Shown here: piece after piece, positions 1 to 64,000 of the stretch
How positions within the stretch are numbered: position 1 is the stretch's first letter
Layout: each line of letters opens with the position of its first letter
DNA from: Phlebopus portentosus
Taxonomy: Eukaryota; Basidiomycota; Agaricomycetes; Boletales; Boletinellaceae
Reading direction: 5' to 3'
DNA: 64,000 nucleotides
NCBI GenBank assembly: GCA_037892935.1
Contig: JAYXKI010000007.1
Span: 1,426,001 to 1,490,000, forward strand
Position numbers and translations under genes: made by a program
The notes under the pieces: model-generated
What the model was told of the DNA's origin: nothing
What the model saw: only the letters and a program-made list of their open reading frames with translations
Database searches by the model: none

Positions 1-3000
1 CTGCAGGCTTACGTTTCTATGAAACTATTCATGCAGGTCACCTTCGAAGTATGACGATTTTCCTGACTTGTCATTGGGAGTATGCGGAACGGGGATTGGA
101 ACTGAGACGGTTGGTTACTTGCGCTGTCAGATTTTTCAAGCCGGAACATTGAAACTCTTTTATCTACGGCCTCGAACATGTCTTCTGCTGCTAGCAGTTA
201 AGTTATTCGTCTCTCAAGGCCCAATCAGCGCAACAATGTGGCAATTTGCCTTCTTGGGTAGGCCCAGTGCCCAGATGACCGGCGATCAAAACGCTACAAA
301 ACATTATTGGAAAGCATTCTTCTATCTTGCATAGCTTTCCGATTACACCTTGTTGTACCTCAGTGTCATACATATAACTGCCTCTGCTCATTTGCCTCCT
401 GGAGAACAACCGATCCCTGAATGATGAATTGCGCCCATTGTCGACCGTTTACATAACCTAGTACTGACAAGCCCGCGGCTGTTTTGAGTCTTACATAAGC
501 AGGTGTCGATCACGACTTTTTCGGTCAGTGCAGAACAACAAGGTATGACGACCAATATGTTCAATGTGCCCATCTGGCATAATCTATTCCATACAGATCA
601 ATCTACTGTGTCTGGACAAGATGTTCATGGCATGAAGGAATATTTGCTCATACCAAGCACGCAGGGAGTCGAAGTTTCAGACGGTCAGTAAGTATCCTGT
701 ATTGAATCTGTGAAGTATAATGCCTCATTTATTATTGTCCCAGAGAGAGAAGTAAGCGATGTCATCAGATGATCGCAACACTTAAAGTTATATTCGTCGG
801 CTATATCCTCAACGTCCGTGTTGAACGACGTAAGGAGGCCAGGTTTTCTTCCATGTGAGGGAACCGTCATCAAGACTGGCGTTTGAGCAGTTCACACTCT
901 CATCTTCGATAAGCACTGCTCGCGACGTACGTTCATAGGCTCTCCATACGCGTCATCGCCGACCGTGGTACGCGTCTGTATTAGCAGCTGGAATCGCCTA
1001 CTGCAGATTCATTCACTCATCTATCTGTCTATCTGATTCTCTTGACGAGACCCAGCCAGGCTCCGTGCATCTCAACTGTAATCCTGACGCCAACATACTG
1101 CCGGGCACGGAGATTAGTATGACCGACGGTCTATACAGACGTCTGTGACATTATCCGTCCATATCCTTCTGGACTTGCATAAATGCGGAATCTAGAGAGA
1201 ACATCCTGCGTAGCACGCATAATCGCTGTCATGATGTGAAAGGAAGCAACTATCACTTAAATCTTCTGCTGCGGCTTTTTTGTCAAGAACGTCACGATAA
1301 GCGTTTTGGAAAGGAGCTTGGAACTTCTCTGATTCATTTTGTAGAGAAGCCTCTTGTGTCTTTCTACTTCTCCATATCCGTCTCCGTATAGACTGTGTAT
1401 GCGTCTGGAGCACATCCCGACTCCGGAATTCAGATTCTAGCCCGTCGGGGATTCAATAGAGGACAAACTAGGAAGCGGAAGGGCTTGGCCGCGGAACTGA
1501 TGGGTGGTGTCTTCGAGCTACTTGTACAGCACATCGTGTAGCCGCATCCTCATTCCTTCTGGTTCTCGAGCAAGCACAGCCGATGGCCGACCAAACATCG
1601 TCACCCTTCTCCTACACGTCTCGTGCCTTCCTCCTAAAAAAAACTTCGCCAATTCAATATTCGCCATTCCCGCGGTGCCTTTCTGCTAATACTGGTAAGG
1701 ACTAGACCGTCGCACTCACCGCGAAGCAGAGGTCTTCGCATGTCTTCGCATGCACGGACGGGGATTACACGCCCCCTGCCTGACGTCTTCCGGCTTCTTT
1801 GCCATTCAGTCCTATAATGTAGTGGGAAAGAGAAGGTGTGAACTTGCACGGGAGAAGTAAGGAAGTCAAGGGAAGAGGAGATGGGAGATATAGAAGGAGG
1901 CACGCACAGGTTACACGTTGTGATCCAGATGCTTCCTTTTGTTATTTTATGTACATGTATACCATGGCGTGGATTCAGGAGTATTGTATAAGCTTTTACT
2001 GATTTGGAGGATTTATATTTGTTTATTGTTTATTCTGTGGGTCCGTTGTTGTGAGGACAAAGTGTTGTTACTGGAGACAATGAAGACAATGTGTTTGTGT
2101 AATTGACGAATGCAAATCAATCGGCATTGATGGTCTCGAAGAGGGTTGTGAGGGCAATGTTATTATGAATAAAAATAGACCACAAGCGCAGTGGGCATTG
2201 GTAAGGTGAGGAGAAGGCACTTATTGTTATGTGATGGCTGAAAGCTGATTGACCTTACCGCTACTCTGCTTCACTTAACCTGCGCCTCCCTGACGATGTA
2301 CATCAGAGTGAATTGGCAATGGGGCTGTTGTATCGCGCAGGTGATACTATTAAATCCCGCGATTGTCGTCTGGTTGTCTGCGTATCCTCACCAGAAAAAA
2401 AGATGAAGATCGACCGTCAAATGACAATGAGTTACTTATTTATGAATAAGGAATGGATCCACGGCCGCTGCTTTAGCAGTTGCGCGGGTTTCCAGTTGGG
2501 ACATTTAGATGGACAATATCCGGATTCGTCGCGAGCTTTATATTTCTGTCTCCTTTGTTTTATTATCGTGGGTTCCAACTTTGCTTCGTGAGGCGGTGAG
2601 CGAGCATGGGATGGTGGAAACGTCAGCGGATACAAGACAAGAGCAACACTTGACCCTTCTAATCTTGCTTGTGACCATCTACACAAAGTCCAGTCGTCAT
2701 CCTACGCAATCGCGCAGTTATCCGGAATCAGATGAAGGAAAGAAGCTACAAGATCAGCGGTTCTCTCTAATCTACGCCACTGAGAGGAAATGAGATGCGG
2801 CCCTTATAACCTGTGATAGGTGTTTAAAGACCCTAACAGTGAGCTGAGATTTCCAGTCAAGAGAAGTGGAATTTTTTAAATAATCGAGGGTCACCTCGCG
2901 GCCTCATGGACATTTTATTTAGTACGTGTAAGTGTTGTAATTGAACAAGCTGTATCGTATGTGCAGAGATAGGCTGCATGCTTGCCAACTCGTGTTTGAT

Positions 3001-4764
3001 CGGTTCAGCTATTAGTGGAAACGCCTAAACCTACTTACCCCTATCTGTTCCCTCGTTATTGGCACCTAATCCACTCTCACCGTAAGGAGATTCTCAAGCT
3101 TTAGAAGTTCGATCGTGGCAGAAGCGTCGCTTCCGAGGTGTTATAGTTATTCGTCTAGCCCCTGTCCTGTTTTTCATCGAGGCGAAGTCGTGCTCTGTCC
3201 ACAGAAACGAAACGGTGCTTACTGCTTTGTTGCGGTAATACAGGTCATGTGGTGAGCGGAGTTTGAGCCAAGTCAAGCTGGAGATTGGGGCCTCAGGGAC
3301 TGGCTGGACAGACTCGCGGAATTAGTATGTGGCGGGTGTATTTTGTGATTACTTACTTGTATGGAGCGGTGCATGGCCTAGAGAGGCATCCCCAGAAACA
3401 AGGTGGAATAAGTTTTGAATTACTGCGGATCGAGAGCCGCTTACCTACTTCTTTTGGCCCGGGTGTCCACGGTAGCATTGCCGTAAAAAGAAACTTGCCT
3501 CGGATGAGATCTAGTGAATTGAATAGGAGTAGATCTAGAGCCTCTCCAGATTACCCGATACGTAAGGAGTGGATCTGAGTTTATTTATTGTTGTGATCTG
3601 AATAGATGGGTGCTTTTTGGTTTGAGTTCTGTCGATATTGAGATGAAGTCTGGACCTGGAGACTGAAGACAGGAGGAACGGATCAGTGATGTACGTGGAT
3701 TTGCCAGCCTGTCGAGAGTCGACATCTTGCGTGTACGCAAGAGATGCGCCTTACATGTAATATTAGAGAAGCATTCGAACGTGGTGAGAGTACAAATCTG
3801 AGGAGGCGAGCAATGTCTCGCCCTGTACCATGTTTGCGCCGCACAGCCCGCTTATGATCGGTGTTTCACGTTCCATATCTTCGAGAGAACTGAAGCGTCC
3901 CAGCGTACTGGTGCTTTAAAGGTCACGGCACCGATTTGGTGTGTCGACATTTATAGAAGTGAACCAACGCTTCAGCCGGAAAGGTTTGCTTCTGCAGTGC
4001 AGGCTGGATTAGTTCAATGTCCTCGCGCGGGACCAGCGCGACGACATTAAAGTTTAGATCCGCCTTGCATCCGTGATGATCACATATGTTCTGGTGAAAT
4101 GTGAGATAACAGAAGCAGCTTACGCACATACTTAGTGCAGGAGGTGACTGTTGCCAAAGATTTACTCTTCAGGCTGTGCGAAGCTTGACAGAACACGACG
4201 AGGCCGCTTGTCAATTTGGATGTGCTGATTGTTGGCAAAGAACAATGAGGTGCTTGTAAGTTGAAGAATTCGAAGCTGTTGTTGTTGACGTGCTATTATT
4301 TTCCTGGCACGCGATGGCCCCAAGGTCGAATAGAACAGGCGTGCTTTGCGTCCCTTGATGGACCACGGACCTGTCTTGCAAACATATTTGTTCTTTGCGT
4401 TCGGTGTGATTTCCCGTATTTTCCAACGTATTCTCTAAAAGGAGCGTTATTTCTCGATGGGCAGAAAATGTGCCGCGACGCGGACGTGCTAACCGAGCGA
4501 GTGATGACGACGGCGCGACGGCGGATAAAAGAGAATGGCGGCCCAAAGCGGTAAGGCTGTGATTGTGACTGTGTGACTCGAAGAAGAATTTAAGTGTTAG
4601 TCAGCAATAGCCCCCGTGATAGTGAGAAGCGGAGATTGAATATAAGGGGAAGTCGTCAACTGAGTCGTCTCCTTCGTTTCTGTTTCCCATCATTCCCGCC
4701 CGCTCATCTTACTCGTCCCCGTCGTCCCGCGTCCTCGCAACGCTCTCTCCTCCTCTTCCACAGC
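1..4764. other. No supported gene
   Basis: I see no recognisable coding region in this stretch. Open frames are short, start mostly at non-ATG codons, and none shows a domain or a chain of exons that splices in phase. The last 170 bases are pyrimidine-rich and lead into the ATG of the next gene, so they are probably its promoter and 5' UTR. The rest may be intergenic DNA or decayed genes. Confidence 0.5.
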
Positions 4765-6074
4765 ATGCTACTCGTCCAGCAACCACAGCACATGCCCTCA
4801 GCTGCCCTCATGCCATTGTTCAAACAGTTCAACACTTCGCCCAGTCATAGGCGCAATCCTTCCGCACCAGCCGCAGTCATTCAAGGTCAGGTGCATCCAA
4901 CCAACAGACCTGGTCTTCTCTCCATCTCAAAGCCGGCACCGACTCGCCAGCCTCGCCATGCAACGCCTAGGCAGCACAAGTCGAGGCCACAGCTGCAGCA
5001 ACAACAGCAAGGATCGTCTCCGGAGAGGCAGCGCGGGAGGAACAACTTAGCGAAAGATAAGTCTGCAAGGTGGGTGCTGATTCGATTAGATATGCGCAAA
5101 GTTGTCTATCGTACAGCGGTCTGAGGCAGCTTTTTTTGCTTTGGTACAGAACTATCTCAAAACCCCGTGCTGGACATGGTGGACGTGGACGCCAAGCGTC
5201 CCCTTCACCCATCCCTCAACCCGAGCAAGCATCAACAGACGAGACCGTTGCCATTTCTTATTCGTCTAAACCCGTTTCTTCTACACCCGCGTCGACGGTT
5301 TTGAGCGCCCCATCGGGCAAGCTCGCCAAGCGTCGCAACCGTGCTTCTGTTCCATTCCCATTTTCAGCCTCGACACCTTCCGTGGCCCCCAAGGCTTCAA
5401 AGCAGTCTGCACAAGTACCCCCGCCCTGTAGTAAGCCCGTGCCAGTCCCGGGCAAGGGTGCAAAGGCAAAGATGAGCGTTTTGCCGATCTCACGGTCGGA
5501 CCCCGTACTGTCTCACTTTCCTCGTACTCCTGCGCGTCGTGCAGTCGTGGATGCTTTCCCGATTTGTGATGATAATGACGATGACGACGATGACCTTATC
5601 GACCGACCTTCGACACCGTCGCCATCCGGTCGCAAGGGAGCCTCAGGCACATGGCATCACAGTTCGCTGTACAACTCGGATTCTGAGGATGGTGGACCCA
5701 AGACGGCGCCAATCAGTATGAAAGAGGGAGTGGCGAAGCAGTACTTCCCGTCTCCCGTGCCGTCACCGTCTCACCCGGCCCACAAGCGCACTCCGAGCGT
5801 ACCTGTGGACAGCGTGTTTGACTTGTCATTTAATTCTGATAACGAGTTGAATGTCACTGAGATGAGCGCCCTCTTTGGAAGGGCCTCCTCTCATCGTCCA
5901 CGCTATGATGGCTCAGTCCGTTCGACGAGCACTCCTCTCAGGAAGCCTGATCCGGCCTTCAACAAGTTCGCAAGCCCGATGTTCCAGAACAGCCCGAGCC
6001 CTGAACAGCTCCCGCCGCCGACGTTCTCGCTAGCGAAGATGAAGAAGGCGGCGCTCGTTTCTGAGGCAAACTGA
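4765..6074 (+). CDS. Edc1/PNRC-motif low-complexity protein (putative decapping activator)
   Basis: Two exons, 4765-5069 and 5150-6074, with an 80-nt GT-AG intron, give 409 residues in exact phase. The open frame extends upstream to 4594, but the ATG at 4765 starts the conserved-looking N-terminus. The protein is Pro/Ser/Gln-rich and disordered, with a Q5 run near residue 75 and an aspartate run in the middle. Near the C-terminus (about 375-394) it has FASPMFQNSPSPEQLPPPTF, which matches the proline-rich PNRC/Edc1 short motif (Y/F-A-x-x-x-F then PSPxxLPxPxF). In yeast Edc1 and human PNRC2 this motif binds the Dcp1 EVH1 domain and activates Dcp2 mRNA decapping. Decapping is inferred from that motif alone. 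A different scaffold protein using a similar motif remains possible. Confidence 0.55.
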
Positions 6075-8399
6075 GAAGACCGCTCGACCAATAGGGTTCG
6101 TCCCGAATATATCCGAATTTATGACGTATTTTTGCTGACTAACTTATTCAGGGTTCCAAATCTGGCTGCTCGCTCCCTTTGCTTCATTCCGCGTCGAGCG
6201 TGATACATTATTCTTTTTTGAAGACTAACTTATCTCTTTTCGACGCTCGATTTTGCAACACTCTTTTCGTGCTGCTTTATTCGGAGCCTTCGTTTCCCCT
6301 TATACTGGTATCTGATTTTTTTCCCGGCATAATTGGCTTTCTCGTTCAGGACACCCTCTCGAATCGCTCTGTGCACCACGCTTACTTGGTCTGCCGAGTT
6401 AGACAGCTGGCGTGTGCGCTTCTTCACTTGATTTGTTTCTTGGCCATGGTTCGTGGCATCATTAACAGCACTCACGACGTTATGCTTCCGGCCCAACGCC
6501 TTGGATCTCCAACTCCGAAAGTGTCTATCTCAAGTGCTTGGCATTCTTCTTCAAACGTCGAACCAAGAAATCGACTCGTATCGCTCAATATATCAATGTA
6601 TCATCTCGCATTTCGCATTGCTGTCATTCACTCCATCCCATTTTCTCCTTGGTCGCCCTTTTCCTCGGTTCCGCATCGCATACACAGAGCCACGACATAA
6701 AGACAAGACTCCCGCCCTTTACGCCGAGAATCGTTATACCTTGCTTTCATTCCATCTTCCTAGCATGGGGTAACGGAGGACTTGCCCGATGGCTCCGATG
6801 GCTCCTGGACTCTACGCCTATTTATTGCGTGTGTTCCTTCCCTGGCTGTTAAGGCATTTCGTTGACACTGTCATCACTGGGGTTGACACGGCGCATTAGA
6901 GTTCCCCATTGTCTTTGCCTCAACCTCTTTTCCCTTTTTATCGACTTGCCGTTCATCGATGTCTTTACCGCATTCTTCTATTTTCTTCGTTGGCATTTCG
7001 CGGTTTTGCTGTAGCGTTCTGCGCAGACTGCGCGTTGTACATCATTGTCTGTCATTTTCTCTTCTGGTTCCTTGTCATTTCCTTATTACTTAAACCCCAT
7101 AGTCGCTACCGATAAAACTCGCTCGCCTTAATATTTTCACAGGGCATTTTATCCTTTTTCCTTCTCTATGATTGCGCCGCCCCACAACTGTATTCTATTC
7201 TCCTATCATGTGTTCCTCGTCCTGTTCCTCGTTTTTCTTTCAGGTGTGGACGATGAACATGCGGGAGCGTTCATTTACTCCCTTTTTATTTCCTTTAACT
7301 TGGACTCGGGGTTTTACTTTTCCTCAAACAATCTTGTTTTCATACCTAGACGCAATCTGTGCATTAGCATGTCATTCATTCATTCTCCCTTCCCCCTTCC
7401 CTCCTTCCTTTCCCCGACGCATTCACATTCTTCCTTCCGAACCCCCCTGCATATCTGTTTCTCATCGTATGATATTGCTGGAGGTTCTCTTCTGAAGATG
7501 GTGATTAGGTGCTAAAGTGCGTTTCTTGCTTCTGAAGCCTTACCTTTCGCTTATCCCCATTCATTTCCAGACTTCTTTGGTCTGGCCACCTGGTCCGTTG
7601 CTCTAGTAGTTCACGAGCCGTTACCTGATCAATGCGCCAGCGTTTTACCTCGCTTCTGCATAGATCGTATCACATCACTGCCGACTAACACGGCTTACCA
7701 TTTATCACACTCGTTACCGCAAGACAATCCCTCGACTTTCCCCCTCGACGTTTCCTTGTGTCCGTTTCGAGTATGGTTTTTCGTTCCTGCTCTCATTAGG
7801 GTGTAGGGACAGAAGATCATTCTCGTCTATTCCGTTCCTTGTACCCGTTCCCATATCCTGTAGGCTTGCCTTCCTGTTCCCCGTGGCATTCCTCAACACG
7901 ATGTTATCCTGTCAACCGTCGTCCGACCACCTCGCTTCCCCATTCGCCGTTTCTCGTTTTTCTGTTTTCTGATTAGACTTCGTCATTTCCGTTATCCCGT
8001 ATCCAGGAGTTTGATGGAGGAAGGTTTCATCAACAAGTGCTCAAAAAAACGAGAACGGGAAGCTTGTAGTAGCGAAGGGGGTGGATGATGATCCTGTTCT
8101 CGAAAGGATAAAGCTATTATAATCATCGAAATAGTAGTGTATTGTTAGAAAGTTAGTATGTTTTGGGGAACTTGAATGGCAGTCGAAGTTGTCGAACGAA
8201 CAAATATATCTGCATTGTGACAAGAAGTGTGACGCGACCTTCGATATTTTACATCGAAGTGACTGCTGTCTTGGCTGACGGATTGAGTCGTGAGACCGAT
8301 TTCTTTCCCAATAAATATGATTTGGGATCGAAGCAGTTCTGTCCAATTTCAAGAGGCTCACTTCGTCGCTGAACGTTATCTCTGATATTCAGGTGCTCA
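6075..8399 (+). other. Long pyrimidine-rich stretch without a gene
   Basis: From about 6150 to 7950 the plus strand is strongly enriched in T and C, with repeated U-rich and CU-rich runs, and no reading frame shows a domain. It lies directly downstream of the Edc1-like gene on the same strand, so it may be an extended 3' UTR or a terminator region. The last part (8300-8399) is the upstream region of the first F-box locus and shares the 18-nt block CCAATAAATATGATTTGG (8308-8325) with the region before the third F-box locus (11951-11968). Confidence 0.5.
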
Positions 8400-9817
8400 A
8401 TGAAACTCGTCGAAATCCCGGAAGAAATGATATTTTGCTTCTTGTTTGTCAAGTATCTACTGGCCGTAGAATTGGTGAGTAAGTGTAGCTATATCATGGT
8501 ATCGATCCTGTTGAAGGCATTTGGTTGGACTCCTAGACACGCTCTTTCTTGGGAGATGCCATCGCCCTCAGGCAGATATGGCTCCTTCAGCTTCAACGCC
8601 TCGTCGATTCGCTCCGCATCTCACAGCTCGATTGCTCTGAAATGCGGAGATTGGCCATCGGAACTATTCGACAAATAAAGGCTCTCAGGCCTTTACGAAG
8701 AAAAAGATTTAATAAATCTTCTGCAAGGCAGACGACGGTCCTTCTTCAGGCTCCGGGGAATGCTCCACGCCCTCAGCTTTCTGGGAAAGGTTATTCTTTC
8801 GGCTTCTACCCACGTTGTATTTCCTCATCGTCTCGGACCTTTGTCTTTTGGAGGTGTTTGACGCGCAAGGAAATACCGCCGCGTGGAGTTTCAGACTTGC
8901 CCTCTATGCTGGAGACGCGGTAATACGTGCATTCGCCACGGAAGAATACTCAAGGACTTCATCCAGCTTGTTCATTCTATCTATTTTACAGGAGAGTCGA
9001 TTGTCAATGACGATTTTGACCTCGCAGAACTTGAAATGATTCGTGTAACCTCTTCTCCAGGCATTTTATTCTCCTCCATTTGGAAAGGCTTCAAGGGCAG
9101 GACACGTTGGAAGCCCGAGAACTTTCCCAATACTGTATTTCAGGGTTAGGCTATGCGCTTGAACGTGACGTTTGCCTCGTAGGGGGACTTTGTAGCCCTC
9201 AATATGATTGATGCGATTCTAGCCCCGAACTGGAGAGGTGAGAAACTAAGGTTTAGCAACGATGTGAGCTGATGACCAAAACAGAGTCAAATCCAAGTCA
9301 CTGAAAGTTCCACATTTTCAGGGCCCTAATCATTTCTCTCTTTGACCTTCAAATAATACACGATCACCTATTGTATGCGCACAGGTCAAGGCTTTGGAAC
9401 TGGTTTACAGATGTTATTATTGTCCCTCTCCGTCAGTTCACAGAACCGGAGGAAACATCTGTGCGGAATTTTGGCGACGTGAAAGATACCTTCTTTACGC
9501 CTTCGCGGTTTTTTAATCGATTAATCAGTGTGCCTAGGTTTGGGCTGTACGACCTCAAGCGGTTCGGAATGCGGAATCACATCAAGGTCGTGCTCATCTT
9601 CTGGGATATTCCCCATGAAGGAGACTGTTCCTTTGTTGCCTCACACTTCATCATCCATCTTGACGACATAGGGGAACGTATCCAAGACCCATTCAACTTC
9701 TTCCCTATACAAGTCGCTCGGCGTGTTTTGTCCGCCCAATCTTGGCTGTATATTCGTGTACCGACCCAATCCGGAAAACTGGTGAGCTGTGGCTTTCTTT
9801 TGATTTCCTACCACTGA
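8400..9817 (+). pseudogene. F-box family gene A, frameshifted
   Basis: Exon 1 starts with ATG at 8400 and encodes a short F-box-like helix (KLVEIPEEMIFCFLFVKYLL). It ends at a GTGAGT donor, and the acceptor CTCCTAG lies just before the second exon (IWLLQLQRLV). Downstream the paralogous protein continues in shifted frames: one near 8790 (before RLLPTLYFLIVSDL) and another near 8990, so no single spliced protein is possible without repair. The C-terminal part (9371-9817) is still open and resembles the matching part of copy C. Family members would be SCF ubiquitin-ligase substrate adaptors. This copy appears dead. Confidence 0.65.
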
Positions 9818-9830
9818 CATGTACTCCTAG

Positions 9831-11254
9831 ACGTGCTCTTATTTCCGAGATGCAGTCGCGACTCGTCATATATGGCTGATGGAACTACAACGTCTCGTCC
9901 TAATGGCATGTGTCCCACCTCTCCCTGCCTACGCTCATGTGGACCGGCTTGACTACATCAAGATCCGGGCATTGGTGGTGGGTCCTCTCCGGCAGATAAA
10001 AGCTTATGCATCCTTGAAACAAGGAGGCTTTATCAATTTGTCCGCGAGGCAGACCACTGTGCGCCTTGAGACTCCGCAGAACACGCATCGTGCACAGGAT
10101 GTATGGAACAGACTCTTCTATCGACTCCTTCCGTCGTCAAAGCTCTTGCTCGTTGCCAGCCCCCATTCTTTGGAGATATTCGATGTGCAGAATAGCGTCT
10201 GTGTGTGGTCTCATGAGCCCCCTCATTCTGCAGAACTTCGTGGATTCGCCTTTGAGGAATGCTCGGAGACGTCTTTCAGATTATTTTTGTTGCATTTTTT
10301 TCCCGCGCGTGAATCATTGTCAGTTCATTATCAGTATAACCAGAAATAATTTACTCACCACCTTGTGCTAGGATTCTACTCATCCTCCTGTTAGAACAGC
10401 TGGAGAGCCAGGAAACGTTGCATGTCAGATAAGGCTACAGTATGGGTCATAACGAAGTGCCCGAGTTCTACCTACTTGGTATTTGCCTCAGCGAAGAATT
10501 TTTAGTATTCAGCGACTTAGGGGAGCCACCTGGAATTGGAAAGAAAGAGTGTCGTGGATTATTGATCTTGTATGTGTGTCCCTATTTTTGTCGCTAATCT
10601 TATAAACAAAAGTTTGTCTTGACCAGGAGCCAGGAGAGGATGTCGTTTCTCTCCAGATCGTCCAAGCTTATCTTTCTTACGTGCTCATGTCGCGACGCAG
10701 ACACTTCAGTTGGAACTCATGCAGCTTTGTCAATCGGCAAATCGAGAACGAAGATTGCGCAAGGAAGATGTGAACTGCGGATATGTTGAAATTATGCTTC
10801 TCGGCCCCGGCCCGGGATGGCCTGCTGTGCCCCAGGTGTCGTTATGCGACCTCCGAAGATTTGGCCTGGAGGATGGGGTCAACCCTTATCCTTCGATCGA
10901 GAATGGATTAGTTACCTCCCGGGAAAATCACTTCCACTTCTTGACAAAGGCCATGGATGACTCGCCACGTGCGACTCATCTTGACGTAATGGATCCCTTT
11001 TTCCAACGCTATCGGGATGCATCGTGCATGAAGGAGATTATACCATGTGCGACTATTGGACATTCAGGTTGAAACCGAATGAAAAGGCTCGTGCGTGGAG
11101 TTTCAACGATAACGACAAACTTTACTGTGTCGAGATTCCAGCGTTCACCGAACAGTTTGATCTCGTGTTGCAATTCGATTCTGGCTGTTTACTTCGGGCG
11201 TTCACCAGTAAGGAATCGGATCCAAAACGAGTCATAATCCATCATCTTGTTTGA
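9831..11254 (+). pseudogene. F-box family gene B, lacking its F-box
   Basis: The region begins with the conserved second-exon sequence (TCSYFRDAVATRHIWLMELQ), placed directly after an intron-like GTGAGC...CTCCTAG stretch. Upstream of that is the C-terminal end of copy A rather than an F-box exon. The body is open to about 10350, and a further part carrying the family C-terminus is open to 11254. The F-box itself is missing, so a deletion or unequal exchange between tandem copies probably fused A to B. No functional start codon is evident. Confidence 0.6.
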
Positions 11255-12035
11255 CAAAACGTCGAGAACTTCCGAGAAAGACTGGTAGTCTCAGGCAGGT
11301 ATGTCAAATTTTAACTTATATACTGTATTTTCATTTGCTTACGAGGATGGATGGATATTCTTCCAAACAGCCTGTAGGAGAAAACTGTACAAAGAGCTTT
11401 TGCACGGAGTCAGGACTAATATTGCCGATCGGACAGATTTACTCACTGCTATGGAAATCATGGTTTACCTTACTTTTAACGAGAATTCTTGAGGTCGTTT
11501 TTGAGTTTCCCTAGGATAAACCCTGCGTGACAAGCGGAAGGTTTCTCGGTAGAGCCTGCGTACTTGTCGGACGGTGAAGAATATGAAAATAATCAAAATC
11601 GTTTCCACCAGCTAATGAGAGGATATGACCAGGTCAATAAGCAGTTGAGATGGCCGACGCGGCGACGCAGCCAGATTACTTTGACCGAACGAAATGAATG
11701 TACCATCTTTACATAAAGAGGTTTCCACCGGCCACATAGTTATCATGTTGCAAGCACTGCCTGCGGAAGTTCCTGTTGCCGACGCGAAGGAACTTGTGTC
11801 TATAGTCTCTGAAGTTGTGACTTTTGGATCGGCGCGTAACATCACGTGATATCCCATTACCGTGCAGTCAGGTCCAAAATTTTCTCCGCTCTTTATTCAC
11901 CCTCTGGCCTTGAATGATGATGGGATCAGATCACATGGCTGATCTTGTTTCCAATAAATATGATTTGGACTCGAAAGCGCCAAAGCATCTCTGCCTAGTC
12001 CGTTAAATCGTCGAACGCCATCTCTGACTAGACTT

Positions 12036-13597
12036 ATGATGAAACTTCTCGACCTCCCAAAAGAAATTATCGCAAATGTGCTCTATTTCCTTTTCGTCAG
12101 GGATATATTAGCTCTAGAATCGATCAGTCATCGCCGCTCGTTCACGTTTCATTTTCTGGGAGCGAACGCGGAGCTCATAGACGTGCACATACTTGCGAGA
12201 TGCTTTCGCCTGTCGTCAGGTATGGGCTCATTGGGCTTCAGAGACTTGTCAATATGGCGTGTATGCCACCTTTACCCCCATACATCAGCATCGACCAACT
12301 TGATTGCTCCGAGATTCGGTCGTTGGTTATCAGGCCTCTCTAGCAACTGAAAACATTCAGATCGTTGCACCAAGGAGGATTTTACAGCTCCTCCGAGTCC
12401 CTGGACAGGACTACGATAGTTTTGGAGGTCCCGTGCGATGCTACGCGCCTCCAATGCAGGGAGCAAAACCTCTACTATCGATTGCTTCCGTAGTTAAAAT
12501 TCTTTATCGTTACCGATTCTCATCTTTTAGAGATATTTGACGTCGAGAGTAGCATCTGTATATGGCATTTCATTCCCGTCTTCCGTGGTTTACCGGCCAA
12601 GATCCACGGGTTCGCTTACGAAGAGTGTTCACCGGCGTCATTCAGATTATTTATAGCAGGCTCCTATGCCAAAGAGAAGGCCTTGTCAGTTTCCTTGATA
12701 CTAGCTAGCATTGGCAGACTGCTTCACCATCTTTCTATAGGCTCTTACATCTTTTTCATCTGGAGAAGACTGCCGCGGGAGACATGTTCACATTGAACGT
12801 ACTAGAAGCTATTGAATATGTGTCTATTTCGACGCTCGACGTCTCGGAGATCTTCTTACGCAATATTTGCCTTGGCGGAGACTTTGCAGTCATTAATAAC
12901 CTTCTCGGATTAATAATCTGGAATTGGAAAGGAAGGAAGCCGAGGGTTCTAGTTTTTGTACGTGACCACTGGCAACTTGTTAGCTTTGATCTACTAGCTT
13001 GTGTTAACCTCACGGCCAATGCTTACCACAATCTACGACCTCCAAATTATTCGGGAGCATCTTTTCTACGTATTGAAGTTCGAATATTGCTTGCCGTGCA
13101 GAGTCGACATTATTCCTCTTCGACAATTTGATGATGCTCCGACAACGGCTCAGTATTTGTACGTGGACCTCAAAAGAACGTATCTCAAAACTTTGGCCCT
13201 CTATCGCCAGCTGGTAGAAAGTCCACGCCTGATTCTGCACGACCTTCAAAGTTTCGGGATGGGAAACTATATTCGGGCCGTGTGCATCCTGCATAAGTAT
13301 CTCATGGACGGCAATACAATTTACTCCGCGAATTACGTCGATATCCACCTTGATTCCATCGGAGAGTTTCAGGACCACCCCTGCACCTTCTTTCCCATAA
13401 TGCACGATACAGCCCCTGTGCTCAATCCATCGTCTCAGAACTGCCTTTTCATTCCGCCATTTACGGGGTGCATCTTCATACTAGGGACCTCGCTGTCGGC
13501 ATTCGCGATGACTGGACTTTTCGCCTTCAACGAGTTATCGGGCTTCTCATCTACAGATTTGGGGAAGACGGCAGGCTTGATCGCGGGAAACCTGTGA
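12036..13597 (+). pseudogene. F-box family gene C, splice donor lost and frameshifted
   Basis: ATG at 12036 opens a clear F-box (LLDLPKEIIANVLYFLFVRD, then ILALES). Where the paralogues have a GTGAGT donor after this exon, this copy reads ATCAGT. The second exon carries one extra base in the IWL motif (near 12226) and a TAG stop where relatives have an Arg codon before QLK (about 12342). Later exons are well preserved (12784-13131 and 13001-13597), including the DLQIIREHLFYVLKFEY segment and the long C-terminal frame. The 3' half is a diverged duplicate of 42370-42850. Confidence 0.7.
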
Positions 13598-13939
13598 CGT
13601 AGTCTTGAAGTATGATTCCGGTGCGCTTGTGCAAGTTTTGCCCGTAAATGAGTCAAGTCAGAAACGTGCGGTGATCTATCGTCTTTCCTGAAGAAGTGTT
13701 GGTGCAGAGTATCAGAGTATCCTGATATACCTAGTTGATTTTTCTTTTTATGAAGTAAGTTTGTCTGTAACTGAATCATGTTATGCGGCCAATTCCTTTT
13801 TCACTTCCTTCAAGACTGAGTCTCCATTACTGTAATCCGTCTGGCAGTGTCGATTTATCAATGCTTGCATGAGCGTTACCACCATTTTCGTCTCGTATTC
13901 CTTTCGTTCTCCGCGATTTGACTAGCGGGGGAACTACTA

Positions 13940-14468
13940 ATGGGCATCCTTCACGTATCTAAGGATGTTTTCTGAACATGCTCCGTTCCTTGCACACAAA
14001 GGATCTATTGACTTTGGAATCGGTGGGTAAAAAAGCTTAACATTACCGTAATTCCAAGCAGCTGATGCAAGCTATCCGTCTTCTTGTGACATGTTCTTAC
14101 TTGTGAAATGAAACAGATCTAGTTGGTTGTGGCTCCCCGAACTACAACGGCTTGTAGATATGGCATGCGCACCTGCTTTACCTTCATACATTGATATTAA
14201 CCAACTTGACCATACTGCGATCCGGTCGCTGGTCGTAACCGCTCTCTTCGACGCTTACACTGAAGATCTTCGCTACTCATCGCCTTCGGCAGCATCTAAA
14301 TTAAATGTCCCGGTAATTCGATTATTTCCCTTAAGCCCTAGAAAGCAGTGCGTGTTTACAGAGCAGTCCCATATCTCTATGATGGACTGTACTGCCTTAG
14401 CCATATCTGTTGGAGCCTGTGAACACCCATGCCATATCTTCCCGACTCGGATTCCGTTTCAGATATAA
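13940..14468 (+). pseudogene. F-box family gene D, truncated
   Basis: The ATG at 13940 aligns with the F-box exon of copy F (43247). A one-base shift in the F-box and a TGA stop in the conserved TCSYL motif inactivate it. The second exon remains recognisable (LPELQRLVDMACAPALPSYI), then the homology breaks off and the gene ends near 14468 without the rest of the family protein. It is a 5' fragment of the same type as copy F. Confidence 0.6.
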
Positions 14469-14655
14469 TGGGGTTGATAAAACATGGAAGCAACTACAGT
14501 ATATTTGGATCCGGGACATGTATGGTATATAGAAAGGTGTACAGATAATTGAGTCACTCTCAAGCGATTGTGAGGGTTCCCCGGTTATCTGGGATGTGAC
14601 CCGTTGATTTCTTCACTCCTCTAATATGGAAAATCATTCACTTAGCCGTGTTCCT

Positions 14656-14936
14656 TCATCGGAGTAAGAAATTTATCTTGTTATGAAAAGAAATAGATTT
14701 ATGCTCACATGTAGCATCAAATTCGGCTGCATAAAAGAATGCAATGTCGTCATGAAAGGATTGTTTCGCAGGCGCAGTGGCTTGTGAGCTAGTTGTACCT
14801 TGTGTGGATGGATGAGCGTGCATGAAAATTTGCAAGCAAAGAGAGGGCTACCTTGAGCGTCGCAGTAGCTCTGCAGACACGCAAGCATCAGAGTACCAGC
14901 GAGTAAAAGGTGCGTGAGTAGACGAACAGAGGACAT
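14656..14936 (-). CDS. Candidate small secreted protein
   Basis: ATG at 14936 is followed by a good signal peptide (MSSVRLLTHLLLAGTLMLAC then LQSYCDA). A 53-nt intron (14799-14851, donor GTAGCC, acceptor CACAAG) joins the exons in exact phase to give 75 residues with a mature part of about 47. Without the intron the frame also stays open for 87 residues, so the splice model is uncertain. There is no repeat or Kex2-site ladder as in known dikaritin RiPP precursors. It sits beside a UstYa-like gene, which is the only reason to consider a peptide precursor. No family recognised. Confidence 0.3.
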
Positions 14937-15220
14937 CGTGTTACTATTCAGCTGAGCCTATTTGCACTGAACGATGCAGGTCGCAGCACCTCTCATTTAT
15001 ATTGTTAACGGAGTAGGGACGAGGCGCGGCATCTCTCTCATGCTTTGCTATTTTTAAGGACGAGATCACTGATATCAGTACCGGTGGTTACAAGACGTCG
15101 TACTATTCTGGGGACCATACGTGTCCCGGTGTCCGATTATCACGAACATTTCTTTCGATACCGAGAACAAATGGAAGCTGATGGCAGCGTCAAAAAAAGT
15201 TGGCCGGGCCCAAACATCTC

Positions 15221-15814
15221 CTATCTGTGGTTTCGTATGGCTGTGTACAACGCCTCCCAATCTCTGCAAACGTGTGGAAACATGTGGTTGACGCTGTGCT
15301 GTTCGTCTAGGACTTCCTCGAGTGTCACGTCCGCGCGACACAAAATCAGTTCACGTAAGTAGTTGAAACAATTATGGAGGCGCTTGGGATCTTCTCCGAA
15401 GGATTGAGCGGCAACTGCATCGCGAATTAGACCAAGACATCGGAGCTCGTGGAGAACCGTAAGTTGAAATGTGCGGTTCTGGGGACCGAGCTCGACATGA
15501 TCATTGTCAGATGGAAATTGCGTCTCCCACTCTCGAGATCCGTCCGTAGCATAAATCTGGTAGTGCGTCGTATCCTCCGGCATGACAATAACATTTTCGA
15601 GTGCCAAAGGATAAACAGGAGGAAAGTCGTCTCCTATCCAACCTTCGCATCTATCAGTCAATTTTGACTTTTGAGAGATTGAATACTCACTATATTCTCG
15701 TACTTCAAGATGCCTTTTGGGTGCCGTTAAGATCAGGAGGGCGAAGCTCCACATTGCAAGCGCAAAAGACACGATCGCCCATGCGGACAACTCAACGTGA
15801 GGGGAAAACGCCAT
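15221..15814 (-). CDS. UstYa-like (DUF3328) protein with altered metal motifs
   Basis: Two exons (15814-15691 and 15642-15221) with a 48-nt intron give 181 residues. There is one N-terminal membrane segment (about 11-30), then the basidiomycete UstYa-type signature DDFPPVYP. UstYa family enzymes are oxidases that cyclise or modify peptides in fungal RiPP and related pathways and use two HxxHC motifs. Here the corresponding sites read HELRC (105-109) and RLHNC (129-133), so the usual histidines are partly lost. The rest (NYLRELILC, CRDWEAL) is well preserved. The intron lies at exactly the same position as in the second UstYa-like gene at 18782. The uninterrupted frame is also open, so splicing is inferred from that shared position. 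It may be a non-catalytic partner of the other copy. Confidence 0.8.
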   Translation of the reverse strand: MAFSPHVELSAWAIVSFALAMWSFALLILTAPKRHLEVREYSEYSISQKSKLTDRCEGWIGDDFPPVYPLALENVIVMPEDTTHYQIYATDGSREWETQFPSDNDHVELGPQNRTFQLTVLHELRCLGLIRDAVAAQSFGEDPKRLHNCFNYLRELILCRADVTLEEVLDEQHSVNHMFPHVCRDWEALYTAIRNHR

Positions 15815-16302
15815 GATGGCAAAAGCAAAGCCTGGCTATCGTGGATGGTGATGCGGAGAAGCAATTGTCATTATCCCCAGAACTTTAGATCGTCTTAAGT
15901 TTTCGACGCCGTCTGATCTGCTTTTTCGCATTGTGAAAAGGTTTTTTTTTTCATGACAGAGACAGAAGAAGGCAACGATCCACCATCGGGGGATGCCTTC
16001 ACACGGTCCCTGCGGCACATGCCGCACCGCAGTTGCCGTTCGTTCATCACATCAAACCAAATATCGTCACCGCCACCGCCATGATCCCACCGCTCGATGG
16101 TTTAGAAACCGGAACTCAAACTGACACCAAAAATTGAAACCATCTTTTGATTTTGTTGACAAGGATGGTCACATGACCACGATTCCCTCTGTCTGCATCC
16201 GCGTTTACTCGAGTCACTAACCACCGGTACTGGTAGTAGTACGACGACTAGTCTCGATAGCAGGACTTCTCAAGGGTATACTTTGGTTGTGGCTTTTCAT
16301 CC

Positions 16303-18241
16303 ATGCCCAACAAAGCGTCTCATGACTCTGTGCGACCCAGGCCTGAGCCCGCGTCCTATAAGACTCGCATAGGTCTATTTGCCGTTGCAGCTATCCTTGC
16401 AGCCGCTTATCTGGTTTACAACGAAACCCTGGGTCGATTCTCGTATTTCGACAGGCCTCAGTCTGTAAAGCAGTGCCGTGCACCACTCCCACAGTTCATT
16501 GTCAAGAACCCGCCTCCAGTCGATCATCCTGCATTTCAATCAGCCGCGAGCAGTCTCAATAGAGCATTAGACGCATGGATGAGTAGAGGCGAAATTGACA
16601 GCATCGCAGTTTCGGTCGTCACTTCAGATACGATTATCTACGAAGGTTATTGGGGCGTACTACGTGCGAACGAGACCGATGAAAGCAAACGCGGGACCGT
16701 TAATCGACATTCTGTCTACCGCTTAGCATCCATCTCAAAGCTGTTTACTGCGATGGAAACGCTAATACTGCGCGATAGAGGCGTGTTCAATCTGTGAGTA
16801 TTGGCTATTTCAACGTCGGTCACGGCTCACAGCTTGGGACAGAGACGATTCAATTACTTCTATATTTCCCGACCTCTCTTACACTCCAAGTGACGATCCG
16901 ATGACTTTGCGCCAACTGCTCAGTCATATGTCTGGTCTGGGTAGAGATTGGCCTCCAGGAAGCGCACGTGGTGTATGGCCCGAGTCTCTTAACGGCTCTG
17001 GTCCTCCTGGGTATAATGGTCTTCCTTTCCCCGATCATGAAGAGTTTATGAAGGGCATATCCGAGAATCATCTCGTCTCGCCTCCATATACATTTCCTTC
17101 TTATTCGAACACGGGGTACTCTTTGTTAGGCTTAGCAAACGTAGCTGCTAACAAAGCCATCGAGGGAGAGCAAGCTCCGAAAACGCATGCAGATCTCCTG
17201 AATCGTGATATTTTCACACCTCTTGGTCTTAATGCAACCTCCTTCGCAGTGAATGAAGCGAATAAAGCTCATGTGGCCGTAGCATCTGTTGAGTCTTACG
17301 AGACCGTAAGCCTTCTCATTATTCAATACTAGGCGACTTTTTGAAAACATATGTGGGTTTTCCAGGACATAGACTTCGGCGACGCAACAAATCCAGCTGG
17401 CGGTCAAATGAGCTCAATGGCGGACTTAGTGAAGACCCTACAAACGCTGATTGACCCGAGCCGCCCTGGTGCACTTATACGACCATATACGATCAGAGAA
17501 TGGATGAGGCCGATGCATTCTTGGTGGGACGACTATTCCGAGGTCGGAGGCCTTTGGGAGATTTCTCGATTTGCGGACTCCAATCGAAGGACAGTGAAAA
17601 TGTATCAGAAATGTATGTCCCGGTTCTCGTTGCAGCAGTTGATGCTCAACACTTGACAGCGGGCGAGTTGGCCGGCCATCATACTGTGGTTACGATTAAC
17701 CCTTCCAGCTCCTTCGGAGTCATAATACTGACTACTGGCCCGAGCATGCAGACGATACAGCTGAACGAGCTTGTCTTCTCTCATTTTCAACCTGCCTTCG
17801 ATGCCATAGCAGAGGAGCTCACGCGACAGAACCTTGTGGGCAAGTGGGTGTCTTCGGACAGGCACTGTGAAGTTTCCATCGTCATAGACTCTGCTTCTCT
17901 CTTCATCTCGCGGTATATGATTAACGGTACAGATGTTCTTAAGACCATTCAACCAGACGGAGTTTCCCGGAGGGCGGCACTGTGGTCCACAGGTGGCAAT
18001 GAATTCCGGTGCGTGACCGTCTGTTAATGTTGGTTGGTATCTCCCAGGAGGACTGGTACTTATTTTGCCCCATAGTCTAGCAGTATCCTTACCAGGTACT
18101 GGTTGCCTATACGAATGGGTGGCTCTTGACCAGTATGCCTACGATCGTGGGTATGCAACAAACTTGATACGGATCGAAGGCAAAGGACCCGAGTCGAAGC
18201 TCCAGCTTCCGGCTATTGGAATCGAGTTGTTCCGCCTCTAA
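16303..18241 (+). CDS. Beta-lactamase/transpeptidase-like serine hydrolase, membrane-anchored
   Basis: Five exons (16303-16793, 16843-17305, 17366-17612, 17660-18008, 18076-18241) join in exact phase to 571 residues. A single membrane segment (about 22-40) precedes the catalytic domain. The nucleophile motif SxxK is SISK at 143-146, and the second motif YSN is at 251-253 (FPSYSNTGYSLLGL). The third region is spread across the exon 3/4 junction (MYQKSGELAGHH). A C-terminal beta-rich extension follows, as in many basidiomycete members. The family (class C beta-lactamase, LACTB and EstB types) includes esterases, transacylases and enzymes of secondary metabolism, and the substrate is unknown. 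It lies between the two UstYa-like genes, which suggests a shared metabolic function but does not prove it. Confidence 0.85.
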
Positions 18242-18781
18242 TCCTGTTGTTTGTCCCACCGGTGTTATGTATGGCATCCTAGGCCCGATAAAAAGTGCCT
18301 CGGATTTTTTTTTTGTTGAACCTGAAACAGTCTCTTCCGAGAAGGAATACGCGCTTGATTCTTCCCACGATCTGCATCCTGAGACCGTACATTTCTTTGA
18401 GAGACGTGTGCTGGAGGTGATCGCGATCACTGCTTATGATGAGGGTTTGATAGTGTGTAACATAGATCGCATTTAGTACTTCCTACCTATGGGAAATATG
18501 CTCCGTTTTCTGCGAAGCTGTGACATCAAATCAACTTTCATTCATCATTTTCCACGACGCCGGAGTCTTACATCCAGGAATGCTGATTGCTTATTTCTCT
18601 GGATACACAGAATCGCGTTTATTTTGATTGTACCACATCGTTAGAACTCGAATTTGATTCAATTTATACTTGGCACAATGATTCTATTTGTTCCGTAAAA
18701 TGCTCCAAGCTGACATTCTGGAGTAATAGGTACGAGAAACTTGTCTTTACCTTCTATCCAGTCCCTTCAAAGCAGATATTG

Positions 18782-19427
18782 ATGTCGTCCATGTCCACTC
18801 GTACAACATTGTTGAGGCTCGCGGTTGCGCTTTCGGCTCTCTTCAATGCTCTGCTCACCATAAGATTGCTTAGGCGGACCGCATCTCAAAAGACATCCTA
18901 CTGTACGTATTTCACGCACGAATAAATTCATTGCGTACTTACGATAAATAGCATACATCGATGACGATTTCCCGCCTGTATTGGACGTCCCGGGGATCGA
19001 CTCTGCCCTCGAACTTATCATACAGCCGACCGTGCATTATCAATTGAACGGCTTTCTAGCAGATCAGGAGTGGGGAATGCTCCTGCCCGAGCCCGCAGTT
19101 CTAGTCCGTCTCGGACCCCACTATCGACCTTTCGCCATTTCTATGCTACACTCGCTCCATTGTCTAGACAAGCTGCGAAACAGTATTCAAGAAGCGCCGC
19201 GGACTCGAATCGGTCGCATACATGTCGAGCATTGCGCCGATTATATACGCGAATCTATTCTTTGCGCTGCAGATACTACTTTGGAGCCAGCATGGAAGGG
19301 AGAGATAGAAACTGATGATTCACAGGCAGTAACTCGAAAATGCAGGGACTGGACAGCAGTTTACGAAGAGATACGAAGGAACCACGACCAATTTGTGAAA
19401 GCTTCAGTCGCAGTGCCCTATCATTGA
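18782..19427 (+). CDS. UstYa-like (DUF3328) oxidase with both HxxHC motifs
   Basis: Two exons (18782-18902, 18952-19427) give 198 residues. The N-terminus has one membrane segment (about 9-30) and then the DDDFPPV signature. Both metal-binding motifs are intact: HSLHC at 107-111 and HVEHC at 131-135, followed by ADYIRESILCAADTTLEP and the C-terminal CRDW motif. Members of the family (UstYa/UstYb, AsaR/CctR-like and others) catalyse oxidative cyclisation, hydroxylation or halogenation during peptide natural-product biosynthesis and often act in pairs. With the altered copy at 15221 it could form such a pair. No precursor peptide, P450 or peptidase is evident nearby, so the pathway is unknown. 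Confidence 0.85.
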
Positions 19428-19573
19428 AAGCATGTCTTGCTCAGCGTAGCTCGTCCTATACGTATAGGAAAATTGATGTATAATAAATGCATTTAGTCAA
19501 ATAATACCCGTGCCTGCCGCCTGGCTTGTAACAATCAACCGCATAGACAAAATGACTAGGACGGAGTCCGATG

Positions 19574-20686
19574 TTACACCGTTTGTAATTCCTCTTCCTT
19601 AGCCAGAAGCGTCGATCGTGACTGCTTAAGCCCCTTCCCTTCTGCCTGAGTGCTTGAACCTATGGAGGTGTCAGGAGGCTTCTCGAAAGGCGCAAAAACG
19701 ATATGCGACATGGCTGTCTCAATCGTGGCCTTCGTCGTGAAGGATTTTCCCTTGGCAATCCTCAGGATAATGAGGTTAGGAACTATAACCTGTCGCATAT
19801 ATGAGTACTCAGAGCCCAAACACCCGCTAAACACGTACTTGTATGTTTCCAGTCATTGGGAAGAAGGTATTCTCCGTCGCACTGTTTGTTAAAAATGTGA
19901 CGAGCACGATCAACTCGAATGCAGCGTACAGAGCTGCACTCTCAATCGAAATCGACAGTATGGACATGTACACTTGACCATGACCATTCCCGAGTGCCTT
20001 GCGGACTCTAGACCGATACCAAAGGAGACGTGTAGCAATTAGAATTGTAACGATCGCGTTGAGAGCCAACGACAGACTCCAATTCGCAGTGCCGAAGACT
20101 TGGACGAGATGCGAACTGTAGCTGGCTCCTGGATTCGCGGTAAATATTAAGAGCGTAATAGACGTGGCAACGGAGCCCAAGTATACAAGTATCGGGACGA
20201 ACAAAATTACAATCTGAAAGTCGCCAGACCATACAATGAAGCACCTGTACAACTGTTACCACGCAATGAGAAATTAATTCCATGTAAACAGAAGGGAGAA
20301 CGTACAAGATACGCGTCGGTGAGCCAAGTATTGATGGAATAGGCCGAATCAACCACGACCTGCGGCCAGACAGATAGCAAGTCCGGGGTAGTCGGATCGT
20401 CTATAAGCTGCTTCTGTGCATAGTTCAAAGCAACTCCCATGTATACAGTTGTAATGCAGAGTAGAGTTACGGTATAGCCGAGTAAGATCCTCCGACCACT
20501 CCGTGCCAAATGGTAGATGTTGCATAGAGCAAGACAGAGGTATGCACCTGCACGTCTCACATGAGCACGAGCATCCTTTTGCAAGTCTACCAGCCTAAAA
20601 TACGAACCGTACAACATGGAAGCCATAACTGTCCCAACAAATGAGTCATCTTGGAGAGCCTGGAAGGCGGGACTGAGACCAGACAT
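19574..20686 (-). CDS. Seven-transmembrane basidiomycete membrane protein
   Basis: Four exons (20686-20608, 20547-20306, 20252-19839, 19789-19574) join in exact phase to 316 residues. The start is the ATG at 20686 (MSGLSPAFQALQDDSFVG); an ATG 45 bases upstream is less typical. The protein shows about seven hydrophobic helices and the landmarks of a large basidiomycete-specific 7TM family: DDSFVGTVMASMLYG near the N-terminus, DAYLLYRCFIVW in the middle, and VPNLIILRIAKGKSF before a hydrophilic Ser/Thr-rich tail. I know of no established biochemical function. It is sometimes compared with receptors, but no G-protein signature is visible here. Confidence 0.8.
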
Positions 20687-21029
20687 CGTTGTGGTGGGAC
20701 CAGCAAACTCAGGGGCTAATCGATGATACATATAAGATAAAGTAATATTAATGGCTTGCGTTGTCCGCGGGACTACCAGCTAAAAATATATATCAATCAC
20801 ACACGCGGACGACAGTTTTGTGTTTTTGATCTGGATCACGACTGGCAAAAGATCCTGTTCTCTTCTCTTCAAGTGTGTCAGTCTCCTGAGAATATCAGTG
20901 TCACGGAGAAAGTAGTTGACCGGTGACATACAAATTGCATGAGACGGATGATATCGAAGTTGTAAGACCACGCTCACAAGTTACAAGATTGCCTGATCCC
21001 TCGTGTCTCGTCACTTGCACAATTGGGCC

Positions 21030-21899
21030 ATGGACTATACGCTCATTCCGACCGATACAGAAGAAACTCAAGAAGGACGGTCGCGACGAGCGCTTGGAGC
21101 AGACTCTTGGCGAATAAGTTGGAGTTTCTACGCAGCCATCGTTGGTATTATCATCACGACAGCCAACCTCACCTTCCTTAATGTCCGAATAAGCTATTCT
21201 CCCCGTCATTCTCCACCTGTCACTCGTTGGGGTTCTACGTATATCGGTCTTAACCAGCTCATTCGGAACGAATCCTCAGTGGATTGGCCGCGCAGCAGAT
21301 ATGGTTTTCCAGACTACCTCGGGATTATAGATGCCAGGATACCCGAGAAAATACAGCCAAGCTCCCATCGTGTTCTATTAGATTCAACGGTAAGAAACTC
21401 TTGCATACAAACCATTGAGTATAGGTTATGACTGACTGTAACAAAGCATCAAACGTTCGCACACTTCACCGTCCGCGACTTCGGACTGCAGAGCTGCGCT
21501 CTATCGTCATTTTTCCCGGATCGAAGCCACCCTGACAATCAGAATTCCACGAATGGCCGGGGCGCGGAGCTTAATATTTGGCTACTGAATAACCGAGACT
21601 CAGAGAGGAATCTGAATTGGCCTATAAAATGGAACAGAACGCCGTCAAGGAGCAAATTTCTCGGGACTTTGAACACTAACCGTACACACGACGAGACGCC
21701 CTTTTTTCATTGCCCGTCGGGTTCCGCGCAATTGTTTGCAATAGAATGTCGGACCGAGAGCTGCGCGCTGGATTTCCGGCAAGTGAGGTCGTCTGGCGCA
21801 AAATTGGGTAAGTCTGTACAAAGCACCTTTCCTCGTTCATAAGATAAAACAAGTTATACCTTAGGCTTCTGGATGCTCCAGAGTGAGGTCAAAACCTAA
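21030..21899 (+). CDS. Single-pass membrane protein of a basidiomycete family (But2-like annotation)
   Basis: Three exons (21030-21389, 21447-21807, 21865-21899) with two 57-nt introns give 251 residues in exact phase. ATG at 21030 starts a cytosolic segment, then a membrane helix (about 38-56), then an ectodomain with several N-x-S/T sites. The ectodomain carries the recurrent family pattern HFTVRDFGLQSCALSSF, LNIWLLN, FHCPSGSAQLFAIECR and C-terminal GFWMLQS. As I recall, close relatives in Agaricomycetes are annotated as ubiquitin-binding But2 C-terminal-like, but no function is established. The end is 330 bases from the retrotransposon insertion at 22233. Confidence 0.7.
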
Positions 21900-22395
21900 T
21901 CTAGGACTGAGTCATTCATATTCTGCATACCTCACTTTCGTCATGCGCTGTGCACACCTTTCTCGGCTGAGGCGAGTACGGGAAGAGGCATTGTTACATA
22001 AAGTTCATGGGAACCATCCTCACATGAAATCTAGAAACATATCGCAGTATACGATCAGACGACGTTGAAGAGATTCTAGTGCTGAATATCAGAACAAAAG
22101 AGCAGGACAATTGAGGTGGGAAGCAGATTCCGACCAGCCGGGGATTGCCGCTTGATATCGTAATGGAATAGGAACTCACTAATTATGTAACTTCAGATTA
22201 GAAATATTCATACAGGCAAATACCGGTCCTTTATGTTAGAATCAGAGTAAGAAGAGTAATATATGGCTTACTACTGAAGCAAGTGTCTCACACTGCTGAT
22301 TGATAAGCGATGTCAAAGAATCAGGCAAGGACAAGTATCAGACTAGTGTTTGTATGAGAGAAAGCTCCAACTCGCTTGAGGGGCGTTTGGAGAGA

Positions 22396-22441
22396 TGAAT
22401 TGAACTGCTACTCAGGATGGCTCGTTTGGCCTCCTTTTATA
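22396..22441 (-). promoter_or_regulatory. Core promoter and predicted start of retrotransposon RNA (3' LTR copy)
   Basis: Read on the minus strand, TATAAAAG (22441-22434) is followed 35 nt downstream by AGTTCAATTCA (22406-22396). The latter is exactly complementary to the sequence next to the 5' LTR, as expected for the RNA 5' end of a self-priming element. The matching promoter in the 5' LTR is TATAAAAG at 40153-40146 and AGTTCAATTCA at 40118-40108; that copy would drive the genomic RNA. Confidence 0.65.
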
Positions 22442-22941
22442 CTCTACAGGTGTGGCTATGCTGGGCTACTACTATAACTATCTACCTCAGTCTTTCTACT
22501 GACCATGTATACCTTCCAGCGCCTTCTACAAGGTGCTCCACTTGCTCCACCCTTTCCTTGTCAATTCCGTGCATTCCTTGTCAATTCCGATCGTACTGTA
22601 TGTTCTAGTTCGTTCTACTAGTTTCTTGCTGTGTACTTCAACGTCTGAGCTCTACTGTTATGGTCTAATGACTCTAGCACTTTCTGGTGCATACTTACTA
22701 TCCTCAGCTACTCTGCTGGCGTCTATACTGGTTCTGAGCTCCACTGATTTATTCTCTACTGTTCTATGGCCTTCTCTCCTTGGAGTTAGGACTTATGTTC
22801 TTCTTCCGACTCGGATGGCTGACTGATGCTGCTACTTTGCCTGAGCTAGTTATAAAAGCTTTCCTCCCGTCTACTACTCCTATGGATGCGTACACATCGC
22901 TTCCCTTCTTATCATCTTCCTGATTAGATTAACTTTCCTTA

Positions 22942-23682
22942 TCAGTGATCGTCGATCTCCATGGCTTCCGAGGTTCGGTGCCTGTGGGGTACTACATCTT
23001 CTTCTGGAAGTCCTGGGGTTTTTCCCACCGGCGTTCTATCATCTACCGGAAAGCTTCTCTTGTGGAGATATGTCGTCATTCTTGTGAACCCTTCTTCCGG
23101 TGGCATTGGAATCTTAATTGGACCAATCACGAACTTGATCCTATGTTCTATTGATATCTCTGTGACTCGTTCGTCCATAACTGATACTCCTTCTGCATCG
23201 ATGAGTCTAATGAATTCTTTAACTCTAGTTATCGTATTTTCTGCTATACGTCTTACTATTTCATTAGCTCCCCTTCTGTATGGTATGTCAATATTAATAT
23301 GAATAAATTGACATTCTTCTTTATGCTTCCGCTTTGGGAATTTAATCTGTACTCCTGCGTTCATTAGGTAGTCTCGTTCGTCATGTGAGAATACTGCTAC
23401 CATATGTTCAAATGTCACATAATTTGTATTAGGCTGTTGTATGCCTTCTTGAGTAACGTATCCTGGAAATACTCTATGTGTCCCTCGTATATCGAAGTTC
23501 ATTGCTAACACCTCTGTCATCAGGAGCGATGAGATTATTGTACAATAAATGTCCCATCCTATCTGCTGTGCTTGTTTGCATTTCTCGCAGTCATCCTTGA
23601 CTTCTGGCCATTGACTGGCTCGTCCTTGGTTAACTATTCTCTTTAATGTAGTTTCCAGCGTTCTCGCTTGTCGTGTGAACAT
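22942..23682 (-). CDS. U3-encoded 246-residue accessory protein (3' LTR copy)
   Basis: An intact ATG-to-TGA frame lies wholly in the U3 part of the LTR. It would therefore be present at the 3' end of the genomic RNA. The protein is hydrophilic and mixed alpha/beta in look, with an N-terminal basic region, a CEKCKQ pair of cysteines near residue 33, a basic segment (KFPKRKHKEECQF) in the middle, and an acidic/basic C-terminus. No membrane segment or known domain is recognised. The same ORF is identical in the 5' LTR (40654-41394). Just upstream in U3, TTGCTTTAG could be a splice acceptor, after which the first ATG is the ORF start. The position is like that of MMTV sag or HIV nef ORFs, which overlap U3, but there is no sequence similarity I can point to. 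Confidence 0.7.
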   Translation of the reverse strand: MFTRQARTLETTLKRIVNQGRASQWPEVKDDCEKCKQAQQIGWDIYCTIISSLLMTEVLAMNFDIRGTHRVFPGYVTQEGIQQPNTNYVTFEHMVAVFSHDERDYLMNAGVQIKFPKRKHKEECQFIHINIDIPYRRGANEIVRRIAENTITRVKEFIRLIDAEGVSVMDERVTEISIEHRIKFVIGPIKIPMPPEEGFTRMTTYLHKRSFPVDDRTPVGKTPGLPEEDVVPHRHRTSEAMEIDDH

Positions 23683-23738
23683 CTTGGTTATATGCTGTCA
23701 CGTGCACGCTATACTGCTGACTAAAGCAATTTCTAACA

Positions 23739-23746
23739 TTCCCCTT
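23739..23746 (-). other. Polypurine tract
   Basis: On the element's sense strand AAGGGGAA directly abuts the 3' LTR start TGTTAG. This is the expected place for the plus-strand primer of reverse transcription. Confidence 0.75.
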
Positions 23747-23888
23747 ACTAGGATGAAAATCGGACTAAAAGGAGAATTTTCTTCTATTTTGCTTTAGTTT
23801 AGTAAGATTCTTGATTTTTAAATCTTATTTCTCAAGTTTTCAATTTCAGAGAAAGATTTAAATTTTATTGACAAATTTTCATCGCGCA

Positions 23889-24157
23889 TTAAATAGCCTG
23901 ACCACCTCTAAAATAGATGGGTGATGGCGGTCTAATTTCTTCCCTTCGCCCCGCTCTTATTACTTCTAAATTGACTTCGACATCGGTATCGGTCATCGGC
24001 GTCGTCTAATGAGAATTATTTAATAAATTTCTGCTTTAATTAAAATAAAACTCACTGTTTTTCTGTACTTGAAGTACAGGAATAAGCCTAAATTTGCAAA
24101 GGCTATGATGGCAGCGGCAGCGATGATGAGGAAAGCGGTATCGACGGTAGCGAACAT
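23889..24157 (-). CDS. Spliced single-pass membrane microprotein of the retrotransposon
   Basis: Exon 1 (24157-24056) and exon 2 (24005-23889) are joined by a 50-nt GT-AG intron (donor GTGAGT, acceptor ATTAG) in exact phase to give 72 residues. Without splicing the frame stops after 11 more codons. Residues about 7-30 are a hydrophobic Ala/Ile/Leu-rich helix, followed by a basic stop-transfer (KYRK) and a polar tail ending in SPIYFRGGQAI. The frame extends upstream to an ATG at 24241. However, a strong acceptor-like CTCCTTTCTTAG lies between the two ATGs, so I favour the ATG at 24157 in spliced RNA. No family is recognised. It is located between pol and the 3' LTR, the usual site of env or accessory genes in retroviruses. 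Confidence 0.6.
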
Positions 24158-24300
24158 GATAAGAATTGCTTGATGTTTATGACGTGCGAGTAAGGTTTGA
24201 TGATGGTAGTAACTAAGAAAGGAGCGGCATCGCCGCGACATGCTACTTATGTCTCGTGAGCATGGGAATTTATTCCTTAGTATGTTTATGACGTACTTAT

Positions 24301-24570
24301 CTAATCTTCTTCTTGCTTGATCTCGTGATCGACTTCTTCTTCCTTGATTTCGCGCTCAATTTCCTCGTTCTTGATGATAATCGGCTCGATCTTCCGCCCA
24401 TTGTATTTAACCATTTGCCAGTTTCCTCTTCTGTCCTTTGCTGTTATGACATCGTTCGGATCGAAGGTCGGATGGTCTTGGACATCGTCCCAAGGGACGA
24501 TGTAGCGCTTGGGCTTCTGGTAGGGGCCCTGGCATTGGCGTTGGCGTTGGTTGCGACGATTAGGAGCCAT
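24301..24570 (-). CDS. 89-residue basic/acidic accessory protein of the retrotransposon
   Basis: An intact ATG-to-TAG frame starts MAPNRRNQRQRQ. The N-terminal half is Arg/Gln/Lys-rich and could bind nucleic acid or act as a nuclear signal. The last 25 residues alternate Glu/Asp with Ile, Lys and His (about NEEIEREIKEEEVDHEIKQEE) and could form a charged helix. A TATAAGG box lies about 60 bases upstream of the ATG, followed by a CU-rich leader, so it may have its own promoter rather than depend on splicing. No known family. Its function is unknown. Confidence 0.55.
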   Translation of the reverse strand: MAPNRRNQRQRQCQGPYQKPKRYIVPWDDVQDHPTFDPNDVITAKDRRGNWQMVKYNGRKIEPIIIKNEEIEREIKEEEVDHEIKQEED

Positions 24571-25268
24571 TGATAATGGATGAGTGAGGAAGAGTTGTTG
24601 GAAGAACTGTTCTCGCTTTAGTTCTCCTTATATGCCTTTTGTCAACCTTGTGATCATGTACATTCATTTCTAAATAAAGCCTTATTACGTGTCGGCTTCC
24701 AACAGACCTGGTGACCTTCAGATCTTCTCTTTTTCGGAAAAGTTATTGGATAGACCTCCTCACTAATCTCGTAGGAAGGGATTATTCCTTCTGGTGGGCC
24801 TTGGCTTCATGACTCTGGAGTATCCTACCCTGACATCATGCGCTGTACCTTTCCGGCAGGTTGCTATTATTTCTTTATGTGGCCTCGAGCTCTTACTGCT
24901 TGTAGTAACTGTATCCTTGTCCAAGGAAACGAATCCCATAGAGGGAATAGCAGTTAGTTGACTACCATCCCCTAAAGGGGGTTCATGCTTCCTTAGAGTT
25001 GGCTTTGTCCATAACCCCGTGGATTAGAAGTTATAACGATTACTATTGGCCTTCCTCAGTCCGTAAAGATGCACCCCATGTCGCCAGCTAAATTAAGTCT
25101 AGCTTTCTAGACTGTCACCTTATCGTACTTTTCCCCTAATATTAATTTATAACAATATTCTAAGGGGTAGTTTATACTCATTTCGGAGTATTAGGTGACT
25201 TATTTTTATACTTCCTGCACCTGCAATCTAAGGAAGTCGTAGTTTAACGTCATTGCGGACGCCATCTT
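24571..25268 (-). other. Spacer between pol and the accessory ORFs
   Basis: No convincing gene. The sense strand contains an AGTATAAAAATAAG box just after the pol stop (about 25205-25215), a TATAAGG box near 24632-24640, and an acceptor-like GAGAACAG before the 89-codon ORF. These could serve separate expression of the 3' genes. Confidence 0.4.
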
Positions 25269-28200
25269 CTACAAGTCCTTGATTGTCCTTATTGCTCTAA
25301 TTCTTTCCTTCTTTGGTTTTGGGAGCCATTGCTTCAGCCATTGGTCCAAGGTCGCTGGTTTCGGTTTGCTTGGGTATTTCATATGGAATTCTCTAATTGC
25401 TTCAGCTGATCCTGCTAAGTCATCACTCCATATTTCCCAAGTATTATCTGCATCGCTATATCCTGTCCATTTGATTAGGTACTTGTAGGTTTCTCTTGAT
25501 TTCTTGACATTGAGTATGTTCTCCACTTCAAATTGTAATTCATCTCCTATTACAATTGGGTCTGGGTTGGTTGGAATCTGCCTTTTGGGATATTCTTTTT
25601 CTTTGTATGGGATTAATAATCCTGCATAGAATACTGGATATATTCGCATTCCTTTTGGCAGTTCGAGTTCATAATTGAGTTCGCCATGTTTCTTTATTAT
25701 CTTGTACGGCCCTAGGTTGCGTACTGCAAGCTTCCTTGTTGGCGTCAATAAGTCTATATTCTTTGCATCTACTAAGACTTTATCTCCAATTTTGAATTCT
25801 GGTTTCTTTCCTCGATGCTTATCTTCATATCTCTTCATCTGTTCTTGAGCTTGTTCCATTGCCTTTATAGCTGTTTCTTGTGCCGCTCGCTGTCTCTGTA
25901 TGTACTCCATAGCTCCTTCAGTATTCGACTTGGTCATTATGAACTCCATTCGTGGGTGCCGTCCATAGATCAAATAAAATGGTGACTGTTTTGTTGTACT
26001 ATGCCGCTTGTTATTGTACGCAAATTGTGCCAGTCGTAAATATTGGTCCCAGTTTGTTTGTTGATAATCAACATAACACCTTAGGTACTGTTCAAGTTCC
26101 TGATTAACTCGTTCAGACTGCCCATCCGTTTGAGGGTGGTATGCCGTGCTTAATGCTGGCATAATTCCTATCATTTGGTAGACAGCTAGGGTAAACTTAC
26201 TGGTAAATTGCGGACCTCGGTCCGTGGTGATCTTTTTGGGCATCCCATGTATCGCATATATTTCATTTACAAACAGTCTTGCTGTTTCTTGGGAGTCTGT
26301 TGTTTCTTTGCATGGAATGAAGGTCGCATATTTTGAAAATCTGTCCACTACTGTTAATATTGCATTATATCCTGAATCAGTCATGGGTACTCCTGTAATA
26401 AAATCCGCTGTAATGTGTTCCCATGGTTGTTCTGGTATTTCGAGTGGTTGTAGCGGAGGTTGTGTTTTTCCTCTTCTCGCCTTTGTTCTTTGGCATTTGT
26501 CGCAGGATTGTACATATTCTGTAATCCATTGTTCCATTTTTGGCCAATAATAATCTCTTTTGATTAGGTCAATCGTTACCTCTGGTCCTGGATGTCCTGC
26601 ACTTGGTGAATCGTGGTGGATTCTTACAATATCCTCTTTTAAACTATTGATTGGTGGTACTACTATTTTCCCTTTATAGTAATAGTAGTTGCCACTTTTC
26701 TCATAGTGCTCTCCTTCGATTTCTATTCCTTCTTTGCGATATCCTTCTTCTATCTGGTCCATGATAGTATTTTCTATTAGTTCTATCGTTCTGGCATTCC
26801 TTCCAATGAACACTTCTTCAGGTAATACTACTACGTCTTTATTGTCTTCTTCTGTTAATTCATAATCTGATCGTCTGGACAAGGCATCTGCTCTACTGTT
26901 TGCTCTTCCTGGTCGATATTCTATCTTGAAATTATATCGGCTTAGCTCAGTTGCCCATCTTGCTTGTCTTCGATTTAGTTTCCTTGCTGTCATGAACATT
27001 CTTAAGTTTGCTTGGTCGGATATTACCCTTATTTCGTGTTTTGCTCCTTCCAAATGGTGTCTCCAGACTTCGAATGCTTTAATTATAGCATATAACTCCT
27101 TATCTCCCACTGAATAATTTCGTTCTGTCGCAGTGAACGTTCCTGACCAATATGCTATTGGGTAAAGTTTTCCGTCTTCCTTTTCTTGTGATAGAACTGC
27201 TCCCATTGCTACATCAGACGCGTCAGTTTCTATTATAAACTGTTTCTCATAGTCAGGTCGTACTAGTATTGGTCCTGTGGTAAATGCTTCTTTTAATTTC
27301 TTGAAGGCTTCTTGTTGCTTTTCTCCCCATGTAAACATCTTTTTCTTTGATTGCAGGCTCGTTAGGGGTCGTACTATGGCCGAGTAATCTTTAATGAATT
27401 TTCTGTAGAAATTCGCGAATCCAATGAAGCGTCTGATGTCTCGTTTACTCGTTAAATCTGGCCATTCTTGTATTGCTTTGACTTTATACGGATCCATCTT
27501 TAGTCCTTCGTCATTTACCAAAAATCCTAGATAATCTAATTCCCTCTTGTTGAAATAGCATTTTTCTGGTTTTAAATAGAAATCTGCTTCTCGCAGTTTT
27601 TGCATAACTCTCTTCGTTAGTATCAGTAATTCTCCTTCTGTTTGGGCATAGATAATGATATCATCTAAGTATATTACTACTCCAGCTCCTATCATGTCTT
27701 CAAATAGCTCATTCATTGCTCGCTGAAAGACGGCAGGGGAGTTCATCATTCCAAATTGCATGACTGATGGTTCAAATACTCCTTGATGTGTTCGGAAAGC
27801 GGCTTTCCATTCATCTCCTCTTGCAATCCTGATGTTGTTGTATCCTGCTCTCATATCTAGAGTGGTAAAGATTTTAGCTTTCGCTAGTCCATCCGGTAGT
27901 GTATGCATTATTGGTATGGGGAAAGGATCTACTTTGCATATCTTGTTTACCTCTCGGTAATCTATTACCATTCTTGCTCCTGCATCTTTCTTTCCTACAA
28001 AGAATACTGGGGCTGCTATTTGTGATCTTGATCGTTGTATCCATCCTTTATCCAGGTTTTCCTTGATGAATTCTTTTACCGCTTCTTGTTCTAATTGTGT
28101 TAGTGAATAGATTGCTCGTTTCTTTGGCAATTCAACTCCTTCTTTAAACTCTATTTTCATATCCCATTGGGTATGTTTGGGTAGTCTCTTTGCCTGTTCT

Positions 28201-29867
28201 GCGCTGAATCTATCTTCAAACTCCCACAGTTCTCGTGGTACTAATTCTTTCCATTCCTTACTTCCAGTATCAGTCCTTCCTTCTTTAGCTGCTTTCTCTT
28301 GGGAGTACTTTTGTGCTATACTGCTATATTTGGTTAATTTCTTGCGTGCTTTCATATCTTCTTCTGATTCTGGCATTACTGCACTAACTTCCTTACCGTG
28401 GGAATTTCCTTCCTTATTGGGGTGCGACGCTTTTTCCAGTGGAAAAAGCGGATCAGTTTTTATTCCCACGTTAGATTTACTTCTTACCGAGTTTCTTTTA
28501 CCCTTCTTCTCGGTATATGCTTGATTTATTGACCGCTTGAATCTCTCATTTGGGTGACAGCTGCTCCCACTGAGTTCTTCGACAAACAGACTCTGTCGAA
28601 ATATGTTGCCTTGATCTTGCTGTCCGGACGACCCTGATGGGAACAATGTGCTAGGATCCACTCTTGGCGATTGATATCCTGCTGTTCCAACTCGCTTTGG
28701 TATTTTTCTTTGGCTTCCCTCACTTCCTCCTGATGTAGATTGTATTATTGAGGGTGGCATTACTGGCACGAGTTGCTCATCTCTCCAATGGTATTTTCCT
28801 CCATCTATTCCATAGAATATTTGATTCGGCACCTTCTTGGTCATTTTATTGAAACTTGTTGCTGTTTCAAAGTCTTGTTTGAACCTTGCCTCCATTGCCT
28901 CTGTAGCATTGTCCAGATTTACGCTTGTACTTACCTTATAGACTTTATTCCATGCCGTGAACGTTCTTCTTGATTTCATTGGTTCTTGCATAGTCTGTTC
29001 TGGAGCTGGAGGAGTTGGTTGTCTGGGCGGCGCTACAGGTGGTGTCGGTTGTGGAGGAGTTGGTGATCTTGGTGATGCCATAGCTTGTACTGGTGCTGGG
29101 GGTGTTGGTGCTCGTGGTACTATAATTGGTGCTATCAGGGGTTTGGTCTTTTGACTTACCACAGTACTGCTTTTACCTTTGTTCTGTGATATGGTAGATG
29201 GGAGTAGTATATTTATTTCATCTTCCTCTTCATCTGAATCAGAATCGATACAGCTTTGCGAGTAGTCCCATCGCGTTTGTTGCTCTATTTTTCTTCTTCC
29301 TTTCTTCTTATTCCTGTATCGTCTATAGTTCCGATTTAGATATTGCGTACCTTCAATCTGTGTTTTCCCATATTGGGTACTGATTTGTCCTGTTTGAAAA
29401 TTAATGTTGGGTTTGTATCGAGTTATCCAATCATGTCCTAGGATAAACCTATCATTGTTAGTCTGCAACACTGCAATTTCCATATTTCCTGTGCTTACTC
29501 CTGTATCTACCCACGCCCGTACACTCTCTTTCCATCCACCCACTGTTGTTGATCCATCTGCATTTACTATACTTGCATTCCCCTGTCTAGGTACTGTTTT
29601 TAGTCCTAATTGTTTGACTGTGTTAGGACTAATTGTAGTGATTCCTGATCCAGAATCCATTAATGCAATTATTGGAATGCGCCTCTTTTCCCCTTGAGTA
29701 AGATAGATCTTCAATTTTGGTTGGTTGGAACTAGGGTGTACTGTCGTCCATCGGCGTGATACTTGTGGATTAATAGAAGTATTATTTTTACTATTCTTCT
29801 TTTCCTCTGAATCCACTTCGTCTCCACTCTCATCCGCCGATATTCTGAGAGTGGCTCTTAAAAATCC
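25269..29867 (-). CDS. pol: Pol polyprotein (protease, RT, RNase H, integrase, chromodomain)
   Basis: An uninterrupted frame runs from just after a TGA at 29870-29868 to the stop at 25269. There is no ATG near its start, so it is expressed as a fusion with Gag by a -1 shift. Numbering from the GTG at 29816: aspartic protease DSG at 54-56; reverse transcriptase with YLDD near 715; RNase H (TDASD near 865); integrase HHCC zinc domain (HHDSPSAGH...CDKC, from about 1065); integrase D,D,E in TADFI (about 1138), TTDRGPQF (about 1198) and GQSERVNQ (about 1234); and a C-terminal chromodomain (VENILNVKKSRETYKYLIKW). Order and chromodomain place it in the chromovirus branch of Ty3/gypsy (Metaviridae). 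All catalytic residues I can check are present, so it looks functional. Confidence 0.95.
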   Translation of the reverse strand, partial: GFLRATLRISADESGDEVDSEEKKNSKNNTSINPQVSRRWTTVHPSSNQPKLKIYLTQGEKRRIPIIALMDSGSGITTISPNTVKQLGLKTVPRQGNASIVNADGSTTVGGWKESVRAWVDTGVSTGNMEIAVLQTNNDRFILGHDWITRYKPNINFQTGQISTQYGKTQIEGTQYLNRNYRRYRNKKKGRRKIEQQTRWDYSQSCIDSDSDEEEDEINILLPSTISQNKGKSSTVVSQKTKPLIAPIIVPRAPTPPAPVQAMASPRSPTPPQPTPPVAPPRQPTPPAPEQTMQEPMKSRRTFTAWNKVYKVSTSVNLDNATEAMEARFKQDFETATSFNKMTKKVPNQIFYGIDGGKYHWRDEQLVPVMPPSIIQSTSGGSEGSQRKIPKRVGTAGYQSPRVDPSTLFPSGSSGQQDQGNIFRQSLFVEELSGSSCHPNERFKRSINQAYTEKKGKRNSVRSKSNVGIKTDPLFPLEKASHPNKEGNSHGKEVSAVMPESEEDMKARKKLTKYSSIAQKYSQEKAAKEGRTDTGSKEWKELVPRELWEFEDRFSAEQAKRLPKHTQWDMKIEFKEGVELPKKRAIYSLTQLEQEAVKEFIKENLDKGWIQRSRSQIAAPVFFVGKKDAGARMVIDYREVNKICKVDPFPIPIMHTLPDGLAKAKIFTTLDMRAGYNNIRIARGDEWKAAFRTHQGVFEPSVMQFGMMNSPAVFQRAMNELFEDMIGAGVVIYLDDIIIYAQTEGELLILTKRVMQKLREADFYLKPEKCYFNKRELDYLGFLVNDEGLKMDPYKVKAIQEWPDLTSKRDIRRFIGFANFYRKFIKDYSAIVRPLTSLQSKKKMFTWGEKQQEAFKKLKEAFTTGPILVRPDYEKQFIIETDASDVAMGAVLSQEKEDGKLYPIAYWSGTFTATERNYSVGDKELYAIIKAFEVWRHHLEGAKHEIRVISDQANLRMFMTARKLNRRQARWATELSRYNFKIEYRPGRANSRADALSRRSDYELTEEDNKDVVVLPEEVFIGRNARTIELIENTIMDQIEEGYRKEGIEIEGEHYEKSGNYYYYKGKIVVPPINSLKEDIVRIHHDSPSAGHPGPEVTIDLIKRDYYWPKMEQWITEYVQSCDKCQRTKARRGKTQPPLQPLEIPEQPWEHITADFITGVPMTDSGYNAILTVVDRFSKYATFIPCKETTDSQETARLFVNEIYAIHGMPKKITTDRGPQFTSKFTLAVYQMIGIMPALSTAYHPQTDGQSERVNQELEQYLRCYVDYQQTNWDQYLRLAQFAYNNKRHSTTKQSPFYLIYGRHPRMEFIMTKSNTEGAMEYIQRQRAAQETAIKAMEQAQEQMKRYEDKHRGKKPEFKIGDKVLVDAKNIDLLTPTRKLAVRNLGPYKIIKKHGELNYELELPKGMRIYPVFYAGLLIPYKEKEYPKRQIPTNPDPIVIGDELQFEVENILNVKKSRETYKYLIKWTGYSDADNTWEIWSDDLAGSAEAIREFHMKYPSKPKPATLDQWLKQWLPKPKKERIRAIRTIKDL
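29857..29867 (-). other. Gag-Pol -1 frameshift site
   Basis: On the sense strand the Gag frame ends GAG GAT TTT TAA. The Pol frame is closed by a TGA immediately before GGA TTT TTA AGA. The two frames therefore overlap only over GGATTTTTAA, and a -1 slip must happen there, most simply by tRNA-Phe on the T5 run with the stop codon in the A site. Splicing or re-initiation is the alternative, but no in-frame ATG favours it. Confidence 0.6.
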
Positions 29868-30781
29868 TCAGGTTGGCGTTGAGCTTCATTTTGATCTGCG
29901 CCTTGCTCACTGAGGCCTTCTTCATCTTCTTCTTCATTGACGTCTAATTCTCGGCGCTTAAATCTTGACCCTTTCGCTCTTCCTCGGGTTTTTCCTTGAT
30001 TTCTTCCCGAAGGTCTACTTGTCTGTTTTCTGCAGTCTCTAGCGAAATGTCCTAGTGTACCACAATTGTAACACTTAATAGATCCTTTATTAAAACTTCC
30101 TTGTGGTTTCTTGACTCGTCTGACATCTACCTCCATCGGTGTATAGTCTGGTACAAATGATGGTTTTGCATTTGCTCCATATTGTGGCAAATGCACTCCA
30201 TGTATTGTTCTTGAAAATGCTAAGCCTGCTTCGCTATCTTTTGCATTTCTCATCCATGTCTCCAGGTCCCATGCCTGGCTCCCTGGTTGGGCTGTTAATC
30301 TTGCTAGGATTGTCTCTCGTAATCCTGATTTATACATGGACTTTCGCACTACTGCGTTGTAGTCTGGCGGGAGGTATGCTGATATTCGATCAAATTCCAT
30401 ATTATAATCTAATATGGATGCTCTCCCTTGTCGGATGTTATGTATTTTCTTTACCGCATCTTCTGTTACATCATAATGTTTTCCATGTTGAGCTCTTAGG
30501 AACCCTTTAAAGGCTTCATAATTTGGCCAGGCACCTGCTGCGGTTCCCACTAATCCTGCTACACCACGACTTTGAACATGCGGCGCTATCCATACTGATG
30601 CATTTCCTTTTAAACATTGACATACCAATTTTGTTTTATTTTCGTCTCCTGTGATTTTATTCGCATCAAACCGCAAGTCCATTTGTGTGAGGAATGCTTC
30701 AACATCTTCTTTACTTGTTCCTTTAAATGTCGGTGCCTTAATAATATTCCCAATTGGGATTGGATTTGGGTTTGCCGCCAT
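29858..30781 (-). CDS. gag: Gag polyprotein
   Basis: 307 residues from the ATG at 30781 to TAA at 29858. The N-terminal two thirds form a Ty3/gypsy capsid-like (retrotrans_gag) region, with FKGTSKEDVEAFLTQMDLRF and the later ILDYNMEFDRI and YKSGLRETI. A single nucleocapsid zinc knuckle CYNCGTLGHFARDC (CX2CX4HX4C) lies at about 236-249, followed by a basic Arg/Gly stretch and an acidic tail. The ATG is the first one on the unspliced RNA after about 1.67 kb of leader. It packages the element's RNA. Confidence 0.93.
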   Translation of the reverse strand: MAANPNPIPIGNIIKAPTFKGTSKEDVEAFLTQMDLRFDANKITGDENKTKLVCQCLKGNASVWIAPHVQSRGVAGLVGTAAGAWPNYEAFKGFLRAQHGKHYDVTEDAVKKIHNIRQGRASILDYNMEFDRISAYLPPDYNAVVRKSMYKSGLRETILARLTAQPGSQAWDLETWMRNAKDSEAGLAFSRTIHGVHLPQYGANAKPSFVPDYTPMEVDVRRVKKPQGSFNKGSIKCYNCGTLGHFARDCRKQTSRPSGRNQGKTRGRAKGSRFKRRELDVNEEEDEEGLSEQGADQNEAQRQPEDF

Positions 30782-31436
30782 ATTATTATATTGTTACAGA
30801 GGTCTCAAAAAGGTCTTCTATCTGTTCTAATAGTTCCTGACTACTAAATCCGTTTATTCTTGGTGTCCCTAATCCGACTCCGAGATGGAGGAGGTTGGGC
30901 TATCGGAATTATTAGAGGATAACTCAAATGTATTAATTTGAGTGCCTACCTCTATCGTCTCTGGATTAGTATTTCCCTGATCAGGTTCTCCGAGTTCTCC
31001 TGAAGCCTCTGAAGCCGGTCTGAGTGGTAGCGTTAAATCGTTTATGACTGGGATGTTCTGTCTTGGGCTACCTACTACGCTTTCTTCGTCTGCGTCTGAC
31101 TCTGGCGGAGAATCTGGGTGTCGACTGTGGTTCCCTGAGTAATCGTTAAACAGGGTCGTCGTTGGTGGAATGCTCGATGAAGCTGATCTATAGCTTGATG
31201 AGCTACTTTCTGATTCCGAAGAGTGTGGAGGGTATGGGTACCTGTCTGCGCTATATCCGCTTGGTGCTCCTCCTGTTCGTCTTCCTCTCTGCTGTCTGAT
31301 CCTTGGCCCTGGTATTCTCGCTACGACTTCTGACAACTGTACAAGGGTGTTTTCGATGTGTGTTATCGTCCTTGTAATTTCTTCGCTGTTCTCTGCTGCT
31401 GTCTCGTTACCCCTCCTGACGTCTTCTTCCAAGCGC

Positions 31437-33411
31437 TGTAGTGCCCTGGCCAGTCCTGTGCCAGGACACTCATACTATGGCTCTCCCCTACTTCAGATAC
31501 CATATCCCTTCGCCGCCTACACCTCAGAGGACCAGGGCATACTCATACCACACTCTAGAGGCCATACGAGCACATATCTATAGATTCTAGCCTACGCTTC
31601 CCCCTGCGGCGCCCTCCAAGAGCCCAGACGAGTCCGCCGCTGGCTCCCTGGCACCCATACACATCCGCCGAAGGCTCCTACCCAGCACCAGACACCATAG
31701 GAGATGTCCCCCAATCATTATAGGCCTTCGTTATTACAATTTCTCATACGTACAGCCTCGAGGCGGATTTGGACACCCCTGTGGCGGCCCCCCCAAGCCT
31801 CAGATTGGTCCGGCGGCCACTCAGGCGTCCTCAGGTGCCCTCGCCGAGGCCTCCTACAACTTACCAGGCAGTCCCCCAAGGCCTATGGATTTATCTAGTA
31901 TCATCCCTGCTCATATGCCACTAAAGGCTGCAGTTTTACGAATCCGCCGCCAATCGAGCGGCGAGTTGCAGATCCGCCGCTCCGGCGCCCTCCTTAGTTA
32001 CCATGGATCGCCTACACTCTATATTGAGTGTGGCGGCGGCCTTGGGCGGCCTAGGGACCCTGACTGATGCGCCCTCGATCTCATATATGCAATATCGGCC
32101 TCCGAACATCAGCCCCGATGTTTCCCGACTTCCCCCCAAGCGGCGGGCGACTCTAGACCATATATGGCAGTCAGGCATGTGGTACAGCGGCGTGCCAAGC
32201 CACCGACCGCCGCTGCCAAGCCAGACTCCGCCGGCGCCCGTTTTATTGCAGATACACGATATATCATACTATTGGATAGCCCCCTCACGTTGGCGCTGCC
32301 GTACGCCTCCTAGATGCTCCGGCGGCGGCCCTTGGCGAGCCCAGTGACTCAGGAGATGTTGTCAGACAGTAGGACTCATCGGCGAGAGCAGTAGAGTATA
32401 TATAGAGTGTATATTCATCAGTAGACGAGAGAGATACTCGAGCACATACATAGCAGAGAGCTTTCACAGCATACAAAGGCCAGGGTTCGAGATTCCCTCA
32501 CTCTGAGCTCCCCCTCATGTACTGAGCTCCCCCATTGACTATATACTACCCTTGACTCGTCGTTCTATTCTCCCTTGGCGCCTCTGACATTTAGTGTGTG
32601 AGTTAGGACTGGGAACCTACCCCCAAACGTCCGCCGCACTCCATTGTACCTGTCGGGCAGCCTCTATTCGACCTCGGCGGCCCTCCGGCGACACAGGCCT
32701 TCTGTCCTACACCCCTGCGGCGTCTTTTCCAGTTACTCGCCGCACGTTGTCCCTTATATTCATCATATACGGCCCCTACCTTTCATTTATCCGGTTTACG
32801 CTACCGCGGCGGATTTGTACAAGCTCCCTCGTCCCTGGCGGCACCCTATTCGACCTCGGCGGCCCTCCGGCGACCCAGGCCTCCTTTCCTATTCCCCTTC
32901 GGCGTCCTTTTCATCTGCTGGCCGCACGTTGCCCCTTATATTCATCGTATACGGTCCCTCCCTTTTGTTTATCCAGTTTACACTACCGCGGCGGATTTGT
33001 ACACGCTCCCTCGTCCCCGGCGGCCCCCTATTCGACCTCGGCGGCCCTCCGGCGACACAGGCCTTCCATTGTATTCCCCCTCGGCGTCTTTTTCACCTAC
33101 TCGCCGCACGTTACGCCTCATATTCATCATATACAGTTTCTAGCTTCCCCCTACTGAGATTGCGCTACTCCGGCGGACTCCTGTGACCCCCCCTTCTGTC
33201 CGGCGGACCTACTACTCCTTTCCTTTCATACCTCGGCGTCCCTAGGCCACTCCCCGACGTCTCTGACGGTTTTGGCACCTGCCAGGTGGTTAGTGGTTAG
33301 AGTCTGATAGCTTGAGGCTTCGTTTCTGGAGGTTTCTTCACACATTCAGCTCCCTTAGTAGGACGGACATCTGTAGCACCTTCAGATAGAGAGACCACCC
33401 AAAATACCACA
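31437..33411 (+). repeat. 5' LTR of nested element
   Basis: 1975 bp, CpG-rich. It differs from the 3' copy at six sites, all C/T or G/A changes within CpG, and at one C-run length. It contains three tandem units with 182-bp period starting at 32666, 32848 and 33030 (ATTCGACCTCGGCGGCCCTC), the third partly degenerate. A tRNA-like GGTGGTTAGTGGTTAGAG segment lies near the end (about 33285). Confidence 0.9.
32666..33210 (+). repeat. Three 182-bp tandem repeats in the LTR of the nested element
   Basis: Units start at 32666, 32848 and 33030, and each holds CGCCGCACGTT and a CGGCGGATTTG or CGGCGGACTCC box at constant spacing. The same array is at 38358, 38540 and 38722 in the other LTR. The apparent open frames of about 180 codons here are by-products of the repeat. 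Confidence 0.85.
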
Positions 33412-33414
33412 TCT

Positions 33415-33434
33415 TGGAGCCCACCTGCGAGGGA
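33415..33434 (+). other. Candidate primer-binding site of nested element
   Basis: TGGAGCCCACCTGCGAGGGA starts 3 bases after the 5' LTR. It begins with TGG, as expected for pairing with a tRNA 3' CCA end. I cannot assign the tRNA. Confidence 0.45.
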
Positions 33435-33528
33435 GCTGTTTGTTTTTGAAGACCCTTCCCTCCCACCCTTATTTTCGCCGTTTTTCAACTTTTCAATACT
33501 CCGGCGGACTGCCAAGGCCTTCGGCGCC

Positions 33529-35910
33529 ATGACACTCCCTCAATTCATCGATCCTGATGATCTCCCATTCGCCGGACCCTCTCCTACCATCTCAGGCTTC
33601 ACTATGCCACTCCCTGGCGACAAATCTATCCCCAAAATCGATGTTTCTGGCTCCCCAACCTCCATACCTAGGTTTTTCGACACTGTCTACCTCCTTGGAC
33701 GAACCGCTGGCCTCTCAGACTGCCATATCATCGCCTGGGCTCGCTTCTATGCACCGGCGAAAGAACAACCTCTCTGGAGGCACTGCACCGAAGTGGCAGG
33801 CAATAGCTATTCTGCCTTCCGAGACGCTGCACTCAAGATGTACCCACATTCCCGACCGGTTTACACCCTCCAAGACCTCCGGCACCTCATTTTATCGACT
33901 CAGGCACTCCCCGGCTTCACCCTAGAGTCCTACGGCGGATTTCTGCAAGACTTCCATAGAGTTTCTGGGTACTTACTGCGAAATGGCGAAATTTCGACGT
34001 TTGAAGAACAACGAATGTTTATGGAAGGAATCCCCGCCGCCTATCACAGGGAACTCAACTTCTCCCTTCGCCTGACTGACCCAGAACACGCCGCCGGCGT
34101 TCCCTGGCTGGTAGAAGCAGTGACAGACGAAATCCAGCGAATTGTCAAGGTACAACAGGTTTTAGCATATACCGAGTCCCCAGCACCCCTAGTCGAGGCC
34201 TACTATGCCAGCACAAGTCCCCCAGCCATCAGTCACATCCAGAACACCCTCGGCGTCGACGCCCATGCCAAAAACAAGCCGCCGATGCCTGCAGCACCAG
34301 CAGCCAATGGTCTATATGCCTCGCCAGCGAATGTATGGCCTCCTCAGCCAAAACTGAGCCCCTCGCTGATGCCTACCAATGCCCTGATCACTTCGCCGGC
34401 CCCATGGCATGTCCAGTGGCCTACTCTAGCCTTGCCCTCGACATTTTCGCCGGTTGCACACCAGGCCCAGCCCACACACTTTCTGGACATGCAAAAATGT
34501 TCTTCAGCCCCCAATGCATTCGCCGCTGACTTTCCTGCTCCGCCGCCGCCGCCCCCTGCCAAATGCAAAGCCTCGGCGGATGATTCTAGCCTACAGAACA
34601 TCACTACCATCCCTCTGGCGTACCCCCCAGCCCTGGCGGCCTCATGTAATGTCCTAGACCAATGGCCCATACCTGGTGTCTCTCTCATTCCAGCGACTCA
34701 TGAACGGTTCTATTGGCGGCCAGTTCCCGGCGCCCCTGCTCCCCATTTGGCCTCGGCGAACCTCAGGCAACCTTCCAAGCATCCCCCTAAAGGTTCCCAA
34801 GCCCCGCCGGCGGCTCAGGCCTGCAGCATTTGTGGTTTTATGATGCACCGAATAGCGAAATGCCCTACACAAAGCTTCCTACTCAATTCTGGCATTACTG
34901 TAGCTGACATGCGCGGCCGCCTCATGCAACCTGATGGCAGGCCTTTCACTGGCAATCACTCTGGAGGCCGCATTTTAGATCAGCTGAATCGTTACTTTAC
35001 TCGGAACGTGAACATGATACCTCTTGGACTGCAAATACCGATTCTACCGCTCCCGGATGACCCAGGCCTCGCTTCGGCACCCCAGGAACTGCCTTCCAAC
35101 CGCCGCCGCAAGCCTCCTAGACAATGGGGCGTCCCCCAGGACACTCCAGGCGCCGGCCACATGCCTCAGGCGAAGTTACAGGGCCAGACGCCGCCGAATG
35201 ACACCTGCGGCGCCTCTATGGTACTTGAACAGCTCCCAGACATGTCCCCCAGCCCGGCCACTGCTCCCCAAGTCAGGAAAGTTCCCTCACCCTTCGGCAC
35301 CATCCTCCCCAAGCCCACGGCGGCGATTCCAGATGACCCAGATGAGCCAATTAATCCGCCGATCCAACACAGCAAAGCGTACATGAAGGCCTACTCACGT
35401 CAAGCATCCCTCACCAATGCCGCAGACACGCCGCTGCCCTGGAAACCACCGGCCGGCTTCCCTAAGGTCCTAGACAAGCCCCTAGCACCAGCAGTCGTCC
35501 CCTTGCATGAGATCAACGTCCGCCTGAATGATACATTACAGGTTAATGGTGTCCTCGACTCTGGAAGTTCATTTATTGGTATTCCCCGACGTATATGGCG
35601 ACAAATAAAATCGCTGGCCTGCATTTCCAACCCCACACACATCCAGACAGCCTCGCTGAACCCCAGCCAGAGCTCCCACATCATCCCCTGTGTCAAAATT
35701 TCACTCCCTGGGTTCTCTATGCATGCGCCGGTCTACATACTCGAAAATGCGCCGTTTGACCTCCTCCTTGGCCGGCCCTTCTTTGCACACACTCATGCTG
35801 TCACTGCAGACCTCGACGAACACTTCCAGACCCTCTACATCACAGATCCAGTCACCGGCGAAGTTTTCTGCTTGCCTACAAGCCCCAGAACGCCTCCGCC
35901 GGTGCCCTAA
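33529..35910 (+). CDS. Gag-aspartic protease polyprotein of nested element
   Basis: One intact frame of 793 residues from the ATG at 33529. The N-terminal 210 residues have the length and helical pattern of a retroelement capsid (FYAPAKEQPLWRHCTEVAG, LQDLRHLILSTQALPGF). A Pro/Ala-rich linker follows, then a zinc knuckle CSICGFMMHRIAKC (CX2CX4HX4C) at about 435-448. The C-terminal 130 residues are a retropepsin-like domain with VLDSGSSFIGIPRRIW and the distal ILENAPFDLLLGRPFF. No polymerase or integrase follows before the 3' LTR. The intact frame implies recent activity or selection, so the element probably supplies its own capsid and maturation protease and borrows reverse transcriptase and integrase. 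Confidence 0.88.
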   Translation: MTLPQFIDPDDLPFAGPSPTISGFTMPLPGDKSIPKIDVSGSPTSIPRFFDTVYLLGRTAGLSDCHIIAWARFYAPAKEQPLWRHCTEVAGNSYSAFRDAALKMYPHSRPVYTLQDLRHLILSTQALPGFTLESYGGFLQDFHRVSGYLLRNGEISTFEEQRMFMEGIPAAYHRELNFSLRLTDPEHAAGVPWLVEAVTDEIQRIVKVQQVLAYTESPAPLVEAYYASTSPPAISHIQNTLGVDAHAKNKPPMPAAPAANGLYASPANVWPPQPKLSPSLMPTNALITSPAPWHVQWPTLALPSTFSPVAHQAQPTHFLDMQKCSSAPNAFAADFPAPPPPPPAKCKASADDSSLQNITTIPLAYPPALAASCNVLDQWPIPGVSLIPATHERFYWRPVPGAPAPHLASANLRQPSKHPPKGSQAPPAAQACSICGFMMHRIAKCPTQSFLLNSGITVADMRGRLMQPDGRPFTGNHSGGRILDQLNRYFTRNVNMIPLGLQIPILPLPDDPGLASAPQELPSNRRRKPPRQWGVPQDTPGAGHMPQAKLQGQTPPNDTCGASMVLEQLPDMSPSPATAPQVRKVPSPFGTILPKPTAAIPDDPDEPINPPIQHSKAYMKAYSRQASLTNAADTPLPWKPPAGFPKVLDKPLAPAVVPLHEINVRLNDTLQVNGVLDSGSSFIGIPRRIWRQIKSLACISNPTHIQTASLNPSQSSHIIPCVKISLPGFSMHAPVYILENAPFDLLLGRPFFAHTHAVTADLDEHFQTLYITDPVTGEVFCLPTSPRTPPPVP

Positions 35911-36149
35911 CAAAGGCCTAACTGATGTAGCACACTGCAGCGAACCCCCCCAGCACCGGTACCCGAATCAGGACACCCTTTAATCACTATCTCATGCCCA
36001 ACACTATCCCTCACCATCCCGCCTTAGCTCCCAGGCAACCTCATCGCTGGTACAGCCCCGGCAATCAAAGAAATGTACGCCTCGGCGACATTTTCAATGT
36101 CTACAAGCTCCCCCGCCCCAGAATTCTCATGGCCGGCCCCTGCGGCGGC

Positions 36150-36860
36150 CAGAGACGCCTCCCTACACTACAATACCCCCCAGACGCCGCCGAAGCCTGC
36201 GGCGCCTCCTCCGAGTGATGCCCACTCCTCCTACACATTTTCGGCGAAATGCCCCCCCCAAGCCCCCCTCAGTGCAATACAGCCAATCCCTGGCCACGCC
36301 GCCAGCCCGGCTATGCACAGACACCTTCCCTGAGGCGAAATGAAGCCTCCCCAGATGCCGCCAATGCCTGCGGCGCCTCCCCTGAGTGATGCCCACTCCT
36401 CCTACACATTTTCGGCGAAATGCCCCCCCCCAAGCCCCCCTCAGTGCAATACAGCCAATCCCTGGCCACGCCACCAGCCCGGCTATGCACAGACACCTCC
36501 CCTCAGGCGAAATGAAGCCTCCCCAGACGCCGCCGATGCCTGCGGCGCCTCCTCCGAGTGATGCCCACTCCTCCTACACATTTTTGGCAAAATGCCCCCC
36601 CAAGCCCCCCTCAGTGCAGTACACCCAACCCCTGGCCACGCCGCCAGCCCGGCTATGCACAGACACCTTCCCTGAGGCGAAATGAAGCCTCCCCAGACGC
36701 CGCTGATGCCTGCGGCGCCTCCCCTGAGTGATGCCCACTCCTCCTACTCATTTTCGGCGAAATGCCCCCCCAACCCCCCCTCAGTGCTATACAGCCAATT
36801 CCTGGCCTCGGCGCCACTCCGGCCACACACAGACATATCCCCTTAGGCCAAGAGACGCCT
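36150..36860 (+). repeat. Four tandem repeats of about 171 bp in nested element
   Basis: Copies of GATGCCCACTCCTCCTAC start at 36217, 36388, 36560 and 36730, with spacings of 171, 172 and 170. Each copy contains a C-rich run and AGGCGAAATGAAGCC. They lie between the Gag-protease ORF and the 3' LTR and contain only short frames. Copies differ at scattered bases and by C-run length. Confidence 0.85.
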
Positions 36861-37129
36861 CCCCATGCATCTACGCCACCGCCGAACACTGGCACACACT
36901 GGAACAAACACCTGCGGCGACACCAGCCCTCCGAAGCGGCCAATACTTGAGATTTCACAAATCCATCCACCGCCAACCTGGCCCCTTCGTCCCATACCCT
37001 CCAAATTCACTCCTCTATCACCCCCTTCTATCGGCGACCAGCCACAGCACCATACAGCCCTTATTTCAACTTCGGCCCACTGTATACAGCCTTTTTTTTT
37101 AATGATTTTTTTATATAGTAACCTGGAGA

Positions 37130-39103
37130 TGTAGTGCCCTGGCCAGTCCTGTGCCAGGACACTCATACTATGGCTCTCCCCTACTTCAGATACCATATCC
37201 CTTCGCCGCCTACACCTCAGAGGACCAGGGCATACTCATACCACACTCTAGAGGCCATACGAGCACATATCTATAGATTCTAGCCTACGCTTCCCCTGCG
37301 GCGCCCTCCAAGAGCCCAGACGAGTCCGCCGCTGGCTCCCTGGCACCCATACACATCCGCCGAAGGCTCCTACCCAGCACCAGACACCATAGGAGATGTC
37401 CCCCAATCATTATAGGCCTTCGTTATTACAATTTCTCATACGTACAGCCTCGAGGTGGATTTGGACACCCCTGTGGCGGCCCCCCCAAGCCTCAGATTGG
37501 TCCGGCGGCCACTCAGGCGTCCTCAGGTGCCCTCGCCGAGGCCTCCTACAACTTACCAGGCAGTCCCCCAAGGCCTATGGATTTATCTAGTATCATCCCT
37601 GCTCATATGCCACTAAAGGCTGCAGTTTTACGAATCCGCCGCCAATCGAGCGGCGAGTTGCAGATCCGCCGCTCCGGCGCCCTCCTTAGTTACCATGGAT
37701 CGCCTACACTCTATATTGAGTGTGGCGGCGGCCTTGGGCGGCCTAGGGACCCTGACTGATGCGCCCTCGATCTCATATATGCAATATCGGCCTCCGAACA
37801 TCAGCCCCGACGTTTCCCGACTTCCCCCCAAGCGGCGGGCGACTCTAGACCATATATGGCAGTCAGGCATGTGGTACAGCGGCGTGCCAAGCCACCGACC
37901 GCCGCTGCCAAGCCAGACTCCGCCGGCGCCCGTTTTATTGCAGATACATGATATATCATACTATTGGATAGCCCCCTCACGTTGGCGCTGCCGTACGCCT
38001 CCTAGATGCTCCGGCGGCGGCCCTTGGCGAGCCCAGTGACTCAGGAGATGTTGTCAGACAGTAGGACTCATCGGCGAGAGCAGTAGAGTATATATAGAGT
38101 GTATATTCATCAGTAGACGAGAGAGATACTCGAGCACATACATAGCAGAGAGCTTTCACAGCATACAAAGGCCAGGGTTCGAGATTCCCTCACTCTGAGC
38201 TCCCCCTCATGTACTGAGCTCCCCCATTGACTATATACTACCCTTGACTCGTCGTTCTATTCTCCCTTGGCGCCTCTGACATTTAGTGTGTGAGTTAGGA
38301 CTGGGAACCTACCCCCAAATGTCCGCTGCACTCCATTGTACCTGTCGGGCAGCCTCTATTCGACCTCGGCGGCCCTCCGGCGACACAGGCCTTCTGTCCT
38401 ACACCCCTGCGGCGTCTTTTCCAGTTACTCACCGCACGTTGTCCCTTATATTCATCATATACGGCCCCTACCTTTCATTTATCCGGTTTACGCTACCGCG
38501 GCGGATTTGTACAAGCTCCCTCGTCCCTGGCGGCACCCTATTCGACCTCGGCGGCCCTCCGGCGACCCAGGCCTCCTTTCCTATTCCCCTTCGGCGTCCT
38601 TTTCATCTGCTGGCCGCACGTTGCCCCTTATATTCATCGTATACGGTCCCTCCCTTTTGTTTATCCAGTTTACACTACCGCGGCGGATTTGTACACGCTC
38701 CCTCGTCCCCGGCGGCCCCCTATTCGACCTCGGCGGCCCTCCGGCGACACAGGCCTTCCATTGTATTCCCCCTCGGCGTCTTTTTCACCTACTCGCCGCA
38801 CGTTACGCCTCATATTCATCATATACAGTTTCTAGCTTCCCCCTACTGAGATTGCGCTACTCCGGCGGACTCCTGTGACCCCCCCTTCTGTCCGGCGGAC
38901 CTACTACTCCTTTCCTTTCATACCTCGGCGTCCCTAGGCCACTCCCCGACGTCTCTGACGGTTTTGGCACCTGCCAGGTGGTTAGTGGTTAGAGTCTGAT
39001 AGCTTGAGGCTTCGTTTCTGGAGGTTTCTTCACACATTCAGCTCCCTTAGTAGGACGGACATCTGTAGCACCTTCAGATAGAGAGACCACCCAAAATACC
39101 ACA
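37130..39103 (+). repeat. 3' LTR of nested element
   Basis: 1974 bp. Differences from the 5' LTR are CpG transitions (for example GAGGTGG for GAGGCGG, AAATGTCCGCTGC for AAACGTCCGCCGC, ACTCACCG for ACTCGCCG) and one missing C in a C-run near 37294. The region just before it is T-rich and ends GGAGA, a weak polypurine tract. Confidence 0.9.
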
Positions 39104-39384
39104 GCGCTGTAACTTTACTATGGCTTGGTTGTGAAACGCACTTTCGATTGCCGTGATCTGTTCCTGCCTTCGCCGATATTCCTTGATCGTGTCCTTGAGC
39201 TTGGTGATTGCCTCGACTCCCTCCTTGAAACCTTCCTGTAACCGTTCCGTCCTCTCGTATATGTACCAGGCAAGTCTTCCAATAGCGTCCCCGCTAGGAT
39301 CTGTTGAAACCAGGCTTCGTCCGAAGGCAATGAGTATTCCGGTGGCAATGCAAAAGAACCAAAAGTAAATCGTCGCGTAATCCA

Positions 39385-39433
39385 CTAAACACTTGGTTAG
39401 TATTTCTCAGTTCTGTAAAATTTTAGTACTTAC
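39385..39433 (-). other. Leader intron that creates a start codon
   Basis: On the sense strand, donor GTAAGT follows TTAAAA, a perfect branch-like TACTAAC lies 11 bases before the acceptor GTGTTTAG, and TGGATTACGC follows. Joining gives AAAATGGAT: an ATG with A at -3 and G at +4, in frame with the membrane/coiled-coil ORF. A second possible donor 4 bases downstream (GTACTA) also yields ATG at the junction, and in addition keeps the frame continuous with the upstream ORF. Confidence 0.6.
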
Positions 39434-39922
39434 TTTTAATTTCCAGTAGTCTCCTTTAATCAAGTAAGTCAGGGCTTGATGTAAACAATTCTTATGTTGG
39501 AATGTCCCGTAAATCGCGTATCGGTATTTGGCAATGCTCTTCCCAAACTCTTCGTCAGTTACTGGGGTGCCGTTATAAATTGGATGCGCGGGAATTAGGT
39601 GTCCTGTTTCCAAAAGGAATTGCTGTACTTCAGTTACGACTTTGAGTACTTCTTGGGCCACTGCGACGTACTGGTCAAAATACTGAAAGAATGCTAAGTC
39701 GATGATGTCAAGAATCTTACTACTTTTGTTCCTAGTAGTATTGATAGATACTTCTTGTTCCGCGTGTAAAGTGGTTAATTCGTTGATAACTACGATGTGG
39801 AAGTTTAAACTTTCTTTAAACTGCTCACGTCGTTCTTGTAAATCCAGTTTGTTAGTTAGGTTGACCCCCTGAAGAACCAGAGCTACTAACCAATAGTAGA
39901 TCGGATTGGCTAGAGGTGCGTA
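39434..39922 (-). other. ATG-less open frame in the leader of the outer retrotransposon
   Basis: The sense strand is open for 163 codons from just after a TGA (39925-39923) to the leader intron donor, with no ATG in this or any frame. The translation looks protein-like: a hydrophobic start (NPIYYWLVALVLQGV), then charged helical sequence. It may be translated from a non-AUG codon, or be the N-terminal part of the downstream membrane/coiled-coil protein through the alternative in-frame donor. It may also be simply a leader with a purged start. Confidence 0.4.
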
Positions 39923-39932
39923 TCAGGTTTGG

Positions 39933-39943
39933 AGTTCAATTCA
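39933..39943 (-). other. Self-primer binding site of outer retrotransposon
   Basis: The sense-strand sequence TGAATTGAACT lies 2 bases after the 5' LTR. It is the exact complement of AGTTCAATTCA at the predicted RNA 5' end (40118-40108). No TGG-type tRNA site is present. This is the arrangement of Tf1/sushi elements, where the RNA 5' end folds back to prime reverse transcription. Confidence 0.7.
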
Positions 39944-40107
39944 AATGTTAGAATCAGAGTAAGAAGAGTAATATATGGCTTACTACTGAAGCAAGTGTCT
40001 CACACTGCTGATTGATAAGCGATGTCAAAGAATCAGGCAAGGACAAGTATCAGACTAGTGTTTGTATGAGAGAAAGCTCCAACTCGCTTGAGGGGCGTTT
40101 GGAGAGA

Positions 40108-40153
40108 TGAATTGAACTGCTACTCAGGATGGCTCGTTTGGCCTCCTTTTATA
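40108..40153 (-). promoter_or_regulatory. Core promoter of retrotransposon genomic RNA
   Basis: TATAAAAG (40153-40146 on the minus strand) lies 35 nt upstream of the predicted start AGTTCAATTCA (40118-40108), which pairs with the PBS. No ATG occurs between this start and the gag ATG once the nested insertion is ignored. Confidence 0.65.
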
Positions 40154-40653
40154 CTCTACAGGTGTGGCTATGCTGGGCTACTACTATAACTATCTACCTC
40201 AGTCTTTCTACTGACCATGTATACCTTCCAGCGCCTTCTACAAGGTGCTCCACTTGCTCCACCCTTTCCTTGTCAATTCCGTGCATTCCTTGTCAATTCC
40301 GATCGTACTGTATGTTCTAGTTCGTTCTACTAGTTTCTTGCTGTGTACTTCAACGTCTGAGCTCTACTGTTATGGTCTAATGACTCTAGCACTTTCTGGT
40401 GCATACTTACTATCCTCAGCTACTCTGCTGGCGTCTATACTGGTTCTGAGCTCCACTGATTTATTCTCTACTGTTCTATGGCCTTCTCTCCTTGGAGTTA
40501 GGACTTATGTTCTTCTTCCGACTCGGATGGCTGACTGATGCTGCTACTTTGCCTGAGCTAGTTATAAAAGCTTTCCTCCCGTCTACTACTCCTATGGATG
40601 CGTACACATCGCTTCCCTTCTTATCATCTTCCTGATTAGATTAACTTTCCTTA

Positions 40654-41394
40654 TCAGTGATCGTCGATCTCCATGGCTTCCGAGGTTCGGTGCCTGTGGG
40701 GTACTACATCTTCTTCTGGAAGTCCTGGGGTTTTTCCCACCGGCGTTCTATCATCTACCGGAAAGCTTCTCTTGTGGAGATATGTCGTCATTCTTGTGAA
40801 CCCTTCTTCCGGTGGCATTGGAATCTTAATTGGACCAATCACGAACTTGATCCTATGTTCTATTGATATCTCTGTGACTCGTTCGTCCATAACTGATACT
40901 CCTTCTGCATCGATGAGTCTAATGAATTCTTTAACTCTAGTTATCGTATTTTCTGCTATACGTCTTACTATTTCATTAGCTCCCCTTCTGTATGGTATGT
41001 CAATATTAATATGAATAAATTGACATTCTTCTTTATGCTTCCGCTTTGGGAATTTAATCTGTACTCCTGCGTTCATTAGGTAGTCTCGTTCGTCATGTGA
41101 GAATACTGCTACCATATGTTCAAATGTCACATAATTTGTATTAGGCTGTTGTATGCCTTCTTGAGTAACGTATCCTGGAAATACTCTATGTGTCCCTCGT
41201 ATATCGAAGTTCATTGCTAACACCTCTGTCATCAGGAGCGATGAGATTATTGTACAATAAATGTCCCATCCTATCTGCTGTGCTTGTTTGCATTTCTCGC
41301 AGTCATCCTTGACTTCTGGCCATTGACTGGCTCGTCCTTGGTTAACTATTCTCTTTAATGTAGTTTCCAGCGTTCTCGCTTGTCGTGTGAACAT
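40654..41394 (-). CDS. U3-encoded accessory protein (5' LTR copy)
   Basis: Same 246 residues as the copy at 22942-23682. Here it lies upstream of the predicted start of the genomic RNA, so this copy is expressed only if another promoter reads through it. Confidence 0.6.
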   Translation of the reverse strand: MFTRQARTLETTLKRIVNQGRASQWPEVKDDCEKCKQAQQIGWDIYCTIISSLLMTEVLAMNFDIRGTHRVFPGYVTQEGIQQPNTNYVTFEHMVAVFSHDERDYLMNAGVQIKFPKRKHKEECQFIHINIDIPYRRGANEIVRRIAENTITRVKEFIRLIDAEGVSVMDERVTEISIEHRIKFVIGPIKIPMPPEEGFTRMTTYLHKRSFPVDDRTPVGKTPGLPEEDVVPHRHRTSEAMEIDDH

Positions 41395-41455
41395 CTTGGT
41401 TATATGCTGTCACGTGCACGCTATACTGCTGACTAAAGCAATTTCTAACACTTTA

Positions 41456-42298
41456 AACACTACCATTTCTTTGAACACCTCACATTTCCTCACTCAACTC
41501 TTCATTTCTCACCACAAAAAAATTATGGTAGGTGCTTAATGTATCAATTGATATGTGTGTAAAATTTCAAAGAAAATGAGCAAGTTTTCGGGGCTGTGAA
41601 AATCAGATAGTCAATAATTTTGGGTGTAGTTGGTAGACCTAAGGCTAAACACAGTGTTCTCAAGCAATCTTTTTACATTTAATTGTACTTTTAAGCACTC
41701 TATCCAATAATGTGGCATTTCAACTGTCTTCACTCAAATTTTCATGGGAAAGCATGCACAAAATAAATTAATAAAAGATGGACAAGCAAAAAGTGTGACA
41801 GGTGAATAAAGGATTCATTTACATAATAAGATCAGCATTTGTTACACGATTAGGCGAGACTTGCCGATTTGTAATGTCACATGGTGTTCAGAGGAGTGGT
41901 ATTCTGTGACATTCTCTCTACTTTTTCATCTGTCCATATTTATTTTTCGCGGATATTTTTCATCTTGAAAATAATTAGGCATATAGATGACATGTAGGAC
42001 TATCATTATGTATATTAATATTGAGGGAAAGATGTGCACAGTAAGCTGTGCAGGTGTTTTGTATTGGGTGTTCAAAGGACCGGTATTTGCCTGTATTTAT
42101 CATGGATTCCCACGCATAGTGACACGTGGGAACGACTTCGAGGAGGCCGCAGACATGGCCTTATTCAACGCGTTGCCGTTGCGGCACCTCTCAACGACGC
42201 TCATACGCAGGGTAGACGTCATCTCATGGTCCCTGCGAGCCTTTGCAATATGCAGAAAATATTGTCCTGGGACTGCACCATTCGTCTTCCGTTGAACC
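41456..42298. other. Right flank of retrotransposon, no gene seen
   Basis: AT-rich sequence with no supported gene. Before the insertion it was continuous with 21900-22233, so it is the original spacer between the single-pass membrane protein gene and the next F-box remnant. Confidence 0.45.
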
Positions 42299-42848
42299 TC
42301 TCAGTTAGCTGTTATCCCGATCTCTTGGAATATGTTGATCAAATCCCTGGCTTTGAAGGCAAAAAAGATCATTTTTTCTATGTATTGAAGTTCGAACATT
42401 GCTCGCCGTGCAGAGTCGACATTTTCCTCTTCGACAATTTGATGACGCCTCGGCGACAGTTCAATATCTGTATCCTGACATCAGAAGGACGTATTTCAAA
42501 CCCTTAGCCCTCTATCGCCAGCTGGTAGAAACTCCACGCCTGATTCTGCACGACCTCCGAAGCTTCGGAATGGGAGACTATATCCAGGCTGCGAATATCT
42601 TGCATAACTACCTCAGGGACGGCAATGCGATTTACTTCACGAATTTCTTCGATATCTACCTTGGTTCCATCGGAGAGGTTCAGGACCACCTCTGCACCTT
42701 CTTCATACTAGGGACCTCGCTGTCGGCATTCGCGATGACTGGACTTTTCGCCGTCAACGAGATATCGGGCTTCATATCTACAGATTTGGAGAAGACGGCG
42801 GGCTTGATCGTGTGGAGCTTCCTTGATTCACGGAAACCCGTGATGTAG
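42299..42848 (+). pseudogene. F-box family fragment E (C-terminal half)
   Basis: From about 42370 the sequence is a close relative of 13055-13597 of copy C. It shares the segments FFYVLKFEHCSPCRVDI, RQLVETPRLILHDL and ILGTSLSAFAMTGLFA. A frame change occurs near 42420, and about 66 bases present in copy C are missing before ILGTSL. No F-box exon precedes it. Homology continues downstream through the spacer into copy F, matching the spacer between C and D. Confidence 0.65.
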
Positions 42849-43246
42849 TCTTGCATCTTGCATCCGTCTCATCCAAATTTTTGTAGGAAACGAATCAGGT
42901 CAGAACCGCGAGATGATCTAGTACCATCTTGCCTGACGAAGTACTGGTGCAGAGTATAAGAGTACTAATGCCCTGATTTGCTCGTCTATTTTTGTTTTGT
43001 ATGAAGTGAATCTGTTTGTACGTGAGTCACGTTATATGGCCAATGCCTTTTTTACTTGCTCAAGGCCGCGTCCCCATTCCGTTAATCCATGTACTACTCT
43101 ACTGTCATGTGTGGGAACTTCATCAGATAAACTATAACGCTTACGTAAATGGTTTCAACAGTTCTTACTCTCGTCTCGCCATTACACATCTCTTTCGTTC
43201 TTCCACGACATTCCACCATTGACTGACGAGCGCTTCATGTTTACCA

Positions 43247-44857
43247 ACGGGAATACTTCATGTACCTAAGGATGCTCTTATAAACCTGCTCCGTTTCTTG
43301 CACTCAAAGGATCTATTTGCTTTGGAATTGGTGAGTACAAAAATTGTAAACTGACGTACAAGCATTTGATGCCTGCTATCCATTTTCCTCATCCTTAGAC
43401 ATGTTCTTACTTGAGAAACGCAACGGAATCTCGTTGGATATGGCTCCTTGAGTTGCAACGGCTTGCCGGTATGACATGCCTGCCTACTTTACCTCCGTAC
43501 GTTGATATCAAAAGCCTTGACCATACTGCGATGCGTTCGCTGGTCGTAGCCGCTCTTCGACAACTGAAAGTATATAAATACATCAAATATACCGGAACTC
43601 CTAAATACCTTCAAAAATTTCACGATCTGGCTGGATAGCCCGTCAGAGTCACCACGACCACTCAGCAATCGAAAAAAGCTCTTTTATCGTCTTCTCCCAT
43701 CATCGTACATTTTGATCGTTACCGACTCTGTCCTTTTGGAGGTATTTAGCGTTTTAGAGGATACTCGCATTTGGAGTTACTTTCCTTCGGACAACGGGGA
43801 GACGGATAAACTTTCTGCGTTCGCGTTTGAAGAGTTGACCAAGACCTCATTCCGACTGATCTTGGTCACTCAGATTGGTCCAGACACACTGTCAGTATCA
43901 ATTACACTCTTACTGCACCCTTTGCGAGCACCTCTCAAAAAGCCTTTTCATCCAAGATCCCTTCAGAAATGCTTCGAAATGACACAAAGGAAATTCAGCT
44001 TATCACTTCGGACGAGGTTACTGTTTCCGGATCAAATATTCGTTGTGCCTGCATCTGTGGTGATTTCGTGGTTTTGAATTTGGACCAATGTCTGATTGTC
44101 CGGAACTGGAAAGACAAGAAAGTGACTGAGATCATCCTAGTACGATTAGCTCAATGAAAAAGTCAAGTGGAAACGAATTGCTGGCTGCAAGTCTTGCACT
44201 GCATTTCAGGACGTCGATGTGCGACTCTTCGACCTCCAAATGGTTCGCGGGCATCTCCTTCATGTGATGAATTCTCGATCAAGGTGTCATCAATCTGATG
44301 ACTCTGCATCGCTTCTATCCTACGCGGATGTCAGGAGTTATCATACGAACACAACATGAATGCCACCTGGATGGTCGGTCCACCAAGGCTTATTCTGTAC
44401 GATCTCCAGCATCTCGGATTTTCGAAAGACATCAAATGCACCTTTATTAACGGGTCATGTTCTACTCCGGGATTAGAGGACTGGTTCCAACTGCAATTAT
44501 CTTCCGTCTAGGTGCTCTGGGGGACTCCCTGAATATGCCCTCACCATCCCGTCTTACGAGAACGACTCGGCCTATTTTGAGCGATCCATTTCTGCGAGCA
44601 GCATTCTGGTGCCGTCACTTTCCGGCTGTGTCGTCCACGATAATCAAGGTGTCTGCCCGGACTTCCGGACTTTCAGGCTAAGAGCAACCAACCAAGGGTT
44701 CTTTGTGGGATTCGACGACAGTGGAGAATTGTACAAAGCCAACTTTCCCGCATTGACCGAAGATTTCGACATGGTAGTAGAATTCGACTCCGGTGCCCTC
44801 ATCCAGTCGTTTACCGACGCACATATACGACGCGTAGTAACCCATCAATTCTTTTGA
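43247..44857 (+). pseudogene. F-box family gene F, start codon lost
   Basis: The F-box exon is preserved (VPKDALINLLRFLHSKDLFALEL, ending at GTGAGT). However, the position of the start codon used in copy D (ATGGGC) reads ACGGGA. The second exon is the best preserved of the family (TCSYLRNATESRWIWLLELQ), then a TAG at about 43635 and further frame changes follow. The C-terminal frame 44609-44857 (FRLRATNQGFFVGFDDSGEL) is intact and matches the end of copy B. Confidence 0.65.
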
Positions 44858-45544
44858 TTCATTGTAAAGAAATCTTTGATCTCTGGTAAAGAAGACATAG
44901 TCCATCGTATCCTTGAACGGAACTGGTATGGACGGAATGAGACTTCGTATCCTCGGAATCGAATAACGCTTTTTGCATCATTGCATCACGGAGTCTGATC
45001 AGGTAGTGCGAGATGTAAAATAGTAATAAAGACTTCTTCAGACATTGACAATCTCAATTTCTTTCCTGATCTAAACTAACGGGCTATAGAGCTAGGTATA
45101 AGGCGAAGCTTATTGATCACAGTGGAAGCGGCTACCAAACCGGCCTTGCGGAATTCCTTGCTGAATTCTTTGCTGTTAAGCTTTTGTTACCCACGAGGTT
45201 GTCTCTCGTTGCTCTACCGGAACCAACGTCTGTCCTCAATCACCTCACCAAGACGCTGCAACAACCAGCATAGAGCATGTCTCATGTGGTATTTGATATG
45301 ATAAACCAACACTCAGTGTATCCGCTAGCGGATTATCTTTGGAGGATACTGTATGCCCTCCTAGATTGCCTTTCGTCGGTCATGAGTTTTTTTTTTTCGC
45401 TCACAGTCAAGAAGACAACGTGCGATTCACTGTATTCCCGCTAGAAGGCGGTCAATCCTGAGAACAAGTTCTCTGCAATACACAAGATACAATATCTAGT
45501 AAGCGAGAACTGGTATCTTGCATCTGCACCGTGGCTTCTGTACC
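44858..45544. other. No gene seen
   Basis: No supported coding region. There are a poly-T run near 45390 and short frames only. The minus-strand gene that follows ends at 45545, so part of this is its 3' region. Confidence 0.4.
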
Positions 45545-46183
45545 TTAATGGTTGACTTCCTCCAGGCGTGCCCTTGCGGCGTTAAGTAGAACCTGGGCTG
45601 CCTCGGAGCTGTTTGAAGTATGAATATCAATGAAGACGATTGGGTGACCGACACTATTGGGACGTATGAAACCTTGAGGGTCTCTCAGACCCACGGCGAC
45701 TGCACCTTCGCACCCTCGGACAATACTGTTTTAAAGAACGGGTCAGCTAGCACGAGAATTTATGATGTTTGAAAAAATGACATACTGTTGCAAGGCTCTT
45801 TTATCGGTCACTCCCCTCAGCGCTGACCTGAACACACCGTCGCCATGCTGAAGACTGAAGAATACTCCATCTGTAATCATGCGTGCTATCTCAACGTAAC
45901 CATGAAATGTCTGCGCGTTGCTGACGCGCACAGTGCAATTCGAAATGTTCCATGAGGCTACGGGCAGACCATAATCTTCTGCACGCGCGTAGCTCTGCAA
46001 CGCTCGTGAGTGCTGTCCTGTCTCGCGACTACGGTAAACTTTGTAGACATAGTTTCCTTGTCTATAGACAGCATATGCCTCGCGGCTCCGTGAAAGTATT
46101 TGCTGAGGTGTGAATGTTAAGTCGTGAGGTCTTCCGCCCCTAGTAATAGTCAGTTGTACATTGCTGTTCTCTGGATTTGCCAT
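45545..46183 (-). CDS. Unidentified 192-residue protein
   Basis: Two exons (46183-45786 and 45725-45545) with a 60-nt intron (donor GTATGT, acceptor AAAACAG) join in exact phase. No signal peptide or membrane segment is present. The N-terminal half contains QGNYVYKVYRSRETG followed by a helical segment. The second half contains GLRDPQGFIRP and HPIVFIDIHTS. The order of a Lys-bearing strand (YVYKVY) followed later by a DPQGF sequence is faintly reminiscent of a reduced kinase fold, but key loops are missing and I do not assign it. Upstream sequence (46184-46260) is compact and could be the promoter. Confidence 0.55.
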
Positions 46184-47649
46184 CGATGCGGATATAATCA
46201 GTCGTGAGGAAGTTGAAGGATGAGGGTCCGCCAGTTCAGTGTTCTCCCCCTTTTATAGGCAGAAGTATCTTCCGCCAAAGGATCTCAGTCATTCGTTTGC
46301 AAAGTCAAGAGAGAACGTGAAACAGTCAATGAAGTTTCTCAAGGAAAGAATTGGCAAAGGACGTGATGAACTCGATGCGATAATTCTATTCTGAACACGT
46401 TGGAACAGTTTCAGGAGAGCATTATCGTCGCAAAGCACCAAGGCGCAGTAGCAGTCGGCAATGGACCGCAAGCAATATTCGTCTCATTTCTAAAAATAGT
46501 CGTGCAGACAGAATGACTATTTCAAATTGATCAAAGGAGCTATCGGCTCGTTTCTGTCTGGACCGTCTTTGGCCACATTGAGCGCCTGCAAAGATGTCCA
46601 ACGGAGTTTCCAGACATGGAAAATAGCCCGTTGATCTTGACTTTGTTATTAACGCTGCATTAATTGAGCTGCTTGATTCAGCGAGGCTAGCAGAAGTAAG
46701 ACACTAATTCCACTTTCGAGGCTATTATCAGCCTTGTCGGAATGTCCCAAGGTAGCTATTTTAGGCAAACAGCAAAGATATGTCATCCCGGCCTTTCGCG
46801 ACCAGACCGCCTCATAGCACCTGAATGGATCCTAAGTGTTGACCTGAGTACTGGTACATTTCCCGGACAGCCTAGGAAAACGGACGAGGCGAGGACTTGA
46901 GTATACTGAATAGTAATCGACCCGTATATGTGGGTTTAACCTACCGCACAGTACATTGGATGATAGAAGTGGAGCATCTTGGTTGGGAGAACTCCTTAAA
47001 GTGTCTAGATGTCTCGTGCAATTCAATTAGAACTTTGAATCATTGGTACACGCGATTATTTGTACACCATGATAGATCTTGACCCTCTTGGACATGAGCT
47101 CTTGAGCCTTTCGGTTGGGTACGTGCTCTGATTCCCGATAGAAGATGAACCAGACTGAAGATGGTTCCATATGCCGCTGACTCTGTCTTAGAGAGCTCAT
47201 CGCAAGATCAGAACGACTGACTGTGACGAGATGGTCTTCGTCCGTCACGTACTGGTGAGGTGTTCGCCTGAGTCAGACGCGTTCGACGGGTTGGTCCGAA
47301 CGGTCCGTCCGAACGGTCCCGTCAACCTCACTTGAGATACTAAATTATCGTCCTTTGTACACCTCTTTGATTGCATTGTCGATTACTAACCATTGCTACA
47401 GTGGCGGAAACTGAGAGATGCAAGAGATCAAAACACTCGTGGCGTTCAGCGCTCACGCTGGAGATGGCATTGTACGGAAGCAAACCAAACCAGCAATAAA
47501 CGGGAATGTGCGGTCGCGTCTCACGTCCCACGGTCGCTTAGTCAGCACTAGAGGAACGATATAAATTCCTCCTCGTCGCTTATTACAGTGCACACTGTTC
47601 TGTCCCTCTCGTCTGACACAACGCACTTTATCTCGATACCGCACCCATC
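46184..47649. other. No gene seen
   Basis: Only short, unrelated open frames. A direct repeat GGTCCG(T)CCGAACGGTCC lies near 47293-47325. Otherwise I see nothing to annotate. Confidence 0.4.
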
Positions 47650-48059
47650 ATGAGTTTTGAAGAGCCTCCTAAGTCTAGGATTACTGTCCACAAAGCGTTC
47701 AGGGATTTTGGCGGATTTGAAATGGTTACGGCCGATGAGGTGCGCGCCATGATTGCGAAACGGGTTCTGGTCAGCATTAATGCCTTCCATAGAATGTGAA
47801 ACAAGGCGTTTGCTACGCACGCAAGAAAATTTCCCATTCCAGGACCTCTGCCGATGACTTGTGGGTTTCTCTCTATAGCCTGTGTGCCTCCAAGTGCTTG
47901 ATCGAGTTTCAATTTTTCAATAGGCATAAATTCATGGAGAACTTCGTGGACGCGGAAAGCGCCGTTGTTTTATCCAAGTTTACCGATGCGAAGGGTGAGG
48001 GTTGGAAGTTCATATACATGAAGGTTGATGATGTGCCATCGAAGTATAAGTTGAAATAA
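47650..48059 (+). CDS. Small protein of unknown function
   Basis: Two exons (47650-47739, 47793-48059) with a 53-nt intron (donor GTGCGC, acceptor TCCATAG) give 118 residues in phase. The N-terminus is MSFEEPPKSRITVHKAFRDF. The C-terminal half is hydrophilic and alternates aromatic and charged residues (FQFFNRHKFMENF, GWKFIYMKVDDV). No domain is recognised. Unspliced, the frame stops at 47798, so the model depends on the intron. It lies tail to tail with MAK5, 203 bases apart. Confidence 0.45.
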
Positions 48060-48262
48060 GTGAAGATAGTGATAGCAGTCTTCGGTCTGGATAGTGCTTG
48101 TCCCCTGTTCTAATTCGATGCATAATGTGATTCAGCCTTAGATGCACCGTAACAATCTCAACTATTTTCTTGGCCCTTGCTAATAGGTAAATTGTCGTAG
48201 AGCGAAGCTCTCCGATGACAATGGGATCAGCTATCAGACCCGATCCGCTCCTCTTGAGCCTC

Positions 48263-50730
48263 TCACTTTGCGAAATTCCTTTCGGTCGAGCTTTTGACAC
48301 CCATGAGATCACTTCTCGCATCACCTCGCTTGTACCCTAACATTTTGTCCGCTCCTGCCCCCGTAAGCACCACGTTATAAGCAATGAACAAGAATATCAG
48401 CACACCATTTGAATTCAGCAGCTCCGGCACTACGCTGCGTGCGCCAGACGTGATATACTTCTTTATCACGCCTTTCGCAACGAGCGGTCGAGAAAGGAGG
48501 TCCTTGAGCTCGGTCTTCAAAGCTTGAACTTGCTGCTTCTCCTTACTTTCATTCCGTCTCTTAGAAGGCGCGTCTTCATCTAGTATGCTGATGCTATACG
48601 TCAGCATATGGTTGGTGTCGATGATAGGAGTTACATACCTCGCGTCTAAGTCGGAGTCGAGCTCGATTTCCATGGCCTCGGCAGCCTGCTTAAGCCAATT
48701 CCTTTCATGCTTCTCCTTCTTGACCTTGTGTGTTGCGGCATCAATCCGCTTGGCGAGCTGCACGCGTTCCTTGAGATTGTCGAGGAGATCAAGCTCGATT
48801 GGCATATGAGGAATTTCGTTCTCGCCCACTTGCTTCCCATCAGCTGGTCTTGTTTGCTCAAAGTTCCCATATAAAAGACATACCTCTATCCAAGCTGGCA
48901 AGCAACGCACGAAGAATGCGGCGTTCGTCTGGGGCGCACATGATGAGACTGAACCCAGAACGGGAAGCGCGTGCCGTGCGACCATTACGGTGGATATAAA
49001 CGTCTGCGGACCGTGGAATCTGATAGTGAATGACGTGGTCAACTGAAGGAATGTCAAGTCCTCGAGCGGCTACGTCCGTTGCGATGAGAATCGAGTTGGG
49101 GGTAGATTTGAAGCGGTCCAGATTCTTGAGCCGCTGGCGTTGTTGAAGTTGCGAATGGAGCGGATATGCATGGAGCTGTAAGAGTTCGCAAAGCGGAAGC
49201 AATCGTCGGATGCCATCAATCGAGGAAACAAAGACCAGCGAACGCCCTGGATATCGTAATAAGAAATAATACAGATATACGTCCTGAGCAAGGAATGTTA
49301 GATCAGAGCTGAGAATTTGGTACTAATGGAACCTCACTTTATCAGCGCCTAGGCATTCAACTTGACTCTCCTGAAGTGTCGATACAACCCCGCCTTTCGG
49401 ACTCAAGTCAATCATCTCTGGCTCGGGATCTCGGAAATCCAGTTTCGACACCAATTCGTCGAGTGTAGAGATAGGCTTTCCACCCTTACTTTTTAGTTTG
49501 CTCGGGGTCCGCTTCCTCCTTTTCAAGTTTTGCTGAAGATTGCGACTGAGTGTCGCAGAGAATATGAACGTCTGAAATGGATCGTCTTGTTGCTTTAACT
49601 CATTATCCTCGCGCACTCCCTCGATCTCGGTCAAAGACGCCTCATCGGTTTGAGTAGTCCTCATCTGCCGCGTTGTAAGTCGCACGATATTATCTAGCTC
49701 AACGAAATGACCCGTCTCAATCATTCGGTCCGCTTCGTCGAGGACGAGGAAGCGAAGACTTTTGATCTGCTGCGAGAGCGAGTCATTCTCTTCAATGAGC
49801 TCCCATAAACGACCAGGAGTCGCCACCAATATGTCTACACCTCGTTCAACTACGCGTAACTGCTTCTGGACGGCCATACCGCCTACAATGGTTCCGATTC
49901 GCACCGCTCGGTGTCGCTTTCCGCTCTCTTTTTCAGGATCAGCAATGCAAGCATTCAGATGAGACGCAACTTGCAGAGCAAGTTCCCGTGTTGGCGCGAT
50001 AATGAGAGCCTGTAAAGTCCGAGCGTTGCTTGATCGCTTCTGTTCCAGGAGGTATTGCAGAATTGGAAGACCATAGGCGAGAGTTTTCCCAGAGCCCTAG
50101 ATAACGGTCAGGGTCGTAAGTGATAAGACGATGATTAAAAACCATACAGTCTCTGCGACTCCAATGACATCCTTGCCTTTCAAAGCAGGGGGTAGAGACT
50201 TCTTCTGGATGGGAGTAGGGGAGAGAAAGTCCTGTCGATGCAATGCAGAACACAGACGGGGGTGCAGGCCAAACTCTGACCATTCAGGTAGTAATGATAC
50301 TAAGGACTCTTAAGCACGAATCGCAAGCACAACTAGAGCGAGAAAACTCACTGTCGAATGTTTCCTCAACCTCTTTTTCTTCATCTTCGTCATGTCCCGC
50401 GCTCGTTTCCGCCTGCGTCTCCCTCTCGTCTGTTGCCGTCTCCCGGACCTGTGGAAGTTATGCTGCCTGCACGAGTCCGTAGCAAGATCATACACATACC
50501 TTGAACCTTGCAGTCCTCCCATGCTCTGTTTCTTCGTAAATAACCTCCACATCTTCAACCTCCTCAAGTTCTAGGATACCGTCATCCCCTTCAAAGCCTG
50601 ATATGTCGGGCCGAGAGACGCTTCTCCATGGCAAGTCTTCCACTGATTTCACGTCTCTTTTTAGCCTCTTTCTTGAGCTTGATGTGCTTTGTGATGGCCG
50701 CCTTCTCTTTGATGTGTTCCTTTGAGACAT
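48263..50730 (-). CDS. MAK5: DEAD-box ATP-dependent RNA helicase MAK5 (DDX24 family)
   Basis: Eight exons (50730-50500, 50448-50352, 50299-50148, 50096-49338, 49283-48884, 48843-48639, 48587-48406, 48354-48263) join in exact phase to 705 residues. The start is MSQRNTSK at 50730, since no ATG lies upstream in frame. The N-terminal [11 protein letters not shown] and [22 protein letters not shown] are typical of Mak5. Helicase motifs in order: Q motif ([16 protein letters not shown]), motif I AETGSGKT split by an intron, [20 protein letters not shown] in [11 protein letters not shown] in FSATLSR, RGLDIP, and HRNGRTARA in place of HRIGRTGR. It acts in the nucleolus in 60S ribosome biogenesis. The C-terminal tail ends LMGVKSSTE. 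One modelled intron is only 40 nt, so that junction (48844-48883) is the least certain. Confidence 0.9.
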
Positions 50731-50813
50731 CAAGACGTTTATGGGTGTCCCGTCGAACAAGACCGCGAAAAAATAAATGTTCGACGGAGCACGTGATGAT
50801 CTACATAAGACGC

Positions 50814-51126
50814 CACTACGGGCAATTTAGTATTTTACATCGGATGATAAATGGATTGATATGTAATTTGATATTTTCAATATCATTCAATATCATTATG
50901 CATATCCTCATTAGGGATATTTTGAATATCATCGAAGTATTTAGAATATCATCAAAGCAGATATTCTGATTGACCAATCGGGATAATTTTTAGGGATATC
51001 TGCTTCGATGATATTCTAAATATCCCTAATGAGGATATGCATAATGATATTGAATGATATTGAAAATATCAAATTACATATCAATCCATTTATCATCCGA
51101 TGTAAAATACTAAATTGCCCGTAGTG
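50814..51126. mobile_element. CACTA-type foldback MITE
   Basis: A 313-bp element has perfect terminal inverted repeats of about 115 bp (50814-50929 and 51011-51126) that start CACTACGGGC. It is flanked by the 3-bp duplication CGC (50811-50813 and 51127-51129). TIRs starting CACTA and 3-bp duplications are the marks of the CACTA/EnSpm superfamily. It encodes nothing. It sits 84 bases upstream of the MAK5 start codon, so it occupies that gene's promoter region. Confidence 0.85.
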
Positions 51127-51897
51127 CGCGTAGATAAGAAAATCTGTTATATAATGGGAGAAAAATAATTGGTGGTGGGGAAAAAAGGTACTTTGAAACT
51201 GGGAAACGACCCAGGTGCGCGGATAAAAAACCCCTAAGGTGGTTTGAAGATGGTTTCGAAGAAACGGGCGCGTAGACCAGTAGTAGGACGCTCGGCACTT
51301 GTTTGAAAAAATAATGCACCACCACCAACACAGAAAACTATACAACATCCTCATTCTTACATGTCACGAACGGACCTGACACTTAGTGTCGTCGGATAAA
51401 AATCTGCGTGGATTCAAGACTCCTGTGGGTCGCTGTAAGGCAATGGCTTCGATTTAAAATTTGAAGATGTCTTTCCTTTCCATATCACACACAACTGCAT
51501 TTGTAAGTAATACAATACATGGAATCTTCTACAGTACAGTCAGATGCAGTAAGAAGTACTTACGAGCATGATCTTCTTGAGCATGCTCGTTCCATGCTGG
51601 CGAAGATGTGTTCCGCATCGTCGAGTCCGAGCTTTGAAGCGGACTTTGGGAATTGGGACGTGAGATCCGGAGAAAAGCTTGGAACGCGACGACGCTCGAG
51701 CATGTTGCAAAGATGTAATGTTTTGAAGATGATTACTTCATATAAATTATAAATCAAGTTGCGTTCACGTGAGTGAAGACCGCAAGACTCGGACGTAGAG
51801 TAGATGCGCAACAGTAGTACCTTGACCGACCAGGAACCATTACCAAATTTGCGATCCACTCAAGGACATTACTTAACTATTCACCCCGGCTATTTTG

Positions 51898-52750
51898 ATG
51901 GGTATCGTTGTCTGCGAACTCTGTGGCAAAGGCTTCAAGGGGATTAGAGGTCTCTCAGTTCACCAGCACAAATGCCCCAAAAAACACCTCGCAAGCATCC
52001 TCAGGCAAGGATTTGTAAGGCGGTTTAAAGCAGCCAGTGAAGCCAGACGAAGGCTAGGGCTCCGACCGTATCCGTATACGGGTACGGCCGCATAAAAAAG
52101 GTTTCATACGGATACGGGCGTATACAGTATATATGCCCGTATTTACGGCACACCAGGCCGTGATACGGATACGGACGGCCTGTATACGGGGAATACGCCG
52201 TATACGCCGTATACGGCAGTTACAGGGTAGAAATTGTGGAATAGAAATAAAATGAGTCAAACATGCTCATTTCTAGTTACCTAGAACTTACATGTTGCAA
52301 ATACCACACCTTCGAATTGTTCACCCCTGCCGGGAAGGGCGCACAGACAAATTCGATGGGCCATGATAGAAAGGAGATGCGTGGGAACAGTACCATATTG
52401 ATTCCGGCACTCCCTTCCTCGGTTTGGTAACCTAGGAATATAGTTTTCAAATCAGTAATCCACCTAAATGACCAAAACTGGTATGAATATGCTTAATTCT
52501 GTGCTACCGGGAGGCTCGAGACCTTGGCCCCCGTATACGGCATATAAGCTGTAAACGTCAAATGTTCAGCCTTTTGTATATGGGTACGGCCGTATTTATA
52601 CGGCCCGTATATTTTGCTCTTAATGGGTCATACGGATACGGTCGTATCCGTATACGGACAGCCTGTATATGGGTTATACGCATATGGTCGGAGCCCTAAC
52701 GAAGGCTCGAACTGAAAGGTGCGCTGACTAAATACACATCCATCCTCTAA
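51898..52750 (+). pseudogene. C2HC zinc-finger ORF split by a hAT MITE
   Basis: The frame starts at ATG 51898 and encodes CELCGKGFKGIRGLSVHQHKC, a single C2H2/C2HC-type finger. This kind of finger occurs at the N-terminus of several fungal transposon-derived proteins. A 644-bp hAT element (52055-52698) with 8-bp target duplication interrupts it. Without the insert, the frame would continue from ...EARRRL into ELKGALTKYTSIL and stop at 52750. The protein would be about 67 residues, so it may be a fragment of a larger gene. Confidence 0.5.
52055..52698. mobile_element. hAT-type MITE with palindromic subterminal array
   Basis: The 644-bp element begins TAGGGCTCCGACC and ends GGTCGGAGCCCTA, with 8-bp target duplications ACGAAGGC (52047-52054 and 52699-52706). 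TIR start, length of duplication and lack of coding sequence fit a non-autonomous hAT element. Both ends carry many copies of the palindrome CGTATACGG and variants (CCGTATCCG, CGTATATG), probably transposase-binding sites. Confidence 0.88.
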
Positions 52751-55202
52751 AAACTGCAAACTTGCCTCGCGTTGTAGAGGACGACAAGAACGAGAAGTCA
52801 ACTCAGAAACTCGGGATTTTGGCTTGAAGCAAGATGATTCCGAGCCGAATGCTCTGTCTGATGCATCGCTGGAACTTCCTATTGAGACTAAGCAGTAGAA
52901 TGTCTGCACCGGCAGGTACTTGGTCTCATTTAGTCTACTAGCATGCCCAATCTTCCCCAAGACCGAGCTTATTTTCAGTTCTGCTTGCTCGTCACCTAAC
53001 TATTGAGACTCGTAGTCATCAGTCCTCATATATTCGCCGATGAGCACGATATAATGGATATTGAGCTTCCTTGAGGCTCACTGAACATTTTCCGTTGTAT
53101 ACGGATAAATTTGGTAATTCCAGACTTGCAATGCTTCTTTGAGCTGCTTTCTCGGTGCTTGGCATGAATTCCACCAGGTGCTTCGCTCCTATTCGGTCTA
53201 TATGCGTGTTACGTAATATCCATCACTGCTATTTCTGGTAGTGCAGATCGTCATGCATTGGCATATAACCTGAAGTTCCTTTCGATGCCACTTCAGTCTG
53301 CTACGTTTTCTGCATAGCAGTCTGACTTCCTTCTTCCTTTCTATTGCCATTCTGACGTCGCATAGCTTTAAAATGTCTATCAGGTATGATGCATAGGATA
53401 CCTTCATTTTCGTCTTATCACCGGTTTTGAATAACTTTGTACCTGCTGTCTGTATAATATAAATTCCCCTCCAGAATGATCTGGATGAACATCATTAACG
53501 AGCATGGGAAAAAATATGCCATACAACAACAGAATCAACCTAATCACTACACAATATAAATCGTCACTATCAGCTTCTAGGTATCGTTAGACTCAATTGA
53601 TCCCTCCTCTAGACTGAGAAAATTCGCAGAACTTGACGCAATTGTCAGTAATTAGTCTTGGTTCGATAATCTGTGCAAGCAATATTTCAGTTGGGATTCG
53701 CAGCAATACAGCCACGTTAGAGAAGATACATTACCTCTGCTCGACCGATCGATGATAGCCAATTCAAACCGACTGCGCGATTCGCGACGAGGCGGCCCCG
53801 GCTGGCTTCGATACATTGAAATCGTTGAGGCATACACTAGCAGCTTGCTCGATAAATCCAGAAGGGACTGGTTGTGTGACCATCCAACACTCCCTTCTGA
53901 TGGAGTCTGCGATGCTGAACTTCTCCTCAGAGCGAATTTCGGGAGTTCAGTAGCGGGTAGATTGAAGCCGCCAGCAGAGAAGACGTCGCAGACGAGCTTG
54001 AAAGGGAGTGAAGGCCTGTTTCGAGTGCCTGTTAGGAAGATAGTCGCGATGTATTGGAACAGCCTCTGCATTTTCCAGTTCTTATGTGAAGATATTGATA
54101 TTGGCTAAAAAAGGTAAAGCTATGTGTAATACTTTTATTTTCCGCATCATCAATAATACTTATCCTGGCGTCAGGCTGCAGAACTAATTTGTCCTTGGCT
54201 AGAGATTGCGCTGACATACTGTGGAAGCAGATGGTGAACGAGAAGGTGGTGGTTATCGATGAAGTGCCAGGTACTTGAAGAAACGGGTCAAAAAACTGTG
54301 AATGTTGTAGGCCAATATGAATCACTGTTCTAGAAAGGTCTCTAAACCCTTTTATAACAATGCAGAGCTAAATTGTTTGAAGCTCATTGGGAACGTCTTT
54401 GATGGGCGCAGGACTGTGGTACAAGGGTCCATTCATAGAATACTGAATTTAAGCTCAAAAAAATGGGACAATGTGGATCAGGGATTTGCATCCTAAAATA
54501 GAAGCTAACAGGTACATAGCCGAGCATCCAGCCATTCGATCTCGTGAGTTCAAACAACTAACGCATAAGGTGCCTTGAAATAGGATTGCGTGAAACAATA
54601 TTTTGATAGTCCCGATTAGGTTGTCGGAACAGCGCGCCGAAGACTTTGGTGAGATCCTTACATTCCCAATCTTTACTCTCCGCCATAACCAGCGCCGAAA
54701 ACAAAACAAATGCGGCAGACCGGTAAGAATAATAATTCCACATTAAAGGGTCACATTGGGGAAAAGAACATGCTCAAAGCAACGGGGTAAACACGATAAT
54801 CAGGGTAAAGGTTTCAATAAGAAAGCTGACTGAGGAGAAAGCGAGAAACGTCAACGTCAACGAACCCATTTATGAGGTGAAGAGAGAAAGATAGACAATG
54901 GAATTAAAGGGTTGTGTGAAAGAATGGTTTCGTGAAGAGTCGTTAATCGTTAATCGTAAAAACGGGAAAGAAAATGAATGACGGAGAAGCGAGCAGCACT
55001 TTGTACCTGCAGTAAATGTTAATGTGGAGAGTAGAGCTCCGATGAAAAGGGGCAAAATATGTAATACAGAACGAGCTTGAAAGGGAAAGATGGGACTAAA
55101 TGTTTTGCAACTCTCTTGCAAGGTCCAGCTTGATAGCATCCATCAACGAAACTCTTCCTTGCAAGAAAACAGCCTAATAGTGCAGCCGAGTGGCGCTTTA
55201 TT
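52751..55202. other. No supported gene
   Basis: Several frames of 60-140 codons exist (for example the plus-strand ATG at 53752), but none has a recognisable domain or a partner exon. The last 100 bases hold the 3' region of the next gene. Confidence 0.4.
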
Positions 55203-58200
55203 TCATTTGTTGGCAGTTAGAGCCGCTTGGGTGACCAACGCTTTCTCTTTGAGGACTGGTGGATAACTGTTCATGATGTGCGCGAGAGGCCGGAGGTCTT
55301 CCTGGTCAAGTAGCGCGATGGTTACTTTCGGCTATTGGAAAATGAATGCACGTCACGCGGCCGATGTGGTTGATAGAGATATTGTACTTACAGCTCCTTT
55401 GATACCGAATCCCTTAACTACTCGGAATCTGAAGATAAGTTAGATTATGAGTAACGACAGATAGCAATCTGGACGCTTACAACTTATCTCCAAGCTGTTG
55501 TTTCTGCTTCGGTACGGGCAGATCGGCAAGCGAGTCGACGAACTCGTCTGTGGCCTTCACAATAAGCGGATCTGCCTTTGACAAACCAAGCTGCTCCGCT
55601 GTTGAGCTATCTCGCAGGATCTCGATGATCTTCGCTGCTGGCAGTTGTGCGAGCTTATCGACAGTGGTAGGTACCGAACCCAATGATTTGCTTGGTGGTG
55701 TTACTGGAGCAGCAGGTGATGCAGCTGCTGACGGTGCCCGAGACGATAATGCAGGAGTGCGAGGTGAGTCCTCAAGCGCACTTGACGCAGTGGTCTTTCG
55801 CGCGGGCGTCACGGGCGCAGGCGCAGCCGTCTGCTGCTCCTCCTCGGCATCGCTACTGTCAAGAACGAGCTTCGCGTCTGCGACCTTCCCGCGAAGAACT
55901 TCCACGTTGAACAGGCACATCGCACGCTCACGTTTACTGAGGCTCATTAGGAGCTCAGTGATAGACGCTGCGCGCTCAGAGTCTGGTTCGAGCTTCCCTA
56001 CAGCCACACGCAGACGTTCGCGCTCCGAAGGTGCCCCGCCCCCAGGCACAGCGCCGGCCGCCGGCGAAGACGTGCGGGGCGGAGTCGAAAGCGGCGATGA
56101 ATGCGAGATAGGCGTCGAAGGATGATCAGGTGCCGACGCCGTCGCTGCAAGGACATTAGGATCGAGTAGTCGCGAGTCAGCAGATTCAGCAGGTGAAGGT
56201 GACTTTCCGCTACGCTCGTTCGAGTCTGCGCGTGATTCTGGAGGTGAAGGCTTCTTGAGAGCATTCTGGGCATTCTGCACAGCAGATGAGAAGCGAGCCG
56301 GATCATGGATGGCATCGACGACTTCTGCAAGTGAAAGGCCGATAAGTTGGTTCACGACGCCTTCGATCTCGGACTCTGGAACTTCTTTGAGCGACTTCAC
56401 GCGCCGTTGCAGTTCACCTGTGAGCACCTCCTTCCTCACAACAGGCGACAGTGCATGTAACTCATCGTAGGACATCGACAACTGCAGCTGACCGGAGAGA
56501 GCAGCCTAGGTGCTTAGCGTTAGCATGTGCATATTCGATATTCGCAAGCATACGTACGTTGTAATAACTGCCTGAACTTCTACGCGCACGGTCGGGAGCA
56601 AGTCTCTCGCTATGCCCTGACGGACTAGCTAGGCTCTGGTATCCTACGCGCGGGCTCGGCCATGCACCTTGACTATCACCACCTTCACTTGCGGTCGGAC
56701 TCGTCGCGCCGCTGCGACTACGAGGATGATTGTTATGGCCGGCGAAACGCTGTGCGAGTTTCTCTTGGCGAAGTTGCTTCGGTTCATGCAGACGGACGAC
56801 TATCTGCTTCTGGCCAAGCACTACTCCGTTCATTGAGCGTAAGGCAAGCGAAGCTTGGTCGGGCATCTGGTAAGATACGAAGCCGAAGCCGCGACTGCGA
56901 CCATTCTCGTCCCTCATAACGCGAGCACTAGAAATTTGTTGTAAATTCATGGATACCGTACAAGCCGGAAAGCATCGTACCTGACAATTGACCCGAATTG
57001 GTTGAAATGCTGAAATAACGTTCCAGAGTCAATAGTCTCGTCTAAGTTCTGACCAAGCGACCACGTCAGGTTAGATAAGACGACAAGAAAAGCAATTCTC
57101 TAACCTTTACAAACAGATTGCAGGGATCGATAAGTCCGCTATGACTACCAGACCCTGGTCCGGAAAGCGGAGCGAATTGCACTTGCTGGCCCGGTCCATG
57201 GACAAACGGACCAGACATCCGTCTTGGGGAAGGTGAATGCGACGGCCCGCGCACGGGAGGAGGCTGAGTATATTGAGGAGGATATTGAGGATAGATAACT
57301 CCGGTGGGAACGAACGGAGGGGCTGTCGGACTAAATTGCGGGTCAGGTCCACGACGTGGATGATACACCTGCACGGCGATATTATGATCTTCAACTTCGG
57401 CGCAATGCATCTCTGCTTCGGCGGCTTTCGCGTCGTCTTCGCTCCAGTACTCTAGTATTCCGGTGTCGGCGCCGAAAGGTGTCTGCGTTCGCACACTTGC
57501 AAGTGGACCAAATGGTCTAAACAGATCGTACAGTTGAGAGTCTGTGTACCCGGAGGAAGCTGCTTCACGATCCGTGGTGCAGCCCCAGCAGCTGGTAAAA
57601 TGTTCTGCTGGTCAGGAGGGTAAGGTGAAAGACGAATGATAGCGTTGGGAGTGCCTGGTACTGGACGACCTTGCAGCGTTGCGAGTGCCTTTTCAGCTGA
57701 AAAAGAGAAAAGCAGGGATCAGCACACATAATCGATGTTAGATGACAAAACAAGAGTGCCAGTGGCAGAAAGTGGAAACAGCCACACAACGAACACGCAA
57801 AGTCCATATGAATTACGCGCTCATCAAGCAGCGGACCAATATTTACACGTCAACGATAATGCAGCTTGTAACCAAGCTACCACGAAGCACGAAGATTAGT
57901 GCATCTGCCCGTGCCGAATGTCACGAGCTCGTATTCGGGAATCTTCGTAATTCTCAAGCAGAATGAAGAATGAATGTAGCCGGCCAGCCAGCCAGCTCCT
58001 TCGCGGTAGCAGCACATGAAACGGATGGATTTAATGCTGAAAAGGGCGTTCTCAAAAGGATGGCTCAAGAGCTCGCGCAGATGGAACGTCCGAATCGATG
58101 AGGGAACAGGAAAACAATCCGCTTGATGCGACCAATCAACAAGCTCACCTTTCTCAAGTTCCTTGAATTCGATGCTTCCAGAGATGGGTCTGTCCGTTCC

Positions 58201-58341
58201 ATCGCGCACAAGGTGCGGTCTGAATGGTACGCACGCCTCAAAGACAGGCGCGAGCGCGGTGTCGGAAACGTAAGCGGGCAGATTGAGGATGTACAAGAGA
58301 GGCTCCCGCAGGTAAGGGTGTGGCTTGTGTGATTCCGCCAT
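55203..58341 (-). CDS. rrm4: Rrm4-type endosomal RNA-binding protein (apparent frameshift in RRM2)
   Basis: Seven exons: 58341-58149, 57696-57105, 57048-56981, 56927-56558, 56505-55481, 55428-55392, 55331-55203. Every junction is in phase except for one missing base inside exon 2 at the PPGYTDSQL motif of RRM2 (about 57566-57573). With that base the product is 804 residues, close to the 792 of Ustilago maydis Rrm4. Domains: RRM1 (LLYILNLPAYVSD..., about 15-90), RRM2 (IVKQLPPG...YDLFRPFGPLASV), RRM3 (NLFVKNLDE... RGFGFVSY, about 258-335), then three MLLE-like domains (about 420-490, 575-640 and 705-785). Rrm4 links mRNA to shuttling endosomes through its MLLE domains and Upa1 during hyphal growth. 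The frameshift may be a sequencing error or a real mutation. Intron 1 is long (452 nt). Confidence 0.8.
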
Positions 58342-58595
58342 GGCTGGTCGACCTTGAGTATCCTAGAGTTTGCAGACAGCGAGCAATGAGCGTGATGAAC
58401 GTCGTGAACACGCTTTCGGACGCGCGCGACGGTGAGGAGGCGGCCTCGCGATTGTCGTCGCAGACAAAAAGTTACTGCACAGACGCCCGGCACGCCGTTT
58501 CCTCGATTTGGTAACCCTGGTGTGACTAACCCTATATTACCCTTATTCGGAGGACAGTACACATATCACAAGATCTTAACGACAAAATACAACAT

Positions 58596-60711
58596 TCAGA
58601 TATCCTTGTAGTTCTTAAATGGATTCTTCCTCAGAGCTTCAGCCTCACTGGCGGCTTTCCCTACACCAAGTCCCAAAACTTTCGGACGCATAGCTGTCCC
58701 TTGTGCAGACGACGTTGCCGCGGGTCTTTGACTTGCGTCCTGAAAAGATTGCACCGATTGAGCCGCCCTGTCAAAGATAGCACAAACTAAGCGCACCTCA
58801 TCTTGGAATGGCACAAAGCATGCAGGTATTTCTGGCTTTGCTGATGTATTTACTTCAGCATCCTTGTCCATTTCCTCCGGCACCGGCGGTTGAGGCTCTT
58901 CCTTAGCAGCTAGTTTAGGATTCAATCGTGCACTACGGCGAGGCGTCGGTCCCACCTCCTGAAGGAACTTGGTCTTCGATTTGCGCGAACCGACTGGAGC
59001 GACTGGAGCTTTAGGGTCCTTGTAAGGCGCGATGTTTGGCCCCGAGCATGAATCGGATGCAGTGCTTTGAGGCTCCGGGTCCACGTACGGCACAAATTTA
59101 GCATTATTGTTCGAACTTGGCACAACTGCGCCTGGTTCGGGGTCCACATATACTTCAAATGCTCTGCCCGAGCTCGCGACAGGTACGAGAGCCTCGGGAT
59201 CTTTAAAGACTTTGAATGGTTTACCGGTGTCTGAAGCAGCTCCGACTTCTGGATCTTTGAATACCCCAAAGTTCCTGTTCTGACTTGTTCCAGCCAGAGG
59301 AGGCTCAGGATCCCGGTATATCTCAAATTTCCTATTTGAGGTTGACAATGGATTCGAAGGGTTTCCAGAGTCAGAACTCAATACAGAAGGCTCCGGATCT
59401 CTGAACACTTCGAACTTTCCGCTTGAATCAGACGTTAGAGGTACAGCGGACTCCGGCTCAGGATCGACATACGGCACGAACTTGGGTGCCGCTCGCGCTC
59501 GAGCAGCAGCTTCCCTCAACGCTGCCTTAGCTGCTCCTTTCGGCTTCAAGACCGCTCCTTGCATCTTCTCTGGCTTGAGTCTATTCTCCTTGATACGTTC
59601 CGCGCGAGTACCGAGTTCAGGCCAAACATTGCCCGGGGCACGCGAAGCTTCGCCGGTAGGGTCGATGAAGACTTGTATACGTCCGTTTGGGCGTGGCCTG
59701 GTTTGAGAGCTAGAACTCTGAGAGGCAAGGGAAGAGGAGGAAGGTGCAGCAGAGAAAACATCGAATGATGATGTCGTGGATGTCAGAGGTGTAGAAGCTG
59801 AGTGAGTCGTGGAAGTCGAGGATGATTCTGCAAGTGGCCGTCGGCGTGGAATGGGATTGGGAGGAGTAGGCGTAGGTGCTGAATTAGTACCAGACGAATC
59901 TGCACTTGGGGTTGGCGCAGCCACCATCATCCGCTTTTGGAACTCGCGGTGCCGCCTTTCAAGGTGATCCAGTGGTTCCGCCTTTCTGGCAATGCCTAGG
60001 AGATATATCTCGTCCGCCTTTGGGCGTCTGTATATCGTATCAGTACTGCCGCTAGCTTGCATTGCGAAACAAGTGTGCTTGCCTGTTCATTTTCTCCAGC
60101 ATAGCAGCATATTCCTCATACAACTTTGCCCATTTCGTACCGATTTCATTGGAAAGTAAGAACTCGTAGATGACTTCCGGATGGTCAACATAGGTCCCAT
60201 AGCGGATCCAGAGGTTCAAGTAACGCGGATCGACTTTAGCATATTCAGAATGACGCATTGCGCGAGTTGCTTCCTCCAGCGTTTCAAGGATGCCAGACTG
60301 TACAGACTGACCGCGCGGGTAATGTTCGATTGTCCAGGTTACGAGACGTACGTATGAATCCAAGAGGATTTCCTCAGCTTCTTCCGGCGTAAACCCTTCC
60401 TCTTCTTCCTCGTCCTGTTCTTCGTCACTGTAGTCGCCTTTGTTCTCTTCCTCTGTCTCCTTCTCCCTCGAGGCGGACAGCTTGAGCTTGTCAACACGCT
60501 CTTGAGCCTCTCTCACGCGCTCCCGGAGACGCGCACGAGTTGCTTCCAGTTTCGCATTGCGCAGCTGGTGAGGAGTCTTGAGCACGCTTGCGAGCGTTGT
60601 GACGCGCCTCCCGCACGCTAACGGCTGAATGTTCTCCTTAGCGGCCTCGAGGATGTCGCAGTCGATGATTGCATTGGGGTCTTCATCCTCATCATCAAAG
60701 TCTTCGTACAT
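58596..60711 (-). CDS. mad3: Mad3/BubR1-type spindle checkpoint protein with ABBA-motif array
   Basis: Exons 60711-60083 and 60027-58596 give 686 residues in exact phase. The intron is a GC-AG type (donor GCAAGC). KEN box 1 is at 25-27 (AAKENIQP). The Mad3/Bub1 homology (TPR) domain follows (about 110-240, with DPRYLNLWIRYG and KADEIYLLGIARKAEPLDHL). KEN box 2 is at 356-358 (AERIKENRLKPEK). Around it lie repeats fitting the ABBA consensus F-x-[ILV]-[FHY]-x-[DE]: IQVFID (327), FEVFRD (415), FEIYRD (444), FGVFKD (463), FKVFKD (481), FEVYVD (500), with related FVPYVD (393, 521), IAPYKD (542) and FVPFQD (614), most followed by PEP. There is no kinase domain. Mad3 with Mad2 and Bub3 inhibits Cdc20-APC/C as a pseudosubstrate in mitosis. 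It ends 255 bases before rrm4 begins, both on the minus strand. Confidence 0.88.
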
Positions 60712-63442
60712 ACTGGGAGGGTTAGCGCTTGAGTTTGAGTATTGGACTTGCTGAGGTGAATGAGGACAAAGTGAAAGGCAGACAGGGAGCCACCACGCGT
60801 ACGGCGTAAATTCGAATAAACTGATGTCACGTGAACGTTTGTAGAGCCGTCTTGACTGTGAGAACTGGCTTCCGCTTACAGAAAGCCGAATACTTCTGTA
60901 TTGAATGTATTCCTATTTAACAACCTTAATTAATTATAATTTTCCATTTGCCCAAAATTATTGGTGAGGTCGGATTATAATTTCCCGTAGACTTTTGCAA
61001 TGACAAATGCTCTTAAATCGAAGGCGACCACTGTCATTGTATCAAGAAATTCATTGCTAGTTATCGGCAAGTACATAACAGATACAGTGTTGGGTTTGCT
61101 GTGCTATCTGTTGTAGCCTGGACTCCGGCTCAGCATCAATCTCAGTTCGCTTCAGAACTATTGGTAAAATCTCACGAAGTTTCTTGGAAACGTGCAGAAT
61201 TTTGAATCAACGAGTGCAAACAGATCGACTTCAGACCCAATTCACCACAGAGTAATTCAGGCTGCCGCAACTAGATTTAAATTTAAGAGATCCAAATAAT
61301 TACTTACCGGTTCGAGAACACGAAGATTATTTTCCTCGAGGAGATTATCAGACCAAGTTGAGCGGCCAAAGAAGGCAGGCGAAGATCACGTACCCTCACG
61401 AGCTGCGTGTGAGATTTGATATGGTCGTCGGCCTTCTATAGGAGATCCAGACGCAGTACAAGTTACGGCATAATCGGGTCATATTTTCTTTGAGTACCTG
61501 TGCAATCAAGAAGGCTCATGAGGTGCGAAGAGTCAATGAGTGGGAGAAGGTGAGCCAAACGACGAGCGAATCGTTCAATGGTGGCATCTTCTTACAATGC
61601 TGCACAATGCACAGGTCCTGGGCGCATATTGATTCATAAAATGCTTGGTCCACACATCGTATATTGATGGCGATGTGGACAAGGTACAAATACACATGAG
61701 AGGTCGACGCGACCATGAGAGCCGCCAAGGATTCGTTTGTGTTGCAGAGGTGAATGGTGAATGCATTGGCCGGATATCACTGTATACTTATCTTGGCATC
61801 TCTGACATATGGCATAGATGACGTGTTAAAAATAGCATTTACGCGCGGACAGAGATACGCGATTCGGAATGAGATGGGATGGCGTCCGCCATGCACCGTA
61901 CCGAGTAACGCAGATCGAGATGGTCGGAACGCATTTTGAAACTTGGCCTGCGCATCACGGAACGGGACATACTGCAAGGCACCGAGCCGAAGAAGTCGGC
62001 CCGCCAGTCAGATACAGGAGGTGATGCGGCTTCTGTCTGCAATTGACGTATGCATGTATGGGCGGCTAGTATGTAGGTCGAACAGGTCCGGCGGATCAAT
62101 CAGTGTAACACTTCCAGACCCCGACCTGTGCAGAGAGCACAGGTCGAGAAGACAACCGTGCCGCCAAACGGGCTCGTTGTCGACTGTCGTCTACTTGAGC
62201 AGCAACGCCATCACAGATCGATGCTTCACGGCACCGCGGAGGCTTTTTTTCACACCTGCACAAATGTAAACATGCAGATACACACGACAGGCGAATTCGG
62301 AGAATGTGGACAATTCGAATGTTGGCATCATTCGAGGGCGTGTAAGTTTGATAGGAATCCTCCTAATCGTCGAAAGATGAAACTGAGGCGAGCGAGTAAG
62401 TGGCGCCGTCCTTCCACATGGCTGGCAAGGCTAGACGGTACGTTCAAAATTTGTTGGAGCCTTGTAAGATCAAGAAGATTTGAACGAGACGCCGTGTCGG
62501 AAGACACCCATAGGACGGAGGAGCTGATGGCTCGCCGAGATTGCACTCGGACGCGGAGGCTCGAGCTCACTTCCTGATTCGCTACAATTACTGGAGACTC
62601 GATATGGTTTGTTCCACTTCTGATCCGGAATGCATATTTGGATTATTGCGTTGCGCTCGTCTTTTAGAGGAACACATCACCAGCTTCGCAACGAATGCGG
62701 AAAGTTATATTCGAATTAGTTGAAGATAGCTCGAACTGGGCACGAAGTTCTCGCCGTCATTTGTTGGTTGACCTTGTAGGCACGGACCCGGTTGCTTGTC
62801 ATGGATGAGTATCGAATGCGAGAGATGAGTGATCACCAAGGCGATGAGTAAAGGCACTCGCGTCCACTGTTCTGGGACGAGAAGTGAGCAGGCGCCTTGA
62901 TTCGGTAAGGATGCCCAACGTGGCCAAAACGACCAAAACGGTCAACGTATGGTCAAATGCTCAAAGACAACTGTATGATGACAGATGCTGCGCATCAAAA
63001 TAGACAAGGTAGCGATTGGCAGACGAGTGATAGCATTGATAGACACAGGAGAATTCACAGAGACATGACTGGCGAATCAAGGAGACTCCCAGGACCTGTT
63101 TTGAAGCCGTGCCAGGCGTATTGAGGAGAGTGAGACTGTTCGACGGTTGCCATGATACGAACAGGATGGTTTCATCACGATGGAATGAATCGAACGCGAG
63201 CGCAGAACATTTTCCGGCCTCAATATGGTTACTCGTTGTCACGCCTTACAATTGGATACGCATATCGTCACGGCTCTGTTACTACCAGTCACGCGCCTCA
63301 AATACTGCCCGTTCCGTCCTGCATTGTACTTTGTGTGCCACTTCTCGTCCTCTCCCGCCATCGTTCCTCTTTCCCTCTCTTCATCGTCTGTCACCGTTGG
63401 TCCTCTTGTTTTCGTCCTCGAGAACTATCTGAATACCGTGCT
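60712..63442. other. No supported gene
   Basis: Frames are short and show no domain on either strand. The final 150 bases are CU-rich and lead to the MAP kinase start codon, so they probably hold its promoter and leader. The 84 bases after the mad3 start are likely its 5' region. Confidence 0.45.
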
Positions 63443-64000
63443 ATGCCGGACCCACAGCAAAAGTCGAAACATGCGCATGCAGCCTCCCAGGGTCAGCCCG
63501 CGCCGCGGAAGGTCCGTTTCAATGTCGGTGAGTATTTTTTCGCCTGGTAATCGTAAGATTGAGAGCGTGTCTTTGACGTGTATCTTAGGCTCGCAGTACC
63601 AAGTACTTGATGTCGTTGGGGAAGGCGCGTACGGAATTGTGTGCTCGGCCATTCATCGACCAAGTGGGCGGAAGGTCGCAATCAAGAAGATCGCTCCGTT
63701 TGATCACTCGATGTTCTGCCTCCGAACTTTACGGGAGCTCAAACTGCTCAAGTTCCTCAGCGAATCCGGTGTTAGCGAAAATGTGAGCCTTGTTCTTTCT
63801 GTTTCTTTGTTCTCTATTGTCACCGCAGTATGAACCTCATGTGGCAATCGCGCAGATCATCTCTATTCTCGATATTATCCGCCCTCCCTCCTTAGAAGCC
63901 TTCAAGGAGGTCTATTGTGCGTGTATCCTTACGTTTTAGAAGGAATTTTTAATGCTAACTTTGCTTACAGTAATCCAAGAACTTATGGAGACGGACATGC
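63443..64000 (+). CDS. MAP kinase, Fus3/Kss1 type (5' part, runs off the window)
   Basis: Exons 63443-63527, 63589-63782, 63856-63916 and 63971 onward are in phase. After a short basic N-terminus (MPDPQQKSKHAHAASQG), the kinase domain begins YQVLDVVGEGAYGIVCSA with the glycine loop GEGAYG and the ATP-anchoring lysine in KVAIKKIAPF. The alphaC region is FCLRTLRELKLLKFL. The last visible part is LIQELMETDM, diagnostic of ERK-type MAPKs. The pattern best fits the pheromone/filamentation kinase of basidiomycetes (Ubc3/Kpp2, Cpk1). The activation loop is outside the window. Confidence 0.88.

Follow-up and report, generated by a model that had tools for sequence, protein, structure and literature searches.

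Introduction

How might a retrotransposon draw two different products, Gag-Pol and an accessory protein, from one leader transcript when the accessory frame lies upstream of gag and its start codon is not found whole in the DNA? The question is raised by an element in the window studied here (the whole stretch of DNA that was analysed, 64,000 nucleotides in length), in whose leader a short predicted intron parts the A of an ATG from its TG. Few cases are known of LTR elements that share one transcript among genome, Gag-Pol and accessory proteins, and annotation from DNA alone can miss starts that are formed by splicing. If the reading developed below is true, a single tiny intron, together with ribosomal scanning for AUG, decides between the products, and a start codon interrupted by an intron makes a switch out of a fixed gene order; a second, intron-less family in the same genome (family 2) has an ATG in its DNA at that place.

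The element and its nested insertion

The element lies on the minus strand between a 5′ LTR (39945..41450) and a 3′ LTR (22233..23738), which align over 1506 nt with TG..CA ends, are 100% identical and are accompanied by the target-site duplication TAAAG, as is characteristic of Ty3/Gypsy chromoviruses. In Pfam searches, the product of gag (29858..30781, minus strand, ATG at 30781) matches PF19259 (E 3.4e-13) and PF00098 (E 3.5e-8), giving a Ty3 capsid and a CCHC zinc knuckle, and pol (25269..29867, minus strand) encodes protease, reverse transcriptase (RT), RNase H and integrase in that order, with a C-terminal chromodomain (PF00385, E 5.5e-12). With this gag and this pol, the element is therefore a chromodomain-bearing Ty3/Gypsy LTR retrotransposon, and the intron and the accessory frame (ORF2) sit in its leader. 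A TATA box read from the sequence (TATAAAAGGAGG, 40142..40153, minus strand) would set the start of the leader transcript. By eye, no TGG stands directly behind the LTR.

A 7.7-kb LTR element is nested in the window copy (31437..39103, plus strand; LTRs at 31437–33411 and 37130–39103, 99.6% alike; duplication GCGCT) and cuts ORF2 into a 5′ part in exon 2 (39104..39384, minus strand) and a 3′ part with the stop codon (30869..31436, minus strand), so that the window copy is no working example. Each LTR of the nested element is about 1975 nt long; the element also contains repeats of about 171 nt in tandem (36178–36780) and a long frame with a protease domain, the one frame that was scanned and in which no RT was found, and may be non-autonomous. 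A DNA search of the window's own genome (G000, 38.4 Mb, 23 contigs) gave ten copies of the outer element, that in the window included, and it is on the comparison of these copies that most of what follows is built.

Further frames lie near and inside the LTRs. One of 246 codons is found within the LTR upstream of the TATA box (40657–41394 and 22945–23682, both minus strand), with a pN/pS of 0.13 over six LTRs; it is open in the window and in L046 and has one or two stops in L039, L042, L043 and L048. A relative, 50% identical, comes from a 1.6-kb contig, and Pfam gave nothing for this U3 frame or for the relative; MMTV sag, an LTR-encoded protein, offers a comparison. Past pol and ahead of the 3′ LTR come two small frames. 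One (24298–24570, minus strand) has stops in L044 and L048, and the other (24056–24157 and 23889–24005, minus strand) reads as a small hydrophobic protein split by another 50-nt intron (24055–24006), which is present in all three copies that reach there and for which no intron-less junction was found. A TATA-like stretch lies near 24632.

An intron within a start codon

On the minus strand, exon 1 ends with the A at 39434, the intron (39385..39433, 49 nt) runs from 39433 to 39385 as GTAAGT...TACTAACCAAGTGTTTAG, and exon 2 begins with the T at 39384, the splice join of the window copy reading TTAAAATGGATTAC. The initial annotation had described an intron of 49 nt, with donor GTAAGT, branch TACTAAC and acceptor TTTAG, that splits A from TG; the sequence confirms this, the signals being kept in nine of the ten copies while the tenth lacks exactly the intron. 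Read as strings, all nine introns begin with GTAAG, carry TACTAA followed by C or T, and end in TTTAG before TGGATTA. They measure 49 nt in the window, 50 nt in six copies and 53 and 54 nt in one copy each. The window intron is one base short relative to the others, a loss that the initial annotation did not notice, and its donor GTAAGT is found in no other copy, the remaining donors reading GTAAGG or GTAAGA.

When the intron-bearing copies are aligned, 16 of the 34 positions between the signals vary as against 2 of the 16 signal positions (Fisher test, p 0.026). The two signal variants that enter this test are caused by the aligner's placement of the window's missing base, since all nine strings read GTAAG, TACTAA and TTTAG. 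A strict pattern of donor, branch and acceptor, composed after the site had been seen, has a single match on the window's two strands, at the intron itself, and none in 100 shuffles of the minus strand that preserve dinucleotides. With the pattern loosened, six places match on the minus strand (shuffle mean 1.7) and none on the plus strand.

Two other ways of joining the frames were considered and rejected. A second donor, GTACTA, would bring ORF1 (the frame in exon 1) into frame with ORF2 in the window copy solely because that copy has lost a base, and it is absent from L043, L050 and L051; for a programmed frameshift at the join, the slippery heptamer is absent by eye.

A genomic copy without the intron

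The tenth copy (L010/L039, hereafter L039; G000:C1:2350260 region, minus strand) reads GGAGATTAAAATGGATTACACG. Exactly the GT..AG stretch is missing, the join cannot be shifted in either direction, and the junction is the same as that predicted for the window, as expected from a DNA copy of spliced RNA. L039 keeps an LTR (96% identical), exon 1 (95%) and about 100 nt of exon 2 (91%), after which it enters unrelated DNA (6668 and below; perhaps another element or a rearrangement). Genome-wide, a search for the junction pattern with up to two mismatches gave one exact match, which is L039, and three matches with two mismatches, and the reversed control gave two matches. We take L039 to be, probably, the genomic copy of a spliced RNA. 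The predicted splice and its junction are supported by this copy, by the signals in the nine others and by the ATG that the related family has at the same place and in the same phase.

Conserved frames on both sides of the intron

With the A at 39434, exon 2 reads MDYATIYFWFF..., in which residues 4–22 of ORF2 are hydrophobic (mean Kyte-Doolittle 1.92); the charged part that follows, judged by eye, is probably a coiled coil. The join had been said to open a membrane/coiled-coil frame of 281 codons, and this length is found in five of the eight other intron-bearing copies, although the window's own frame is broken by the nested element, a point that the initial annotation missed; L048 has 313 codons, and the frame is broken at codon 108 in L050 and at codon 22 in L051. 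Over all pairs of six copies (L040, L042, L043, L044, L046 and L048; the window, L050, L051 and L039 were left out as broken), pN/pS is 0.25 in ORF2 and 1.16 and 1.01 in the other two frames, with 61 of 113 variable sites at third positions. The same six copies give 0.40 for the first 85 codons and 0.21 for the remainder. For the exon-2 part (the first 85–89 codons), seven copies give 0.35, with 0.80 and 0.81 in the other frames, and nine copies 0.48, with 0.49 and 0.80. ORF2 is thus under purifying selection, which is weaker over its start; the start is less well supported than the bulk because pN/pS is 0.35–0.48 there and a second frame reaches 0.49 with nine copies.

A protein database search with ORF2 found one relative only, a hypothetical protein of Sanghuangporus sanghuang (P0003) that is 96% identical and from which the genome is taken to be probably that of a Sanghuangporus; its annotation begins at a later in-frame ATG, absent from the window and L040, and does not include the spliced start. 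No Pfam domain was found in the whole ORF2 of L040. ORF2 lies upstream of gag, whereas errantivirus env, as in gypsy, lies downstream of pol.

Exon 1 is itself occupied by a conserved frame without an ATG, ORF1 (39434..39847, minus strand, 138 codons), which the initial annotation had overlooked and which is new here. No ATG is found in it in the window. Read from the CTG at 39847 in seven copies (the window, L040, L042, L043, L044, L046 and L048), ORF1 has a pN/pS of 0.12, with 30 of 46 variable sites at third positions; the ratio is 0.15 when L039 is added and 0.17 with all ten copies, across which there are eight in-frame stops, none of them in the set of eight formed by the seven copies and L039. 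The CTG in AACAAACTGG is kept in ten of ten copies and is most likely the start of ORF1, although an in-frame CTG further upstream, or some other non-AUG codon, is possible. Without splicing, the frame would run into the intron and stop after 141 codons in L040, L042, L043, L044, L046 and L048, would have 146 codons in the window owing to the missing intron base, and is broken at once in L050 and L051. Pfam gave nothing for ORF1 and the protein database no relative, and a search of the PDB sequences with an ORF1 profile had a lowest E of 0.057; the structure model is helical, with a mean pLDDT of 64.6, too weak for a fold search.

A leader free of ATG in the window copy

It had further been claimed that unspliced RNA offers no start before Gag, and here the window agrees. 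From the TATA box (40153) to the ATG of gag (30781) there is not one ATG in the 1,050 + 655 nt (1,705 nt) that flank the nested element, so that the gag ATG is the first of the unspliced leader outside the insertion. Dinucleotide shuffles of the leader contain a mean of 12.75 ATG and a minimum of 4 (0 of 2,000 at zero), and synonymous-codon shuffles of ORF1 and the two parts of ORF2 a mean of 6.2, with no zero among 5,000; in the neighbouring gag, 898 nt contain 27 ATG. The six other copies that span the whole stretch from TATA to gag count 0 in L040 (1,702 nt), 1 in L046, 2 in L042, 2 in L044, 4 in L048 and 6 in L043. Between the LTR end and the equivalent of the nested site (~840 nt), the decayed copies L050 and L051 have 10 and 9 ATG, the other intron-bearing copies 0 to 2. 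It seems that ATG is kept out while copies are active and enters with decay, as would be expected if scanning ribosomes must reach gag. Gag itself has a pN/pS of 0.09 in the window and five further copies (four in-frame stops among them; L040 was dropped for its short match).

A second family with an ATG in its DNA at that place

Family 2 is more numerous in the same genome (68 matches to its ORF1), and its Gag is 33% identical to that of the window family. Its ORF1 and the window's ORF1 are homologous (local score 70, against a best of 56 in 2,000 shuffles), and the family-2 frame has a pN/pS of 0.21 in 11 of the 14 copies fetched, the three with stops being left out. No intron stands at the end of this ORF1; instead, 13 of 14 copies have a genomic ATG, with a second ATG 9 nt further on in 13 of 14, and in the two copies checked the ATG is in phase 2 relative to ORF1, matching the intron-less L039. 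Past the first 100 nt fetched, no ATG precedes ORF2 of family 2 in three of the 14 copies (L052, L054 and L065) and one to six do in the other 11. Over the 163 codons after the ATG, pN/pS is 0.33 in the continued ORF1 frame as against 0.67 in the ORF2 frame; with the continued frame the more constrained, family-2 ORF1 is probably longer and overlaps ORF2.

Between the families, the ORF2 proteins are alike in layout and not in sequence: no significant homology was found for ORF2 or for the ORF1 extension (1264 and 713 of 2,000 shuffles, respectively, were as good or better). The window family looks like a version of the family-2 layout in which an intron has entered the start codon and ORF2 has been cleared of ATG. 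In family 2, a donor before ORF1 (GTAAGTATTG; L052 and L054, around 397–466) is unchanged in 14 of 14 copies, a possible acceptor would extend ORF1 upstream in frame, and another possible acceptor lies just before gag; family 2 may use other splices.

A proposed switch and its alternatives

We consider it likely that the retention or removal of the 49–54-nt leader intron chooses the product, spliced RNA giving ORF2 and unspliced RNA Gag-Pol, with ORF1 made from a non-AUG start. Removal of the intron would form AAAAUGG at the join, the first AUG of the spliced RNA, and ORF2 with its membrane stretch and coiled coil would be translated from it. Were the intron retained, there would be no AUG before gag, and scanning ribosomes would travel some 1.7 kb before initiating at Gag-Pol, on an RNA that would double as the genome of the element. 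ORF1, producible from both spliced and unspliced RNA, would have a non-AUG start, most probably CUG, and this would be sufficiently leaky for scanning to continue. The ATG-free leader, together with selection on both ORF2 and Gag, most likely points to a switch that selects either Gag-Pol or the accessory protein. Several observations weigh against this reading, namely that the intron-less copy is single and truncated, that five of the six other whole-stretch copies have one to six ATG between TATA and gag, that selection is weak over the ORF2 start, that in family 2 it is the overlapping ORF1 frame that is the more constrained, that P0003 is annotated from a later in-frame ATG of its own, and that a further AG lies upstream of the acceptor.

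Splicing might instead be constitutive or nearly complete, with ORF2 a plain gene whose start happens to be split, Gag coming from a separate promoter or by reinitiation, and no switch at all. We think this unlikely. The splice sites are strong, and the TATA-like stretch and the small frames near the 3′ end suggest that the leader is not needed by every gene; however, genomic copies keep the intron in nine of ten cases, so it is mostly unspliced RNA that is copied, and the ATG-free run extends across the whole of ORF2 as far as gag, a feature superfluous in an RNA that served ORF2 alone. In each of two family-2 copies, the 1,905 nt of ORF2 hold 30 ATG.

Rather improbable, too, is that the main product of the join is a longer ORF1 of 226 codons, which after splicing runs on over ORF2 in the other frame. 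This longer frame is open in six copies, its family-2 counterpart is the frame under the stronger constraint, and with all nine copies its ratio in the window family nearly equals that of ORF2 (0.49 and 0.48). In the seven younger copies, however, the extension has a pN/pS of 0.80 as against 0.35 for ORF2, in L048 it stops after four codons, and past the overlap only ORF2 is constrained (0.21); the extension is in any case compatible with an ORF2 start at the join.

We give equally little weight to the possibility that L039 preserves an ancestral state without the intron, which the other copies would have gained, in which case L039 would be silent on present splicing. Family 2 has no intron at the corresponding place, and in the tree of ten copies the split that sets L039 beside the intron-bearing L050 and L051 is weak (39% bootstrap in IQ-TREE, 0.86 in FastTree), although L050 and L051 group together with 98% support. 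Yet these two, the most diverged copies, carry the intron. Rooted there, the simplest history is a single loss in L039 by reverse transcription of spliced RNA, while the tree alone fits both loss and a copy that never had the intron. Even a gained intron would have boundaries at exactly GT..AG and a branch point, and the ATG of ORF2 requires its removal.

The AG that lies 7 nt upstream of the acceptor (CCAAG before TGT) would, if used, fuse ORF1 and ORF2 in frame into about 421 residues from the CUG and make the ATG at the other acceptor incidental, a reading that we strongly doubt. It is kept in nine of nine intron-bearing copies, the fused frame is open in the six copies in which both frames are unbroken (421 codons in five, 440 in one), and a fusion would explain strong selection on both. 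Against it, this AG is merely 4–5 nt from the branch A in eight of nine copies (the 1 nt that the script gave for L046 used a different CTAA), L039 displays the TTTAG join, and family 2 keeps ORF1 and ORF2 in separate frames, with an ATG present in the DNA. That the intron is a chance string in a dead leader without function can be given next to no credence, for although the window copy itself is broken by the nested insertion, the signals stand in nine copies, both flanking frames are under selection, L039 shows exact excision and the strict pattern occurs in none of 100 shuffles.

Comparison with known systems

In a literature search that was incomplete and covered the larger result lists by their best matches, we found no retrotransposon with a start codon split by an intron, and hence nothing to refute the initial annotation's statement that none of this kind had been described, whereas spliced accessory or Gag RNAs were met in Cer1, gypsy (env), BARE1 and EVADE. 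Among papers on start codons created by splicing, as judged from titles or the opening of abstracts, none dealt with retrotransposons.

The Ogre/Tat elements of plants carry an additional frame ahead of gag, and their spliced intron lies within the polyprotein between protease and RT; in the window element, pol is one open frame of 1532 codons from protease to chromodomain, and the intron is in the leader. Murine leukaemia virus glyco-Gag is a CUG-started leader frame that extends Gag. ORF1, whose CUG start is putative, resembles it in being a leader frame and differs in ending before gag, to which it is not joined.

In BARE1 of barley (PMC3735527) and EVADE of Arabidopsis (PMC12786077), products are reported to be balanced by the retention or removal of an intron; splicing there creates a stop after Gag, whereas here it would create a start. 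The env of Drosophila gypsy is likewise a non-Gag protein made from spliced RNA with a start supplied through splicing, but there it is reported to be the start codon of gag that is brought to env (PMC8096092), whereas here an intron divides the codon itself and the accessory frame precedes gag.

Cer1 of C. elegans is also a Ty3/Gypsy element, in which, as far as the available text of the reports extends, unspliced RNA yields Gag-Pol and a spliced RNA of five exons, with exons 1–3 in the gag frame, yields the accessory protein CERV, needed for the export of unspliced RNA (PMC10309623; PMC3315495). On the reading proposed above, the window element would likewise pair an unspliced Gag-Pol RNA with a spliced RNA for a novel accessory protein. 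A splice-formed ATG is not described for CERV in those portions of the reports, while here a single tiny intron upstream of gag would form the ATG. By analogy with CERV, ORF2 could possibly assist unspliced RNA, but a role in assembly or transport would fit better with a membrane anchor. Taken together, the locus may represent a complex fungal retroelement, with a 1.7-kb AUG-purged leader in which intron retention alone decides between Gag-Pol and a splice-started accessory protein; ahead of that protein's frame would stand a conserved frame with a non-AUG start, and additional genes would lie close to the 3′ LTR and within it. On this broader view, which we hold tentatively and at somewhat less than even confidence, a splicing programme like that of complex retroviruses would have evolved apart in a mushroom.
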